Origin: Peronospora farinosa | Taxonomy: Eukaryota > Oomycota > Peronosporomycetes > Peronosporales > Peronosporaceae | Assembly: GCA_947646735.1 (NCBI GenBank) | Contig: CANTFK010000868.1 | Location: 62,001 to 126,000 of the forward strand | Direction of reading: 5' to 3' | Length of the DNA: 64,000 nucleotides | Shown: positions 1 through 64,000 of the stretch, piece by piece | Position numbering within the stretch: position 1 is the stretch's first letter | Layout of the letters: each line of letters begins with the position of its first letter | Made by a program: the position numbers and the translations under genes | Notes under the pieces: generated by a model | The model's database searches: none | What the model was told of the DNA's origin: nothing | Seen by the model: the letters and a program-made list of their open reading frames with translations, nothing else

Positions 1-575
1 AGAATAAGGTTAATAAACACACTCGAATTTGCATTATATGTGGCAGCTTTAAGCGCCCCTTCTAAGCTTCTCCGTCGCTTCACCTCTTCCGGGCGGGATA
101 CCCTTTGGCCCCCCGACGTCCAGCAGGTGTTAGACGGCTCAAGCAACGCAAGTTGAACCTCAGGATAGTTGGCCTGAGGTGTCAAGTAAGTGTCAACACT
201 CTACGACCCGCTACAGGAAGCGGTTTCCCTACGGGGAAGAACACAAAGGGGTCCAAAAACCAAGAACAGTCAGCCACCAAAGGGGTACATAGTACCAGGT
301 GCATCGCTCTCGACTAAGTCGATTGAGCCCAAGAAACCCGGTCCTAAGTGAAGTATATCCACTCGGGGACCACCAAGTCCAAGTCCTATACAAAGACCAA
401 GTCTTTAAGTCTTCTGCGTCTAACGAGGAGCAAGACCAGCCAAGCCGACGGGTACACAAGGTGAGACCCAAGGCCAACACGACACGGTATCGGGGTACCC
501 CCTACGTAAGTCGGCAGTCCGGCGCTGTGTGTGTTTGTGGTTCTCTCACGTCGTTTGAGAATCCACTCCACCACA
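1..575 (+). repeat. Family E repeat, copy E0 (LTR-like, left end outside window)
   Basis: The right end reads GAATCCACTCCACCACA, and a little upstream is a GGGGTACCCCCT block followed by GTCGGCAGTCCGG. The same order of blocks recurs at 29144-30117 and 31446-32213, and a shorter piece lies near 28100-28241. In E1 the left end is TGTGGTG, so the ends are TG...CA and mutually inverted, as in a long solo LTR. No long open frame is convincing inside. The left boundary lies outside this window. Confidence 0.6.
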
Positions 576-730
576 ACACCATCACCGCCGCACAAGGAGG
601 TTGGACGGTCTAACCGCTTCCTCGCGCTTCTCGAAGGTGTGTGTTCGCGTAATACGTGGCGAGTGGACGAGCATGTGACATCTTGGCTCAGATGATACGT
701 TCTGCGGAAGTGCCGACTACCTCGGCGCAA
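576..730 (+). repeat. Possible Gypsy C-type LTR fragment
   Basis: Short blocks (GACGGTCTAACCGC, AAGGTGTGTG, TAATACG, CTGCGGAAGTGCC) follow the same order as the last 120 bp of the C2 5' LTR (20330-20452). The match is weak and interrupted, so this is probably an old C-like LTR end next to family E. Confidence 0.3.
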
Positions 731-788
731 GCGCCTTTGCATACGGCTTGAGCATGCCAGGGGGGTGTACGCAATTTGCGCGGCAAAT

Positions 789-1611
789 TTAGTGTAAACG
801 CCAATCCTTTCTTGACACGACCTTAAAGGGTCCAATGAAGTGTAGACGCAACTTTGTCTTATAGACAGCAGACACTACAATTGTAGGTAGGCTCTTAGCA
901 ATAAGTAAGACTGAATCTACGACCTCATAACAAGTAATACAACTTCTGCCTTTAGCATCCGCATATTCCTTTAGTTTGTCTTGTCTATAAGCCATTGCGT
1001 CATGCGCATGTCGTAAGACATTTAGTCGCGTTGCTAGAAACGCGTTCACCTGTTTTTAACAGTAGCAGCTGACATCAGCAAGCCAATCGGCAACCTCTCC
1101 CCCACTAAGCTCTGAACCATTCGGTGTTATCGTTAGCGGAGCATGTGGTTTTGTGAGTCCTTTCACATAGAACGGAGTGTATCTGGTAATGGCGTGCACA
1201 AAGTTATTTAGCGCAAACTTAACAGGGATCATAGCGCTTCAACGCTTAGTCTTACCAGCACAAACGCTGCGGAGGATATCCTCACCGACGCGATTAACAC
1301 GTTCAGTTTGACCATTGGTCTGCGGATGATCCGCTATGGACATGTCCAATCGGGTGCCTAGCACCTGGCAAAGCGGACTTCCAAAATTTACTCTTAAAAC
1401 GAGAATCACGATCAAAACCAATTGCCACTGGCAAGCCATGTTGGCGAGAAAATCGATCGATAAACACCTCCGCTGTACCTTCACCATCGTTAGAGTCTGG
1501 CACAACCGCTAAGTGAGCCATCTTGCTCAAACGGTAAATGAAGACCACAATACATGTGTTGTCATGCGAATCTTTCGGTAGACCAAACACGAATTTTAAA
1601 GTAATGGACAT
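789..1611 (-). pseudogene. Ty3/Gypsy integrase relic
   Basis: Read on the minus strand, three frames in succession resemble a Gypsy integrase. About 1611-1303 holds the start of the catalytic core (FGLPKDS..., RLSKMAHLAVVP, then VFIDRFSRQHGLP). About 1400-1290 holds the conserved [14 protein letters not shown] block around the second half of the DDE core. 1240-1050 holds INNFVHA-like and TPFYVKGL-like text, and 1049-789 the C-terminal YADAKGR...FIGPFKVV barrel. Frameshifts separate the pieces and no upstream RT is present, so this is a dead 3' pol fragment. It differs from families A, B and C and probably represents another Gypsy lineage. Confidence 0.75.
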
Positions 1612-1663
1612 CCAACACCCGGAGGGAATGGATCTTAGAGATCCTATACTTGTACCGGCACTG

Positions 1664-1792
1664 CGCTGTTGTACCCCTGTCCCCTAGTGACCGGTACCCT
1701 GTCCCCGGTGACCGAAATCCCTGCCCCCGATGAAAGAAACCACTGTCATCGATGACCGGCACCCTATAATTCTGGTGACCCTCGGCTGAGCC
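1664..1792. repeat. Degenerate short tandem repeat (GTGACCGG/CCCTGTCCCC)
   Basis: The words GTGACCGGTACCCTGTCCCC, GTGACCGAAATCCCTGCCCC and GATGACCGGCACCCT follow one another with a period near 20 bp. Copies are diverged. The stretch 1793-2015 holds nothing I recognise. Confidence 0.5.
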
Positions 1793-2020
1793 TTGAGACC
1801 TTTCGAGGCCTAATCATTGTAATTCCCTCGAGAGAGTGACCTGTAATTCATTACCCCCTATTACAATATCCTTGACTTCTAGTGAGATGGCACGTACTCT
1901 GTCAAAAGATATCCGTAATGATAACAAGCAACTGAATGCTCAAGCATTGTTGGCCTAGAACCGAGTCATCAGGGGTTGAATTCGAGTAATGAGCGTGGAG
2001 TGGCACGTATAAATCCACCG

Positions 2021-2275
2021 AGTGATGTTGACGGTTGTAGCGACTTACTAGATGTCGGTAATGACATCGGCTCTTGTATAGAGCAAGATATCGTCGAAAC
2101 TAACGGTAGTGATGTTAGACGTAAGAGTGACTCACTAAAAATCGGTTATAACATCGGCTTACTTGTATAGCAACTTAAGGTCAAAGAATTTTGTAGTGAT
2201 GTTGGCTGTAATAGCAACTCACTGGATGTCGGTAATGACATCCAGTGAGTTGCTATTACAGCCAACATCGTCTTT
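2021..2275. repeat. Three diverged ~88-bp tandem units with a terminal inverted unit
   Basis: GTGATGTT begins near 2021, 2110 and 2196, each followed by TAG/AAG..GACTCACT and ATGTCGGTAATGACATC-like text. The unit length is about 86-89 bp. The third unit ends in the perfect inverted repeat listed separately. The region 2276-2935 contains no gene or repeat that I can support. Confidence 0.55.
2198..2269. repeat. Perfect 33-bp inverted repeat, 6-nt loop
   Basis: The arm 2198-2230 (GATGTTGGCTG...GGATGTC) is the exact reverse complement of 2237-2269, separated by GGTAAT. It can form a 33-bp hairpin or cruciform. No terminator or gene lies beside it. Confidence 0.9.
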
Positions 2276-2935
2276 CGTATAAAGCAAAATTACGTCGAGG
2301 TACCTTCTGACTTTAAGAAGGGTTATACTCTAATTACTTCAATCGGTAAGGTCTCGTTAATGAGACGAAAGCGTCGCCAAATGGCTTCTACAAGACGTAA
2401 AGTGTCTGTTTTATCACGTAGTAATGTAATCGATTATCTGTATGCTTATGTAATTTGAGTGACAGGTATCTTCTTAATGGTTCGATTGACCTTGAGAGCC
2501 TCCAATCATTAAAAGCTCTGTAGATCTAGACGAAATGTATGTGAATAAATTTCATTAAGTCTTGTAGGATGGTAATCTATGCGATATGGTGGTCATTGAA
2601 CCTAACATCGAGTTGAACCGGTGTCAATATTTAACGACTGCGCGAATTGCACGAGCTTTTAGCCTTGTGTAAGCGGTCGATGCGATGCATGTATAACCTG
2701 TACAACATCGTCGTACGCATATGCGGGTCCGCAAAGTGTACGATGTTGCCAAGCACTAATCTATCCGCACCTCAGTACGCAACAATTACGGCCGTCAGGT
2801 ACATGAAGTGTTTCTCTTAACATCTGTGGGTAGCCTTCGTCGCCGTAAACAACTTATAATGCTCTGGACAGGTGAGATCTTAAAATTGAAAACTCGAGTA
2901 ATTTTTGCATAGCTTCTCTCGAAGCGAACGTCTAC

Positions 2936-4640
2936 ATTTGGAAGCCCTAGTAGTCCTTTTCACGAACCGTCTCTCTGAGAGTGCGTGTGGCTACGGAATT
3001 TACTCAATATGCATTGGGAAGACTTCTCACCTCTCCCAACACCATTGGAGTTGGCAGAGCATGTGGCGCAGGGACATAGTGAACAAGCCCTGGCCAACCT
3101 CTTGCATTGTCCTCCTGAGCTACATGTTGCTCAGTTGGAGCAACTTGAGGCGTTTGTGCTCGAACAGCGTAGAAACGCGTCTGAGGTAAACAGCCAATCC
3201 ACGACTGAGTCCACCGATAAGACCAAGGATGAGCTTTGCGTGAGCAAGCTTGGAATGAGGCGCTCAACAGAACTGTTGAGACGCTCTCTGCCCGATCTAA
3301 TCATCCAAGGACCATTTGAATGGACCGTCCGAAGATTAATGGAACTACCCCTCACACGGTTGTTCACTGGCCTATAGCCGTGGAGCAATGCGGTATGGCG
3401 AAGCTCATCGAAGAAGACATCAGAATGGTGTCGTATGTCACGTCAAATTTGCGCGGAAAAGGGTCTAAGTGAGCTTACTCTGCGCTGATGGCTAATGCTG
3501 ATGCATTTCCATCATGGGCGATCTTTAAAATAAAGATTCGCGCCATGTATCAACCTCTAACAACGAAGTGTTGCTTATGACGCGCTTCTTTGGAGCACGA
3601 CAGGCGTAACGCTCTCTGCAAGATTTTGTGCAGGAGATGCGCTTGCTGTCGGCGTCCATTAATGTGAGTCCGATACCAAAACACATGAAGGTTCCAAGGT
3701 TCATGAACGGACTACGGCACGGCCCATCGCGTCAGGCCCTTTTTAGAAAAGTGCCAAAGATGATGGAGGAGGCAATTGACATTGCCTTGGTTGTGGAGAA
3801 ATCCCACAACAGTGTCTCGGCGATAGCTTATTATAAGCCGTAGGCCGAGAGGTCGGATGCCACTCCTATGGAGTTAGGTAATGCAGACGTGGTCTGCTAC
3901 AAGTGCGGCAAGCGAGGCCATATGATGGCTCGCTGCTATGTCAAAGTAGCTGCTGGTGCTAAGGCAGCCAGCAAAAGGTCTACCAACCCGAAGGGAGGTG
4001 CGAAAAACCAGCGTGCACGACGCACGGGTTCAGCACCTGCCCAAGATGGGTCGGGAAATGCGGGAGCGCAGTAGGGGCGGGATGCCCTACTGTCGTGGAC
4101 TCTGAAGCTACCCCTAAGTTCAGAGTGATCGAACAAATGGGTAGCATAGTCCCTGAGGTTCCGAAAGGTCGGATCTCAACCCTTTTGGTCTATAGCGCTC
4201 GAGTACAAGGTTAAGACCAAGTGATGAACCTTTTCGTGGATTCGGGTGCATCACAACACATTGTGAAACTCGTGGCTCTGAAAAAAGAGACCGGCGAGTT
4301 ATGAGTCGCTTTGCCAGGATGGAAAGCGAGAAGAGGCGATCGTTCGATTAGCGAACGGCGCACTCGTAAAATCGGAGGGAGCTCAAGTTGAGCTCGCCTT
4401 CAGTTTCAGTGACTTCTCTTGTAAAGAGAAGTTCACAGTGCTAGGTGTGGAAAGTCCGTATGACCTCATTCTTGGCATGCCTTGGTTGGCTAAACACCAG
4501 CCATAGATAGACTGGCGTACACGCACAGTCGCTAGTTCTACGCAGGACACCGGATTGCGAGAGGCTAATGTGGCTGATGATGTGTCCAACACAGTCAAGG
4601 GTGCGATGACGGTATGTCAATCGACACCAGGTACTACCCT
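2936..4640 (+). pseudogene. Gypsy family C copy C1: 5' half (gag, nucleocapsid, protease)
   Basis: The sequence parallels C2 (20453-22170) closely. It starts at a PBS-like TTTGGAAGCCCTAGTAGTCC just after GTCTACA. Gag N-terminal text is at about 2985-3290, with frames broken near 3290-3420 and 3480-3620. A CCHC zinc knuckle (CYKCGKRGHMMARC) lies within 3868-4074, and the gag frame ends at TAG 4072-4074. The retropepsin segment follows in the -1 frame, with a DSGAS active site near 4240. The copy stops near 4640, so RT, RNase H and integrase are absent. Several stops and frameshifts show it is dead. The family is Ty3/Gypsy; the breakpoint at 4640 meets a reversed C-like LTR piece. Confidence 0.8.
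4053..4092 (+). promoter_or_regulatory. Predicted -1 frameshift signal, gag-pol junction of C1
   Basis: Heptamer GGGAAAT at 4053-4059 lies in gag phase G GGA AAT. A 9-nt spacer (4060-4068) follows, then a stem CAGTAGGG (4069-4076) with CCCTACTG (4085-4092). The gag stop TAG (4072-4074) sits in the 5' arm, and protease continues in the -1 frame. The geometry matches C2, A3 and B. Confidence 0.7.
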
Positions 4641-4775
4641 AGTTTCTCGTACGCCGTGTACGATGTATAGCAAATTCAATGCTGACTTATATTTAATAAG
4701 GAATAATCATACATAAATTTATCAGCTGATTGGTTAAATATTAAGATCAGATACGCGTCTCTTTAGAAGCGTATC
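4641..4775 (-). repeat. Reversed fragment of a C-like LTR
   Basis: The reverse complement aligns block by block with the middle of the C2 5' LTR (about 20095-20235): the GATACGC...GCGTATC inverted pair, CAGCTGATTGG against CAGCCAATCAG, and TAGCAAATTCAA. It is cut at 4776 by the family A LTR, so A1 inserted into this older LTR. Confidence 0.6.
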
Positions 4776-5238
4776 TGTAATGGGGGACCCTCCGACTATA
4801 CTGATTACAGTATAGTCTACTTTCACTGATTACAGTGAAAGCAGGTGCCTCAATTACCTCTCTCACACAAGAGACAGAGGAAGCTTTACTTCTAAACAAA
4901 CGCTTAGAAGTAGAGGAAAAGAAAAACTGTATTTAATATAGTTAACTATCTTAATAAAACTAATCTGTTATAACCTATGTTAACTATATTAAACTACAAC
5001 TATGTATGTTGACGACTTGCCCTCCACTCATTGCGCGCGTCCATCGGTCATTGGTCAGCGCGTTGGTTGATATGATGGCCCATATCAACCAATGAGAGGG
5101 CATCTCCAACTTCAAGGAGATCTAGGAACAATATTATAAGAAAAGGTAATATTGTGAAAAATATTATTAGTTATAATAATATTTTTATTGACACTTCATA
5201 TAAGTGTCAATATTATGTAACGGGCTAGCCCCGTTACA
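4776..5238 (-). repeat. Family A 3' LTR of A1 (463 bp)
   Basis: On the plus strand it runs TGTAATGGGG...CCCCGTTACA. Its reverse complement matches the LTRs at 34285-34745 and 18952-19403, and the same-strand copy is at 53896-54357. Near its U3 end two hairpins share the loop ATTA: 4794-4817 (10-bp stem) and 4820-4841 (9-bp stem). The G-rich polypurine tract (GGGGGGGTGA on the minus strand, 5239-5251) abuts the U3 edge, which fixes the element orientation as minus. Confidence 0.9.
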
Positions 5239-5285
5239 TCACCCCCCCCTCAACCAACAGTCACATTAGTGACTGTTTAGCGACT

Positions 5286-7051
5286 ATGGGAAAGGAGAAC
5301 TTGTTGAATTTTCTTTCATTCAACAATTACGCTATGACAAAGTCAATGCGCGTCGCTGCTAAGGCAGCCAAGAGCTCGGCTGCACGCCTGTGTGCAGCCG
5401 CTACTGAGGCTTCACAGCCTCAGCCAGCAGACACTAATGTGTCTGCTGGAAGTCAACATCAGCCTGCAACGCCTGTTGCAGGTTCACGTAGCGCTTCGCC
5501 ACGTGAAGATGTTGACCCAGAGTTAGTCGTTGACTACTCTGGTGAGTCGGATGACGCATCCGGCTCAAAGTCACCTATTCCACTCCCGGGCTCTCCTCGG
5601 GGTGATATCTCGTCGTCTAATGCTACGAAGAGGGATCGTGGTACATTGAGTGAATCAATGTACCGTGAAATGCTCGGGTCGTCTGATGAATCAGACGACT
5701 CGCCAAACGAGTCGAAGGATAGTGACTCGGGTGGGGACCGTAAGGGTGATGTCAGTGCTTCTACTGACATCAATGCTCATAGTGTCGGTACTTTTGTTGA
5801 CACTAATGCTCGTGGTGTTGGTACTTCTGTTGACACCACGCAGGAGTCTTTAGACCGCAACGTATTGCGTCTTGCTCCTGATCGCAAGCCATGGATGCTA
5901 CCTAAGCATCTGCTTGATCGTTGGTCTGGAAAGACCAACGAACGGTTTCCCATACCGTTGTTTGATGCGTCAAAGCTTCATGGCCTTGACGCCAGTGCGA
6001 AGAACTTTCGCACTGAGAACGATTATTACATCGATGTGTTTCTTGAACATCGATGGTATGGCCCACACAAGAAGCGTGAGGCTGACGCGTTCCTCCAATA
6101 TTGGAACGCGTTTATCACCAACGTTTTAAACGTTGGGAAAGAGGCTTGGTTTCAAAGACTTTATGCTAGCCGCAATAAGTTTGAGAAACGAAGTACTTCC
6201 GGTGCATGCTATCGTTTGCACCGGTTATCTAGAGAGGCAGGCCTGTTATGCCTCTCTTGGGGCGACCCATGCCCGCGGTGCCTGAGCACCTCGTCAAGAG
6301 CGCCTAAGGAGGCGTACCTCCTTACTGAGCCTGGTGGAGGGCTCGCATCTCTTCCGAAATGCGTGAAGGGATTGCTACTTTGCAATCCCTTTACGAACGC
6401 GCTGAGCGCTCGTTTTCCGATGGTCCTTCACCATCGGGTGTCCCTTGTCGTACTGTTCGACAAGGCCGGGAACGTCGGCCATCAGTTGGGCCCAAGGTTC
6501 CCAGCTATCCGCCGAAGGCGGATAGCCACGCCACCGGACAAGATAACTCGTCCGACGTCCCTTCACCTCGCCGTGCTTTAGTAAGCGTTCCACGAGGAAG
6601 CGCTTCCCACCATAGGAGTCCACCAGCGGATGCGGTGGTGGAGGGAAAACCCTGTCCGATTCTTTCATCGGACTTGTCTGCTGAGTTAGACGGGTTTGCC
6701 CGTGTAACTCGTGAGCTCCGTTGTGATGTTGATCACGAACGGGATAAGCGTCGCCGCTTAGAGGACATTGTGCGACAGCTTGGGTTTGGCCATGAGAGGT
6801 CTCGGGCAAACAATGCTGTCGCACTATTGGAGAATGAACGGCGACTTCATTCTCTAAGTATCGAGCTGGCAACAGCTCGTCAGTAGATCGTCCAATATCA
6901 TGGGACGATCTCATCTCTACACGACCAGATATCGAATCTGGTTCGTGACAACAAGAATCTGAAGGGGATTCTTGAGAGTAATGGCTATCTTCGTCGTTCG
7001 AAGATGCCGCGTACTGAACGTACGGACGAAGACGTCCCACGTAAAACGTAG
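5286..7051 (+). pseudogene. Antisense gene of family A (aORF), copy in A1
   Basis: The ATG at 5286 lies 48 bp inside the 3' LTR, on the strand opposite to gag-pol. The first frame stays open to 6581 and has an Ala/Ser/Asp-rich N-terminus, then at about residues 190-320 a Trp-rich domain (KPWMLPKHLLDRW, FLQYWNAFITN, FQRLYASRNKF) ending in LCLSWGDPCPRC. Around 6310-6360 the likely frame changes to one open from 6359 to 6886, with a basic linker and a long coiled coil (RVTRELRCDVDHERDKRRR..., ALLENERRLHSL). A TAG at 6884-6886 interrupts the coiled coil, which goes on in frame to 7049 (the same part is uninterrupted at 40317-40563). The last ~680 bp overlap the pol C-terminus. The layout (Trp domain, CxxC, basic region, coiled coil) matches the B-family gene at 45613-47094. 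Function unknown; a Gag-like or nucleic-acid-binding accessory role is only a guess. Confidence 0.7.
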
Positions 7052-7274
7052 GATGCGTACGCATCGTGCGTGGCAACTCGATCGTGTATGAGTTGCCAAG
7101 GCGGCGCAATACACGAAACGGGCCGATGTACTTGGGCAACAATTTATTGCTGCCCACGTTAGTCACTACATGTTTAGGTAGGTTTACTGTTGACAGTAAA
7201 ACTAAATCACCTTCAATAAATGTTTGAGTATTTGCCCTTCCATTATTGTCTGCGTTTCGTTCTTGCTTATCCAC
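6375..7274 (-). pseudogene. A1 integrase C-terminal barrel and chromodomain
   Basis: Read from 7274 down, it begins with the DKQ.RNADNNGRANTQTF..GDLVLL text that follows integrase. A GPFRVLRRLGN...[12 protein letters not shown] barrel comes next, then about 90 variable residues, and a chromodomain at the C-terminus (KRFLVERLLKHG..., YLVRWRGYPPSADSWEPW) with its aromatic cage residues visible. It is separated from the integrase by an in-frame TAA at 7291-7293, which is also present in A3 and A4. Chromodomains in Gypsy elements usually guide integration to marked chromatin. This stretch is also coding for the antisense gene. Confidence 0.8.
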
Positions 7275-7292
7275 CGCTTCTGCGATGGAGTC

Positions 7293-8932
7293 TTACACGA
7301 AACGGACTACCGCTTCACGAGTCAGCAGGAAATCCTCAGCTGACTTGTTGCTTTTGGCTGCAGTGCATTGTGAGTGCACTGTAGAGATATTGGTTACTAA
7401 TTTAGTGAGAACATTACTGTTCTCACTTGTGATACCTGATATCTTCAGCATCGTTATCAGTAAGAGCGTCATCGCTCTTACTTCTTCCTCTTCACCGAAG
7501 TCGAATGGTACGACTTCAGTTACTTTCGCATCGACTATAATGTTGTCGCGTGATGCGCAAGAGCCAGATTGGTTCTCGCTCGAGCGAGTCCCTCCACCCC
7601 TTAAATTAGAGTCACCCTCTACTAAGGTGGGGACACGTGGATGGCGAAGGCCATTCACGTAGAACGGTGTATGCTTCGTGGAGGCATGCACTGAGTTGTT
7701 GATGGCGTATTCGACCATCGACAAGAACTCACTCCAACTCGTAAACGAGTGGACGTACCCTCGAAGAATCTCTTCGAGGACGCGATTGGCGCGTTCAGTC
7801 TGACCATCAGTTTCTGGATGGTCAGAAGTAGACATTGTGAGCCGTGTTCCAAGTGTTTGGAACACGGAGCGCCAAAACTCAGCCGTGAACCGGGGGTCCC
7901 TATCGGACACAAGTTCACGGGGTAAACCGTGCAATCGAAAGATTGTATCGATAAACACTCGAGCACAGCCCTCTGCTGTGATCGACTCAGGTACAGCAAC
8001 AAGATGTACCATCTTGCTGAACCTGTCTACAAACACGAGAATACCATTATGCCCGTGAGCGTCTTTGGGAAACCCAAAGACGAAGTCCATTGATACGGAC
8101 TCCCAGCACTCTGCCGGAACAGGTAGAGGCTGCAATGGTGCACGGAGTGAAGGACTAGGCTTCACTCGTTGACACACCTCGCAAGCACGCACGTACTTGC
8201 GCACAAACTTATACTGGCGTGGCCAGTAAAAGTCGCGACTGACCGTGAGGTAAGTTTTCTCACGGCCGCGATGCCCACTTATTGGTGCATCGTGACATTC
8301 AAACATGATCGTAACCTGAGATCATGTTGTGGCGGTACAACGACACGAGGCGTGTCGTTGTTGACGGCTGTGTAGTACAGTAAGCCGTCCCGCTGGGTGT
8401 ATCGATCGAGAGAAGATCGATACATGGCAGGCAAGCACTTCTTAGCTTGCGTGGATGGGTCCTTGAGATACTCCATCAGGCGTACAAGATCATTATCTTG
8501 TGCGCATGCCATTATAATGTCGTCGAGTAAGCTCGATGACAAGACGCTGGTACTCAGCGTGGCGACATTGGTGTTCGCATCACTGTCGGATTGCACAGTC
8601 GGCTCTAGGTCAGGCCGACGTGAGAGAGCATCGGCGACGACGTTAAGTCGTCCCGGCTTATACTCCACGGAGAAGTTGTACTCCGCGAAGAATGACAACC
8701 ATCTCGCCATTCGTTGCGAGAGGTGTGGACTGTTTACAGCCTTGCGTAGTGAAGCATGGTCTGTATACACAATGAACGGTCTATCTCCTAAGAGATAGAC
8801 GCGAAACTTAGCCAGTGCATACTTCATGGCAAGGAGTTTCTTGTCATGCACCGAGTAATTGCGCTCGGCCGGTTGCAGCTGACGCGATTGATAACAGACG
8901 ACACGCTCGGCGCCGTCTGTATCATATTGCAT
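7293..8932 (-). pseudogene. A1 RNase H and integrase
   Basis: The order on the minus strand is RNase H (VHDKKLLAMKYAL, VYTDHASLRKAV, VVADALSRR; 8932-8590), the HHCC zinc fold (H..H in CHDAPISGHRGREKT, then CEVCQRVK), and the DDE core ([41 protein letters not shown]). One C is missing near 8311 compared with A4, so the frame breaks between RNase H and the zinc fold. The frame starts abruptly at GCALMQYDTDG: the block before it that normally ends RT and opens RNase H (VVCDAS in family B) is lost. The tail has a further frame disturbance near 7420-7610. Confidence 0.82.
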
Positions 8933-11141
8933 CAGTGCGCAGCCGATTGCATCAAGCTTTGCTTGATACGTTCAAAGGAACGCTGACAATCAGCGTTCCA
9001 GTTCCACTTTACATTTTTCTTGAGTAAACAAGAAAGATGTACTGTCATTTCGGCGTAATTGCGCGAGTACTTGTGCAAGTACGCCGCTAGCCCAAGGAAC
9101 TTCCTTAGTCCCTTGACATCGACTGGCACTGGCCAGTCGGTGATCGCCTTGATCTTTTCTGGATCAGGGCGTACGCCGTTCTTTCCGACGATGCACCCAA
9201 GAAGTGGTATTTCGCTAGCTGCGAATATACACTTCTTGAGGTTGGCGTACAACTTATGCTCGCGCATAAGTGTAAGAACCTTACGGACGTGGAGTCTATG
9301 GACTTCCACGTCTGTTTTCCCGTCCATAGATCGACTATGGACGAACACATCATCGAAGTAACTCGGTGCGAATTCGCGCACCGGTCTCAATAGATGTGAA
9401 ACACATCTATTGAATGTGGCTGGTGCATTACTAAGCCCTTGCGGCATCGCCAACCATTCCCAGAGCACACCACTGGGAGTGCTCACTGCTGTGTACGGGA
9501 TGTCTCGTTCACGCATTAGGATCTGATAGAAACCATCCATCAGATCCATGGACGAAAAGATGGTACTCTTAGACATACCATCTATGATTACGTCCTTTCT
9601 CGGTATCGGCGTTTGCGCCGGTATCGTTGCAGCGTTCAACTTATTGAACGCGTGCACTATCCGCCACCCTCCTGTGGCCTTGCGCACACAGAAGGTCGGA
9701 GAGCTGTGAGGTGAAGTTGACTCCCTCACATGGCCCGCTGCTAGGCGATCGGCAAAGAACTTGTCGATCGCCTCGACCTGTTCCCGAGGCAGTGGCCACT
9801 GCTTCATGACACAATATTTTGTGCCAGGAACAAGGTCGATCTCGTGTCGAGTACCTTTATCCATAGGTAACTTGCACGGAACGGATTCAGGGAATACATC
9901 CTTGAATTCAACCAAATCTTTATACAAAGGATTTGACTTCAGCGACTCCCAGGATTGCGATGTATATCGCTCAATCCGAGTCTTCTCATCAAGGACACTC
10001 TCGTCCATTGATGAGCTGCTGAGAACCCGTTCGTTCTCGGCAAAAACTGTTGCTGACCGAATGTCAGTCATGTACTCGTCCTCTGCGACGAGCACACAGA
10101 TCTGCTTGACTTTGCCACTACGCAGATCACGCAAGAACCTTTTAGGTTCTAGCGTAGGCAACTGAGTTATCTCCGAAGTTAACTTCGGAGGCGAGAACAG
10201 ATCAAGCGTATAAGCGCCTACGTTTGATCCGTCATTAACCCAGACGTTCAACGTCTCGGTTACTTCCTGGGAACTTGTTCCCTCAGGGCACTGGGGACTT
10301 ATTCCCTCAGTGATTGTTTCCTGGGGACTTATTCCCGCAGGCTCGATGGAACCTGTACCATCGACTTCCTCTAGCTGTGGTGGCGCAACCACAGCGAGAT
10401 CCTCTACAATCAACTCTCCAGTTGATCTATGATTACCGTGTTGCCGCTTCTGGGCAACCGGTTTACTCTTCGGTGAATGCTGCCCTCTAGGCGAGCTTTC
10501 ATGTCCCGGTCCACTCGACTTATTCGAGTGGTGGACCTTCGGCGCTGCCTGTGCTTGTGCACAGCGCCGGCAGCTTGCTCTACAGCGTGACTGTCTGTCA
10601 CGCTGAGTTCTTGTGCAGTATTACTAACGACCGAACCACAAGTGAGGCCATCACACTCACTCGTAATACATTCACACGCTTGTGAACGCTCCAAGACGTT
10701 CATCAGATGGCCATCTGATGAACAAGCGGCAGGCATCTTCACGGTTCGATGCTGCCAGCTGACCCATGGCTCGTACCTTCTGAGCCATGGTAATCCTAGG
10801 ATGACATCAAATTTGTCATCCAGATCAAATACGATGAAATCATTATCGTACTTTTTGCCTTCAAGCGTGTAGTGAATTCCCACTACACGTTTCTTTACTG
10901 TTACGGATGCGCCCGTTGCAAGGCGCACCGACATCCTCGTTGGAGGGGTCTCGCGCTCAACATATTTGAGCCTACGATCATCTAGCGATTGGCGTCGAAC
11001 AAAGTTGTTCGAAGCCCCACAATCAACTAGGGCGCGAAGTGACATGTTCTTTGTCACTTCGATCTTCAAGGTGATGAGAGATACCTCATCACTGGGAGCG
11101 GCAATACACAGTGACTGTGTGTTGGGAGCAACCCTCGTCAA
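8932..11141 (-). pseudogene. A1 protease and reverse transcriptase
   Basis: Protease is at 11141-10700: LRALVDCGASNNFVRR holds the active-site Asp followed by Cys (DCGA instead of the common DS/TGA), and VILGLPWLRRY is the flap-distal ILG motif. A Ser/Gln-rich linker with GISPQ/GTSSQ repeats follows. RT runs from about 9900 to 8932 with [27 protein letters not shown], the MPQGLSNAPATFNR block and the catalytic YFDD. Compared with A3/A4 one base is missing near 10560, which splits the protein in two frames. The end, KQSLMQSAAH then stop, is shared by all A copies and is not a natural RT end. Confidence 0.82.
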
Positions 11142-11826
11142 GAGTCCCGCGAACTCTCTTGACGTTGCTGGATCAGTAGGGCGCTCCGCCCCGTCACCTG
11201 ACCCCGACCGTTTTTTGATGGTCCACCACTTTGTTGCGATTTCGCAGCAACGTGGGACCCACGTCTCTGGCCCTTCTTGGCAGACAGTCGATCGTCACTC
11301 CCAATGTTACGAGACACTGGGCGTGGGGCACTACACTCATAAGCGTAGTGGCCCAACTTCTGACAGCGATTGCACTTTTGCAATCGCTTGTACCCTGGGG
11401 AGCGAGGTCGCTCGCTCTCTACATAGGAGAGGTCCATTGGTCTGGACCTCCGCCCTCCTGTCGTCTCGGTGGACGATAGGATCCCGAGTGGACGTGAGCC
11501 TGTTGTAGGCTAAAGTCCTCCTGTTCCGCTGCAGTGATCGCTTGATCCAGCGATTCTAGCTCCAAGCGGAACAGGTGGGTCTTGACAGGACCATCTGTCA
11601 GACCCTTGATGAACACAGTAACCTGCGTGTGTTCATCGATTGGGTTCAGTACGATACAGCTAACGAGGTATCGTACGTGTTGGGCGTAAGCGTGTATATC
11701 ACGCTTACCCTGTTTCAAATCCAGGAGCTCAGCCCGAGCCCTGAATTCAGCGCGAGGCGGTTCAAACGTGTGTTTGAGCCGCGCATTATAGACGTCATAC
11801 GTTGGGAAAACGTATCGGTCGTGCAG
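11138..11826 (-). pseudogene. A1 gag, C-terminal part with zinc knuckle
   Basis: From 11826 the frame resembles retrotransposon gag (RAELLDLKQGKRDIHAYAQHVRYLVSCIV, ITAAEQEDFSLQQAHVHS). It is followed by a CCHC knuckle (CNRCQKLGHYAYEC) at about 11385-11340. The A3/A4 copies have stop codons at two places where A1 reads through (HLFRLELES and RSPGYKR), so A1 preserves the ancestral gag frame better here. The N-terminal two thirds are gone. Confidence 0.8.
11174..11216 (-). promoter_or_regulatory. Decayed frameshift signal of A1
   Basis: The slippery AAAAAAC is intact (11210-11216, minus). Where A3 and A4 read GGTCAGTAGGGGC, A1 reads GGTCAGGTGACGGGGC, so the UAG and the 5' arm of the stem are lost. 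Only the 3' arm (plus-strand CAGTAGGG at 11174) remains. Confidence 0.6.
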
Positions 11827-11869
11827 TTGCGTGGGAGTCTAGCTGGATCATCCAGCTAGACACGCAAGC
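11827..11869. repeat. Imperfect palindrome at the A1 truncation point
   Basis: TTGCGTG(GGAG)TCTAGCTGGA on the left pairs with TCCAGCTAGACACGCAA on the right around TCA. The similarity to family A ends exactly where this hairpin begins. Confidence 0.7.
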
Positions 11870-11995
11870 TTTGATTTCCTTTTTATTTTGCATAAAAACG
11901 TATGGATCATGGTTCTTTTCAGTTAGTAGAAGACTTGTTGATTCTTACTTTGTTTTTCGCTTTTAACTCTTCATTGCTACATTGCTCCATTGAGA

Positions 11996-13041
11996 ATGGC
12001 CTCCACGATTAACAAAGTAAAGCATCTGGTCTGGTATATGGTGCTAGCAACGGTTATTGTGCTAATATCGGCTTCAAATCGTCCACAAACTATGGTAAAG
12101 ATGATCGTCGCTTCGCAGCATGCACCTAGTAACGCGCGGGAGAAACGACAATTGAAGCAAAAGTCTTCTACGACGGAGGAAATTCAAGGCGACGAAGAAA
12201 GAGCGGGCCGTGAATTTGATTTAAATCTCCCGGCCTCTGAATTTGATGTCGATGCGCCGACTTTGAATTTTGGAATAAATTCCTTGACCTCCGAAGATAT
12301 AATCGGAGCATCGATCACTGACAAGAAGCTTGAGGACCTTGAAAGTTTCGAGAAAACGGAAAATTTAAGAAGGATCTGCTGGAGTGGACCGCCTCTCTGG
12401 GACAAAGGGACACGACTGGGCATCTTGAAGCTGCATACGCCTGGCTTTCACTACTTCTTACTCATCACAGTAAAGAAGAGTTGTTCAGACTGCTAGAGGC
12501 CGCAATACACGACCCAAAAACGGAAAAAAATGCTGTAAGTTTAAAAACTGCTTTGTTGTATAAGTGGACTGATGAAAAACATGATCAGGACTTAAAAAAT
12601 GAATCCCCAATTTTACCGTTATTTCAATGGTTATTAAATCGCTTCGGTGAACCGGTGCTAGCAGGGCAGCTTGTTGTGGCGCAAAGAGATGTTGCCACGA
12701 AGAAAATGGCAGAACAGCTGGCGGCGTATCAGAGGAATATCTGGGATTTTAAAAAAAAGAGTGGTGATGATGTTTTTAAGCTTCTTGAGCTCGACAAAGC
12801 AAGCGGTTATACGTCCGACAATCCAATGTGGGACGCGTGGAAATCGTATATGGTGATGCTGGAAAGCACAGAACACAATCCAGAACCAAAGCTTTAAACG
12901 TTTGTACTCTCCATGCTGAGAAAGAACACTAAGAACGCAACACTACTTGAGTGGTTCGATACTTTGTAAACTGACGGAGGGAAGCTGCGTGCCGACTATT
13001 CTAAGACAGCGCTTACAGAAACATACAAGAAGGAAGATTAA
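11996..13041 (+). pseudogene. RXLR/EER-type secreted effector, broken
   Basis: The ATG at 11996 opens a protein with a hydrophobic signal sequence (HLVWYMVLATVIVLISA, about residues 10-27). About 45 residues in is RQLK, an RXLR-like motif with Lys in the last position, then GDEER, the usual acidic dEER partner. These motifs are typical of oomycete host-translocated effectors. Near 12350, in an A-rich stretch, the effector-like reading moves to another frame. That frame, open to 12897, is rich in Leu/Trp/Tyr with W...L-type helical repeats such as those of LWY/WY modules. Similar text continues in other frames to about 13041, past the stop at 12895-12897 and another near 12968. The gene therefore has at least two or three inactivating breaks. 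The upstream CTTCATTGCTACATTGC (about 11969-11985) resembles an oomycete initiator. Its target is unknown. Confidence 0.65.
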
Positions 13042-13362
13042 GCAGAAAGGACAAATCATATCCAATATTATTGGAAAACTTATGGAGGTAGCGAGTAATT
13101 CATTTTAATCGAAATAAAAGCTTACCTGATGATGGACGGATCCCATAATTTCCCGAACTATTGCGATTTGTTCTAAACTTTACGCATTTGACTACCTATC
13201 ACGTCAATCAACCCAAAGAGAAGTGGTAAGTAAAGCTCTTGCAGACTCGCTAGAAAGAAGATCATATTCTTCTGTCATAAACACTTAAATGAAGACAGTG
13301 GAGACGAATATCCAACACAATATAACGCAAGTTACTTGTAAAGCACAAGTACACCGAGTTTC
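13042..13362. other. Intergenic, nothing recognised
   Basis: No open frame with protein-like composition and no repeat shared with the rest of the window. This separates the effector remnant from the small secreted peptide. Confidence 0.5.
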
Positions 13363-13521
13363 ATGATAATGAAGATTTCCGTATTTGCCGTCGCTGTTGC
13401 GATTCCTATCGCCAACGTTTTTGCTGCCGATCAACCTGTCGTGCATTCGGCGGCTACGCCAGCGGAAGCAGCACCTGGTACGGTGACGACTCCCGATGGA
13501 AACAAGAAGGAGCATTTTTAA
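13363..13521 (+). CDS. Small secreted peptide (52 aa), possibly truncated
   Basis: The ATG at 13363 (a second ATG follows at 13369) opens a 52-residue frame. It has a clear signal sequence (MKISVFAVAVAIPIANVFAA) with an AxA-like cleavage site, then an Ala/Pro/Thr-rich mature part ending in DGNKKEHF. Directly after the stop (13519-13521) the +1 frame is Gly-rich (GGGAWGGLGW), as in the Gly-rich tails of many small secreted oomycete peptides. This suggests an older, longer protein shortened by a frameshift. It could be cell-wall associated or an apoplastic peptide; the sequence does not decide. Confidence 0.5.
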   Translation: MIMKISVFAVAVAIPIANVFAADQPVVHSAATPAEAAPGTVTTPDGNKKEHF

Positions 13522-14348
13522 GGCGGCGGAGCTTGGGGTGGCCTTGGTTGGGAAGGATCTGGGGCAGAGGCTGTTGTGGTGGCTTTGACTAGGACTGGTA
13601 AAAGGCGAAAGCTGAAACGAGGACAGTCGACGAGATCATACACTCAATACATCAGTCTTACACGCGCAGCACCCTACGAAGATTTTCAATATTCATTCTC
13701 AATAGGGTCGCGAGTCTGATTCGATGTGAACACGAGCTGAGCATTTCATTGAAACAAGAATGAACTGTAGTTGAGATTTTGATTGTCTTGCTGAACTGGC
13801 ATTATACGGTTATCGATAGCACAAGAAAGCGTAACGTGTATACCAAATGCTCGATACCTCATCTAGAATTGCAAACATGTTCACTTTAAAGTCCATTGAT
13901 GTATGTTCACATAACTTACTGATTCCGTACACGGTGGGAGCTATCGGATACGTGCATCTTTTGGAAAGGATTATCACATTGCGCATTCGTCTGAGCCAGC
14001 GAACGAAATATTTAAACTTAATGCAACTATACCCGGACTCTAACTCAAAAAAGGGTATAGTATACAGTACACCTACAGGCAGTAAACAGCACTGATAGTG
14101 TATCCGCATAACACAAGTACATTATTGTCCACTACAGTGCCATATTGTGATGTATACGTTCATTGACACTTAATCAAATCGCGAAATGCTGCTGAGACAA
14201 ATGCGCATTTTGATAAACTACAATGCAGATATAAAGTACTACAGGGTAGGTAAGCGTTAGTCGTAACTGTGAAGGGATTATAATGATAGTCGTATTTATT
14301 GGTTAATGCAGGTTCTAAGTCGCTCGTGAGGCTAAAACTTGTAGTGTT
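13522..14348. other. Intergenic region before dynactin-like copy 1
   Basis: After the Gly-rich remnant (to about 13610) I see no gene or repeat. It is not similar to the region upstream of copy 2 (54808-54968): similarity between the two loci begins at the start codon. Confidence 0.5.
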
Positions 14349-14996
14349 ATGAATGTCCTTGAAAGTCGTGAAGCATCGCTCCGGTTCAAGTTATTAGGCT
14401 CGTCACCATCGCCATCTTCTTCAACTACGCTCATCGATCGTCTTTGCAGTCTTCAGACGCAATTGGATCAACTTACTGCAGCTGTATCCGGGTCCGCCAA
14501 ACTTCGTGAACTCTGTACGTACCATGGAATACCGATAAAACTTTCAAGAAATATTTATATCGTCTTTGCTGCAGACCAAGAGACTTCTGGCCAGTTACAG
14601 CTCACGTTTGCCAATGCATTCATCCACAGCAGCTCCCGAGTTGGTGACGAGCTTAAACGTGCGGCTATTTTAAGTTCTGCAGACCGTCTGCAGCAGGTTT
14701 CAGCTCAATTGCAGCAGCTTCAACAATTAACGAGCATCTTGGACCAACTACGAGCCCCCGACGTCCAGCAGCAGACACAATTGATGCAAATTGAGACCAG
14801 TTGTGATCTACAGAGTGAACGGGCCTTGGCTCTTCACTCAAGAGTGGAGAAGATGCTGATAATGTCCAGCACTTGGTGCTCGTATTGTCTGAGAAATGCG
14901 TCGAGTACAACGCACTGCTGGATCAGATGCAAACTTAAAAGGGAAATAATACGCTGGACTGTTCGACAAAAGAAGGAACTCTTCTTCTGCGGGTAG
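14349..14996 (+). pseudogene. DCTN3: Dynactin subunit p24-like, copy 1 (frameshifted C-terminus)
   Basis: The first 171 codons equal copy 2 (54969-55559). Near 14865 copy 1 lacks one A (AATGTCCAGC against AATGTACCAG), which replaces the last ~25 residues by an unrelated 44-residue tail ending at 14996. The protein is helical and coiled-coil rich (LIDRLCSLQTQLDQLTAAV, SADRLQQVSAQLQQLQQL). From memory, the order of a short N-terminal helix, a middle linker and a QQQTQLMQIE...C-terminal heptad helix resembles the dynactin p24 shoulder subunit, which is about 190 residues. A single-base assembly error cannot be excluded. Copy 1 is convergent with PLD copy 1, whose end is 120 bp away. Confidence 0.55.
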
Positions 14997-15117
14997 TAAT
15001 GTGTGGAGGACTCTATAGCGTGGACCTTGGTGACCTCGTAGCATGACAGACAAATAAAGGGTATTATTGCTATCGTCGCAGCAGAAATATCTTTTGTATT
15101 GAAAAGTACTGGATAGT

Positions 15118-16793
15118 TTACGTATTGCAGGTGTCTTGTGGATCCACTTGCTGGCGAATAGAGTCAAGGAAGACAATATGGTACAGGTAAGTCTTAGCCG
15201 AAAGTATTTGCAGGAGCGACATGTCGTCTGCAGCCGCGACATCGAACTGGGCTGCGGCGTCAAGGAACGTCATCGCGTCCAGCTTGTCATAGCTCACACC
15301 CGTCATTTCGTGGAACTTGCGGATACGGAAGTCACGTGCGAGTTTGTTCACCGTAATCCCGTCAGGCGACTTTATTGTGTCTTGGTCCACAACATTCGCG
15401 TTAAGCTCCGAGTCTGACGTCATACTGCGTCGATTCCAGTTGGCAGATCCAATGGACAAGTACACGTCGTCGATAATGACAATTTTGCTGTGAATGTAGA
15501 GGTTCAACTTACGTTTGGTGGTGTACACCTTGAACTTGTTTGGGTATTTCTTCTTCAGAGGTGACACCATATCGTAGAAGTATTTTTCATAGCCACTGTA
15601 CACGACGTTGCCCACGGAAGCCTGTACGACCACTATCACGTGCTGCAGTCTCGGCATCACCATTAAGAGAGCGTCAAGCAGTTCAGGTACGAGGATGAAA
15701 TACTGGTCTTCGATGTAAATGTAATTACGGGCATTCTGGATAGCCTTGATACGCGCCTGCAATAACGATGTTTCGCCATGCGGAGCAAACTCTGTATAAT
15801 GCTCGTACTTGCAACTAAAGGTTCGGACAATCTGCACGCTCTGTTTTCCAAGCGTTGACTTGTTCGTACTACTAGCGTAGTCAAGGGGATCGAGTTTGTA
15901 ATAGGGAGGATTGTTAAAGCTGAGCATGTCATCTTCTAATCCCCGGGTTGGCATATAGTCCGAGTTCCAGCGAGAAAGGTGGTTACTCGCCACATCTTTG
16001 GCTGCGGGCCCATGAATACGAATATGACCGTCTATCCAGCCCTTGAATCTCATGGTGATACCGGCAGCATCACGAAGAGCTGAGCTGTTGTGGTAAATGT
16101 TGTCCCAACGATCGTGAGGTCAAGTCCTCCCACGTACGCAACCGGATGATCATCGTGCCCGGACGAGCTGGTAGCTGCAATGACAATCGTCTTTTGGTGA
16201 TGAGATGATGAAATCGTGCTCAAACGATCATCGAAGATGAATAACGCACGAGCATCGTTGACCGGAGATGGAGGAAGGGAGTTGATAACGTTACGAACCT
16301 CAACGCTACTTCGCTCCAGCAGATTGGCCCAAGACAGGATGTTGACTTGACCACCTCGCTCGACGATCCCTGCAAACACCTTTTGATACCCGGTCGTAGC
16401 ACCTGAAACATCTACATCGGGTTTGAACGGTATAAGCGCGGATTCATACGCCGTTATCAAAACGCGCTGACCATCTCCTACTACTGATAGGTCGTCGTAG
16501 ACGCTATTGAAAAATTCATTTGGTACGGTGAAGGACGTGATGGCATTTCCTTCCGTGTATACAGAAAGACCGTCTCGAGGTGCCCCACCACGCGAGTCGG
16601 TGATCTCCTGCTCCGTGAGAAACCAGTCCGTGGCCTCGGTAAGAGGCTGGTCGATTGCCACATCCGAGCCGTCCGAAGGGTCACCTTTGTCGACCCCTTG
16701 GCGTGCCGTTGTTGATGATACGAACGCTACAAACAGTATTACAGCGCAAGGCAAAACGTTGGAAAAAGTTGTCACGCTTCGTGGAACTAGCAT
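15118..16793 (-). pseudogene. Secreted phospholipase D-like protein, copy 1 (frameshift at HKD1 exit)
   Basis: The ATG at 16793 gives MLVPRSV...LPCAVILFVAFVSS, a signal sequence. The N-terminal half (to about 16130) contains DWFLTEQEIT, NILSWANLL and the first PLD motif (SHHQK...), in which the position of the motif Asp is Ala. The frame breaks just after GGLDLT: about 4 nt are missing compared with the intact paralogue (GGIDLTNDRWD). The second half continues in another frame (open 16053-15118) with YIEDQYF and a complete second motif (HSKIVIIDD..., GSANWNRRS). PLD enzymes cleave the head group of phosphatidylcholine, and oomycetes have families of small secreted PLD-like proteins. Copy 2 has the identical break, so it predates the duplication or was copied by conversion. 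Confidence 0.78.
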
Positions 16794-17003
16794 ATCGATG
16801 GAGATATGGCAAAATGAAAACTGAAGCGTGCAATATGTCTCCACTGAGGACCACAGCGAGGAAAACACATGTCTGTAGATACCAAAACGATTGTAATCGA
16901 ACAGCCCGTCCCGATTGTATTGTATTGAGAATAATCAAGGGAGAGGTAGACGAGTCTATTTACATGTGATTACCATGTGCAGAAATTTTGGTTCTATTAA
17001 CGA
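16794..17003 (-). promoter_or_regulatory. Upstream region of PLD copy 1
   Basis: Similar to 57418-57612 upstream of copy 2 (GATATGGCAAAATGAAAACTGAAGCGTGCAA) but clearly more diverged than the coding part. It is split from the rest of the old promoter by the repeat at 17004-17613. Confidence 0.45.
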
Positions 17004-17613
17004 TTAACGGCCAAGCGACGAAGGCCTTTGCAACAGCCGGCATGCCGGCCTCTTACCTTGAGCGGGAAGTGGACCATGGTTGAAAGGAAAAGCTTTTTCT
17101 TCGCTGCGTGCGCCGCGGGAGACAGAGCGCGAACCTGACGGGGATTAACAAGCTCGAAGGTTACTGTTCTCCGTCACCTTCGCGTGCTGTCATGTGAACA
17201 ACCTTCACTCAGGGATCAACAAGTTCCCGCCCTTCTCCGTTCCGCATCCTAGTCGCCGGTTCGTTCGCCGAGCGTATATTCCGGTCCCACGTAGCAATAT
17301 TCCCTGGAACATCTTTTCTGTTCCGTTTCGATTCACAACCGAAGCTGCGTGTCAGGGATAAGCCAGGCTGTCCCGTTCAGAAAAGCTAGTTTGGTACCCG
17401 GCCTAACTATCAAGGCGCCACCAGCCCCCTGCACGTGCTCGCATTTGGTTAAAACGTTCCACGCGTTTTGGAGCGTCCCCCGTGAGCCTGAGGGGTTAAG
17501 CCAGCAGAATGAGCTAGTGCATAAGAGAACGACAAGGATCATGGTAGAAGGTTAAAGGATTTCCCCACAGACATGTCTTAAACAATCATAAGTATTTAAT
17601 TTAAAGTCTGATC
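17004..17613 (+). mobile_element. Repeat family G, copy 1, with 8-bp target duplication
   Basis: ATTAACGA occurs at 16996-17003 and again at 17614-17621. In the paralogous locus (57590-57610) the two flanks are joined without the insert (CCAAGTAACGACGCGATCA). The insert is GC-rich at its left, has no coding frame, and recurs at 62881-63450 and, reversed, at 61463-61975. The ends show no obvious terminal inverted repeat. It is a non-autonomous element of unknown class. Confidence 0.65.
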
Positions 17614-18951
17614 ATTAACGACGCGATCACTCTCCTCCTGTTTTTTTTTGTTCAAATAGTTCGGACGTTACGGGGTAGCACCTTCAATGTGGTCCGTTGA
17701 CTAAGTCCGAGATTAGAAATGCGCCACTGGACCTGCTCGGAGCACTCTACTTTTAAGGGACGTGGACGCATGCTGGCCAAATTAAAGATTACTGATGGGA
17801 TGGTGCTGTACCATTCCATCAGTAATCTTTGAGTTGACCAGCAAATTGGTCGGCGACTTCGGGGGATATCTTAAAGGATGAACGACTTGCCGGAAGAACT
17901 GAAATTTTGTCGAGGGCGACAATGGAAAAGACGAAGCACGTCTTTAACAAACAAACCACATCCCGTGCCTTTGCAGAGTCGGCTCACCGGCTATCTTTTC
18001 ACCTCGTGCGGATGGTCCCCATTAAAGGGGCCAAGTAAAAGGGGGTGGCCTTTTGCTGGAGTATTGTAGCGCTGCGGTTTAATAGGAATGCAGTACGTCA
18101 GATGTTCTTATGGTGTTGGGGCCATCGAGAAGTGTAAAAAATACTGTCTATTTTACTATACAAGATTTTCGAGATGTCCTCAGCAAAAATCTTCAGTCGA
18201 CTTGAAATCAGGATTATGACGCGACCAGTACGACTTTATTCACATGCGCTCACAACACGCTTACTGCGAAAAAACGTTGCCTTTACTAATGCGCAATATT
18301 TTCTTTAGCTTAAGATTACAGTTCTTCGGATAATAAGCTGCGTTTTTCGAATGGCAAGCAGTGGTCAATAAGTCGGTCTTCCCTATCCTTTAACGATGAA
18401 CGTGCCGATGCTGAAATGCTGCAAGTGACACTCAGATCACCCGCAGGGCGAACACATGTGTGGCCTGCATACTTCTGTAGAGTCGCGCAATGATCATTCT
18501 TTTGACAAACAGATTTTGTTAATGAGAAACCAAATATCATACCAGCACGACCACCCTTTTATATTGGGATGGTCTGGTCGATACGAGCGCCTCCATTAGT
18601 CAGCGCACTAGCCATACAAGTAAGGCAGATGGGAAAACAGAAACGGCGTCCACATGGCTTGAACATACCTTTCACTCCTAAATACAGACTTCTTTCGCAG
18701 CGCAGAGACGGGTCAAACCAGTGCGACACCCAAAACAAATCACCGAAATGATCTCGTTCACGTCTCCACCTAGATTTGCTGCTGTCCGATAAAAAAGTCT
18801 CCGTCCCGCTAAAGAAGCATCGGTAAATACTCTGCAACGTCATGACAGCGTCATGGCTGGTGTGACAGCTCATTCATGTTTGGCCATACGTTGCGTAGTT
18901 GTTTCACCCAGTTACCTCCAATACTTTGTAGCGGTGAGCCCGTTTGGCACT
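17614..18951. other. Diverged paralogue of the PLD copy 2 upstream region
   Basis: Blocks shared with 57605-58450: ACGACGCGATCA, AGAAATGCGC, the CTCGGAGC..CTACTTT..GGGAC block, and CCCTTTTATAaTaGGATGGTCT (18555 against 58140). No gene is supported. A foldback (17771-17843) lies inside, and a degraded LTR start (TAGCGGTGAGCCCGTT, about 18929) precedes the LTR at 18952. Confidence 0.5.
17771..17843 (+). repeat. 73-nt foldback (hairpin with GCTGT loop)
   Basis: AAAGATTACTGATGGGATGGT (17784-17804) pairs with ACCATTCCATCAGTAATCTTT (17810-17830) with a single mismatch. Outer bases TGCTGG and CCAGCA extend the stem. The paralogous locus at about 57780 lacks the left arm. It could be a small-RNA precursor, a tiny foldback element or a chance product of template switching. 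Confidence 0.7.
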
Positions 18952-19403
18952 TGTAACGGGGTGAGCCCGTTACATAATATTGACACTTATATGAAGTGTC
19001 AATAAAAATATTATTATAACTAATAATATTTTTCACAATATTACCTTTTCTTTTAATATTGTTCCTAGATCTCCTTGAAGTTGGAGATGCCCTCTCATTG
19101 GTTGATATGGGCCATCATATCAACCAACGCGCTGACCAATGACCGATGGACGCGCGCAATGAGTGGAGGGCAAGTTGTCAACATACATAGTTGTAGTTTA
19201 ATATAGTTAACATAGGTTATAACAGATTAGTTTTATTAAGATAGTTAACTATATTAAATACAGTTTTTCTTTTCCTCTACTTCTAAGCGTTTGTTTAGAA
19301 GTAAAGCTTCCTCTGCCTCTTGTGTAAGAGAGGTAATTGAGGCACCTGCTTTCACTGTAATCAGTGAAAGTAGACTATACTGTAATCAGTATGCCCCATT
19401 ACA
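18952..19403 (+). repeat. Family A solo LTR (A2), inserted in an older LTR
   Basis: TGTAACGGGG...GCCCCATTACA, about 450 bp, collinear with 34285-34745 except for an ~11-bp deletion near its right end. The flanks GCACT (18947-18951) and TCACT (19404-19408) look like a 5-bp target duplication with one change. No internal sequence is present. Confidence 0.8.
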
Positions 19404-19792
19404 TCACTAATATGAAGTGCCGATAATAATATTAACACAACTACTATTCTCAATAATATTATCTCATTTTATAATATTGTCCTTGCATATCCTTGAAGCT
19501 GGAAATAGCCCTCTAATTGGTTAATATAGGCCATTATATCTATCAAAGCGCTACCAATATGGAAATACGGACGCGCGCAATCAATGGAGGACATAAAGGC
19601 AACAAATATACTTGTAGGTTAATATAGTTAAGACAGGGTTATTCAATGCTCAATTATATTTGATAGAGTAACTATACCACGTACAGTTTCATCTTCGTTA
19701 CAACAATCATTTGTTTAGTTGTTTATCTACCTTTGCCTCTTTTAGTAAGAGAAGTATCAGTTATTAATATAGTCCGATGGTGCCCCGTTACA
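19404..19792 (+). repeat. Diverged family A-like LTR, 3' part plus PBS
   Basis: Collinear with family A LTR at about 65% by eye (TAATATTGTCCTTG, GGACGCGCGCAATCAATGGAGG, GTAAGAGAAGTAT) and ends GGTGCCCCGTTACA. It is followed by CCTGGTAGCACTT, the same primer site used by A and B. Internal sequence stops after about 60 bp, where C2 begins. Confidence 0.7.
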
Positions 19793-19853
19793 CCTGGTAG
19801 CACTTGTTGGTATGTTCATCAATCATCGAACTATCCGCTATGTGTAGTGGGGC

Positions 19854-20452
19854 TGTAACAGGGCATCTAGTTACACGCAAACATTAATTAATATACTTAA
19901 TGTTTGGTCTAAATTTATATATGATTATTTTTTGACCTGTCACTTGGGTGCGATACACAAACGTGATTCACCCTCGTGAATGTGATATCCATTGATGGAT
20001 TTACATGAGAAGGGATGACGCTAGTTGAAGCTAGGCATCACGACGTCTCAGAAGGACGTCAGTTGCGATCTTAAATATACATTTAAGTTCATAAGACCGG
20101 ATACGCTATTAATGAGTAGCGTATCCGATCATTATATAATCAGCCAATCAGTAGTTAAGTTTATCTTTAATCATAATTCATTAAATATAGCTCAGTCTTG
20201 AATTTGCTAAATCAAAAGCACCACGCACGAGAAGCCGAAAAGCTTCTGCGTGACGCCGGTGCCTTCTTGTTTAGAAGTTAGTTGCACTCTCGCTTAAGCG
20301 AGAGGCAACTGGTGGTACGACTGCTTAAGCAGTCGACCAACCTCCCAACCACCCTCGCACGCGAAGGTAAGACGGTCAGAACCGCCAACTCGCTTGTGCA
20401 TGAAGGTGTGTGCTAGTAATACGAGGCAGCTTCGTAGAAGTGCCCGTCTACA
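19854..20452 (+). repeat. C2 5' LTR (about 600 bp) with primer site
   Basis: The block order matches 27326-27910: CACCCTCGTGAAT.TGATATCC, GGGATGACGC, GACGTCA, TTAAATATA, GATACGC...GCGTAT, GAAGCTTCTGCGTG, AAGTAAGACGGT, GTGTGTGCTAGTA. It ends GTCTACA and is followed by CTTGGTAGCACTAG (TGGTAGCAC at 20455), a PBS of the same type as in A and B. The left boundary (TGTAACAGGG) is my best estimate. Confidence 0.65.
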
Positions 20453-20496
20453 CTTGGTAGCACTAGTAGTCCTTCGCACGACCCGTCTCTCTGAGC

Positions 20497-21590
20497 GTGC
20501 GTGTGGCTGACATGGTCCTTAATATGGACTGGAGTGACTTCCCTCACCTCTCCCAACATCATAGGGAGTTGGCAGAGCATATGGCGCAGGGACTTGGTGA
20601 ACAAGCCCTGGTCAACCTCTTGCATTGTCCTCCTGAGCAACATGTTGCTCAATTGGAGCAATTTGAGGCGTTTGTGCTCGGACAGCGTAGAAATGCGTCC
20701 GAGGTAAACAGCCAAGCTACGGCTGAGTCCATCAATAAGACTCAGGATAAGCTTAGGCTTGAGCAGGCACGTAATGAGGCGCCCAACAGAACTGTTGAGA
20801 CGCTCTCTGCCCGGCCTACTCAACCGAGGCTCATTCGGATCGACCCTCCATAATTTGATGGGACTGTTTCACATACGATTGCTCACTGGCTTTTAGCATT
20901 TGAGCAATGTGGTAAGGCGCAGCTCGAGAAGACGACACCAGAATGGTGTCGTATGCCATGTCGAATTTGCGTCAGAGTGGGCATACTCTGCGCTGATGGC
21001 TAATGCTGATGCATTTCCATCATGGGCGATCTTTAAAACAAAGATCGCGCCATGTATCAGCCGCCTAACAACGAAGTGTTGCTTATGGCGCGCTTCTTTG
21101 GAGCACGACAGCCGTAACGCTCTCTGCAAGAGTATGTGCAGGAGATGCGTTCGCTGTTGGCGTTCATTAATGTTGGTCCGATACCGAAACACAGTAAGGT
21201 GGCCACGTTCATGAATGGACTTAGGCACGGCCCATCGCGTCAGGCTCTTTTCAGAAAGGTGCCAAAGACGATGGATGAGGCAAGGGAAATTACAATGGTT
21301 GTGGAGAAATCCCACAACAGTATCTCGGCGATAGCTTTTTATAAGCCGTCGACCAATAAGTCGGATGCCCGAATGCCACTCCAATGGAGTTAGGTAATGC
21401 AGACGTGGTCTGATACAAGTGCGGCAAGCGAGGCCATATGATGGCTCGCTGCTATGCCAAAGTAGCTGCTGGTGCTAAGGCAGCCAGCAAAAGGTCTACC
21501 AACCCGAAGGGAGGTGCGAAAAACCAGCGTGCACGACGCACGGGTTCAGCACCTGCCTAAGATGGGTCGGGAAATGCGGGAGCGCAGTAG
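20497..21590 (+). pseudogene. C2 gag and nucleocapsid
   Basis: The start at about 20497 gives ADMVLNMDWSDFPHL, helical text (EQHVAQLEQFEAFVLGQRR), then a broken stretch (stops near 20853 and 20900-21130). A gag C-terminal part follows at 21136-21393 (VATFMNGLRHGPSRQALFRKVPKTMDEA) and a CCHC knuckle near 21410-21460 (CGKRGHMMARC, first Cys codon mutated nearby). The gag frame ends at TAG 21588-21590; a further TAA interrupts at about 21558. Dead copy. Confidence 0.75.
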
Positions 21591-21608
21591 GGGCGGGATG
21601 CCCTACTG
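21569..21608 (+). promoter_or_regulatory. Predicted -1 frameshift signal, gag-pol junction of C2
   Basis: Heptamer GGGAAAT 21569-21575 (phase G GGA AAT), 9-nt spacer GCGGGAGCG, stem CAGTAGGG 21585-21592 with CCCTACTG 21601-21608, and TAG at 21588-21590 inside the 5' arm. Protease resumes in the -1 frame (VVDSEATPKF). Confidence 0.7.
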
Positions 21609-21610
21609 TC

Positions 21611-23928
21611 GTGGACTCTGAAGCTACCCCTAAGTTCAGAGTGATCGAACAAATGGGTAGCATAGTCCCTGAGGTTCCGAAAGGTCGGACCTCAACCCTT
21701 TTGGTCTATAGCGCTCGAGTACGAGGCTATGACCAAGTGATGACCCTTTTCGTGGATTCGGGTGCATCACAACACATTGTGAAACTCGTGGCTCTGAAAA
21801 AAGAGACCGGCGAGTTATGAGTCGCTTTGCCAGGATGGAAAGCGAGAAGAGGCGATCGTTCGATTAGCGAACGGCGCACTCGTAAAATCGGAGGGAGTTC
21901 AAGTTGAACTCGGCTTCAGCTTTAGTGACTTCTCTTGTAAAGAGAAGTTCACAGTGCTAGGTGTGGAAAGTCCGTATGACCTCATCCTAGGCATGCCTTG
22001 GTTGGCTATACACCAACCATGGATTGACTGGCGTACACGCACAGTCTCTAGCTCTACGCAAGACACCGGAAAGGATGTGCTTTTGCGAGAGGCTAATGTG
22101 GCTGATGATGTGTCCAGCACAGTCGAGGGTGTCATGACGGTATGTCAATCGGCACCAGGAACCACCCAGCTCGAAAAGAGTGGTGTAGTTGGAAGTGCCC
22201 TAGCAGAAAGCCAGGTGACACATATTCCTACCCAGCCCGAGGAGACTGGTGTAGTGAATGGGGCGATGACAAGTAGTCATGCGTTCCATAGTCCTACGCA
22301 GAGCCGAGAGCGTGTGGTAAGTGATGGTGGGCTGACAGGAAGTCAAGCGCCACAAGAACCGGCACAGAGCCAAGAGCCTGGTGCGGTTGGAAGGAGTGCG
22401 TTAGCTGAGATAGCAACGACACCTTCTTCCAGGTCAAAGATCGTGATGACTCGAAGAACGAGCACCAGACGTACTAATACGATCAAGGGCACGTCGAAAC
22501 GAGTGACCCTTGGATCAGTCTCGATCCAAGAGGACGGACCTACGAACGAGTTGTTCGAGGCCGTCGAAGACAAAATGCCGGAGGCATCCTCAGTTGAGGT
22601 GCTACAACTTGTCTTGGCATCTGCTGAGGAGATAGTAAATCTCTCGGAGATGACGTAGGATCTGTTCCTGTCCGAATTAAAGGAAGGAAAGATCCACGAG
22701 ATAGTCGCACCAGTTCCAGAAGAGAACGTGGTGGACTGTTGCTCTTCATCTACAATGGATGAGAGCGTCTTGGAGACCGACAAAAAGAAACGGTTCGCTG
22801 CTCAAGGGTGGGATGCCATGAAGGACAGCCCGTTTATGATGTTCTGTGGAAACACCGTGATGTGTTTCCGGCAGAAGTGCCGAGCCGCCTACTGGCCGAT
22901 AGGGGCATCAGGCACGAGATTGACCTGGAACCTGGCAACAAGTATTGTGTGATCAGGCAGTGGCCGTTGCCGAAGGAAAAGTCGATTACATCGATGACTT
23001 CTTCGACAATCGAGCTAAGGCGGGACATGTACGTGAGAGCAAGTCGCCTCACTGCAGCCCGACCTTCTGTATGCGTAAAGCAACAGGTGGATGGCGCGTG
23101 TTTCATGTTTATAATAAGCTGAACACGTCCACCATTCCGGCTCAAACGCCGATCCCGCGGAAAGATGTCTTGTTGAGCTCCATGGAAAGTCAGCTATCTT
23201 TTCCGCGTGGGATCTGAAGGATGGCTACTATCAGGTTCTCATGATAGATACTGATGTAGCCAAAACGGCAGTAAGCACCCCAAGCGGTATGCTGTGGGAG
23301 TGGCTTGTGATGCCACAAGGGTTGAAAAATGCTCCGGCAACATTCAACCGAGTGGTGGCTCACGTGATGCGTCATCATCGTGCCTATGCGCCCCATTACT
23401 TTGACGATGTATTCGTGCATAGTAGGGCGGAGGACGGTCTGAGCGCGATAGAGTCATTTAGAAGCTCTGTTGCAGACTCTGGGTGACTCCCAGTTATACG
23501 TAACCTTGCATAAGTGTTTTATTGGGGTCCCCGAGATACCTGTACTGGGCTGCATCGTAGGTGCACATGGCCCAGAAAAAGTAAAGGCTGTAAAGGAATG
23601 GCCAGTCCCACGACACGTGAAGGATCTGCGCCAATTCCTTGGGCTCGCTAATTACTTGCATAAGTACAGCAAGAATTATGCGGAGCAGACTAAGCCATCG
23701 ACTGATCTTTTAAAAAAGGATACAGAATGGACTTGGTCAGAGGAACAGGAAGATGCGTTCACATCAGTGAAGCAATCTCTTGTAGAGGCACCGGGCTTGG
23801 CATTTCCAGACGCGGATAAGCCCTTTAGCGTCGTCTGCGATGCAAGAAATTTGCAATTGGCAGCGCGCTCATGCAGAAGGATGACAACGGCGTTGACCGT
23901 GTCATATCATATCAGTCTTGGCTTTTAA
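21611..23928 (+). pseudogene. C2 protease, linker and reverse transcriptase
   Basis: The protease has VDSGASQHIV (about 21755) and, after a frame break near 21820, [14 protein letters not shown] (21970). A linker to 22658 contains three loosely repeated blocks ending in SQ.../TQ (THIPTQPEETG, FHSPTQSRERV, QEPAQSQEPG). RT is spread over several frames: HEIDLEPGNKYCV (22900), ATGGWRVFHVYNKLN (23080), the YFDD catalytic motif (23400), and LRQFLGLANYLHKYSKNYAEQTK (23630). Many frameshifts. Confidence 0.75.
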
Positions 23929-24352
23929 AAGCTGCAGAGCTGAATGACCTGTTCATGACAAGGAGCTACTTTCAATAAAGTATGCTCTTGTAAAGTTTCG
24001 GGTGCACCTCTTGGGCACTGAACCTGTTGTGGTTTATACGGATCACGCATCACTGCGGACCGCTATGAATTCACCCCACCTCTCGCCGAGAATGGAGAGA
24101 TGGCTAACATTCTTCTCTGAATTTAATTTCAAAGCTGAATATAAGCCCGATAAGTCGAATGTCTTGGCTGACGCGTTATCGCGCAGACCAGACTTCGAGG
24201 CAAGACACCAGGAAAGTGTGTCTCGTGCGAAAGCACAAGCTGAGTCGTCAACATTGGCAGCCATGAAGGCCTACCATGTGACGAGCTCAATGGCCTCCAA
24301 TGTAAAGGAGTGTTGCAGTCAGGACGAACAGTGTCGCCTACTGCTGGATTAA
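23929..24352 (+). pseudogene. C2 RNase H
   Basis: VYTDHASLRTAMNSPHLSPR (about 24035-24090) and the [14 protein letters not shown] motif (24155-24200) define the domain. Unlike family A, the RT/RNase H connection (LAFPDADKPFSVVCDA, 23795-23845) is present here, then the frame breaks. The end runs into a stop at 24350. Confidence 0.75.
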
Positions 24353-24457
24353 TTTGGTGGACGAAAGGTTACACTTCCGTCGCACCTCAAAGCGAAGCTA
24401 AATCGCTTTAGTTACAGTGATGGCCTGTTATGGCATTAACTGTCACCCTGTGATCCC

Positions 24458-25303
24458 TTGAGAATCTATGTCTCTCATGACACAGATCTCAAGCTGATGA
24501 TACTTCACAAGTGCCATGATGCGCCATCTAGTGGACATCTGGTCCGTGAAAAGACATTCTTACGAGTGTCAGAGAAATTTTGGTGGCCCCACCTATATCG
24601 ATGGGTGGCCAACTATATTCGCTCTTGCGAAGAGTGTCAGCGCATAAAGCCTGCACCTTCGAACAGTGCGCCACTGAAGCCACTGCCGATTCCAACTGAA
24701 TGTTGGAAGTCGGTCAGTTTGGACTTCATGTTTGGCTTACCGCCTGACCATAAAGGCAGGACGGGGCTCGTCGTCGTTGTAGACAGACTGAGCAAGATGG
24801 TGCATTTGGCACCATGTAGCACCAAGATCTCAGGAAAAGAGGCTGCCCTCTTGTTCCTGGATCACGTGTATCGACTACACGGGATGCCCGAGTCCATAAT
24901 ATCGGACCGGGATCCGCGTTTTACGTCGGGTTTTTGGCGACATGTGTTCGAGCTGCTGGGTAGCAAGCTCCACATGTCAACCGCTGATCATCCCCAGACC
25001 GATGGCCAAACAGAACGGGCCAATCGAGTCGTGGCGGATGTTTTGCGTACAATAGCGACTCCCAAAGAATGGAGCAAGCAATTGCCATTCGTGGAGTTCG
25101 CTATCAATAATAGTAATCACGCCAGTACGGGTGAAACACCGTTTTACATTAACGGACTGCGTCATTCGCGAACGCCAGTCTCGTTTGTACGCAGCCCGAG
25201 TCTTAGTGGGGGAATGCCCCTCACTTCGCTCGGTGCGAATGCCAAAAAGGGTCAAATTTCTTTAGTGACACTGCTAGTTTATCAGTGGTCACGACACCTA
25301 TAG
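24458..25303 (+). pseudogene. C2 integrase core
   Basis: A frame of about 280 codons. The zinc fold is HKCHDAPSSGHLVREKT...CEECQRIK (24505-24650). The catalytic core has SLDFMFGLPPD (first Asp), [14 protein letters not shown] (second Asp) and STADHPQTDGQTERANRVVADVL (Glu region). The frame is the best preserved part of C2 and ends about 25303 after a frameshift. Confidence 0.82.
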
Positions 25304-26265
25304 GTGTCAATGAGGAGGTACAACAAGCACTAATTGTGCTCCTTGACGATGACACTATCGTGTTATCAACAGCGTCGACCCATGACCGACCTCTTGGAGG
25401 TGTCATAGGCGAGTTGGATGCTAAAAGCGTGAGCGAAGCTCAGCGCTTTGTGGATGAGCGATTATCCATCACACGTAAAGTCCGTGACGCGATGGAACGC
25501 GCACAGAGCAAACAAAAACAATATGCGGACCGTTATAATCGCAAAAAGAATGAACACTTAAGTGTTGGGGACAAAGCGCTATTAAGTACTGCTACCCTAC
25601 CTAAAAATGCAATTTCTGTACTACCTGGTGGTACTACTAAGCTGTTACCCCGATTCATTGGGCCCTTTACAGTGGTTAAAGAAGTTGGAGACCTAAATTA
25701 TAGGCTCACTCTCCCACCGTATATGAAGAAGCACCCCGTATTTTACGTGGGTCGTCTGAAACGGTATGTGTATCCACAAGAGATCACATATCCGCATCAG
25801 TCTAACTATACCGATGGTGACGTCGACTGTGAGTCAAGCGTCGTTGCCGATCAGGCGACGGGAAAGGTGAACGACTTCTCGTTTACGAAACATATGACAG
25901 AGGACTTGGTGATTGAGGAGAACTCCGCTTTTGGCGCGGGTCTCTCATCATCAGCCGCTCCAAAATATTAAACGAAGTCCCAGGCGGTCATTTATACTCC
26001 TGACGATATTTCGTCCTCACATCTCGTAGATCCGAAGTCAGTCGCGAGGCTTGACTCAGAAGATCGACCACCTCTCCCTTTAGCGCATCTTTCTCCACCT
26101 GCGACTGAACAACCGCAGAGTAGGCAGCCGCGAGTAGTTGGGCGTAATCGCCACTCCTATCGGGCGCTACCTGTGTTGGTGGATGCGGGTGGGTACACAC
26201 GCTTCCTTGTTGGTAGGCTGTTGGCCCATCGCCATGTGAAGCAAAAGCTTCACATCCTTGTCTAA
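25285..26265 (+). pseudogene. C2 integrase C-terminal barrel and chromodomain start
   Basis: 25285-25971 carries YADRYNRKKNEHLSVGDKALLSTATLP and LLPRFIGPFTVVKEVGD...HPVFYVGRLKRY. Past the TAA at 25969-25971, another frame (about 26140-26265) reads ALPVLVDAGGYTRFLVGRLLAHRHVKQK, the beginning of a chromodomain like that of family A (KRFLVERLLKHGEVKGR), ending at TAA 26263-26265. The C-terminal half of the chromodomain is missing. Confidence 0.7.
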
Positions 26266-27273
26266 CGAAAAGAAAACCTTAGCCCTTTGACTTTAAGGAA
26301 CTGGTTGACGCGTTGCGCGTCTACGTGCTTTGGCTGAGGGATGCTTAGAGCAGAAGCACCAGATGCACTCGCTCTGCTAGGTCCTGATGGCCTAGCAGTG
26401 GCGGCGTGACGAGAAAGATTTAAGGGTAATTTACCGCCTAAAATTTTTTGCACGCGTCATAGTGAAGCTGACACGCTGCGACCGCTGTTTCATTGCATCT
26501 TCATATAGTTTAAACGACGCAGGACCTCTGCTTCGTATTCGCCGGTTGTTTCGTTAGAACGCAACAGGGAAAGCACGACCTAGTGCTTTACCCTGCCTTT
26601 TCATGATAAAAAGACGCTCAATAGTTTATTAGCATCCATAGTGGCACGCTTTAGGATCGTCGCACTATTTACACGCTAGCGTTGTCACTCGGATGGTGGT
26701 GGCATTCGGTGGCAATCCAACACTCATGTAGTCTCCCTCGCGACGTCGTGCCAATGAGGCCGACTGTGAAGTCGAAGGAGCTTTTAGCTCACACTCGCTG
26801 AGTCTGATACTACATTATAGATTGTCAAGACTGCAGCCGTAGATTTGACATAGTCGGGCGATTTACAATTGCCGACCTGCTGTTAAGACGCGGCTGTTTT
26901 TCGAAACAGCGCGCTCATAAGTGGTCGCTGCGCTCGTCGGGGCAGACGACGAGGATGACCTCACTGTAGGTAAGCATGGAAGCTTTTTGAAGGTTGGGTG
27001 TCTCAAATGATGGGGTGATATGCCCATCAAACGCTGTGATCATCACCACTTTGGGGTGATGGAATTGGCGTAGTCTACAATGAGAGACATATCCTTATCC
27101 GCACACTAGTGGAATGGTTCAATGATCTCTTCTAACAAGCTGACATTAGATGTTGGCGTTGTCACAGAGACACTTAGCGACGGCTGCGAATTATCGCGGC
27201 GCGTGCGCTTTGTGACGGTCTACATGGGCGCCTTTGCAGGCGACCCATCATCCTTACCACGCTTCGGTGGCAT
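25988..27273 (-). pseudogene. Antisense gene of family C (aORF), degenerate
   Basis: On the minus strand an ATG at 27273, 53 bp inside the 3' LTR, opens MPPKRGKDDGSPAKAPM before a stop. Further on, 26453-26262 and 26200-25988 are open in pieces; the last is a coiled coil (AYSAVVQSQVEKDALKG, LLSQASRLTSDLRDVRTKYR). Start position, strand, convergent overlap with the end of pol and a C-terminal coiled coil are as in families A and B. The Trp/Cys domain is not recognisable in the decayed middle. Confidence 0.5.
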
Positions 27274-27325
27274 CGCCTCTTTTAGATGTTGTACAAAAAT
27301 GTCAAAAACGACTTAAAGAGGGGGA

Positions 27326-27910
27326 TGATGAAATGGGCCAATCATTATACGAGTCCGTTTGTATATATTACTTATCGGGGTGGTATAAAAGGGTAATGGT
27401 ACCTCATACCTGATGCACATCAATGTGATCCACCCTCGTGAATTTGATATCCATATATAAGTTCACATTCGGCGGGGATGACGCCCAGTTGAGACTGGTC
27501 GTCATGATGGCGTCACAGATGGACGTCATCAGCGAGCTTAAATATATTTAAATCTCGGACGTAAGGATACGCCTCTAAAGAAACGCGTATTCGATTTTTA
27601 CATGTAAACAATCTATAGTTTATTTATATTTAATGATTTTCTATTTGATACAAGTTAGTTTAAATTTGCTAACTACCTATCACTACGCACCAGAAGCTTG
27701 TTAAGCTTCTGCGTGTCGTAAGTTAAGTACTTGTTAAAAGTTCGTTGCGCGATTCGATTACGCGACCGGAAACGGTTGGTACAGTGCCTTGGCGTCGACC
27801 AACGCAACCACCACCGCGCGCGGAAGTAAGACGGTATAACCGCATCTTCACGCTGTTTAAAAATGTGTGCTAGTAGCACGCTGGCAGCTTCTTTGAAGTC
27901 CCAATTTACA
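27326..27910 (+). repeat. C2 3' LTR
   Basis: Collinear with the 5' LTR, preceded by a purine tract (AAAGAGGGGGATGA). Strongly diverged from its partner, which implies an old insertion. It ends CCCAATTTACA. Confidence 0.6.
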
Positions 27911-28536
27911 GGTTAAAAGATCAAGTTATAGTAATATTCACATCGATATTAGGCGATCTCGGGGCACATCGCGGTGACTCATATCGAGCATCGTCAAGAT
28001 ATACCGCAACCGCGTAAGGAACTTTCACGCGATCGCGCCTCCCCCTACCCTATCCAAAATTCTATCGAGATAAGCATCGACTCGTTCCATCTGCAAAAGT
28101 GCTACCCGCTTAATCGAACGGTACACAAGGTGGGAAAGGGATAATGCACACATTAACGGGGCAACTCGTTTGTTATTCGGTCGGCTGGGCGCCGGTGGTA
28201 ATTTGGTATCGCATAGGTTTTGCGATCGCCACTCCACCACATTATCACTTGAAAATTAACAAAGCCATTGACGGGGCCCCGTCAGAGGCCGAAAAGCGTC
28301 TGGCACGCAATAATTTACAAGTCATCCATGTAAACTTAGATATTAATTTCAAATATGAAGTCCATTGTGGATAAGTTCCACAGCACTTTAAGGTAGTGTA
28401 TTAAACGCACGCATGGCCCAGCTCACGCAGTTAATAGCCAGCGTTTTTTTTATCATATTCTTTATCTTGCATATATATATATAGTACAACGATTGTACCA
28501 TGGTTTTGGTGGGTTACATGGTGCAGAGTATACAGT
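27911..28536. other. Short host-like spacer with a family E end fragment
   Basis: 28100-28241 ends in CGCCACTCCACCACA and includes GTACACAAGGTG and GGGCGCC, blocks typical of the family E right end. An AT dinucleotide run lies near 28470-28487. The final TACAGT (28531-28536) is the left target duplication of the Copia element. No gene is supported. Confidence 0.45.
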
Positions 28537-28783
28537 TGTATTTATTCACTTACAGAGGGTTAACTTTGAACGAGGAAGTCAATGGAAAAGTAATTAGCTT
28601 TTATAAATAAACTACAACTTTTTCCAGACAATCGACTCATGCTTGGAAAGAGCAATCTAGAAAGTTCTTTTGTAGGCTTTAAAGTTCTGAGACCCCAGCA
28701 TCTGCCAGTGATGTCTTCCACTCTGAACAGTGCTGGTCACATCAGCACGCCGCTTAAGCATCCGCTGAGTTTTGTTGTCAACA
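28537..28783 (-). repeat. Copia 3' LTR (247 bp)
   Basis: On the minus strand it starts TGTTGACAACAAAACTCAGC and ends GTGAATAAATACA. The start TGTTGxCA is the usual Copia LTR start. It matches 54566-54801 at roughly 80-85% by eye, so the insertion is old. Confidence 0.8.
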
Positions 28784-28869
28784 ACCCACCTTAGTGCGAT
28801 TTTTTTCTAATGCTTGACTTCGCCTCGAAAAAATGAAACTTCTTCGTCGAAATTGCCTTGGTCAGAAAA

Positions 28870-29143
28870 CGGCGAGCTGTAGCTTAGTATTTATATACTC
28901 CAGCTGAATAAACTTGGCCTTGACTTGATCATGGACAAAAAGGTTATAGTATATCAATGTGTTTTGCACGACTTCTCTATTCTTCATTATTCGCGATAGC
29001 AATTGCACTCTGGTTGTCTTCGTGCACAATAATTGGTTCGTCAATCTTGATCTTCATCTTCATCAATAAATTCCTTATTCATAAACTTTCTTAAACGCAC
29101 AATGAAAATGCCATGTATTTAGCTTCTGCAGTGCTTAAAAATA
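28870..29143 (-). pseudogene. Copia RNase H, C-terminal part
   Basis: On the minus strand: STAEAKYMA, then EPIIVHEDNQSAIAIANNEE with the catalytic Asp, a stop, and FVHDQVKAKFIQLEYINTKLQLA. Several stops are present. Its N-terminal neighbour (NKDNRRSTS, RLQNSV) is at about 30118-30240, on the far side of the family E insertion. Confidence 0.75.
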
Positions 29144-30117
29144 TGTGGTGAAGTGTTTGTTGAACTATGGGTCCTTAGAGGCCAGTTGGATTCGGGGTAT
29201 AGAAGACCGTGTATCGGGAAAGGAGACCAGAGAGACAGGGGACCTCGAGGTAAAGCGATCGTTGGCTGAGAATAATTTGCAGAACCCACAAAATAAAATC
29301 AGTATCAGGGTACTGATTAACCGGTACCGAAAGGAATGACATGGTCCTTCATTGGTCGACCTGGTCCCTCGTTGGTATACCTGGGTCCCTCGGCGGTCGA
29401 CCTGGGTCCCTTAAGGTTCAGCCACTTTTAACAAGTCAGCAAAAAGAATCAAAATTAGTTAACACAAGAGAATAGGGCTGTAAGCAAGGATAGAGTAAGG
29501 GGGTGAAAAGGATAGGAATATATTAGATACTACTCAATTTGCGATCTACGTGGCACAACTTCTCCGTGCCTAAGAAACCTGTTCTATCTATTCTCTTGTT
29601 CCAGTGAGGATATATTTGGCCTCCCGTTGAAGACAGTCGTATAGCGAAGGTCAAGTGGGAATAGAGCTCCAGGATATATTTGGCCTGTGAGCTCGTTTGA
29701 GTAGCAACACCCCAAGACCCGGTATTGGAAACGGTCTCCCTCACCTCAAGGTCCGGGAGCAACGTAAAGTTCAGGTGGTTGATACCCCTGAAACAAGAAG
29801 GAAAAGGCCAGGGATAAGCTCCCTGAAGAATTTGGCTCTAAGTCCACTCTCGACAAGGTCGACCGAGTGGCAGGTGGCCACCTCCCGGAACACCGAGTGA
29901 AGCATACCCACTCGAGGACCCAGGTCTACCTCTTCCAAGGCAGAAGTCTACAACTTCACCCAAGTCTTTCAAAGAATGCAACCCGCCAGCCGATGGGTAC
30001 ACAAGGTGAGAGAAGCTTCATACGCGGCATCGGGGTACCTCCTCCGACAGTCGGCAGTCCGGTACAGTGAGTAGTTTGGGGTCTCATCATACAATTTTGA
30101 GAATCCACTCCACCACA
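29144..30117 (+). repeat. Family E repeat, copy E1 (974 bp, complete)
   Basis: TGTGGTGAAGTG at the left is the near inverted complement of CACTCCACCACA at the right. It interrupts Copia RNase H between RLQNSV and STAEAKYM. Inside are a 20-21-bp tandem repeat (29341-29411) and, to the right, the blocks shared with E0 and E2. There is no coding frame. It is best read as a long solo LTR; target duplication is not clear (AAATA/GATAC). Confidence 0.6.
29341..29411. repeat. 20-21-bp tandem repeat inside E1
   Basis: CTGGTCCCTCGTTGGTATAC, CTGGGTCCCTCGGCGGTCGAC and neighbours, about 3.5 units. Confidence 0.7.
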
Positions 30118-31090
30118 GATACACTGTTTTGTAATCGTGACTTAAAAATGACTGGATAATTTTTGATCATCACCATCACTCTTGATGTAGACCGTCGATT
30201 ATCCTTGTTAGTCCCCCATTTAGCATCACAGAATGCACTCAGTTTTAGTTTCCTTTGACCTGCCTCGATAGCATATCCCGTCAGTTGCAGTTAACTTTAG
30301 GTAGTTCAGCACGCGAATATCCGCATTCCGGTGCTCTTCACTTGGTTTATTTAGATGTCTACTCAGTTGACACACTGCAACCGCAATATCCGGTCTTGTT
30401 CCAGTTATCACATATAGAAGTGAACCCACCAGAGATTAATACGGACGATTCTCCATTTTTGTGTACCTCTCTTCATGTTTGACCATGTTTTGGCCTACCA
30501 CACTCGAATTGTATACCGATTTAATTGACTTGTTAAATTTCTTAACTAATCTGGCAATACATGCGCTTTGACTGATCCTAAGTTGTTTTATAATAGTCTC
30601 ATATTCAACTATTATGCCGAGAATGAAACGCACTTTTCCCTATATCATAAATCCAAAATGGTTTAACAATTTATCTGCTACCTTATTAATTGATTCACCC
30701 AAAATAACTCCAATAAGCATGTCGTCGACATACAACGTCACGTAAACCCATAAAAAATTGTCATCCTGACGAACAAAAACGCACGTATCCGAAACACATG
30801 CCACAAAACCCATGTTCTCAAAAACACTTAAAATCGTCTTAAACCACGTTGCAGCAATTTGTTCAGCCCTTAAAGGCTTGAATTCAATTTCAAAATTTGA
30901 TTTGGTTGCATGTTAACACCTTGGGGTGTACATCTTCTTTTATAACACCATTAATGAAAGCAGTATCAACGTCATATTTTTGTATAGCCATACCATAATG
31001 ATAATAATTGCCAGAAAAACAGGAATCGAATGCATGGTTCGCGACCGAAGAGTAAGTGACGAAGCGAAAGAATGAATTTTGCAAAGTGTG
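30118..31090 (-). pseudogene. Copia reverse transcriptase remnant
   Basis: From right to left: YSSVANHAFDSCF...IQKYDVDTAFINGVIKEDV (the first catalytic Asp region, about 31070-30935), a central part with an YVDDMLIG-like site near 30715-30745, RFILGIIVEYE (30630), and SLLYVITGTRPDIAVAVCQLSRHLNKP (30430-30340), then CDAKWGTNKDNRRSTS leading into RNase H. Frames are broken by several stops. Confidence 0.75.
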
Positions 31091-31445
31091 ATCGCATATT
31101 TTCGGTTAAGTCCGAAATGGTCAATATTGATGATCGCGATCCAGCAGAAAAAGTTTTCAAGACGTTTCAAATGGAATGGACAACAGTGAATGGTGGTGCT
31201 TGCAGTTATATGTTGAATTAAATACGTCCTAGAACTACGCAACTGCGATCTCCGGTATTTTTCGAAGGCGATCCGCGTGAACACTATCGCTAAGAAGGAG
31301 GATTGGTAAGCCCAAGTATGTGGAAGACGGACTGTATAGATTACGTCACTACGGAGGACTGGAATGAGGTGGATACGACATATCATATAGATGGACCATT
31401 TCACATGATCCGAGAAACGGTGAAGATGGCAAGTCGTGATCCGGC
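31091..31445. other. Unassigned segment between Copia RT and E2
   Basis: A plus-strand frame (about 31125-31220) reads IDDRDPAEKVFKTFQMEWTT and another follows at 31303-31491. Neither resembles a family I know. The left end of E2 probably lies here, but I cannot place it. Confidence 0.3.
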
Positions 31446-31545
31446 GGACCGCGATCCGATACTACTTATTAGTACCGCGATCCGATACTAAAATAAGTAC
31501 CGCGATCTGATACTGAAACAAGTACCGCGATCCGATACTAAAATG
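31446..31545. repeat. 25-27-bp tandem repeat (TACCGCGATCCGATACTAAA)
   Basis: Four units; the sequence unit differs from that in E1 but it holds the same place within the family E copy. Confidence 0.8.
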
Positions 31546-32213
31546 GATTTAGATCCGATCGAGGTAGCGATCCAGATCGCGCTATATTGGAGTGGACCAC
31601 ATGACAAGATCTGATTTTTTCGAAAGGGTTATACGTGACAATAAATCCTGGACTACAGATAGGCAGAATCGTAGGTTTTGGTATTTGATTGGTTAACATT
31701 CAGCACAGTTCAATTTGCTTCTATATACACGTGTCGACTTCTCTATTTCGAGCAGGATATTTGGCCTCTCGACGCCAATAATATCGACTACAAATGCACC
31801 CTGGATTGTTTTGACCAGTCGAAGAAATTCTCAACACAGCAACTCAACTGCGATCGGACGCAGAGATAGCAAGCAAGGGCAAGGCAAGCAAGTGCAGGAC
31901 GGATCAAGTAGTCAGAAGATTTCAAGGTTCACCGTATTGGACAAGTGGGATTTATTGGTACGATAAACAAACAAGTACTCGGTCGATCTTGTGAAGATTT
32001 CCACAAGATCACTAACCCTCTATCCCTAACCCAATTAGGATTAACATCGACTCAAGTCCACCGAGAAGAGAGCAACCCGCCCAACCGATGGGTACACAAG
32101 GTGAGGAAGGCTTTATACACGGAATCGGGGTACCCCCTCCGTTAGTCGGTCGTCCGGGCGCCAGTGGAGAGCTGGAGTCGCATCAAAAATTTTGCGAATC
32201 CCACTCCACCACA
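31546..32213 (+). repeat. Family E repeat, copy E2 (right part)
   Basis: Contains TTCAATTTGC, AGGATATTTGGCCTC, CAACCGATGGGTACACAAGG, GGGGTACCCCCTCCGTTAGTCGG and ends CCCACTCCACCACA, collinear with E1. It cuts the F antisense gene at 32214. Confidence 0.6.
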
Positions 32214-32751
32214 TTCGTGCCAGTGTACGAAGCAAGAAGGACGGTCCGCGGCCTCAGACAATTTACATACCCGCTGGCGTGTCTTCGTGATCCCGTAACG
32301 ACGATGTTGTTCTTCGCGCATCTGTACGAGTTCGGCAAAATACGTCTCGGTGTTCCATTAACGGACAAATGCGGTTCAAGACTCGTCCAGCGAAGCTTGT
32401 CTTACGGCATAAGTAGCCGAGGTCGGTTTTCCCCGAGTACGTCTCCATCGTCGCCACATCTCGCGCATCTCTTTATAGCCACGTGAACGTTCGATTACGC
32501 TGCAGTCGTACTTCTCCCAGACCTGAAGACTCTCCGCATATGTTCGCGGATGGCTGGGCACCGCCAAGTTTGACGGTGCCAGGAGTTGCTTACCGTCGTA
32601 TCTCGTTTGCCGTGTTGGAGTGTTCCTAGTGGTGTTGTTCGAGGCCACGACTGTCTGCGAACACCCGATGATGCCGTGGTTTGATTGGGTCGGATTTTTC
32701 CCTGTGATTTGTCGCACCCATGAGTGTGTGCTATTATTTTGGGGGGGGGGG
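32214..32751 (-). pseudogene. Antisense gene of Gypsy family F (aORF), fragment
   Basis: Minus-strand reading starts next to the F LTR and polypurine tract. It includes KEMREMWRRWRRTRGK (about 32460) and, past a stop at about 32376, REEQHRRYGITKTRQRVC...ADRPSCFVHWHE (about 32320-32215). The second part aligns with the B-family antisense protein [18 protein letters not shown]...[11 protein letters not shown], spacing included. It is cut by E2 directly after this motif. At least one frame change near 32500-32700 is likely. This is the clearest evidence that the antisense gene is a shared family. Confidence 0.6.
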
Positions 32752-33071
32752 TGTAACGGTGTGTACCGTTACACAATCAGATATAGTTAATTTCATATTA
32801 CATTAGTAGTTATATGCTACACCCGAGATAGCGGGTGTAGCCATTCGTATCTCTTTTTGTAGATAAGTGAGAATCAGTCTTATTATCAGCCAATAGGAGA
32901 GAGATCTTTGTATGAGTGGTACTAATGAGTTTGGTAAGCACTCGTACTTAGTCTAATTTATATATAAAAATTTGAGTTGAAATTTACCTTAGCACGCTAG
33001 TTATTGCGTGTCACCTTACGTTTTTTCGTAATACCTATATTGTGTGTAAGTAACGGAGCTCTAGCCCCGTA
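32752..33071 (+). repeat. Gypsy family F LTR (about 320 bp)
   Basis: Starts TGTAACGGTGTG after a G10 polypurine run and ends CTAGCCCCGTA, so it is a 3' LTR of a plus-strand element. The terminal words resemble families A and B; the body does not. Inside is an inverted pair CTACACCCG/CGGGTGTAG. Confidence 0.55.
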
Positions 33072-33389
33072 GAGTTCGTATCCACATCGAAATCGATTGG
33101 CTCCATGTAAACATCATCAATATCGAAAGCAAATCAGACGCATCCATAAAAATTTGGCGCAAGTATAAAGACTCGAATTCACTAGGAGGTGAAACAGTTT
33201 AATCGTTTCCAGTCTGATTAACCGTCATTGGTTCCGCTTTACTTAAAGTCAAAGAAACAGGTAACATTACGGTTGCATTGTCATCATCATCATATTGCAT
33301 ACGTGCTGTGACAGGTATATCATCAACAACTTGCACATACTTGGACTTTGATAGCTCTTGGAAAGTCACCGATCGCGTAAATCATCAGT
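33072..33389 (-). pseudogene. Copia segment between integrase and RT
   Basis: Low-complexity acidic text on the minus strand (FAFDIDDVYMEPIDFDVDTN near 33070-33130), typical of the linker between Copia integrase and RT. No intact frame. Confidence 0.45.
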
Positions 33390-34284
33390 CTTTTAATATA
33401 ACATTTCATACGCGGTATTCCTTCACTTCATGTGAGTAGTCCAAAAACATGCATCGAAATGCCTTTTTTCCAAATTTTACCGCTTTGTTTTGTGTATGTG
33501 AGCGTAAACTTGAGCACCGACCAACTCGCATGTGCGATAGGTCTGGCTTAGCTCCAAAACACATGTTAATTGGAGTCTTGGTCGGCCAAGAAGCGCTCGT
33601 AACTTGATTTGTCGCATGTACTGCAGTATTCATTGCTTCATCCCACCACTTCTTCTTTACGTGCATATACTTCAACATCGATTTTGCGCGTTCCGTCAGT
33701 GTCCAATTCATTCGTTCAGCCATCCCATTTTGCTGCGGCAAATATGGCACTGTTTCTTCGTGCACTATTTTAGCCTTCCGACACACTTCTGCAAATCTCT
33801 TGCTCATGTACTCGCCACCATCTGTGAGAATACACTTTATTTTGTTTATTAACTGGTTTGTCATCATCGGCTTGTATTGAATGACCTGACCAACAACGTT
33901 GGACTTTTGTGTGACGTATTATGCGAACACATAGAGTGAATAATCATTCAAAAAACGTTACCACAAATCTTGCTCCTCCTTGCGACTTGGTCTTCATCGA
34001 ACCCATCACGTCGCTTTGAACAACTTGAAGCAGTATAGTGATTTTCACTTCGCCGTAACTTGATTTCGGAAACGGCTTGACTGACGACTTCTCAGTCACA
34101 CATCCTTCGCATATCTCGTTTTGATAATCATCAAAAGCAGACAATTTTTGCATCTTGAATACTTGTCAAGATTTTTCATTGCCTTCGTAGGCAGATGTTT
34201 TAATTGTGCATGCCACACATTTGAGCTCATAGGTTTGGCTCCACCTCCAACCTCTTCACTCGTGTTTGATGATTTCAATGTTCC
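33390..34284 (-). pseudogene. Copia GAG-pre-integrase and integrase
   Basis: 34280-34100 has WHAQLKHLPTKAMKNL and CEGCVTEKSS (the zinc-binding part, H and CxxC). 34080-33950 has VVQSDVMGSMKTKSQGGARFVVTF (first catalytic Asp). 33867-33406 has CILTDGGEYMSKRF (second Asp), PYLPQQNGMAERMNWTLTERAKSML (Glu) and the KTPINMCFGAKPDLSHMRV tail. A frame gap lies near 33870-33940. The family A LTR interrupts it at 34285. Confidence 0.8.
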
Positions 34285-34745
34285 TGTAACGGGGCGAGCC
34301 CGTTACATAATATTGACACTTATTGATGTGTCAATAAAAATATTATTATAACTAATAATATTTTTCACAATATTACCTTTTTAATAATATTGTTCCTAGA
34401 TCTCCTTGAAGTTGGAGATGCCCTCTCATTGGTTGATATGGGCCATCATATCAATCAACGCGCTGACCAATGACCGATGGACGCGCGCAATGAGTGGAGG
34501 GCAAGTTGTCAACATACATAGTTGTAGTTTAATATAGTTAACATAGGTTATAACAGATTAGTTTTATTAAGATAGTTAACTATATTAAATACAGTTTTTC
34601 TTTTCCTCTACTTCTAAGCGTTTGTTTAGAAGTAAAGCTTCCTCTGCCTCTTGTGTAAGAGAGGTAATTGAGGCACCTGCTTTCACTGTAATCAGTGAAA
34701 GTAGACTATACTGTAATCAGTATAGTCGGAGGGTGCCCCATTACA
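34285..34745 (+). repeat. Family A 5' LTR of A3 (461 bp) and primer site
   Basis: TGTAACGGGG...GGTGCCCCATTACA. After CC the PBS TGGTAGCAC starts at 34748; its first 8 bases complement a 3' end UGCUACCA as in eukaryotic initiator tRNA-Met. The left flank is GTTCC and no matching flank exists beyond A4. Confidence 0.9.
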
Positions 34746-34792
34746 CCTGGTAGCACTTCGTGGTCCGTTCAGCGACCACCGCACCTCCCGCT

Positions 34793-36000
34793 ATGGAAAT
34801 AGCGGGTGATGAACGTCATCACGCAACGGGTGATGAACGTCATCACGCAACGCGTGATGACTTCCGCCATTTGAGTGACCTCGAATGGAATGCGGTTCAG
34901 CGTATGGCTGAAACCATCGGCAACCCTGCCGATGGTGCCATGTTGCTCTCTCTTAGCGGAGACGACCAACATGCAACCATCGCCAAGTTCATACAACATG
35001 AACTTGACGAAGTCGTAAAGAAACTCACCTTGCTAGAGGAGCAAGGTTCTCAACAGGTTGAACTGTTGAGAGAACAAGGCGCTCAACAAGCTGACTTGTT
35101 GATGCAGCAGGGTGCTCAACAGTCTGAACTGTTGAGACAACAGCAGGCTAGTGCTGTTGCTGCCGGGTCGACGTATATACGTCGACCCGAGTCCTTGAAG
35201 ATTGATGTCTCCAAGTACAAGGCAGTCGAAAGCGACTCCTTGTTGAGATGGTTCGTCGAGCTCGACGATGCCATTGAGGCTCGTCGCATCGATGACGATG
35301 CGATGAAGGTCAAGCTCGCCATGTCGAACTTGGCAGGACGTGCCAAAGCTTGGGCCTTAGGGCTCAAACTGCACGACCCGTACGTTTTTCCAACGTATGA
35401 CGTCTTCAAGGCGCGGCTCAAACACACGTTTGAACCGCCTCGCGCCGAATTCAGGGCTCGGGCTGAGCTCCTGGATTTGAAACAGGGTAAGCGTGATATA
35501 CACGCTTACGCCCAACACGTACGATACCTCGTTAGCTGTATCGTACTGAACCCAATCGATGAACACACGCAGGTTACTGTGTTCATCAAGGGTCTGACCG
35601 ATGGTCCTGTCAAGACCCACCTGTTCCGCTTATAGCTAGAATCGCTGGATCAAGCGATCTCTGCAGCGGAACAGGAGGACTTTAGCCTACAACAGGCTCA
35701 CGTCCACTCGGGATCCTATCGTCCACCGAGACGACAGGAGGGCGGAGGTCCAGAACCAATGGACCTCTCCTATGTAGAGAGCGAGCGACCTCGCTCCTAG
35801 GGTACAAGCGATTGCAAAAGTGCAATCGCTGTCAGAAGTTGGGCCACTACGCTTATGAGTGTAGTGCCCCACGCCCAGTGTCTCGTAACACTGGGAGTGA
35901 CGATCGACCGTCTGCCAAGAAGGGCCAGAGACGTGGGTCCCACGTTGCTGCGAAATCGCAACAACGTGGTGGACCATCAAAAAACGGTCGGGGTCAGTAG
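34793..36000 (+). pseudogene. A3 gag and nucleocapsid, two stops
   Basis: The ATG at 34793 gives a Gag with repeated QQ(V/A/S)(E/D)LL heptads (residues about 85-115), then the retrotransposon gag domain (LKIDVSKYKAVESDSLLRWFVELDDAI, AKAWALGLKLHDPYVF, TFEPPRAEFRARAELLDLKQGKRD). A TAG at 35632-35634 and another TAG near 35800 interrupt it; A4 has both, A1 has neither. The CCHC knuckle CNRCQKLGHYAYEC is at about 35816-35860. The frame ends at TAG 35998-36000 in the frameshift signal. Gag normally builds the virus-like particle. Confidence 0.82.
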
Positions 36001-36018
36001 GGGCGGAGCGCCCTACTG
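35979..36018 (+). promoter_or_regulatory. Predicted -1 frameshift signal, gag-pol junction of A3
   Basis: AAAAAAC at 35979-35985 in gag phase (TCA AAA AAC). A 9-nt spacer GGTCGGGGT follows, then CAGTAGGG (35995-36002) pairing with CCCTACTG (36011-36018). The gag TAG is 35998-36000. The -1 frame is open from the heptamer straight into the protease frame. A AAA AAC is a classical retroviral slippery heptamer. Confidence 0.78.
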
Positions 36019-36050
36019 ATCCAGCAACGTCAAGAGAGTTCGCGGGACTC

Positions 36051-38261
36051 TTGACGAGGGTTGCTCCCAGCACACAGTCACTGTGTGTTGCCGCTCCCAG
36101 TGATGAGGTATCTCTCATCACCTTGAAGATCGAAGTGACAAAGAACATGTCACTTCGCGCCCTAGTTGATTGTGGGGCTTCGAACAACTTTGTTCGACGC
36201 CAATCGCTAGATTATCGTAGGCTCAAATATGTTGAGCGCGAGACCCCTCCAACGAGGATGTCGGTGCGCCTTGCAACGGGCGCATCCGTAACAGTAAAGA
36301 AACGTGTAGTGGGAATTCACTACACGCTTGAAGGCAAAAAGTACGATAATGATTTCATCGTATTTGATCTGGATGACAAATTTGATGTCATCCTAGGATT
36401 ACCATGGCTCAGAAGGTACGAGCCATGGGTCAGCTGGCAGCATCGAACCGTGAAGATGCCTGCCGCTTGTTCATCAGATGGCCATCTGATGAACGTCTTG
36501 GAGCGTTCACAAGCGTGTGAATGTACTACGAGTGAGTGTGATGGCCTCACTTGTGGTTCTGTCGTTAGTACGACTGCACAAGAACTCAGCGTGACAGACA
36601 GTCACGCTGTAGAGCAAGCTGCCGGCGGCTGTGCACAAGCACAGGCAGCGCCGAAGGTCCACCACTCGAATAAGTCGAGTGGACCGGGACATGAAAGCTC
36701 GCCTAGAGGGCAGCATTCACCGAAGAGTAAACCGGTTGCCCAGAAGCGGCAACACGGTAATCATAGATCAACTGGAGAGTTGATCGTAGAGGATCTCGCT
36801 GTGGTTGCGCCACCACAGCTAGAGGAAGTCGATGGAACAAGTTCCATCGAGCCTGCGGGAATAAGTCCCCAGGAAATAATCACTGAGGGAATAAGTCCCC
36901 AGTGCCCTGAGGGAACAAGTTCCCAGGAAGTAACCGAGACGTTGAACGTCTTGGTTAATGACGGACCAAACGTAGGCGTTTATACGCTTGATCTGTTCTC
37001 GCCTCCGAAGTTAACTTCGGAGATAACTCAGTTGCCTACGCTAGAACCTAAAAGGTTCTTGCGTGATCTGCGTAGTGGCAAAGTCAAGCAGATCTGTGTG
37101 CTCGTCGCAGAGGACGAGTACATGACTGACATTCGGTCAGCAACAGTTTTTGCCGAGAACGAACGGGTTCTCAGCAGCTCATCAATGGACGAGAGTGTCC
37201 TTGATGAGAAGACTCGGATTGAGCGATATACATCGCAATCCTGGGAGTCGCTGAAGTCAAATCCTTTGTATAAGGATTTGGTTGAATTCAAGGATGTATT
37301 CCCTGAATCCGTTCCGTGCAAGTTACCTATGGATAAAGGTACTCTACACGAGATCGACCTTGTTCCTGGCACAAAATATTGTGTCATGAAGCAGTGGCCA
37401 CTGCCTCGGGAACAGGTCGAGGCGATCGACAAGTTCTTTGCCGATCGCCTAGCAGCGGGCCATGTGAGGGAGTCAACTTCACCTCACAGCTCTCCGACCT
37501 TCTGTGTGCGCAAGGCCACAGGAGGGTGGCGGATAGTGCACGCGTTCAATAAGTTGAACGCTGCAACGATACCGGCGCAAACGCCAATACCGAGAAAGGA
37601 CGTAATCATAGATGGTATGTCTAAGAGTACCATCTTTTCGTCCATGGATCTGATGGATGGTTTCTATCAGATCCTAATGCGTGAACGGGACATCCCGTAC
37701 AAAGCAGTGAGCACTCCCAGTGTTATGCTCTGGGAATGGTTGGTGATGCCGCAAGGGCTTAGTAATGCACCAGCCACATTCAATAGATGTGTTTCACATC
37801 TATTGAGACCGGTGCACGAATTCGCACCGAGTTACTTCGATGATGTGTTCGTCCATAGTCGGGCTATGGACGGGAAAACAGACGTGGAAGTCCATAGACT
37901 CCACGTCCGTAAGGTTCTTACACTTATGCGCGAGCATAAGTTGTACGCCAACCTCAAGAAGTGTATATTCGCAGCTAGCGAAATACCACTTCTTGGGTGC
38001 ATCGTCGGAAAGAACGGCGTACGCCCTGATCCAGAAAAGATCAAGGCGATCACCGACTGGCCAGTGCCAGTCGATGTCAAGGGACTAAGGAAGTTCCTTG
38101 GGCTAGCGGCGTACTTGCACAAGTACTCGCGCAATTACGCCGAAATGACAGTACATCTTTCTTGTTTACTCAAGAAAAATGTAAAGTGGAATTGGAACTC
38201 TGACTGTCAGCGTTCCTTTGAACGTATCAAGCAAAGCTTGATGCAATCGGCTGCGCACTGA
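36051..38261 (+). pseudogene. A3 protease-reverse transcriptase (736 codons open)
   Basis: No ATG is needed: the frame enters from the -1 shift at 35985. Protease residues about 40-130 include LVDCGASNNFV and VILGLPWLRRY. A linker rich in Ser/Gln/His follows to about residue 330, with GISPQ/GTSSQ repeats. RT occupies about residues 430-730 with [50 protein letters not shown] (catalytic YFDD), LLGCIVGKNGVRPDPEKI and KFLGLAAYLHKYSRNYAE. The end (KQSLMQSAAH, stop) reflects the shared loss of the RT/RNase H connection, so pol is not continuous. Confidence 0.85.
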
Positions 38262-39910
38262 TGCAATATGATACAGACGGCGCCGAGCGTGTCGTCTGTT
38301 ATCAATCGCGTCAGCTGCAACCGGCCGAGCGCAATTACCCGGTGCATGACAAGAAACTCCTTGCCATGAAGTATGCACTGGCTAAGTTTCGCGTCTATCT
38401 CTTAGGAGATAGACCGTTCATTGTGTATACAGACCATGCTTCACTACGCAAGGCTGTAAACAGTCCACACCTCTCGCAACGAATGGCGAGATGGTTGTCA
38501 TTCTTCGCGGAGTACAACTTCTCCGTGGAGTATAAGCCGGGACGACTTAACGTCGTCGCCGATGCTCTCTCACGTCGGCCTGACCTAGAGCCGACAGTGC
38601 AATTCGACAGTGATGTGGACACCACTGTCGCCACGCTGAGTACTAGCGTCTTGTCGTCGAGCTTACTCGACGACATTATAATGGCATGCGCACAAGATAA
38701 TGATCTTGTACGCCTGATGGAGTATCTCAAGGACCCATCCACGCAAGCTAAGAAGCGCTTGCCTGCCATGTATCGATCTTCTATCGATCGATACACCCAG
38801 CGGTACGGCTTGCTGTACTACACAGCCGTCAACAACGACACGCCTCGTGTCGTTGTACCGCCACAACATGATCTCAGGTTACGGATCATGTTTGAATGTC
38901 ACGATGCACCAATAAGTGGGCATCGCGGCCGTGAGAAAACTTACCTCACGGTCAGTCGCGACTTTTACTGGCCACGCCAGTATAAGTTTGTGCGCAAGTA
39001 CGTGCGTGCTTGCGAGGTGTGTCAACGAGTGAAGCCTAGTCCTTCACTCCGTGCACCATTGCAGCCTCTACCTGTTCCGGCAGAGTGCTGGGAGTCCGTA
39101 TCAATGGACTTCGTCTTTGGGTTTCCCAAAGGCGCTCACGGGAATAATGGTATTCTCGTGTTTGTGGACAGGTTCAGCAATATGGTACATCTTGTTGCTG
39201 TACCTGAGTCGATCACAGCAGAGGGCTGTGCTCGAGTGTTTATCGATACAATCTTTCGATTGCACGGTTTACCCCGTGAACTTGTGTCCGATAGGGACCC
39301 CCGGTTCACGGCTGAGTTTTGGCGTTCCGTGTTCCAAACACTTAGAAAACGGCTCACAATGTCTACTTCTGACCATCCAGAAACTGATGGTCAGACTGAA
39401 CGCGCCAATCGCGTCCTCGAAGAGATTCTTCGAGGGTACGTCCACTCGTTTACGAGTTGGAGTGAGTTCTTGTCGATGGTCGAATTCGCCATCAACAACT
39501 CAGTGCATGCTTCCACGACACATACACCATTCTACGTGAATGGCCTTCGCCATCCACGTGTCCCCACCTTAGTAGAGGATGACTCTAATTTAAGGGGGGG
39601 GACTCGCTCGAGCGAGAACCAATCTGGCTCTTGCTCATCACGCGACGACGTTATGGTCGACGCGAAAGTAACCGAAGTCGTACCATTCGACTTCGGTGAA
39701 GAGGAAGAAAGTAAGAGCGATGACGCTCTTACTGATAACGATGCTGAAGATATCAGCATCGTTCGAGGTATCACAAGTGAGAACAGTATTGTTCTCGCTG
39801 AATTAGTAACCGATATCTCTACAGTGCACTCACAATGCACTGCAGCCAAAAGCAACGAGTCAGCTAAGGATTTCCTGCTGACTCGTGAAGCGGTAGTCCG
39901 TTTCGTGTAA
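38261..39910 (+). pseudogene. A3 RNase H-integrase (549 codons open)
   Basis: The frame overlaps the previous stop and starts at GCALMQYDTDG. RNase [42 protein letters not shown]; the N-terminal strand with the first catalytic Asp (CDAS in families B and C) is missing. Integrase: CHDAPISGHRGREKT...CEVCQRVK zinc fold, [43 protein letters not shown] homopolymer G tract near 39594-39601 differs in length between copies. It ends VVRFV then TAA at 39908-39910, which A1 and A4 share. Confidence 0.85.
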
Positions 39911-40313
39911 GACTCCATCGCAGAAGCGGTGGATAAGCAAAAGCGAAACGCAGACAATAATGGAAGGGCAAATACTCAAACATTTATTGAAGGTGATTTG
40001 GTTTTACTGTCAACAGTAAACCTAAACATGTAGTGACTAACGTGGGCAGCAATAAATTGTTGCCCAAGTACATCGGCCCGTTCCGTGTATTGCGCCGCCT
40101 AGGCAACGCATACACGATCGAGTTGCCACGCAGGATGCGTACGCATCCTACGTTTTACGTGGGACGTCTTCGTCCGTACGTTCAGTACGCGGCTTCTTCG
40201 AACGACGAAGATAGCCATTACTCTCAAGAATCCCCTTCAGATTCTTGTTGTCACGAACCAGCTTCGATATCTGGTCGTGTAGAGATGAGATCTTCCCATG
40301 ATATTGGACGATC
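39911..40313 (+). pseudogene. A3 integrase C-terminal barrel
   Basis: After the TAA: DSIAEAVDKQKRNADNNGRANTQTF (frame continues), a small frame break near 40025, then [55 protein letters not shown]. The protein is cut at the junction; the continuing frame to 40563 runs into the antisense strand of A4 and encodes its coiled coil (ALLENERRLHSLSNEL). Confidence 0.75.
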
Positions 40314-40397
40314 TCCGGCAAACAATGCTGTCGCACTATTGGAGAATGAACGGCGACTTCATTCTCTGAGTAACGAGCTGGCGACAGCTCGTCAGGT
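40314..40397. other. Centre of a 12-kb inverted fusion of A3 and A4
   Basis: Left arm ...GGACGATC ends at 40313 and right arm GATCGTCC... begins at 40398; positions on the two sides sum to 80711. The 84-bp spacer belongs to A4 only (it matches A1 6808-6890). Confidence 0.9.
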
Positions 40398-40801
40398 GAT
40401 CGTCCAATATCATGGGAAGATCTCATCTCTACACGACCAGATATCGAAGCTGGTTCGTGACAACAAGAATCTGAAGGGGATTCTTGAGAGTAATGGCTAT
40501 CTTCGTCGTTCGAAGAAGCCGCGTACTGAACGTACGGACGAAGACGTCCCACGTAAAACGTAGGATGCGTACGCATCCTGCGTGGCAACTCGATCGTGTA
40601 TGCGTTGCCTAGGCGGCGCAATACACGGAACGGGCCGATGTACTTGGGCAACAATTTATTGCTGCCCACGTTAGTCACTACATGTTTTAGGTTTACTGTT
40701 GACAGTAAAACTCAATCACCTTCAATAAATGTTTGAGTATTTGCCCTTCCATTATTGTCTGCGTTTCGCTTTTGCTTATCCACCGCTTCTGCGATGGAGT
40801 C
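40398..40801 (-). pseudogene. A4 integrase C-terminal barrel
   Basis: Mirror copy of 39911-40313: KLLPKYIGPFRVLRRLGN...YVGRLRPYVQY (40660-40520), preceded by DKQKRNADNN. Confidence 0.75.
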
Positions 40802-42452
40802 TTACACGAAACGGACTACCGCTTCACGAGTCAGCAGGAAATCCTTAGCTGACTCGTTGCTTTTGGCTGCAGTGCATTGTGAGTGCACTGTAGAGATATC
40901 GGTTACTAATTCAGCGAGAACAATACTGTTCTCACTTGTGATACCTCGAACGATGCTGATATCTTCAGCATCGTTATCAGTAAGAGCGTCATCGCTCTTA
41001 CTTTCTTCCTCTTCACCGAAGTCGAATGGTACGACTTCGGTTACTTTCGCGTCGACCATAACGTCGTCGCGTGATGAGCAAGAGCCAGATTGGTTCTCGC
41101 TCGAGCGAGTCCCTCCCCCTTAAATTAGAGTCATCCTCTACTAAGGTGGGGACACGTGGATGGCGAAGGCCATTCACGTAGAACGGTGTATGCGTCGTGG
41201 AAGCATGCACTGAGTTGTTGATGGCGAATTCGACCATCGACAAGAACTCACTCCAACTCGTAAACGAGTGGACGTACCCTCGAAGAATCTCTTCGAGGAC
41301 GCGATTGGCGCGTTCAGTCTGACCATCAGTTTCTGGATGGTCAGAAGTAGACATTGTGAGCCGTGTTCCAAGTGTTTGGAACACGGAACGCCAAAACTCA
41401 GCCGTGAACCGGGGGTCCCTATCGGACACAAGTTCACGGGGTAAACCGTGCAATCGAAAGATTGTATCGATAAACACTCGAGCACAGCCCTCTGCTGTGA
41501 TCGACTCAGGTACAGCAACAAGATGTACCATCTTGCTGAACCTGTCTACAAACACGAGAATACCATTATTCCCGTGAGCGTCTTTGGGAAACCCAAAGAC
41601 GAAGTCCATTGATACGGACTCCCAGCACTCTGCCGGAACAGGTAGAGGCTGCAATGGTGCACGGAGTGAAGGACTAGGCTTCACTCGTTGACACACCTCG
41701 CAAGCACGCACGTACTTGCGCACAAACTTATACTGGCGTGGCCAGTAAAAGTCGCGACTGACCGTGAGGTAAGTTTTCTCACGGCCGCGATGCCCACTTA
41801 TTGGTGCATCGTGACATTCAAACATGATCCGTAACCTGAGATCATGTTGTGGCGGTACAACGACACGAGGCGTGTCGTTGTTGACGGCTGTGTAGTACAG
41901 TAAGCCGTCCCGCTGGGTGTATCGATCGAGAGAAGATCGATACATGGCAGGCAAGCGCTTCTTAGCTTGCGTGGATGGGTCCTTGAGATACTCCATCAGG
42001 CGTACAAGATCATTATCTTGTGCGCATGCCATTATAATGTCGTCGAGTAAGCTCGACGACAAGACGCTAGTACTCAGCGTGGCGACAGTGGTGTCCACAT
42101 CACTGTCGAATTGCACTGTCGGCTCTAGGTCAGGCCGACGTGAGAGAGCATCGGCGACGACGTTAAGTCGTCCCGGCTTATACTCCACGGAGAAGTTGTA
42201 CTCCGCGAAGAATGACAACCATCTCGCCATTCGTTGCGAGAGGTGTGGACTGTTTACAGCCTTGCGTAGTGAAGCATGGTCTGTATACACAATGAACGGT
42301 CTATCTCCTAAGAGATAGACGCGAAACTTAGCCAGTGCATACTTCATGGCAAGGAGTTTCTTGTCATGCACCGGGTAATTGCGCTCGGCCGGTTGCAGCT
42401 GACGCGATTGATAACAGACGACACGCTCGGCGCCGTCTGTATCATATTGCAT
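40802..42452 (-). pseudogene. A4 RNase H-integrase
   Basis: Open from 42452 to 41013 (479 codons) with the same RNase H and integrase motifs as A3, here with FPKDAHG and DRFSKMVHL intact where A3 has changes. The G-tract difference near 41117 shifts the frame, and the last part is open at 41059-40802, ending in the shared TAA. Confidence 0.85.
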
Positions 42453-44647
42453 CAGTGCGCAGCCGATTGCATCAAGCTTTGCTTGATACGTTCAAAGGAA
42501 CGCTGACAGTCAGAGTTCCAATTCCACTTTACATTTTTCTTGAGTAAACAAGAAAGATGTACTGTCATTTCGGCGTAATTGCGCGAGTACTTGTGCAAGT
42601 ACGCCGCTAGCCCAAGGAACTTCCTTAGTCCCTTGACATCGACTGGCACTGGCCAGTCGGTGATCGCCTTGATCTTTTCTGGATCAGGGCGTACGCCGTT
42701 CTTTCCGACGATGCACCCAAGAAGTGGTATTTCGCTAGCTGCGAATATACACTTCTTGAGGTTGGCGTACAACTTATGCTCGCGCATAAGTGTAAGAACC
42801 TTACGGACGTGGAGTCTATGGACTTCCACGTCTGTTTTCCCGTCCATAGCCCGACTATGGACGAACACATCATCGAAGTAACTCGGTGCGAATTCGCGCA
42901 CCGGTCTCAATAGATGTGAAACACATCTATTGAATGTGGCTGGTGCATTACTAAGCCCTTGCGGCATCACCAACCATTCCCAGAGCATACCACTGGGAGT
43001 GCTCACTGCTGTGTACGGGATGTCCCGTTCACGCATTAGGATCTGATAGAAACCATCCATCAGATCCATGGACGAAAAGATGGTACTCTTAGACATACCA
43101 TCTATGATTACGTCCTTTCTCGGTATCGGCGTTTGCGCCGGTATCGTTGCAGCGTTCAACTTATTGAACGCGTGCACTATCCGCCACCCTCCTGTGGCCT
43201 TGCGCACACAGAAGGTCGGAGAGCTGTGAGGTGAAGTTGACTCCCTCACATGGCCCGCTGCTAGGCGATCGGCAAAGAACTTGTCGATCGCCTCGACCTG
43301 TTCCTGAGGCAGTGGCCACTGCTTCATGACACAAACAAGGTCGATCTCGTGTCGAGTACCTTTATCCATAGGTAACTTGCACGGAACGGATTCAGGGAAT
43401 ACATCCTTGAATTCAACCAAATCCTTATACAAAGGATTTGACTTCAGCGACTCCCAGGATTGCGATGTATATCGCTCAATCCGAGTCTTCTCATCAAGGA
43501 CACTCTCGTCCATTGATGAGCTGCTGAGAACCCGTTCGTTCTCGGCAAAAACTGTTGCTGACCGAATGTCAGTCATGTACTCGTCCTCTGCGACGAGCAC
43601 ACAGATCTGCTTGACTTTGCCACTACGCAGATCACGCAAGAACCTTTTAGGTTCTAGCGTAGGCAACTGAGTTATCTCCGAAGTTAACTTCGGAGGCGCG
43701 AACAGATCAAGCGTATAAGCGCCTACGTTTGATCCGTCATTAACCAAGACGTTCAACGTCTCGGTTACTTCCTGGGAACTTGTTCCCTCAGGGCACTGGG
43801 GACTTATTCCCTCAGTGATTATTTCCTGGGGACTTATTCCCGCAGGCTCGATGGAACTTGTTCCATCGACTTCCTCTAGCTGTGGTGGCGCAACCACAGC
43901 GAGATCCTCTACGATCAACTCTCCAGTTGATCTATGATTACCGTGTTGCCGCTTCTGGGCAACCGGTTTACTCTTCGGTGAATGCTGCCCTCTAGGCGAG
44001 CATTCATGTCCCGGTCCACTCGACTTATTCGAGTGGTGGACCTTCGGCGCTGCCTGTGCTTGTGCACAGCCGCCGGCAGCTTGCTCTACAGCGTGACTGT
44101 CTGTCACGCTGAGTTCTTGTGCAGTCGTACTAACGACCGAACCACAAGTGAGGCCATCACACTCACTCGTAGTACATTCACACGCTTGTGAACGCTCCAA
44201 GACGTTCATCAGATGGCCATCTGATGAACAAGCGGCAGGCATCTTCACGGTTCGATGCTGCCAGCTGACCCATGGCTCGTACCTTCTGAGCCATGGTAAT
44301 CCTAGGATGACATCAAATTTGTCATCCAGATCAAATACGATGAAATCATTATCGTACTTTTTGCCTTCAAGCGTGTAGTGAATTCCCACTACACGTTTCT
44401 TTACTGTTACGGATGCGCCCGTTGCAAGGCGCACCGACATCCTCGTTGGAGGGGTCTCGCGCTCAACATATTTGAGCCTACGATCATCTAGCGATTGGCG
44501 TCGAACAAAGTTGTTCGAAGCCCCACAATCAACTAGGGCGCGAAGTGACATGTTCTTTGTCACTTCGATCTTCAAGGTGATGAGAGATACCTCATCACTG
44601 GGAGCGGCAACACACAGTGACTGTGTGTTGGGAGCAACCCTCGTCAA
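42452..44647 (-). pseudogene. A4 protease-reverse transcriptase (731 codons open)
   Basis: As in A3, with DCGAS protease and YFDD RT. A 15-bp in-frame deletion near 43334 removes PGTKY from LVPGTKYCVMKQ, a block at the start of the RT fold that A3 and B keep. The RT/RNase H connection is missing as in the other A copies. Confidence 0.85.
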
Positions 44648-44679
44648 GAGTCCCGCGAACTCTCTTGACGTTGCTGGAT

Positions 44680-44827
44680 CAGTAGGGCGCTCCGCCCCTA
44701 CTGACCGTGATATCGAACGTCTTGGTGGTCACTTCCCTCACCTCCCCCCTCTCCTCCGTAGTAGCTGGTACTTCCTCGTTAAATACAACCTTCTTATTAC
44801 TCCCTCCCCCCCCCCCGACCGTTTTTT
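44680..44827 (-). promoter_or_regulatory. A4 frameshift signal split by a ~108-bp insertion
   Basis: Slippery AAAAAAC is at 44827-44821 (minus). The stem-loop with UAG (44703-44680) is intact but now about 117 nt away instead of 9. The insert ends in a C10-C11 run on the plus strand (44805-44817), and I do not recognise its source. Confidence 0.65.
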
Positions 44828-45258
44828 GATGGTCCACCACGTTGTTGCGATTTCGCAGCAACGTGGGACCCACGTCTCTGGCCCTTCTTGGCAGACGGTC
44901 GATCGTCACTCCCAGTGTTACGAGACACTGGGCGTGGGGCACTACACTCATAAGCGTAGTGGCCCAACTTCTGACAGCGATTGCACTTTTGCAATCGCTT
45001 GTACCCTAGGAGCGAGGTCGCTCGCTCTCTACATAGGAGAGGTCCATTGGTTCTGGACCTCCGCCCTCCTGTCGTCTCGGTGGACGATAGGATCCCGAGT
45101 GGACGTGAGCCTGTTGTAGGCTAAAGTCCTCCTGTTCCGCTGCAGAGATCGCTTGATCCAGCGAATCTAGCTATAAGCGGAACAGGTGGGTCTTGACAGG
45201 ACCATCGGTCAGACCCTTGATGAACACAGTAACCTGCGTGTGTTCATCGATTAAGTTC
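44797..45258 (-). pseudogene. A4 gag C-terminal part with zinc knuckle
   Basis: CNRCQKLGHYAYEC at about 44990-44950 and the upstream QAHVHSGSYRPPRRQEGG part. Both stops shared with A3 are present (TAG near 45009 and near 45172). Element B begins at 45259 in the gag codons that read TVFIKGLTD / DEHTQ in other copies. Confidence 0.75.
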
Positions 45259-45599
45259 TGTAACGGGGCTAGAACGTACCGTCACTAGCTTACACGTGCG
45301 CTTGAAGAAGACTCAAGCCCAAGTATTAGGTATTAAGTAAATTTAACTCTGATTTTTATTTTGGTTTTAATTCGTACTAATTACGAAGATTTTAGTCGTA
45401 ATAAATACGACAGTGTTCCCGCCTTTCGGGAACCACACCATTTCAGGTGATTTATCATTGGTCCATATTGGGGACTTTAGGCCCAATAATGAACCAATAA
45501 TAAATTACCACGCTGTGCCCGCTATTCGGGCCCAGCACCTGCCTACATATGTAATTGTTTATTTGTGTTAATACTATATGTGTAATGTAGCCCATTACA
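45259..45599 (-). repeat. Family B 3' LTR (341 bp)
   Basis: TGTAACGGGGCTAGAACG...GTAGCCCATTACA on the plus strand, matching 52772-53112 apart from scattered single changes. A polypurine tract (GAGAAGGGGGTGA on the minus strand) abuts it at 45600-45612. Confidence 0.92.
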
Positions 45600-45612
45600 T
45601 CACCCCCTTCTC

Positions 45613-47094
45613 ATGACAGCACTCACCAACCGTGAGTGCTCAACTGTCGGAACCCCTTCGCCCACAAACGAACAAGCAATGTCCGGAGACCCAAAACTCA
45701 ATCCAGCAGAACGCCCAAGATACATCAGCGGGAATGCATCAACCAGCATCATGGCGCGGCAGCTCATACCTTGGTCGCTGTACGACTTGTCCGGAGCTCA
45801 CGCTCCGGACTCACTGGACATGATGCGAAACTACTTCCGCCGATTTCGAAAACTGCGCGGGAAAGGTCTTGATGGAATCGAGCATGAAGCTCTACAACGT
45901 TCTTGGTGCGCCTTCATCCAACGTTGGAATCGGATGCTCGAGGATGGTAGCAGCTTCCAGTTATGGCTCGCCAATCGAGAGGAGCTTCGCGCCGATCACT
46001 CCATCGGCGCGCTACGCGAAAGAGTGTGTGAGGATGCTTGGAATGAGGACCGTCTCTGCTTCGTCCATGTCAATGAAGGATGCCAATCTTGTGACTCGAC
46101 TCCACGCCCAACTCATGACGAATGGCGACGACACATCGCTGAGTGTCCACTCAGTGATCGCGAACGAAGTTGGATTGCAAAGTATGAGCGAAGTCTGAGC
46201 GAACGGAGAAGCGCAGTTATTCGTGGTGCGCCTCGCTGGCAGCACCACTCGCGACAGCGGAGTCAATCTCCGCGGGATCATCAGCGCAGGGCAGCGACAC
46301 GTTCGCTTGTCCGTCCTGCTTCGCGATTCTCGCCTCGCAATCGTGATATGTATTCACCGCGACGTTCTCGTTCACGGCGTCGTTCTCATTCGCGACATCG
46401 TTCTCGTTCACGGCATCGTTCTCGTTCGCGACATCGTTCTCGTTCGCGTCATCGTTCCCGTTCCCGACGACGTGAATCTCCTTACCGCTCTCGTTTGTCA
46501 CGAGAGCGTTCGCGTGCTCGCCCGCCTTGGAATAGTCCGACTTCGTGGCTTCATACGACAGAACCACATCTGGAACGTCACGAAGGAGCGAGGAACGTGG
46601 TTCCCATGTATCCTGCTCGGGAGGGAATCCAAGCCAACGTACTCGGTACCTACGCACGGATGAAACCGCACGCTTGTCATGAGCCGACTGCAGTAATGGT
46701 TGTGGAGGGTCCTCGTGACCCACAATGCGGTCTACAATCCATCGCACCTGTCCCTCCGCATCAACAAGCGGAGGAGGGCCCTCGCGGTGGTAGAGCTGGC
46801 GTCCTGGTTGCTCAGGACGATGTTGATCAGGCCGTGAATATAGCTGCCGATGCTCGGCTGGAGGCTGAGGCTGCCAGTGAACGTGCTGCCCAGGCGGAGA
46901 AGACTTCGAGTGAGACCCGGCAGTCGAACCGTGAACTGTTCGAGCGGATAAGGATTCTGGAGCGCCAGATGCTTGGCCAGGTTCAGACGGGATCGAGACC
47001 CCGCCCCATGTCATCGGCGCGTCGAGCACGACGGGAAGGTCGTTCGACTTACGAACCCCTGAAGCCGGCGTCGGAGCCAAACCGTGAAGAGTAG
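45613..47094 (+). CDS. Antisense gene of family B (aORF), 493 aa, intact
   Basis: The ATG lies 14 bp inside the 3' LTR, on the strand opposite to gag-pol, and the frame is fully open. Residues about 55-200 form a Trp/Cys domain: [50 protein letters not shown]...[15 protein letters not shown], then H...H...C ([11 protein letters not shown]), which could bind zinc. Residues about 215-310 are Arg/Ser-rich with RSRSRH repeats. Residues about 400-465 are an Ala/Glu/Arg-rich coiled coil ([41 protein letters not shown]). The last 878 bp are antisense to the pol C-terminus. The layout recurs in A1, and the Cys domain recurs in F. Plant Tat-type Gypsy elements also carry antisense genes of unknown function; I see no clear identity with them. 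An RNA-binding or Gag-like accessory role is inference. Confidence 0.75.
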
Positions 47095-50000
47095 CCGGAC
47101 GATATTCCTTCAGCCGCCCGACATAGAATGTCGGGTGGAGTCGCAGTGAAGAGGGGACGTCGAGTGTATAAGCGTCGCCAATTGCCTTCAGAACCTTGAA
47201 TGGACCGATGAAGCGTGGCGCGAGTTTACTCGCGCCCAGATTAGTGACCGCAGAATCCCTTAAACCTTTCGTAGATAATAATACACGGTCACCTTTCTTA
47301 AACTTGCTCATGTTCTTTCTTCCATGTTTGTCAGCGTTCTCCTTCTGTTGGTCTACAGCAGTTTGTAGTGCGTCGCGTACAAACCGGGTGATGGTTTGAC
47401 GTTGGAGTATAAATTCCGACACGGCCATGTCATCAATTGGTCGCGCCGACTCAATCGGCGCGTAGTTGGCAGTAGGGGAACGCTTACCCGAAGACGGGTC
47501 AATCAATGTCTGCGCAGTCCATCGAGCTAATGGGGACGCCACGTCTGATGGCGTCAAAATGGCCGTCTTTGCCTTGGATCGGGTTACTGCATTCGCGCTC
47601 AAAATACCGTGAGCTGCACTCGATCCTTGTTTATCACCTTTATTCCCCCCCAGAGTGGAGCCACTAGGTGTTGTGGGTCGCCCCACGGCCAAGACAGTAG
47701 GAACACGAGGGTGACGAGCCGAATTCACAAAAAATGGTGTCAACCCTGTTGACGCGTGTACGGCGTTGTTGAGTGCGAACTCAGCGAGTGGTACAAATGC
47801 ACTCCAACTTGTAAATGACGTAGCATAACTCCGAAGAACATCTTCGAGGACTCGGTTCACGCGCTCGGTCTGCCCATCCGTTTCCGGATGGGCTGCCGTC
47901 GACATCAGCAGTTTTGTCCCGAGGAGCTCGAAAAGTGATGTCCAAAATGCGGACGTAAATCGCGGGTCACGGTCCGAAACAATGTTTTCTGGAAGGCCAT
48001 GATGACGGAACACCGCGTCGATGAAGTGCGCCGCGGTCTCTGCCGCGGAGACCTTAGCGTGAGCAGGCACGAGATGTGTCATCTTGCTGAATCTGTCAAC
48101 AAAGACCAAGATGCCCGTTCGAGCTTGGCTATCGGGCGCAAGCCCGAAGATAAAGTCCATCGAAACTGATCTCCAGGCCTCTGCTGCAATTGGCAACGAT
48201 CGCAAGGGAGCCTGTGACGATGGAGATGGCTTCACACGCTGGCATATTTCGCACGTTCGGATCCAGTTGCGTACCCACTTATACATGTGGGGCCAGAAGA
48301 AGTCTCGAGACACAGCCGCGAAAGTCTTTTCGCGGCCTAAATGGCCGCCAGCAGGAGCATCGTGATACTCGTGAATGATTCTTGCACGCAAATCCATGTC
48401 ATTGGCAATCACCGTGCGAGGAGAGTCGAATTGGTCGATGCTATACAGAAGCAAATCGCTATCTAAACTGTATCGATGAATATGGTCGCGCTTGGTACGG
48501 GATAATGCTCCCAGTGCAGCATCGCTGGGAGCACGCAGATACTCGATAATGTCTGCATAATCTGAGTCACCCTTGTACGCTGCGACGATCTCATCAAATA
48601 AACATGGCTCGGGTGTAACCCGAGTTAAGTTCAGCGATACACACATTGCACATCGGTCATCATCGTCCTCGTCATCAGTAGCCTGGCGACTCAGAGCAGT
48701 CCGAGGATCGTAGTCGGGACGTCGTGACAAGGCGTCAGCGAGAATATTAGTATTGCCTGGCTTGTAATGCACGACGAAGTTGTCCTCAGAAAAGAATGAG
48801 AGCCATCGTGCCATCCGTTGGGACAGGTGTGGGCTTTTCATCGCTGTGCGCGGCGATGCATGATCGGTGTACAAAGCAAATGTACGTTCACCAAGGAGAT
48901 GCACGCGAAACTTGATGAGTGCATAGCGCATCGCTAATAACCCCTTGTCGTGAACCGGATAATTCTTCTCAGCTGGCTTCATCTGTCTCGACTGATAACT
49001 CACGACTCGTTCATGGCCCTTATCATCAAATTGCATGAGGGCACAACCGATTTCAAAATCACTAGCATCGCAAACCACGTGGAACGGATTGGAGTCGTCT
49101 GGTAGTACTAGGACTGGCGCTGACGCTAGGCTCTTCTTTACTGCTTCGAAGGCTTCTTGGTGCTCGGGACGCCACAACCACGTGGCGTCTTTCTTCAAGA
49201 GTGACGACAAAGGCTGGATAGAACCAGCATAATCCTTCGTATACTTGTGCAAATAATTAGCCGAGCCGAGCCACTGGCGCAACTCCGTAGGGTTCTTGGG
49301 CGTGGGCCAAGAACAGATGGACGACACCTTCTCTGGATCAGCTCGAACTCCCGATTTACTCACATAGCAACCTAACACCGGAATCTCCGGTGCACAAAAG
49401 ACACACTTCTTGAGATTCGCGTACAACTTGTTGTCCCGCATAACTTGAAACACTTGCTTCAGGTGTTGAAGGTGAACTTGGACATCGTTGAGGTTGCCCT
49501 CGGCGCGACTATGGACGAAGATATCGTCAAAATAACTTGGGGCAAAGTTCCGAAGAGGTCTCAACACTTGAGACACCATGCGATTGAAAGTGGTCGGAGC
49601 GTTCTTCAACCCTTGTGGCATTACCAGCCACTCCCATAACATGCCACTCGGGGTGCTCACCGCGGTGAGTGGGATATCGCTCGGTCGCATCAAAATCTGA
49701 TAAAAACCATCGGTTAAGTCGATGGCACGGAAGATGACGCTTCCTGACATGAAATTTAGCACCATGTCCTTCCTAAGAATAGGCGTTTGTGCAGGAATGG
49801 TGGAATCATATAACTTATTGAACGCATGCACTATCCGCCAGCCTCCCGTAGCCTTCTTCACGCAGAAGGTTGGACTCGAATGTGGTGAGATACTCTCCCG
49901 CACATGACCCGCTTTGCGGCGGCCTTCAAAGAATGCGTCAATAGCTTCGACTTGATCTCGAGGCAACGGCCACTGCCGAGTCACACAATACTTCGACCCT

Positions 50001-51652
50001 GGCACGAGATCAATCTCGTGCCGAACACCGCGGTCCGCAGGAAGTTCAGCCGGGATCTTGTCCGGGAACACGTCTGCATACTCACGAGCAATGTCGTAGA
50101 CGGGGTTACCAGACTCTCGCAGGGCCTCCCATGACTGTGATGCAAACCTTTCTTCACGCGCAGACTTCGGCTCAGCGCTTCGAGGACGCGCCATATGCTC
50201 CACGTTTGCCACGGTAACCACCTCGTTGGTGATTAGACACACTTGTTCCACAGTGCCTCCCTTAAGGTCACGTAGGAAATGCTTCCAGGAAAGCCATGGA
50301 AGGCTTGTAATGGAGGACGCGTGACGAGGAGGACTCTCGACCTTGATATATTGGCGCCTTTGTGGACTCCCTTCCACGTACACGATAGCGTGGACACATT
50401 CCAACGCTAAATTCTCGGTGCTGTTGTCCCCATCGTGCTTCGAGTCACTACTCGAAGCTGGCGAGCCGCAGTCAGGTGGTAAACCATCACCCCCCTCTAG
50501 GCACTGGATGTCGTCATCCAAGATGCCGGAAACACTGGACGGGAGTACCCCAAACTCGACTGTCGACACTTGATGCGGGATCTCCTGCTCGGCCGCCGTA
50601 AACCCGTGTGGGAGCCCCTGCTCAACCACAGTATGCCCATGTGGGAACCTCGGTTCGACCCCAGTGGGTGATGATGGGAACCCCGGTTCGACCATCATGC
50701 TCTCGCGTGGGGACTCCTGTCCTTCCACGTTGTACTCGTGTGGGAGCCCCTGCTCGACCACAATATGCCCATGTGGGAACCTCGGTTCGACCACAGTGGG
50801 TGATGATGGGAACCCCGGTTCGACCATCATGCTCTCGCGTGGGGACTCCTGTTCGTCCACGTCACACTCGCTGGCGATCTCTTGCTCGTCGCCACAATGC
50901 CATTGTTGGAGCCCCTGCTCGACCACAATAGGTGCAGATGGGAACCCCGGTTCAACCACTGCATTCACGTGCGGGAACCTCTGTTCAACCGCATTAATGA
51001 CGCGCGGGAACCCCTGTTCGACCGCGTCGTCCTCGTCGTCCTCTTCGCTCTGTAGCGAGGAGTCACTGTCACTTGTGTCTCGAAGAACAGCACAAGCAGT
51101 GCAGAGAGGGCCATCGCTCGCTCTGTGCACCGCCAACGTCGTGGAATCACGATCCACGACTGTGACGTTCGGCCAGTCACTTGGAGATACCAAGAGATGG
51201 GTAAACACTTCACTGACATCGAGCTTGCGTCGACGTCTCACTGATCTGGCTAACCAGTCGATCTGGGGCTTATAACGTGCCAACCATGGCATGCCCAGTA
51301 TGCAATCGAATGCATAATTCATTGCGATCACCAAGAAATCATCATTACTGCGAAAGCCATCAAACGTATACGGCAACGACACTTCGGGCCGCGATACGCG
51401 GTGTGGTTTCCCGTCAGCCAACTTGACGACGACTTGGCCAGGTCCCTCACGGACCTGAATGCTGGGAGGCAGCATCGACAAACAAGATTCACGAAAGAAA
51501 TTGTTTGTTGCTCCTGAGTCCAGGAGTGCTCGCAGAGGTCGCCGGACGCCGGCGACATGTAAACTGACAATAATCAGACGTGAATCACCACTCGTAGTGG
51601 TGGCATTTAACCGTGCGCGTAGCGCAGGAGGACTGGAAGATTGGGCTGCCAC
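46217..51652 (-). CDS. Family B pol: protease-RT-RNase H-integrase-chromodomain (1811 codons)
   Basis: The first codon listed is GTG; the frame is open upstream to the slippery site at 51712, so translation probably enters by -1 frameshift from gag. Protease: [14 protein letters not shown] and [12 protein letters not shown]. Linker: VEPGFP/VEQGLP repeats (about 50560-51030). [53 protein letters not shown]. RNase [42 protein letters not shown]. Integrase: [17 protein letters not shown]...[49 protein letters not shown]; barrel [11 protein letters not shown]...[12 protein letters not shown]. Chromodomain: [11 protein letters not shown]...[21 protein letters not shown]. The tail has NEND repeats. 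All catalytic residues I can check are present. Confidence 0.9.
46355..46485. repeat. 18-bp tandem repeat coding on both strands
   Basis: CGTTCTCGTTC[GA]CG[AG]CAT-type units, about six copies. The plus strand encodes (RSRSRH)n of the antisense gene; the minus strand encodes ([12 protein letters not shown])n at the end of pol. Confidence 0.85.
50560..51030. repeat. Coding repeat in the B protease-RT linker
   Basis: Units of about 39 bp encode VEP/VEQ-G/R-FP/LP text. A larger unit ([19 protein letters not shown]... to VVEQGLPH) occurs twice about 150 bp apart (50840-50690 and 50690-50580). The linker of families A and C also has repeats in this place. Confidence 0.7.
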
Positions 51653-51678
51653 CGGGGGACCCGGACCTCCGTTCCAAC

Positions 51679-51718
51679 CAGTAGGGCGCCCTGCACCTAC
51701 TGGTCCCGACCGTTTTTT
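51679..51718 (-). promoter_or_regulatory. Predicted -1 frameshift signal, gag-pol junction of B
   Basis: Minus strand: AAAAAAC (51718-51712) in gag phase CCA AAA AAC, 9-nt spacer GGTCGGGAC, stem CAGTAGG (51702-51696) with CCTACTG (51685-51679). The gag TAG is at 51699-51697. The -1 frame is open from the heptamer into pol without a stop. Confidence 0.8.
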
Positions 51719-52745
51719 GGACGTGCGGCCGGTACAGCACCCTCATGATGGGCGTCCACTACTTGCACCGATAATGGGGCTGGCGCACGGCACTCTGCCG
51801 CGCGATGTCCTGGCTTGCGACAACGAAAGCAAACCATTGGACGCCCGGTGCGAGCGTCACCTTTATGATGAAAGACACGTCGTCGATCATCCGGCGACTC
51901 AATCACGTCGATCTCCATAGGTTCTGGACCAGAAGGCCGGGGAACGCTTACGACCGAGGGTTTGGCATATGCCTTTGTGACCCTAAAGTCTTCACGGAGT
52001 GCGATGGCAAATGCCTCCTCCAATGTGGTAGGCTCGGCGCGCTCCAGCGATAACGGGTCTGCCCCTCACGCATACCATCCACAAAGACATTCACCTGCGT
52101 GTACATGTCCATGGGGTGCGTGATAATACACGACGCCAGATGCCTAGCCATTTGTACGTAGTCGCGCATCGCCATTTTACCCTGTCGCATCGACAGGAAT
52201 CTTGATCGCACCAGTTTCTCCTCTTGTGGTGGCTCGAAGGCAAGACGGAGATCGTCCTGGATGGTATCCAAGGTGGGGAATGCGTGCTCGTCCACAACAA
52301 GCTTACCAAGGGCCCACTTCTTGGCCTTCCTGGTGAGGCGGGAAAGAAGAAAGTTGACCTTCGCCTGTGGAGCCTCAAGAAGTCTCGAGGCGATGGCGAT
52401 ATCAACTTCTCGGAACCATCGATTCAGCGATAACCGGTCCTTACCTTCTCCAGAGTAGGAGGAGGTTTTCATCTTCACGGCCTCATTACGTGAAGGGCGC
52501 GAGGGAGTTAAGGCTCGCCGGTTAGATTCGGCGAGCTCGCGTGCCATAAACTCATGTATGGCGAGACGTTGCGCGTCAGGGGTCGCTGATCTCATCAACG
52601 ACGCGACGAATGCCTCTCCCGATATCGCCGCGAGGCGATTAAGGGCATCCCACTCAACACCAGTAAGATGGGGGAAGGTCGCGTGCTCCAGAAATAAATC
52701 TGGAGCGTCAAAGTACGACGATTCGCTCATCCCAAACTCGGGCAT
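51697..52745 (-). pseudogene. Family B gag and nucleocapsid, one frameshift
   Basis: The ATG at 52745 starts [21 protein letters not shown]. The gag domain has [65 protein letters not shown]. The frame shifts near 52045; the remainder (open 52023-51697) has the CCHC knuckle CFRCRKPGHRAAEC and ends NGRDQ-TAG. The single indel is the only defect I see in B, and could be a sequencing error. Confidence 0.82.
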
Positions 52746-52771
52746 AGGAAGGACTACAAAGTGCTACCAGG

Positions 52772-53112
52772 TGTAACGGGGCTTGAACGTACCGTCACTA
52801 GCTTAGACGTGCGCTTGAGGAAGACTCAAGCCCAAGTATTAGGTATTAAGTAAATTTAACTCTGATTTTTATTTTGGTTTTAATTCGTACTAATTACGAA
52901 GATTTTAGTCGTAATAAATACGACAGTGTTCCCGCCTTTCGGGAACCACACCATTTCAGGTGATTTATCATTGGTACATATTGGGGACTTTAGGCCCAAT
53001 AATGAACCAATAATAAATTACCACGCTGTGCCCGCTATTCGGGCCCAGCACCTGCCTACATATGTAATTGTTTATTTGTATTAATACTATATGTGTAATG
53101 TAGCCCATTACA
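52772..53112 (-). repeat. Family B 5' LTR (341 bp) with primer site
   Basis: Matches 45259-45599. Downstream on the minus strand CC then TGGTAGCAC (52769-52761), the same PBS as family A. Confidence 0.92.
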
Positions 53113-53848
53113 GGTTCAGTACGATACAGCTAACGAGGTATCGTACGTGTTGGGCGTAAGCGTGTATATCACGCTTACCCTGTTTCAAATCCAGGAGCTC
53201 AGCCCGAGCCCTGAATTCAGCGCGAGGCGGTTCAAACGTGTGTTTGAGTCGCGCCTTGAAGACGTCATACGTTGGAAAAACGTATGGGTCGTGCAGTTTG
53301 AGCCCTAAGGCCCAAGCTTTGGCACGTCCTGCCAAGTTCGACATGGCGAGCTTGACCTTCATCGCATCGTCATCGATGCGACGAGCCTCAATGGCATCGT
53401 CGAGCTCGACGAACCATCTTAACAAGGAGTCGCTTTCGACTGCCTTGTACTTGGAGACATCAATCTTCAAGGACTCGGGTCGACGTATATACGTCGACCC
53501 GGCAGCAACAGCACTAGCCTGCTGTTGTCTCAACAGTTCAGACTGTTGAGCACCCTGCTGCATCAACAAGTCAGCTTGTTGAGCGCCTTGTTCTCTCAAC
53601 AGTTCAACCTGTTAAGAACCTTGCTCCTCTAGCAAGGTGAGTTTCTTTACAACTTCGTCAAGTTCATGTTGTATGAACTTGGCTATGGTTGCATGTTGGT
53701 CGTCTCCGCTAAGGGAGAGCAACATGGCACCAACGGCAGGGTTGCCGATGGTTTCAGCCATACGCTGAACCGCATTCCATTCGAGGTCACTCAAATGGCG
53801 GAAGTCATCACGCGTTGCGTGATGACGTTCATCACCCGCTATTTTCAT
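53113..53848 (-). pseudogene. A4 gag N-terminal part
   Basis: The ATG at 53848 starts MKIAGDERHHATRDD; a TAA near 53612 interrupts the QQ.ELL heptads (LLEEQGS stop), then the gag domain reads on to the B insertion at 53113. The duplicated ATAGCGGGTGATGAACGTCATCACGC unit seen at 34797-34850 in A3 is single here. Confidence 0.8.
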
Positions 53849-53895
53849 AGCGGGAGGTGCGGTGGTCGCTGAATGGACCACGAAGTGCTACCAGG

Positions 53896-54357
53896 TGTAA
53901 TGGGGCACCCTCCGACTATACTGATTACAGTATAGTCTACTTTCACTGATTACAGTGAAAGCAGGTGCCTCAATTACCTCTCTTACACAAGAGGCAGAGG
54001 AAGCTTTACTTCTAAACAAACGCTTAGAAGTAGAGGAAAAGAAAAACTGTATTTAATATAGTTAACTATCTTAATAAAACTAATCTGTTATAACCTATGT
54101 TAACTATATTAAACTACAACTATGTATGTTGACAACTTGCCCTCCACTCATTGCGCGCGTCCATCGGTCATTGGTCAGCGCGTTGATTGATATGATGGCC
54201 CATATCAACCAATGAGAGGGCATCTCCAACTTCAAGGAGATCTAGGAACAATATTATTAAAAAGGTAATATTGTGAAAAATATTATTAGTTATAATAATA
54301 TTTTTATTGACACTTCATATAAGTGTCAATATTATGTAACGGGCTCGCCCCGTTACA
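53896..54357 (-). repeat. Family A 5' LTR of A4 (462 bp)
   Basis: Plus-strand TGTAATGGGG...CGCCCCGTTACA. PBS GTGCTACCA at 53885-53893 (minus TGGTAGCAC). The right flank ATTAT does not match the left flank of A3 (GTTCC). Confidence 0.9.
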
Positions 54358-54360
54358 ATT

Positions 54361-54545
54361 ATGGTACACACAATTGCAAAGGCCTTCATATCGTTGACTT
54401 TCCATGTTGACGCGTAGCGTCACCTTCACTCGAGGCCTCCGTCGCGTCGATGTGTTACAACAGTCCAATCTTAGCGAGTTTCATCCGTGCGTTAAACACC
54501 CATGCGGTATAGTTATCTTCATTCAAGACATCGTTTGTCTCAGCC
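54361..54545 (-). pseudogene. Copia gag, N-terminal part
   Basis: Minus strand from 54545: LNEDNYTAWVFNARMKLAKIGLL, the usual Copia gag start (LxxxNYxxWxxRMxxLL), then HIDATEAS, a frame change, and DMKAFAIVCTI. It is cut by the A4 LTR. The next Copia text (34280) lies on the other side of A3. Confidence 0.8.
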
Positions 54546-54551
54546 GTATTG

Positions 54552-54563
54552 GGCTCATAACCT
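54552..54563 (-). promoter_or_regulatory. Copia primer binding site (initiator tRNA-Met anticodon loop type)
   Basis: GGTTATGAGCCC follows the 5' LTR by 2 nt. It complements GGGCUCAUAACC, the anticodon stem-loop of initiator tRNA-Met with its CAU anticodon. Drosophila copia is primed the same way by a tRNA fragment. Confidence 0.65.
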
Positions 54564-54565
54564 AT

Positions 54566-54801
54566 TGTTTATTCACTTACAGAGGGTTAAATTTGAATGA
54601 GGAAGTCAATGGAAAAGTATATTAGCTCTTATAAAAAAACTACAATTTTTTTAGCCAATCAATTTATGCTTGGAAAGAGCAATGTAGAAAGTTCTTCTGT
54701 AGGCTATTTATTTCAGAGTCCCCAACATCTGCCAGTGGTGTCGTCCACTCTAAACAGTGTTAATCACATCAGCACACCGCTTTAAGCATCCGCTGCCAAC
54801 A
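54566..54801 (-). repeat. Copia 5' LTR (236 bp)
   Basis: Minus strand TGTTGGCAGCGGATGC...GTGAATAAACA. Followed outward by TACAGT, identical to the left flank of the 3' LTR. Confidence 0.82.
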
Positions 54802-54807
54802 TACAGT

Positions 54808-54968
54808 ATGTATCTGTGGTGCATCACAAAACCAAAAAAACGACTCGACAGTCTATAAATCACATTTATTACACAAAATCTTGTGATAAGAGGTTTATTT
54901 CATAAACTTATTGAAAAATCTGGTAAACAACCCCCTTGGCTATTAAATTGCCTGAAAATTATATAAAT
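54808..54968 (+). promoter_or_regulatory. Upstream region of dynactin-like copy 2
   Basis: AT-rich, no similarity to the region upstream of copy 1. The target duplication of the Copia element ends at 54807. Confidence 0.4.
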
Positions 54969-55559
54969 ATGAATGTCCTTGAAAGTCGTGAAGCATCGCT
55001 CCGGTTCAAGTTATTAGGCTCGTCACCATCTCCATCTTCTTCAACTACGCTCATCGATCGTCTTTGCAGTCTTCAGACGCAATTGGATCAACTTACTGCA
55101 GCTGTATCCGGGTCCGCCAAACTTCGTGAACTCTGTACGTACCATGGAATACCGATAAAACTTTCAAGAAATATTTATATCGTCTTTGCTGCAGACCAAG
55201 AGACTTCTGGCCAGTTACAGCTCACGTTTGCCAATGCATTCATCCACAGCAGCTCCCGAGTTGGTGACGAGCTTAAACGTGCGGCTATTTTAAGTTCTGC
55301 AGACCGTCTGCAGCAGGTTTCAGCTCAATTGCAGCAGCTTCAACAATTAACGAGCATCTTGGACCAACTACGAGCCCCCGACGTCCAGCAGCAGACACAA
55401 TTGATGCAAATTGAGACCAGTTGTGATCTACAGAGTGAACGGGCCTTGGCTCTTCACTCAAGAGTGGAGAAGATGCTGATAATGTACCAGCACTTGGTGC
55501 TCGTATTGTCTGAGAAATGCGTCGAGTACAACGCACTGCTGGATCAGATGCAAACTTAA
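54969..55559 (+). CDS. DCTN3: Dynactin subunit p24-like protein, copy 2 (196 aa)
   Basis: The ATG at 54969 (preceded by an in-frame Met 11 codons earlier, not shared with copy 1) opens 196 residues, close to the ~190 of known p24 subunits. It is almost entirely helical: LQTQLDQLTAAVSG (residues 30-45), LQQVSAQLQQLQQLTSILDQL (115-140), QTQLMQIETSCDLQSERALALHSRVEKMLIMYQHLVLVLSEKCVEYNALLDQM (145-194). In dynactin, p24 sits with p150 and p50 in the shoulder and links dynein to cargo. The assignment rests on remembered pattern (QQQ..., final [QE]x[DN][EA]LL heptad) and should be treated as probable. It is convergent with PLD copy 2, 180 bp away. Copy 1 carries a frameshift, so this is the likely functional one. 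Confidence 0.6.
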   Translation: MNVLESREASLRFKLLGSSPSPSSSTTLIDRLCSLQTQLDQLTAAVSGSAKLRELCTYHGIPIKLSRNIYIVFAADQETSGQLQLTFANAFIHSSSRVGDELKRAAILSSADRLQQVSAQLQQLQQLTSILDQLRAPDVQQQTQLMQIETSCDLQSERALALHSRVEKMLIMYQHLVLVLSEKCVEYNALLDQMQT

Positions 55560-55738
55560 AAGGGAAATAATACGCTGGACTGTTCGACAAAAGAAGGAAC
55601 TCTTCTTCTGCGGGTAGTAATGTGTGGAGGACTCTATAGCGTGGACCTTGGTGACCTCGTAGCATGACAGACAAATAAAGGGTATTATTGCTATCGTCGC
55701 AGCAGAAATATCTTTTGTATTGAAAAGTACTGGATAGT

Positions 55739-57417
55739 TTACGTATTGCAGGTGTCTTGTGGATCCACTTGCTGACGAATAGAGTCAAGGAAGACAATAT
55801 GGTACAGGTAAGTCTTAGCCGAAAGTATTTGCAGGAGCGACATGTCGTCTGCAGCCGCGACATCGAACTGGGCTGCGGCGTCAAGGAACGTCATCGCGTC
55901 CAGCTTGTCATAGCTCACACCCGTCATTTCGTGGAACTTGCGGATACGGAAGTCACGTGCGAGTTTGTTCACCGTAATCCCGTCAGGCGACTTTATTGTG
56001 TCTTGGTCCACAACATTCGCGTTAAGCTCCGAGTCTGACGTCATACTGCGTCGATTCCAGTTGGCAGATCCAATGGACAAGTACACGTCGTCGATAATGA
56101 CAATTTTGCTGTGAATGTAGAGGTTCAACTTACGTTTGGTGGTGTACACCTTGAACTTGTTTGGGTATTTCTTCTTCAGAGGTGACACCATATCGTAGAA
56201 GTATTTTTCATAGCCACTGTACACGACGTTGCCCACGGGAGCCTGTACGACCACTATCACGTGCTGCAGTCTCGGCATCACCATTAAGAGAGCGTCAAGC
56301 AGTTCAGGTACGAGGATGAAATACTGGTCTTCGATGTAAATGTAATTACGGGCATTCTGGATAGCCTTGATACGCGCCTGCAATAACGATGTTTCGCCAT
56401 GCGGAGCAAACTCTGTATAATGCTCGTACTTGCAACTAAAGGTTCGGACAATCTGCACGCTCTGTTTTCCAAGCGTTGACTTGTTCGTACTACTAGCGTA
56501 GTCAAGGGGATCGAGTTTGTAATAGGGAGGATTGTTAAAGCTGAGCATGTCATCTTCTAATCCCCGGGTTGGCATATAGTCCGAGTTCCAGCGAGAAAGG
56601 TGGTTACTCGCCACATCTTTGGCTGCGGGCCCATGAATACGAATATGACCGTCTATCCAGCCCTTGAATCTCATGGTGATACCGGCAGCATCACGAAGAG
56701 CTGAGCTGTTGTGGTAAATGTTGTCCCAACGATCGTGAGGTCAAGTCCTCCCACGTACGCAACCGGATGATCATCGTGCCCGGACGAGCTGGTAGCTGCA
56801 ATGACAATCGTCTTTTGGTGATGAGATGATGAAATCGTGCTCAAACGATCATCGAAGATGAATAACGCACGAGCATCGTTGACCGGAGATGGAGGAAGGG
56901 AGTTGATAACGTTACGAACCTCAACGCTACTTCGCTCCAGCAGATTGGCCCAAGACAGGATGTTGACTTGACCACCTCGCTCGACGATCCCTGCAAACAC
57001 CTTTTGATATCCGGTGGTAGCACCTGAAACATCTACATCGGGTTTGAGCGGTATGAGCTTAGAATCCCACGTCGCTATCAAAACGCGCTGACCATCTCCT
57101 ACTACTGATAGGTCGTCGTAGACGCTATTGAAAAATTCATTTGGTACGGTGAAGGACGTGATGGCATTTTCTTCCGTGTATACAGAAAGACCGTCTCGAG
57201 GTGCCCCACCACGCGAGTAAGTGATCTCCTGCTCCGTAAGAAACCAGTCCTTGGCCTCGGTAAGAGGCTGGTCGATTGCCACATTCGAGCCGTCAGAGAG
57301 ATCGATACGATTGCGATCATCCTGTGCCATTGTTAACGATACGAGTGCTGCTACAAACAGTATTACAGCGCAAGAAAAAACATTGGAAAAGTTTGTCACG
57401 CTTTGTGGAACTAACAT
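55739..57417 (-). pseudogene. Secreted phospholipase D-like protein, copy 2 (same frameshift)
   Basis: The ATG at 57417 gives MLVPQSVTNFSNVFSCAVILFVAALVS, a signal sequence. Motifs are as in copy 1: SHHQK first motif with Ala in place of Asp, YIEDQYF, HSKIVIIDD second motif. The break after GGLDLT (about 56740) is identical to copy 1. From 55739 to about 57020 the two copies differ at only a few bases; towards the N-terminus differences become frequent (GQRVLIATWDSKLIPL against GQRVLITAYESALIPF; the mature N-terminus differs in about half its residues). Confidence 0.78.
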
Positions 57418-58728
57418 ATCGATGGAGATATGGCAAAATGAAAACTGAAGCGTGCAACATATCTTCACTACAGGACCACTACAGGAATAAAATGTAGTAC
57501 CATTGCGATTTATCAGCTGGTCAAGATTCGACTGCATGCAAATTGTATTGTATCGGGATATACCCATGTGTAATGGATGTGCAAGTTCTTTTGGTCCAAG
57601 TAACGACGCGATCATTCTCCTCCCCGTTTTCTCCATCTGTTGGCTCGATACTTATAATGCCACGGGGCTACATCTCCAATGTCATACGTCGATCAACTTT
57701 TTAGGTGCTAGAAATGCGCACATTTGAGCGGATGAGTTAGCGCGCTCGGAGCGATCTACTTTCAGGGGACAGAGAGGACGCATCGTCTACCAGTAATGAA
57801 GTCTATGATGATGTAAATTCTGAGTTCGCCGAAGGTCGGCGACTTGAAGAAAGTTTTTGAGGGTACAAAGTGACCTTGATGCAGAAATGTTACGAAACTA
57901 TGCCGAGGCCTAACACCCTAGGCACACATGGTAAAAGGAGGGCGGTTGCCGTCCGTCTCTGTCTATTGTCGCGTTTCGGAAGTGACGAGAGAGAAACAGA
58001 CTGTCTATTTACCGTTATGGTTGACAAGATTCCTGAAATGTATGCAACCACTCGTATGGACTGCATACATATCTAGATTTCGCGCAATGATCATGACTTA
58101 GACTTTCAAATGAAAACCAAATAGCATACCAGCACAACCTCCCTTTTATAATAGGATGGTCTAGTCAATACGGGCGTCTCGGTTGGAACCCGATACGGCG
58201 TCCTAATGGATTGAGCTCGCTCATTACTCGATCAGTATTAACACGGGTCAAACCGATGCGACACCAAACAATCTCCAAAAACGGTCACATTAACCAACTT
58301 TCCTCGTTCATGCCATGTTCTGGGTATTAGCTTTTGTCTGAAAAGGAAAGGTTCCTTCGTTCGCTAGACAAAGTATCGTTAGCTAGTGTGCAACTTCATG
58401 ATACCTTTGTGGCTGCTGTGGCCGGCTCATTCATGTTTTTGGGTTCGGCCATGCGGTATCGACGCCGAGTTGCCTCCCGATTCTTCACATACTTGCATTA
58501 AGTGACTTGTCGAACTTCTGAACGGGACTGTCGACGTCATTGAAGCACACTTGTTTGGGAAGGGGGGGGGGGTCGCGTCTCAGCCGCTTCATATATCCAT
58601 AAGGTAAAGACCGAGGATAGTAGAGGTTGGTTATTTAAAACGTAGTGGTCCGAACATCTGCGCGCTGTGGCTACCACCTACGTGAAGACCAAACAGTTGC
58701 TGGTGCAGCCCGGCGCACGAGCTTCGAA
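57418..58728. other. Upstream region of PLD copy 2
   Basis: Homologous in blocks to 16794-17003 and 17614-18900 but without the G insert and the foldback. A G12 run lies at 58562-58573. I see no gene between here and the microprotein. Confidence 0.45.
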
Positions 58729-58926
58729 ATGACGACGGGCGCTGAAAAGGATGTGCTTTTCCATGATTACGAAGCTGTTCGAGGAAGTACAATTGTGTTG
58801 ATTCTTATCGCACTCTTTATGAGTTACATGGTGTTGTAAGTAGCTGAAAAGGCTATGAGTGTGCTTCGCTTTCTTGTTTAACCCCGTAACAGACCGGAGA
58901 AACATTACAAAAGGTATTACATATAA
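58729..58926 (+). CDS. Candidate spliced 46-aa single-pass membrane protein
   Basis: Exon 1 58729-58835 starts ATG (MTTGAEKDVLFHDYEAVRG) and encodes a hydrophobic helix (STIVLILIALFMSYMV). GTAAGT at 58836 is a consensus donor and the CAG at 58890-58892 an acceptor after a pyrimidine-containing stretch; the intron is 57 bp. Exon 2 58893-58926 completes LPEKHYKRYYI. Without splicing the frame stops at once after the helix (TAA 58837-58839). A short acidic N-terminus, one helix and a basic C-terminus suggest an ER or mitochondrial membrane microprotein. I do not recognise the family. Confidence 0.5.
58836..58892 (+). other. Predicted 57-bp intron
   Basis: GTAAGT...AACAG. The length and consensus fit the short introns of oomycetes. 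Confidence 0.5.
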
Positions 58927-59161
58927 GCAATGCAATTATCATTGTTGTCGTCATTCAGGATCATATAGTTGATGCTAAACTTTACGACGGGTATAATACC
59001 TCCCGCGTCTTCACGACGGAGGAGTACATAGGCTTCGTGCCATGCAGGACATTATGGTAGCAAACCAAGTCGAGCTCATAGCGTTCTCATCCGTACTAGC
59101 CCCATTGTAGCCGATTAGATGTCAATTTACTAAGCTTTCTAAAAGTCGACATGTACCACCT

Positions 59162-60934
59162 CTATTGAAGGTCTCTGATAAATTTTGAATTCCGAAAAGT
59201 GCATACCTCCTGCGGATCAACCTGCCCACGGATCGTGTCGATAGGCGTGTGGAAATACCAGGTGTCCTTGACGACGAAGTTCATGATAATACTCGACTCG
59301 TCTATTGCAGCCAACCTGAACTGGTCCGCTGCGTCAATGAATTTCATCTTGTTTAGCTTATCGTAGCTCAGCCCAGTCATCTCCATGAATTTGCGGATAC
59401 GCATGTCACGAGCCAGCTTCAGGACCGTGATACCGTCTGGCGACTCGACTGTCTCATCGTCGACCACATTCGTGTTAAGCTCAGAGTCCGATGTCATACT
59501 GCGACGGTTCCAGTTGGCCGATCCAAGCGATACGTATACGTCGTCGATGATCACGAGCTTGGTGTGGACGTAAAGATTGAGTTCTGTTTTAGGCGTGTAA
59601 ATCTGCACTTTGTTAGGAAACATCTTCTTCATCGGGTTTATCATATCATAGACGTATTTCTCGTACCCTGCAGGCTTAAGAAGCGCAATAGAAGGCTGAA
59701 GAACCACCACAAGTCGCTGTAATCTTGGTAGCACTTCCATGAGAGCATCGAACAGCTCGGGTACGTAAGTGAAGTACTGATCCTCGATGTAGATGAAATT
59801 CTTGGCGTTCTTAAGTGCTTTAATGCGGGCTTTGAGAAGCGACTGTTCTCCCCGTGGTGCAAACTCTTTGTAGTGTTTGTAGATACAGCTGAACGTTCGA
59901 ACGATCTGAACGTTCTGGTTGCCGAGCTTTGACGAGGTATTACTGCTTGCATAGTCGATCGGTGGAAGCTTCTCATAATCCGGATTTGTAAAGCGAAAGA
60001 GACTATCGTCAATCCCAGTCGATGGTTTATAATCTGAATTCCACCGCTGAAGAAAGTTGGCAGCAATTCCTTTTGCCGCTGGGCCGTGGATTCGTAAGTG
60101 CGCATCAATCCAACCTTTGCTGCGAAAAAAGATGTGAGCAGCTTCGCGTAAGACGGAGTTGTTGTGGTATATAGTATCCCATCGATCATTAGTGAGGTCA
60201 ATACCACCGACATATGCAATAGGATGTTCGTCTTTACCAGTAGACTTGTTCTTTGCAATGATGGTTCCCTTTTGGTGGTGCGAAGATGTCAAGAGCGGGA
60301 CTCTATCGTCGAAGATGTAGATCGCCTTGGCACCATTGACCAGAGACGGCGAAATTTCATTGATAGCGTCACGCGCTTTGATATTCTGGGCAGGAAACAA
60401 ATGGTTGGTCCACGACAAGATGTTGACGCTGCCACCACGCTCGACGATGCCCTTGAAAACAACGTCGAAGCGAGTCGTTTTGCCTGTGGGGTCGATGTCC
60501 GCTTCGAGCGGAATGAGACACGTATCCCATGCAGCGTGCAATACACGGTCACCCTCCTTGGTAGCGTGTAATTCCTTACTAATTGCAGAATAGAACTCGT
60601 TTGTCACAGTGTAGACCGTGACCTTGTTGCCGGATGTGTATGTCTCCAGCCCGTTGCGAGGGATTCCACCTCGAGATGCAGTGATTTCCTTCTCCGTGAG
60701 AAACCAATCCATAGGCTTAAGCAAAGGTTGCCTCACATTGATGTCAGTGCCATCCGATAAATCAACGTACTCGTCCTCACGGTATTTGGAATCTTTTCTC
60801 AAATTTGTCTCGTCGGAAGCATCATCGAAAAAAAAGTTAAAGGACCATGCGGTTGATAGTGTCGGTAGGATGGTTAACACATACAGTAATGCCAAAGCAA
60901 GTCTCGTGCTGCGTCGTGGAGTACAAACATCCAT
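59162..60934 (-). CDS. Secreted phospholipase D-like protein, intact paralogue (590 aa)
   Basis: An ATG at 60934 gives MDVCTPRRSTRLALALLYVLTILPTLSTA, a good signal sequence; the frame extends 31 codons further upstream (61027) without improving it. The mature part has DWFLTEKEITASRGG, NILSWTNHLFPA, the first PLD motif region SSHHQKGTIIA (the usual Asp is Ala), GGIDLTNDRWDTIYHN, IHGPAAKGIAANFLQRWN, YIEDQYF, and a complete second motif HTKLVIIDDVYVSLGSANWNRRS. Length and order fit small secreted PLD-like proteins of oomycetes, which lack C2 or PX/PH domains. The reaction would be phospholipid head-group hydrolysis outside the cell, if the altered first motif still works. It lies in the same orientation as copies 1 and 2, suggesting a tandem array broken up by transposons. 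Confidence 0.85.
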   Translation of the reverse strand: MDVCTPRRSTRLALALLYVLTILPTLSTAWSFNFFFDDASDETNLRKDSKYREDEYVDLSDGTDINVRQPLLKPMDWFLTEKEITASRGGIPRNGLETYTSGNKVTVYTVTNEFYSAISKELHATKEGDRVLHAAWDTCLIPLEADIDPTGKTTRFDVVFKGIVERGGSVNILSWTNHLFPAQNIKARDAINEISPSLVNGAKAIYIFDDRVPLLTSSHHQKGTIIAKNKSTGKDEHPIAYVGGIDLTNDRWDTIYHNNSVLREAAHIFFRSKGWIDAHLRIHGPAAKGIAANFLQRWNSDYKPSTGIDDSLFRFTNPDYEKLPPIDYASSNTSSKLGNQNVQIVRTFSCIYKHYKEFAPRGEQSLLKARIKALKNAKNFIYIEDQYFTYVPELFDALMEVLPRLQRLVVVLQPSIALLKPAGYEKYVYDMINPMKKMFPNKVQIYTPKTELNLYVHTKLVIIDDVYVSLGSANWNRRSMTSDSELNTNVVDDETVESPDGITVLKLARDMRIRKFMEMTGLSYDKLNKMKFIDAADQFRLAAIDESSIIMNFVVKDTWYFHTPIDTIRGQVDPQEVCTFRNSKFIRDLQ

Positions 60935-61462
60935 TCTCGGATTCCCCACAGTCATCGACAATGTGCTGCTCGAAGGAAAAAAGAGATATGAGGTGGTGTC
61001 TACATACGGCATGGAAGCACCATTCAATAGGTACGCAAATCGCTGATCGCTTCTGATGATATTTCAATTACACACAAAGTCGACGTCCGCGAAGCAAGAC
61101 CTGACTTTGTAGTAGAGATAGTCTCGTATAATCTAGTGTAGCTTCAGATTGGTTGCATGCTGTTGAGTAAATTGCCATTCGTCTTCCAGACACGAGCGTT
61201 TTTCGAGCGGTGCATGCGATTACAGAGGAAGACGGATGGCAAAAAGCTGCAGAGATTCGCCCTTGGTACATGTCTAAGAGTGAGAGGCAGTTGACACTTC
61301 AACTTCAAGCTGATCGGATAAGGGCAGAGGATGTCCCAATCATGCGATAATAACGTGGGGGGCATGGGTATGTATGCATCTCGTTTCCTACAAAACACTT
61401 AGCTAGTGAGCAATGTATGCAGAAATAGAGAGATGGTACTACGACTTTTTACGCTTAATGAT
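60935..61462. other. Upstream region of the intact PLD gene
   Basis: No other gene supported. 61000-61060 contains the start of the longer alternative PLD frame. Confidence 0.4.
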
Positions 61463-61975
61463 GATCAGACTGTCTATCCAATGTTTTAGATTGTTTAAGA
61501 TATGTCTGTGATGAAAATCCTTTGATTTTTTGCCATGACTAGGTCGTTCTCCTAGACACTAGCTAATTCTACTGGCTTGACCCGACGGACTTCATGAGGG
61601 ACACTTTAATAGAGCACGTAAGACCGTTTGAGCAAATTCGAGTACATGCAGGGGGCAGGTGGCGCTTTGAAAGTGAGACCGTGTACTTAACTGGCTGTTC
61701 CAGACGGGCCAGCCAGACTGATCCCTGACAAGCAGCTCCGGTCGGAATCACGTTCTAGGGGAGTTCGCTTCGTGAAACCGGAAGTCGCGCGCGGCGAACG
61801 GGTCGGCGACTAGGAGGCGAACGGATAAGGGCAGGAACTTAAAGATGCTTTGTCGACATGCCCCACACCTCGGGATTTTGTGCCTATTGCTCCCTGCCAG
61901 GTTCGCACGCTGTGCAGCCTCCCGTGACATGCAGCGGAGAGAAGGCCTCCCGTTTCAACCTTGACCCCGTGATGG
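61463..61975 (-). mobile_element. Repeat family G, copy 2 (reversed)
   Basis: GATCAGACT...ATTGTTTAAGA.ATGTCTGTG, then CTAGCTAATTCTACTGGCTTGACCC, is the reverse complement of the right part of copy 1 (17440-17613). Similarity weakens towards 61975. Confidence 0.55.
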
Positions 61976-62140
61976 GGGATTTTTTTGCCCATGGTATGAG
62001 TTTTCATGTCAAGTAAAGTGATGTGAATAACTGCAACTGTCCAAGCAATTGGTGCTGATTGTCGCACAAAGCTTAATGCATTGCACAAGAGACGCTTAAG
62101 AGAGTGCGTCGTTGCAATACTCATCAAAGGAATAACGCAT

Positions 62141-62344
62141 TTGTTCTTACTTTGTTATCAGTGAACAGTAAGACTATGAAACCTTCGCTACCATCGCCTA
62201 AACGAAGGACGAGGTCACATTCGTCTTTACTCTCGGACGCACCAGCTACATACTCAATAATGAGTAGACTACGTCCATCTCGAGCTTTTTTTAATTGACT
62301 TTGGAAAAGGTGGATGAGTGCGATGCCAATTCTAGAAATAAAAA
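62141..62344 (-). CDS. Possible internal exon of an unrecognised gene
   Basis: Minus strand: TTTTTTATTTCTAG (acceptor-like, ending about 62332) then IGIALIHLFQSQLKKARDGRSLLIIEYVAGASESKDECDLVLRLGDGSEGFIVLLFTDNK, then GTAAGA, a donor-like sequence near 62141. The text has protein-like composition on this strand. I could not find convincing neighbouring exons, and the other strand is also open, so this is tentative. Confidence 0.25.
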
Positions 62345-62880
62345 ATCTTAACAAAAAGTGTGGGAACGATCAGCTCATTGAGAGACCATGCAGCGACTAA
62401 AGCAGGGATCTTTGAGACCAGATTATAGCTATGATGCGCTCATAGCTTCAACACTTGAGTCGAAGCAGCAGATTTACTCGAACGAGGACTTCTAGGCCAC
62501 TGGTTCGGCAGTGAATGGCCGAGCCCTGCCGCTGCATATTCTGCCCCCAGCCGAGAAATATCGAGCGGTTGTGATAGTTGGCATCGCTTGCATAAAGAAA
62601 CGTGCATTGTTAACGAGTGCATACTTACGCGCATGGCCGTTCGACCATCTAGCCGGAGCTGATCGCTTCATGACTCATACATTCTATGGGACACGTCCGT
62701 GTAAAGTAAAGGGGGTCTCAAGAAATATCTGCCTTCAAGCCTTCAAAACTTAAACGATAAGAGGAAGGTATATGTCGTGTGTAGCACCATTTTGCGACAA
62801 CCGCATGATGAAATTATCTCGTAGAGCCGACCAACGACAAAGCGCAGGGACTCACTTCCCAATTCGAGCCTTCGAGCAAC
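62345..62880. other. Unassigned region
   Basis: Short frames on both strands, none with recognisable domains. A minus-strand frame 62634-62440 could belong with the exon candidate at 62141 but splice sites are unclear. Confidence 0.3.
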
Positions 62881-63450
62881 AACGGCCAAGAGACGAAGAC
62901 CTTCAAAGAGCCGGTCAACCGGCCCCCTCCGACCAGGGCGGGAAGTCCCTCCAACGGGAGGCCCAGGATAAGAGGGGGGAGGTTTTCCCTCTGCTGCGTG
63001 CGCTATGGGGGGCAAGCGCAGCGTTGCGAACCGTAAGGGGAGCACCAACCCTGTTACCCCCGGGGGGAGAGGATCGATGACCGCGGTTATCATTCCCTCT
63101 TTCCCCAATAGTTCCTGCTATTCTACGTCAGCCTTCAAGCCGCCGATTCGATCGCCGAGCGCGAATCTCGGTCCCACGAAGTGAACTTGCCAAGAACGTA
63201 AATTGATCGGCCCCGTCCAGGTGCATCAGCGGTCGATCGGGACTGATCGGTGTGGTGCCCGGCGCTTGTTGCGATCATTGAGCCACTGTTTACACCTCGG
63301 GCTGGATACCCGATTCCACGTGCCCTTTTCGGAGTGTCCCCCGTGACGCCCGACGTCTCGAGCCAGCAGATTGAGCCAGCGAGGCGAAGAATGACGAAGT
63401 CCTGGTAGAAGCACTCCAGACATCTTACCAATCCTTAATGTTTGAAATAG
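62881..63450 (+). mobile_element. Repeat family G, copy 3
   Basis: AACGGCCAAGAGACGAAGACC...TGCTGCGTGCG, ...TCGCCGAGCG, ...GAGTGTCCCCCGTGA, ...CCAGCAGATTGAGC, ...GGTAGAAG follow the order of copy 1 (17007-17560). Confidence 0.6.
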
Positions 63451-64000
63451 ACGGTCTGTTCTTCTCTCACAAAGCGCAGGGACTGTTTTTTTCAATGTCG
63501 ACGCGCGAAATCCGCGGTGATTCTTTCATCGGATGGGAGGGACCGATACATGCGTAACATCTGCTGTCGATGTCGATTGCAGTCCGCATTGAATAAATCA
63601 AGAAATCATGACATTGTCTTGCCTTCACATGACGGAATGTATTCTGTTGTACACCTCTACGATGCAGGTTGCATATACTCACCCACGTCTACGGCTGCCT
63701 TAACGAGGTTGAGCCTAAAGTATAATGTCTTCTCGACAAAGAAATCTTGACGTGGGTGTCATTTTCAAACTGACAGTGTTCATACAAAGATCTGTCGCAA
63801 ATGCTAATTTACTCGGCTAGGATGTAGGCCAGTTTAAGTCGATCTGGTTGATCAAATGACGATTCTGAAGTCGCTTCAAGCTCGTTCTTCCATGAATCAC
63901 TAACGTCCAGCCAGTCATTACTTTGAGAAGTACTAAATCGCTCGCAGCTTTCCGTTGTCACTTCCTTCACATCAGCAAGTTGGCGTCCGTCATTCTTATT
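63451..64000. other. Unassigned region to the window end
   Basis: No gene or repeat recognised. Confidence 0.4.

What the first reader, a model, noticed from the sequence alone, without database searches (positions are those of the whole stretch)
45613..47094. A conserved antisense gene starting at the 3' LTR in four Gypsy families
B has an intact 493-codon gene on the strand opposite gag-pol, starting 14 bp inside the 3' LTR. A1 (5286-7051, 48 bp inside), C2 (27273-25988, 53 bp inside) and F (32751-32214) have counterparts. F and B align as REE...RVC...(A/E)DR..CFVH..E, and A shares F[LI]Q.WN and LC...CxxC. All that reach far enough end in a coiled coil overlapping the chromodomain end of pol. 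Transcription could start in the 3' LTR in reverse, as for HTLV HBZ or the antisense ORFs of plant Tat elements, but the protein looks distinct.
Basis: partly seen in the sequence, partly recalled or inferred. Interest (0 to 1): 0.9.

Follow-up and report, generated by a model that had tools for sequence, protein, structure and literature searches.

The report
Antisense gene in oomycete retrotransposons
Some families of jumping genes in a downy mildew carry an extra protein gene written backwards at their tail end, partly on top of their main enzyme gene, and in at least one family selection clearly preserves it, which suggests a self-made control protein somewhat like those that some retroviruses encode on the opposite strand.

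Summary
Element B (45259-53112, a chromodomain Ty3/Gypsy element on the minus strand of a Peronospora-like genome) has an intact 493-codon gene on the plus strand, starting 13 bp inside the 3' LTR next to the polypurine tract. It is protein-coding: its unshared part evolves with dN/dS about 0.17-0.20 against two divergent relatives in the same genome, whereas four of the five other frames give at least 1. Its product is conserved in Phytophthora and Peronospora. Families A and C have open counterparts elsewhere in the genome, in the same place and the same antisense phase; their overlap with pol lacks the 5-8 stops expected. F pieces match the B profile. A-B homology is borderline, B-C undetected. 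The proteins have a helical core (A, B), basic stretches and a coiled coil; no known family or fold matched. Against an essential role in cis: 18 B copies share a frameshifting deletion of the core, and 3 of 6 B copies with a long open pol frame are among them. Best reading: a trans-acting nuclear regulator of the element, HBZ-like in layout but unrelated. No RNA evidence. Antisense accessory genes are known in plant and fungal Gypsy elements; this is a new variant.

The parts
45613..47094 (+). antisense gene of element B (aORF_B), 493 codons; an inner Met at codon 23 may be the real start in copies with a stop at codon 21
45754..46215 (+). conserved helical domain (codons 48-201), all in the part not shared with pol; includes C-x7-C-x2-C at residues 149-160
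   Evidence: alignment A1, AF2 model, dN/dS, 151 genome matches
46225..46542 (+). Arg/Ser-rich basic region (residues 205-310; 43% R+K+H, 23% S)
46813..46974 (+). predicted coiled-coil helix (residues 401-454)
   Evidence: AF2 model; Pfam alanine-zipper just under its cut-off
45259..45599 (-). 3' LTR of element B
45600..45612 (-). polypurine tract (on the element strand) between the 3' LTR and the aORF start codon
   Evidence: sequence; named by position and composition
52772..53112 (-). 5' LTR of element B
46217..51652 (-). pol of element B (protease, RT, RNase H, integrase, chromodomain), 1811 aa
46550..46681 (-). chromodomain of pol (residues 1658-1701)
   Evidence: for the residues; coordinates by arithmetic
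5286..7048 (+). aORF of element A1, frameshifted near 6332 in this copy; intact 588-aa copies elsewhere in the genome
4776..5238 (-). LTR next to the A1 aORF (element on the minus strand)
25946..27273 (-). aORF of element C2, broken in this copy; open frames elsewhere in the genome
32142..32768 (-). two pieces (32768-32376 and 32357-32142) of a B-type aORF in fragment F

Best explanation
A real protein-coding antisense accessory gene of chromodomain Ty3/Gypsy elements in Peronosporaceae. Shown (for B; position and open overlap also for A and C): it starts just inside the 3' LTR, runs tail-to-tail into pol, is kept open and is under purifying selection. Inferred: a promoter in the 3' LTR, read backwards, makes its mRNA; the product is a nuclear protein (RS-rich or KKxR-type basic stretches) that oligomerises through its coiled coil and binds the element's nucleic acid or a host nuclear factor with its helical, possibly metal-binding core, and in trans it regulates expression or RNA handling of the element, most likely restraining it when copy number is high.
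For: dN/dS of the unshared domain 0.17 (B vs L064, dS 0.91), 0.20 (B vs L065) and 0.19 (L064 vs L065), 0 of 1000 random placements as low for each; 0.22 for B vs L070, 1 of 1000 as low. Within families, synonymous excess in B (41 of 109 changes, P 0.0005; shifted frames P 0.36 and 0.74) and fewer amino-acid changes among shared than private changes in A (Fisher P 0.0025). Overlap stop-free in the same antisense phase in B, A (L041) and C (L063): 2, 5 and 0 of 2000 resamplings as low. LTR directly upstream in 30 of 30 B loci (27 at a 13-bp gap) and 30 of 30 A loci, these being the best-scoring 30 of 90 and of 103 matches. B homologues in Phytophthora and Peronospora, E 5e-154 to 2e-35; A homologues in P. 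effusa, P. matthiolae and unnamed sources; C homologues in P. effusa, P. farinosa and unnamed sources. C-terminal helices modelled at block pLDDT 55-88 (B) and 78-98 (A). KKxR near the C terminus in the 10 of 18 A-type rows that I judged to reach that end. Trans action: 18 places share a deletion of the core, so copies without it have multiplied.
Against: No RNA or protein evidence. Oomycete core-promoter motifs not found near the ATG. No DNA- or RNA-binding domain recognised. The deletion lineage shows that the gene is not needed in cis. A copies compared with old relatives give dN/dS of only 0.50-0.75; in B the private-versus-shared contrast is absent. That it restrains rather than helps is a guess from one deletion lineage.
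Confidence: 0.45

Rival explanations
1. A structural or assembly factor: the antisense protein is a second Gag-like or nucleic-acid-chaperone protein that joins particles or the integration complex, perhaps guiding nuclear entry or target choice.
For: Helical core plus Cys motif plus basic region plus coiled coil suits particle or RNA binding; trans supply would explain the deletion lineage.
Against: No capsid or nucleocapsid family was reported and no fold matched credibly, though the models are weak. A particle protein made from a separate antisense mRNA has no close precedent that I know of (recalled).
Confidence: 0.2
2. A silencing countermeasure or double-stranded-RNA device: the antisense mRNA pairs with genomic RNA and feeds small RNAs, and the protein dampens or exploits host RNA silencing.
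For: Convergent overlap of 292 codons in B by coordinates; in P. infestans small RNAs map to both strands of Gypsy Pi-1a and Albatross, and sense and antisense small RNAs of Gypsy Pi-1a were seen on blots (PMC3522703, passages read); a plant review proposes dsRNA roles (PMC7264820, passages read).
Against: Selection acts on amino acids in the part that does not overlap pol, which RNA pairing alone does not explain. Both-strand small RNAs need no special gene, and the same paper saw no bias to antisense small RNAs.
Confidence: 0.18
3. An envelope-like, movement or host-derived passenger gene with no role in the element.
For: Position between pol and 3' LTR, where env-like and captured genes sit (PMC7264820, passages read).
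Against: 151 matches of the B-type domain in one genome and counterparts in three families; conserved across genera (B). None of the 16 significant B homologues carries a functional name, so a host gene among them is neither shown nor excluded.
Confidence: 0.1
4. A chance open frame opposite pol, not a gene.
For: Repetitive coding DNA can leave long antisense frames; part of the frame is Arg/Ser repeats.
Against: dN/dS, codon-position bias, stop depletion in three families, and protein conservation between genera.
Confidence: 0.03

Closest known systems
Antisense aORFs of plant Tat/Retand-type Gypsy elements (Grande gene23, RIRE2, Retand; TRP28)
   Same: Antisense gene between pol and 3' LTR, family-wide, nuclear or regulatory role proposed (PMC11963269 and PMC7264820, passages read).
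   Different: No TRP28 match; the element has a chromodomain (Retand is non-chromovirus); the gene overlaps pol by 292 codons, and 617 bp by coordinates separate the pol stop from the LTR, against 2.9-6.6 kb in Retand.
brtn, antisense gene of Boty elements in Botrytis cinerea (Zhao et al. 2011)
   Same: Antisense gene in a Gypsy element outside plants.
   Different: Sequence not held; the paper was seen only as a citation, so kinship is untested.
HTLV-1 HBZ and other retroviral antisense proteins
   Same: Antisense gene near the 3' LTR; HBZ is nuclear (PMC11963269 passage); coiled-coil C-terminal part (for HBZ recalled).
   Different: No bZIP domain reported by Pfam; different host and element; transcript not shown here.
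Ty1 p22 self-restriction protein (recalled, no call)
   Same: Element-encoded restraint that acts in trans is the closest model for the proposed function.
   Different: Ty1 p22 is a sense-strand Gag fragment (recalled).

Membership tests
Ty3/Gypsy element with chromodomain (host element B) | Protease, RT, RNase H, integrase and chromodomain in this order, between LTRs | tested here: met
   Pfam RVP_2, RVT_1, RT_RNaseH, rve and Chromo above their cut-offs; LTRs
Antisense accessory ORF (aORF-3R) as a kind | Open frame antisense to gag-pol between pol and 3' LTR, family-wide | tested here: met
   B and A beside their LTR in 30 of 30 loci each; C by pattern in L061 and L063, with frames; not every copy is open
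Retand-type TRP28 aORF | TRP28 (PF04195) domain | tested here: not met
   No PF04195 at E up to 1 in seven A- and B-type proteins, nor at E up to 0.01 in P0142 and P0158
Retand-type TRP28 aORF | Non-chromovirus element with a 2.9-6.6 kb pol-to-3' LTR region | tested here: not met
   Chromodomain present; 617 bp from pol stop to LTR in B by coordinates
HBZ | bZIP domain | tested here: not met
   No bZIP family at E up to 1 in seven A- and B-type proteins
HBZ | Transcript initiated in the 3' LTR, antisense | not testable with these tools
   No RNA data; promoter motif scan negative near the ATG
brtn of Boty | Sequence similarity to BRTN | not tested
   Sequence not held
One gene family uniting A, B, C and F | Significant sequence homology | tested here: inconclusive
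   B-F significant; A-B borderline; A-C only a 15-column motif; B-C none
Capsid/Gag fold | Structural match to retroelement capsids | tested here: inconclusive
   No Foldseek hit at E up to 0.001 in PDB (A, B) or viral models (B only); models of low overall confidence

The most novel reading that the evidence does not exclude
One ancient antisense regulator, born before the A, B and C lineages of oomycete chromodomain Gypsy elements split, double-encoded with pol in one fixed phase, diverging too fast to align between families, acting in trans as a copy-number brake, and escaped by a deletion lineage that multiplies as a cheater.
Probability: 0.25. Interest if true: 0.8.

Novelty: new variant of a known kind. 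Interest (0 to 1): 0.6.

Why it matters
Antisense accessory genes have been described in plant and fungal Gypsy elements with unknown function. Here is a further group (oomycetes) with measured purifying selection on the unshared part in one family, the same overlap phase with pol in three families, and a natural deletion lineage. That makes the question of what such genes do testable: trans-acting brake, helper or silencing factor. It also has a practical side: these genes are deposited as ordinary proteins (one A-type 90% cluster labelled P. matthiolae has 1335 member sequences, another 524), which may inflate proteomes and gene-family studies.

Tried and rejected
Chance ORF: rejected. Oomycete core-promoter motifs INR (YCAYTYY), FPR and DPEP (definitions from PMC3599244, passages read): no INR+FPR in any of four upstream regions; one INR at 175 nt and three DPEP at 183-309 nt upstream in B, one DPEP at 527 nt in each of two C loci, otherwise none on the antisense-transcript strand; inconclusive. 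Whole-length A-B profile comparison gave a weak low-complexity match; the domain-only comparison is borderline. Fold searches gave nothing credible. Solved-structure profile searches gave three B hits up to E 1, the best E 0.0066 over 30 residues, and none up to E 0.1 for A or C. Relatives in viral contigs: none confirmed with two single proteins; genome contigs was not scanned after one search failed. A first selection count was wrong because minus-strand loci had not been turned; it was redone. Literature: no paper on antisense genes of oomycete Gypsy elements was seen in the listings (open-licence PMC only; term searches; lists partly capped). An origin shared with plant TRP28 proteins was set aside on the Pfam scans.

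Full report
What is there. The window is G000:C231:62001-126000, part of a 46.85-Mb genome in 274 contigs. Proteins deposited for Peronospora effusa match its A-type gene at 89-97% and its C-type gene at 72-94% over the aligned part, so I take it as a downy mildew close to that species. Element B spans 45259-53112: two 341-bp LTRs with 5 differences, flanked by AGTTC and GGTTC, and a 1811-aa pol with protease, RT, RNase H, integrase and chromodomain on the minus strand. On the plus strand a 493-codon frame, 45613-47094, begins 13 bp inside the internal region beside the 3' LTR, directly after the polypurine tract. By coordinates its first 201 codons are not shared with pol and its last 292 lie opposite the pol 3' end.

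Not only this copy. Searching the genome with the B protein gave 90 matches from 87 scored of 887 candidates. In the 30 best-scoring B loci, all 30 have the LTR upstream, 27 with exactly the same 13-bp gap; for the 30 best of 103 A matches it is 30 of 30, 28 of them with gaps of 44-50 bp. From the first ATG, 16 of 30 B loci are open for at least 460 codons; 9 of 30 have a stop at codon 21. In six of those nine the frame of about 460 codons after that stop was scored as free of stops, so Met23 may be the true start. For A, 11 of 30 loci have a frame of 588 codons or more, while the window copy is frameshifted near 6332. Family C, broken in the window at 27273-25946, has long frames elsewhere: 500-534 aa around several of 150 scored matches; L062 and L063 have 527 aa, and L061 is open to the end of the fetched stretch but with a different tail. 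The C protein begins at the residue that aligns with window 27273. The conserved B domain alone gave 151 matches (150 candidates scored of 598), many at 95-99% without a stop.

It is coding. (1) B against its divergent relatives L064 and L065, codons 48-201: dS 0.91 and 0.48, dN 0.15 and 0.10, ratio 0.17 and 0.20; L064 against L065 0.19. Mismatches by codon position for B-L064 are 22, 24 and 54. Of the other five frames, four give 1.0-1.4 in these pairs; one reverse frame, in which the same third positions are the degenerate ones, gives 0.31-0.35. Random placement of the same changes gives medians of 0.61-0.78, and none of 1000 was as low as observed; for a fourth pair, B-L070 (0.22), 1 of 1000 was. 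With the N-terminal part included, ratios are 0.22-0.29 for the first three pairs (up to 0.49 for pairs with L070, which is frameshifted there); in the overlap they are 0.53-0.70, as expected for double coding. (2) Within families divergence is about 2-4%: pooled ratio 0.54 in B against 0.85 and 0.96 in shifted frames, 0.79 in the B overlap, 0.62 in A (shifted frames not run for A). B has 41 synonymous of 109 changes (P 0.0005; shifted frames P 0.36 and 0.74). In A, private changes are near neutral (64 synonymous, 188 not) and shared ones are constrained (33 and 42), P 0.0025. Against this, comparison of A copies with older relatives L079 and L080 gives only 0.50-0.75, and in B the private-versus-shared contrast is absent (28 and 41 against 13 and 27). 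(3) In the overlap, synonymous resampling of pol gives 7.5, 5.2 and 5.3 stops in the phase used in B, A (L041) and C (L063); observed 0, 0, 0; 2, 5 and 0 of 2000 resamplings were as low. The phase is the same in all three; the other two phases carry 6-16 stops.

Conservation. B: 16 significant homologues among 7988 scored candidates, those with names from Phytophthora capsici, idaei, ramorum, rubi, infestans, fragariae and megakarya and Peronospora matthiolae, three unnamed. The alignment is strongest in residues of about 48-200 (YDLSGA, FRRFR, RSWCAFI-RWNRM, WL--RE, C-x7-C-x2-C). A: 135 homologues, 120 listed, from P. effusa, P. matthiolae and unnamed sources, including a 90% cluster labelled P. 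matthiolae with 1335 members. C: 15 proteins, 7 named P. effusa, 1 P. farinosa and 7 unnamed, the distant ones 46-63% identical. No Phytophthora name appeared for A (among the 120 listed) or C. Whether the genes of other species also lie antisense at an LTR could not be checked.

Are A, B, C and F one gene? A plain genome search with one F piece reached B copies only at weak E. A-B: hhalign P 0.014-0.015; 0 of 100 shuffles in one setting and 3 of 200 in another were as good. Both proteins are modelled with four successive helices before a cysteine motif, and a long C-terminal helix, but the models have low overall confidence (mean pLDDT 55.7 and 61.5) and I could not superpose them. A-C: a 15-column DPxLxVDY motif, score 25.86 against at most 25.36 in 100 shuffles. 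B-C: nothing. The pols of A and C are about 37-59% and 33-67% identical to B by segment, so the elements are kin; common origin of the antisense genes is plausible, not shown.

A natural knock-out. One fetched copy (L081) lacks 146 bp of the core domain (about residues 109-157) between two GGATGC repeats, which shifts the frame (length by arithmetic). The junction occurs 18 times in the genome (16 exact), the undeleted site 181 times, both at up to 2 mismatches. Among integrase matches (150 scored of 2642), six of the B family have a pol frame of 1800 aa or more (two further long frames at 76-77% identity were left out as another family); three of the six have the deletion junction 1.5 kb away, two have the undeleted site, one is unresolved. 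3 of 6 against 15 of 193 others gives P 0.011, a post-hoc test on small numbers that mixes two searches. So the gene is not needed in cis; this fits a trans-acting product, and it fits a brake best, but also plain dispensability.

Mechanism. Shown: coding, position, overlap, selection, spread. Inferred: a promoter in the LTR read backwards (published examples in HTLV and, with its own promoter, Grande; PMC7264820 passages); nuclear, self-associating protein; regulation in trans. The oomycete core-promoter scan was negative near the ATG, though only about 13% of P. infestans genes have INR+FPR and 18% INR alone (PMC3599244 abstract passage). In P. infestans both strands of Gypsy Pi-1a and Albatross give small RNAs (PMC3522703 passages), which is compatible with antisense transcription but not specific to this gene.

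Known or new. [quoted passage not shown] brtn only as a citation). My searches of open-licence papers showed no description in oomycetes; subscription papers were not covered. I therefore rate it a new variant of a known kind: unrelated protein by sequence, chromodomain element, deep overlap with pol, with selection measured.

Noticed in passing
34285-40316 and 40395-45262 continued at 53113-54357: Two A-family elements lie tail-to-tail as an almost perfect palindrome (arms 99-100% alike by piece, 78-nt spacer), both lacking most of the aORF and the 3' LTR; element B is inserted in the second arm.
   Followed up: partly
L081 (G000:C199:100545-101900); 18 places: A B subfamily with a shared 146-bp deletion in the antisense gene has spread, and some copies keep a long open pol frame.
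   Followed up: partly
P0043 and P0042: Deposited clusters labelled Peronospora matthiolae with 1335 and 524 member sequences are relatives of the A-type antisense protein, annotated as ordinary proteins.
   Followed up: no
45259-45599 and the LTR ends of A and C loci: The LTRs of A, B and C end, on the side next to the antisense gene, in a short palindrome of the form TGTAA...TTACA.
   Followed up: no
50577-51038: A tandem array with a 33-bp step inside pol of B, eight overlapping 132-nt copies 61-100% alike to the reference.
   Followed up: no
L006, L011, L014, L018, L019, L021, L023, L028, L030: Nine of 30 B copies have a stop at codon 21 of the antisense gene, two codons before an inner Met, hinting that translation starts at that Met.
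   Followed up: partly
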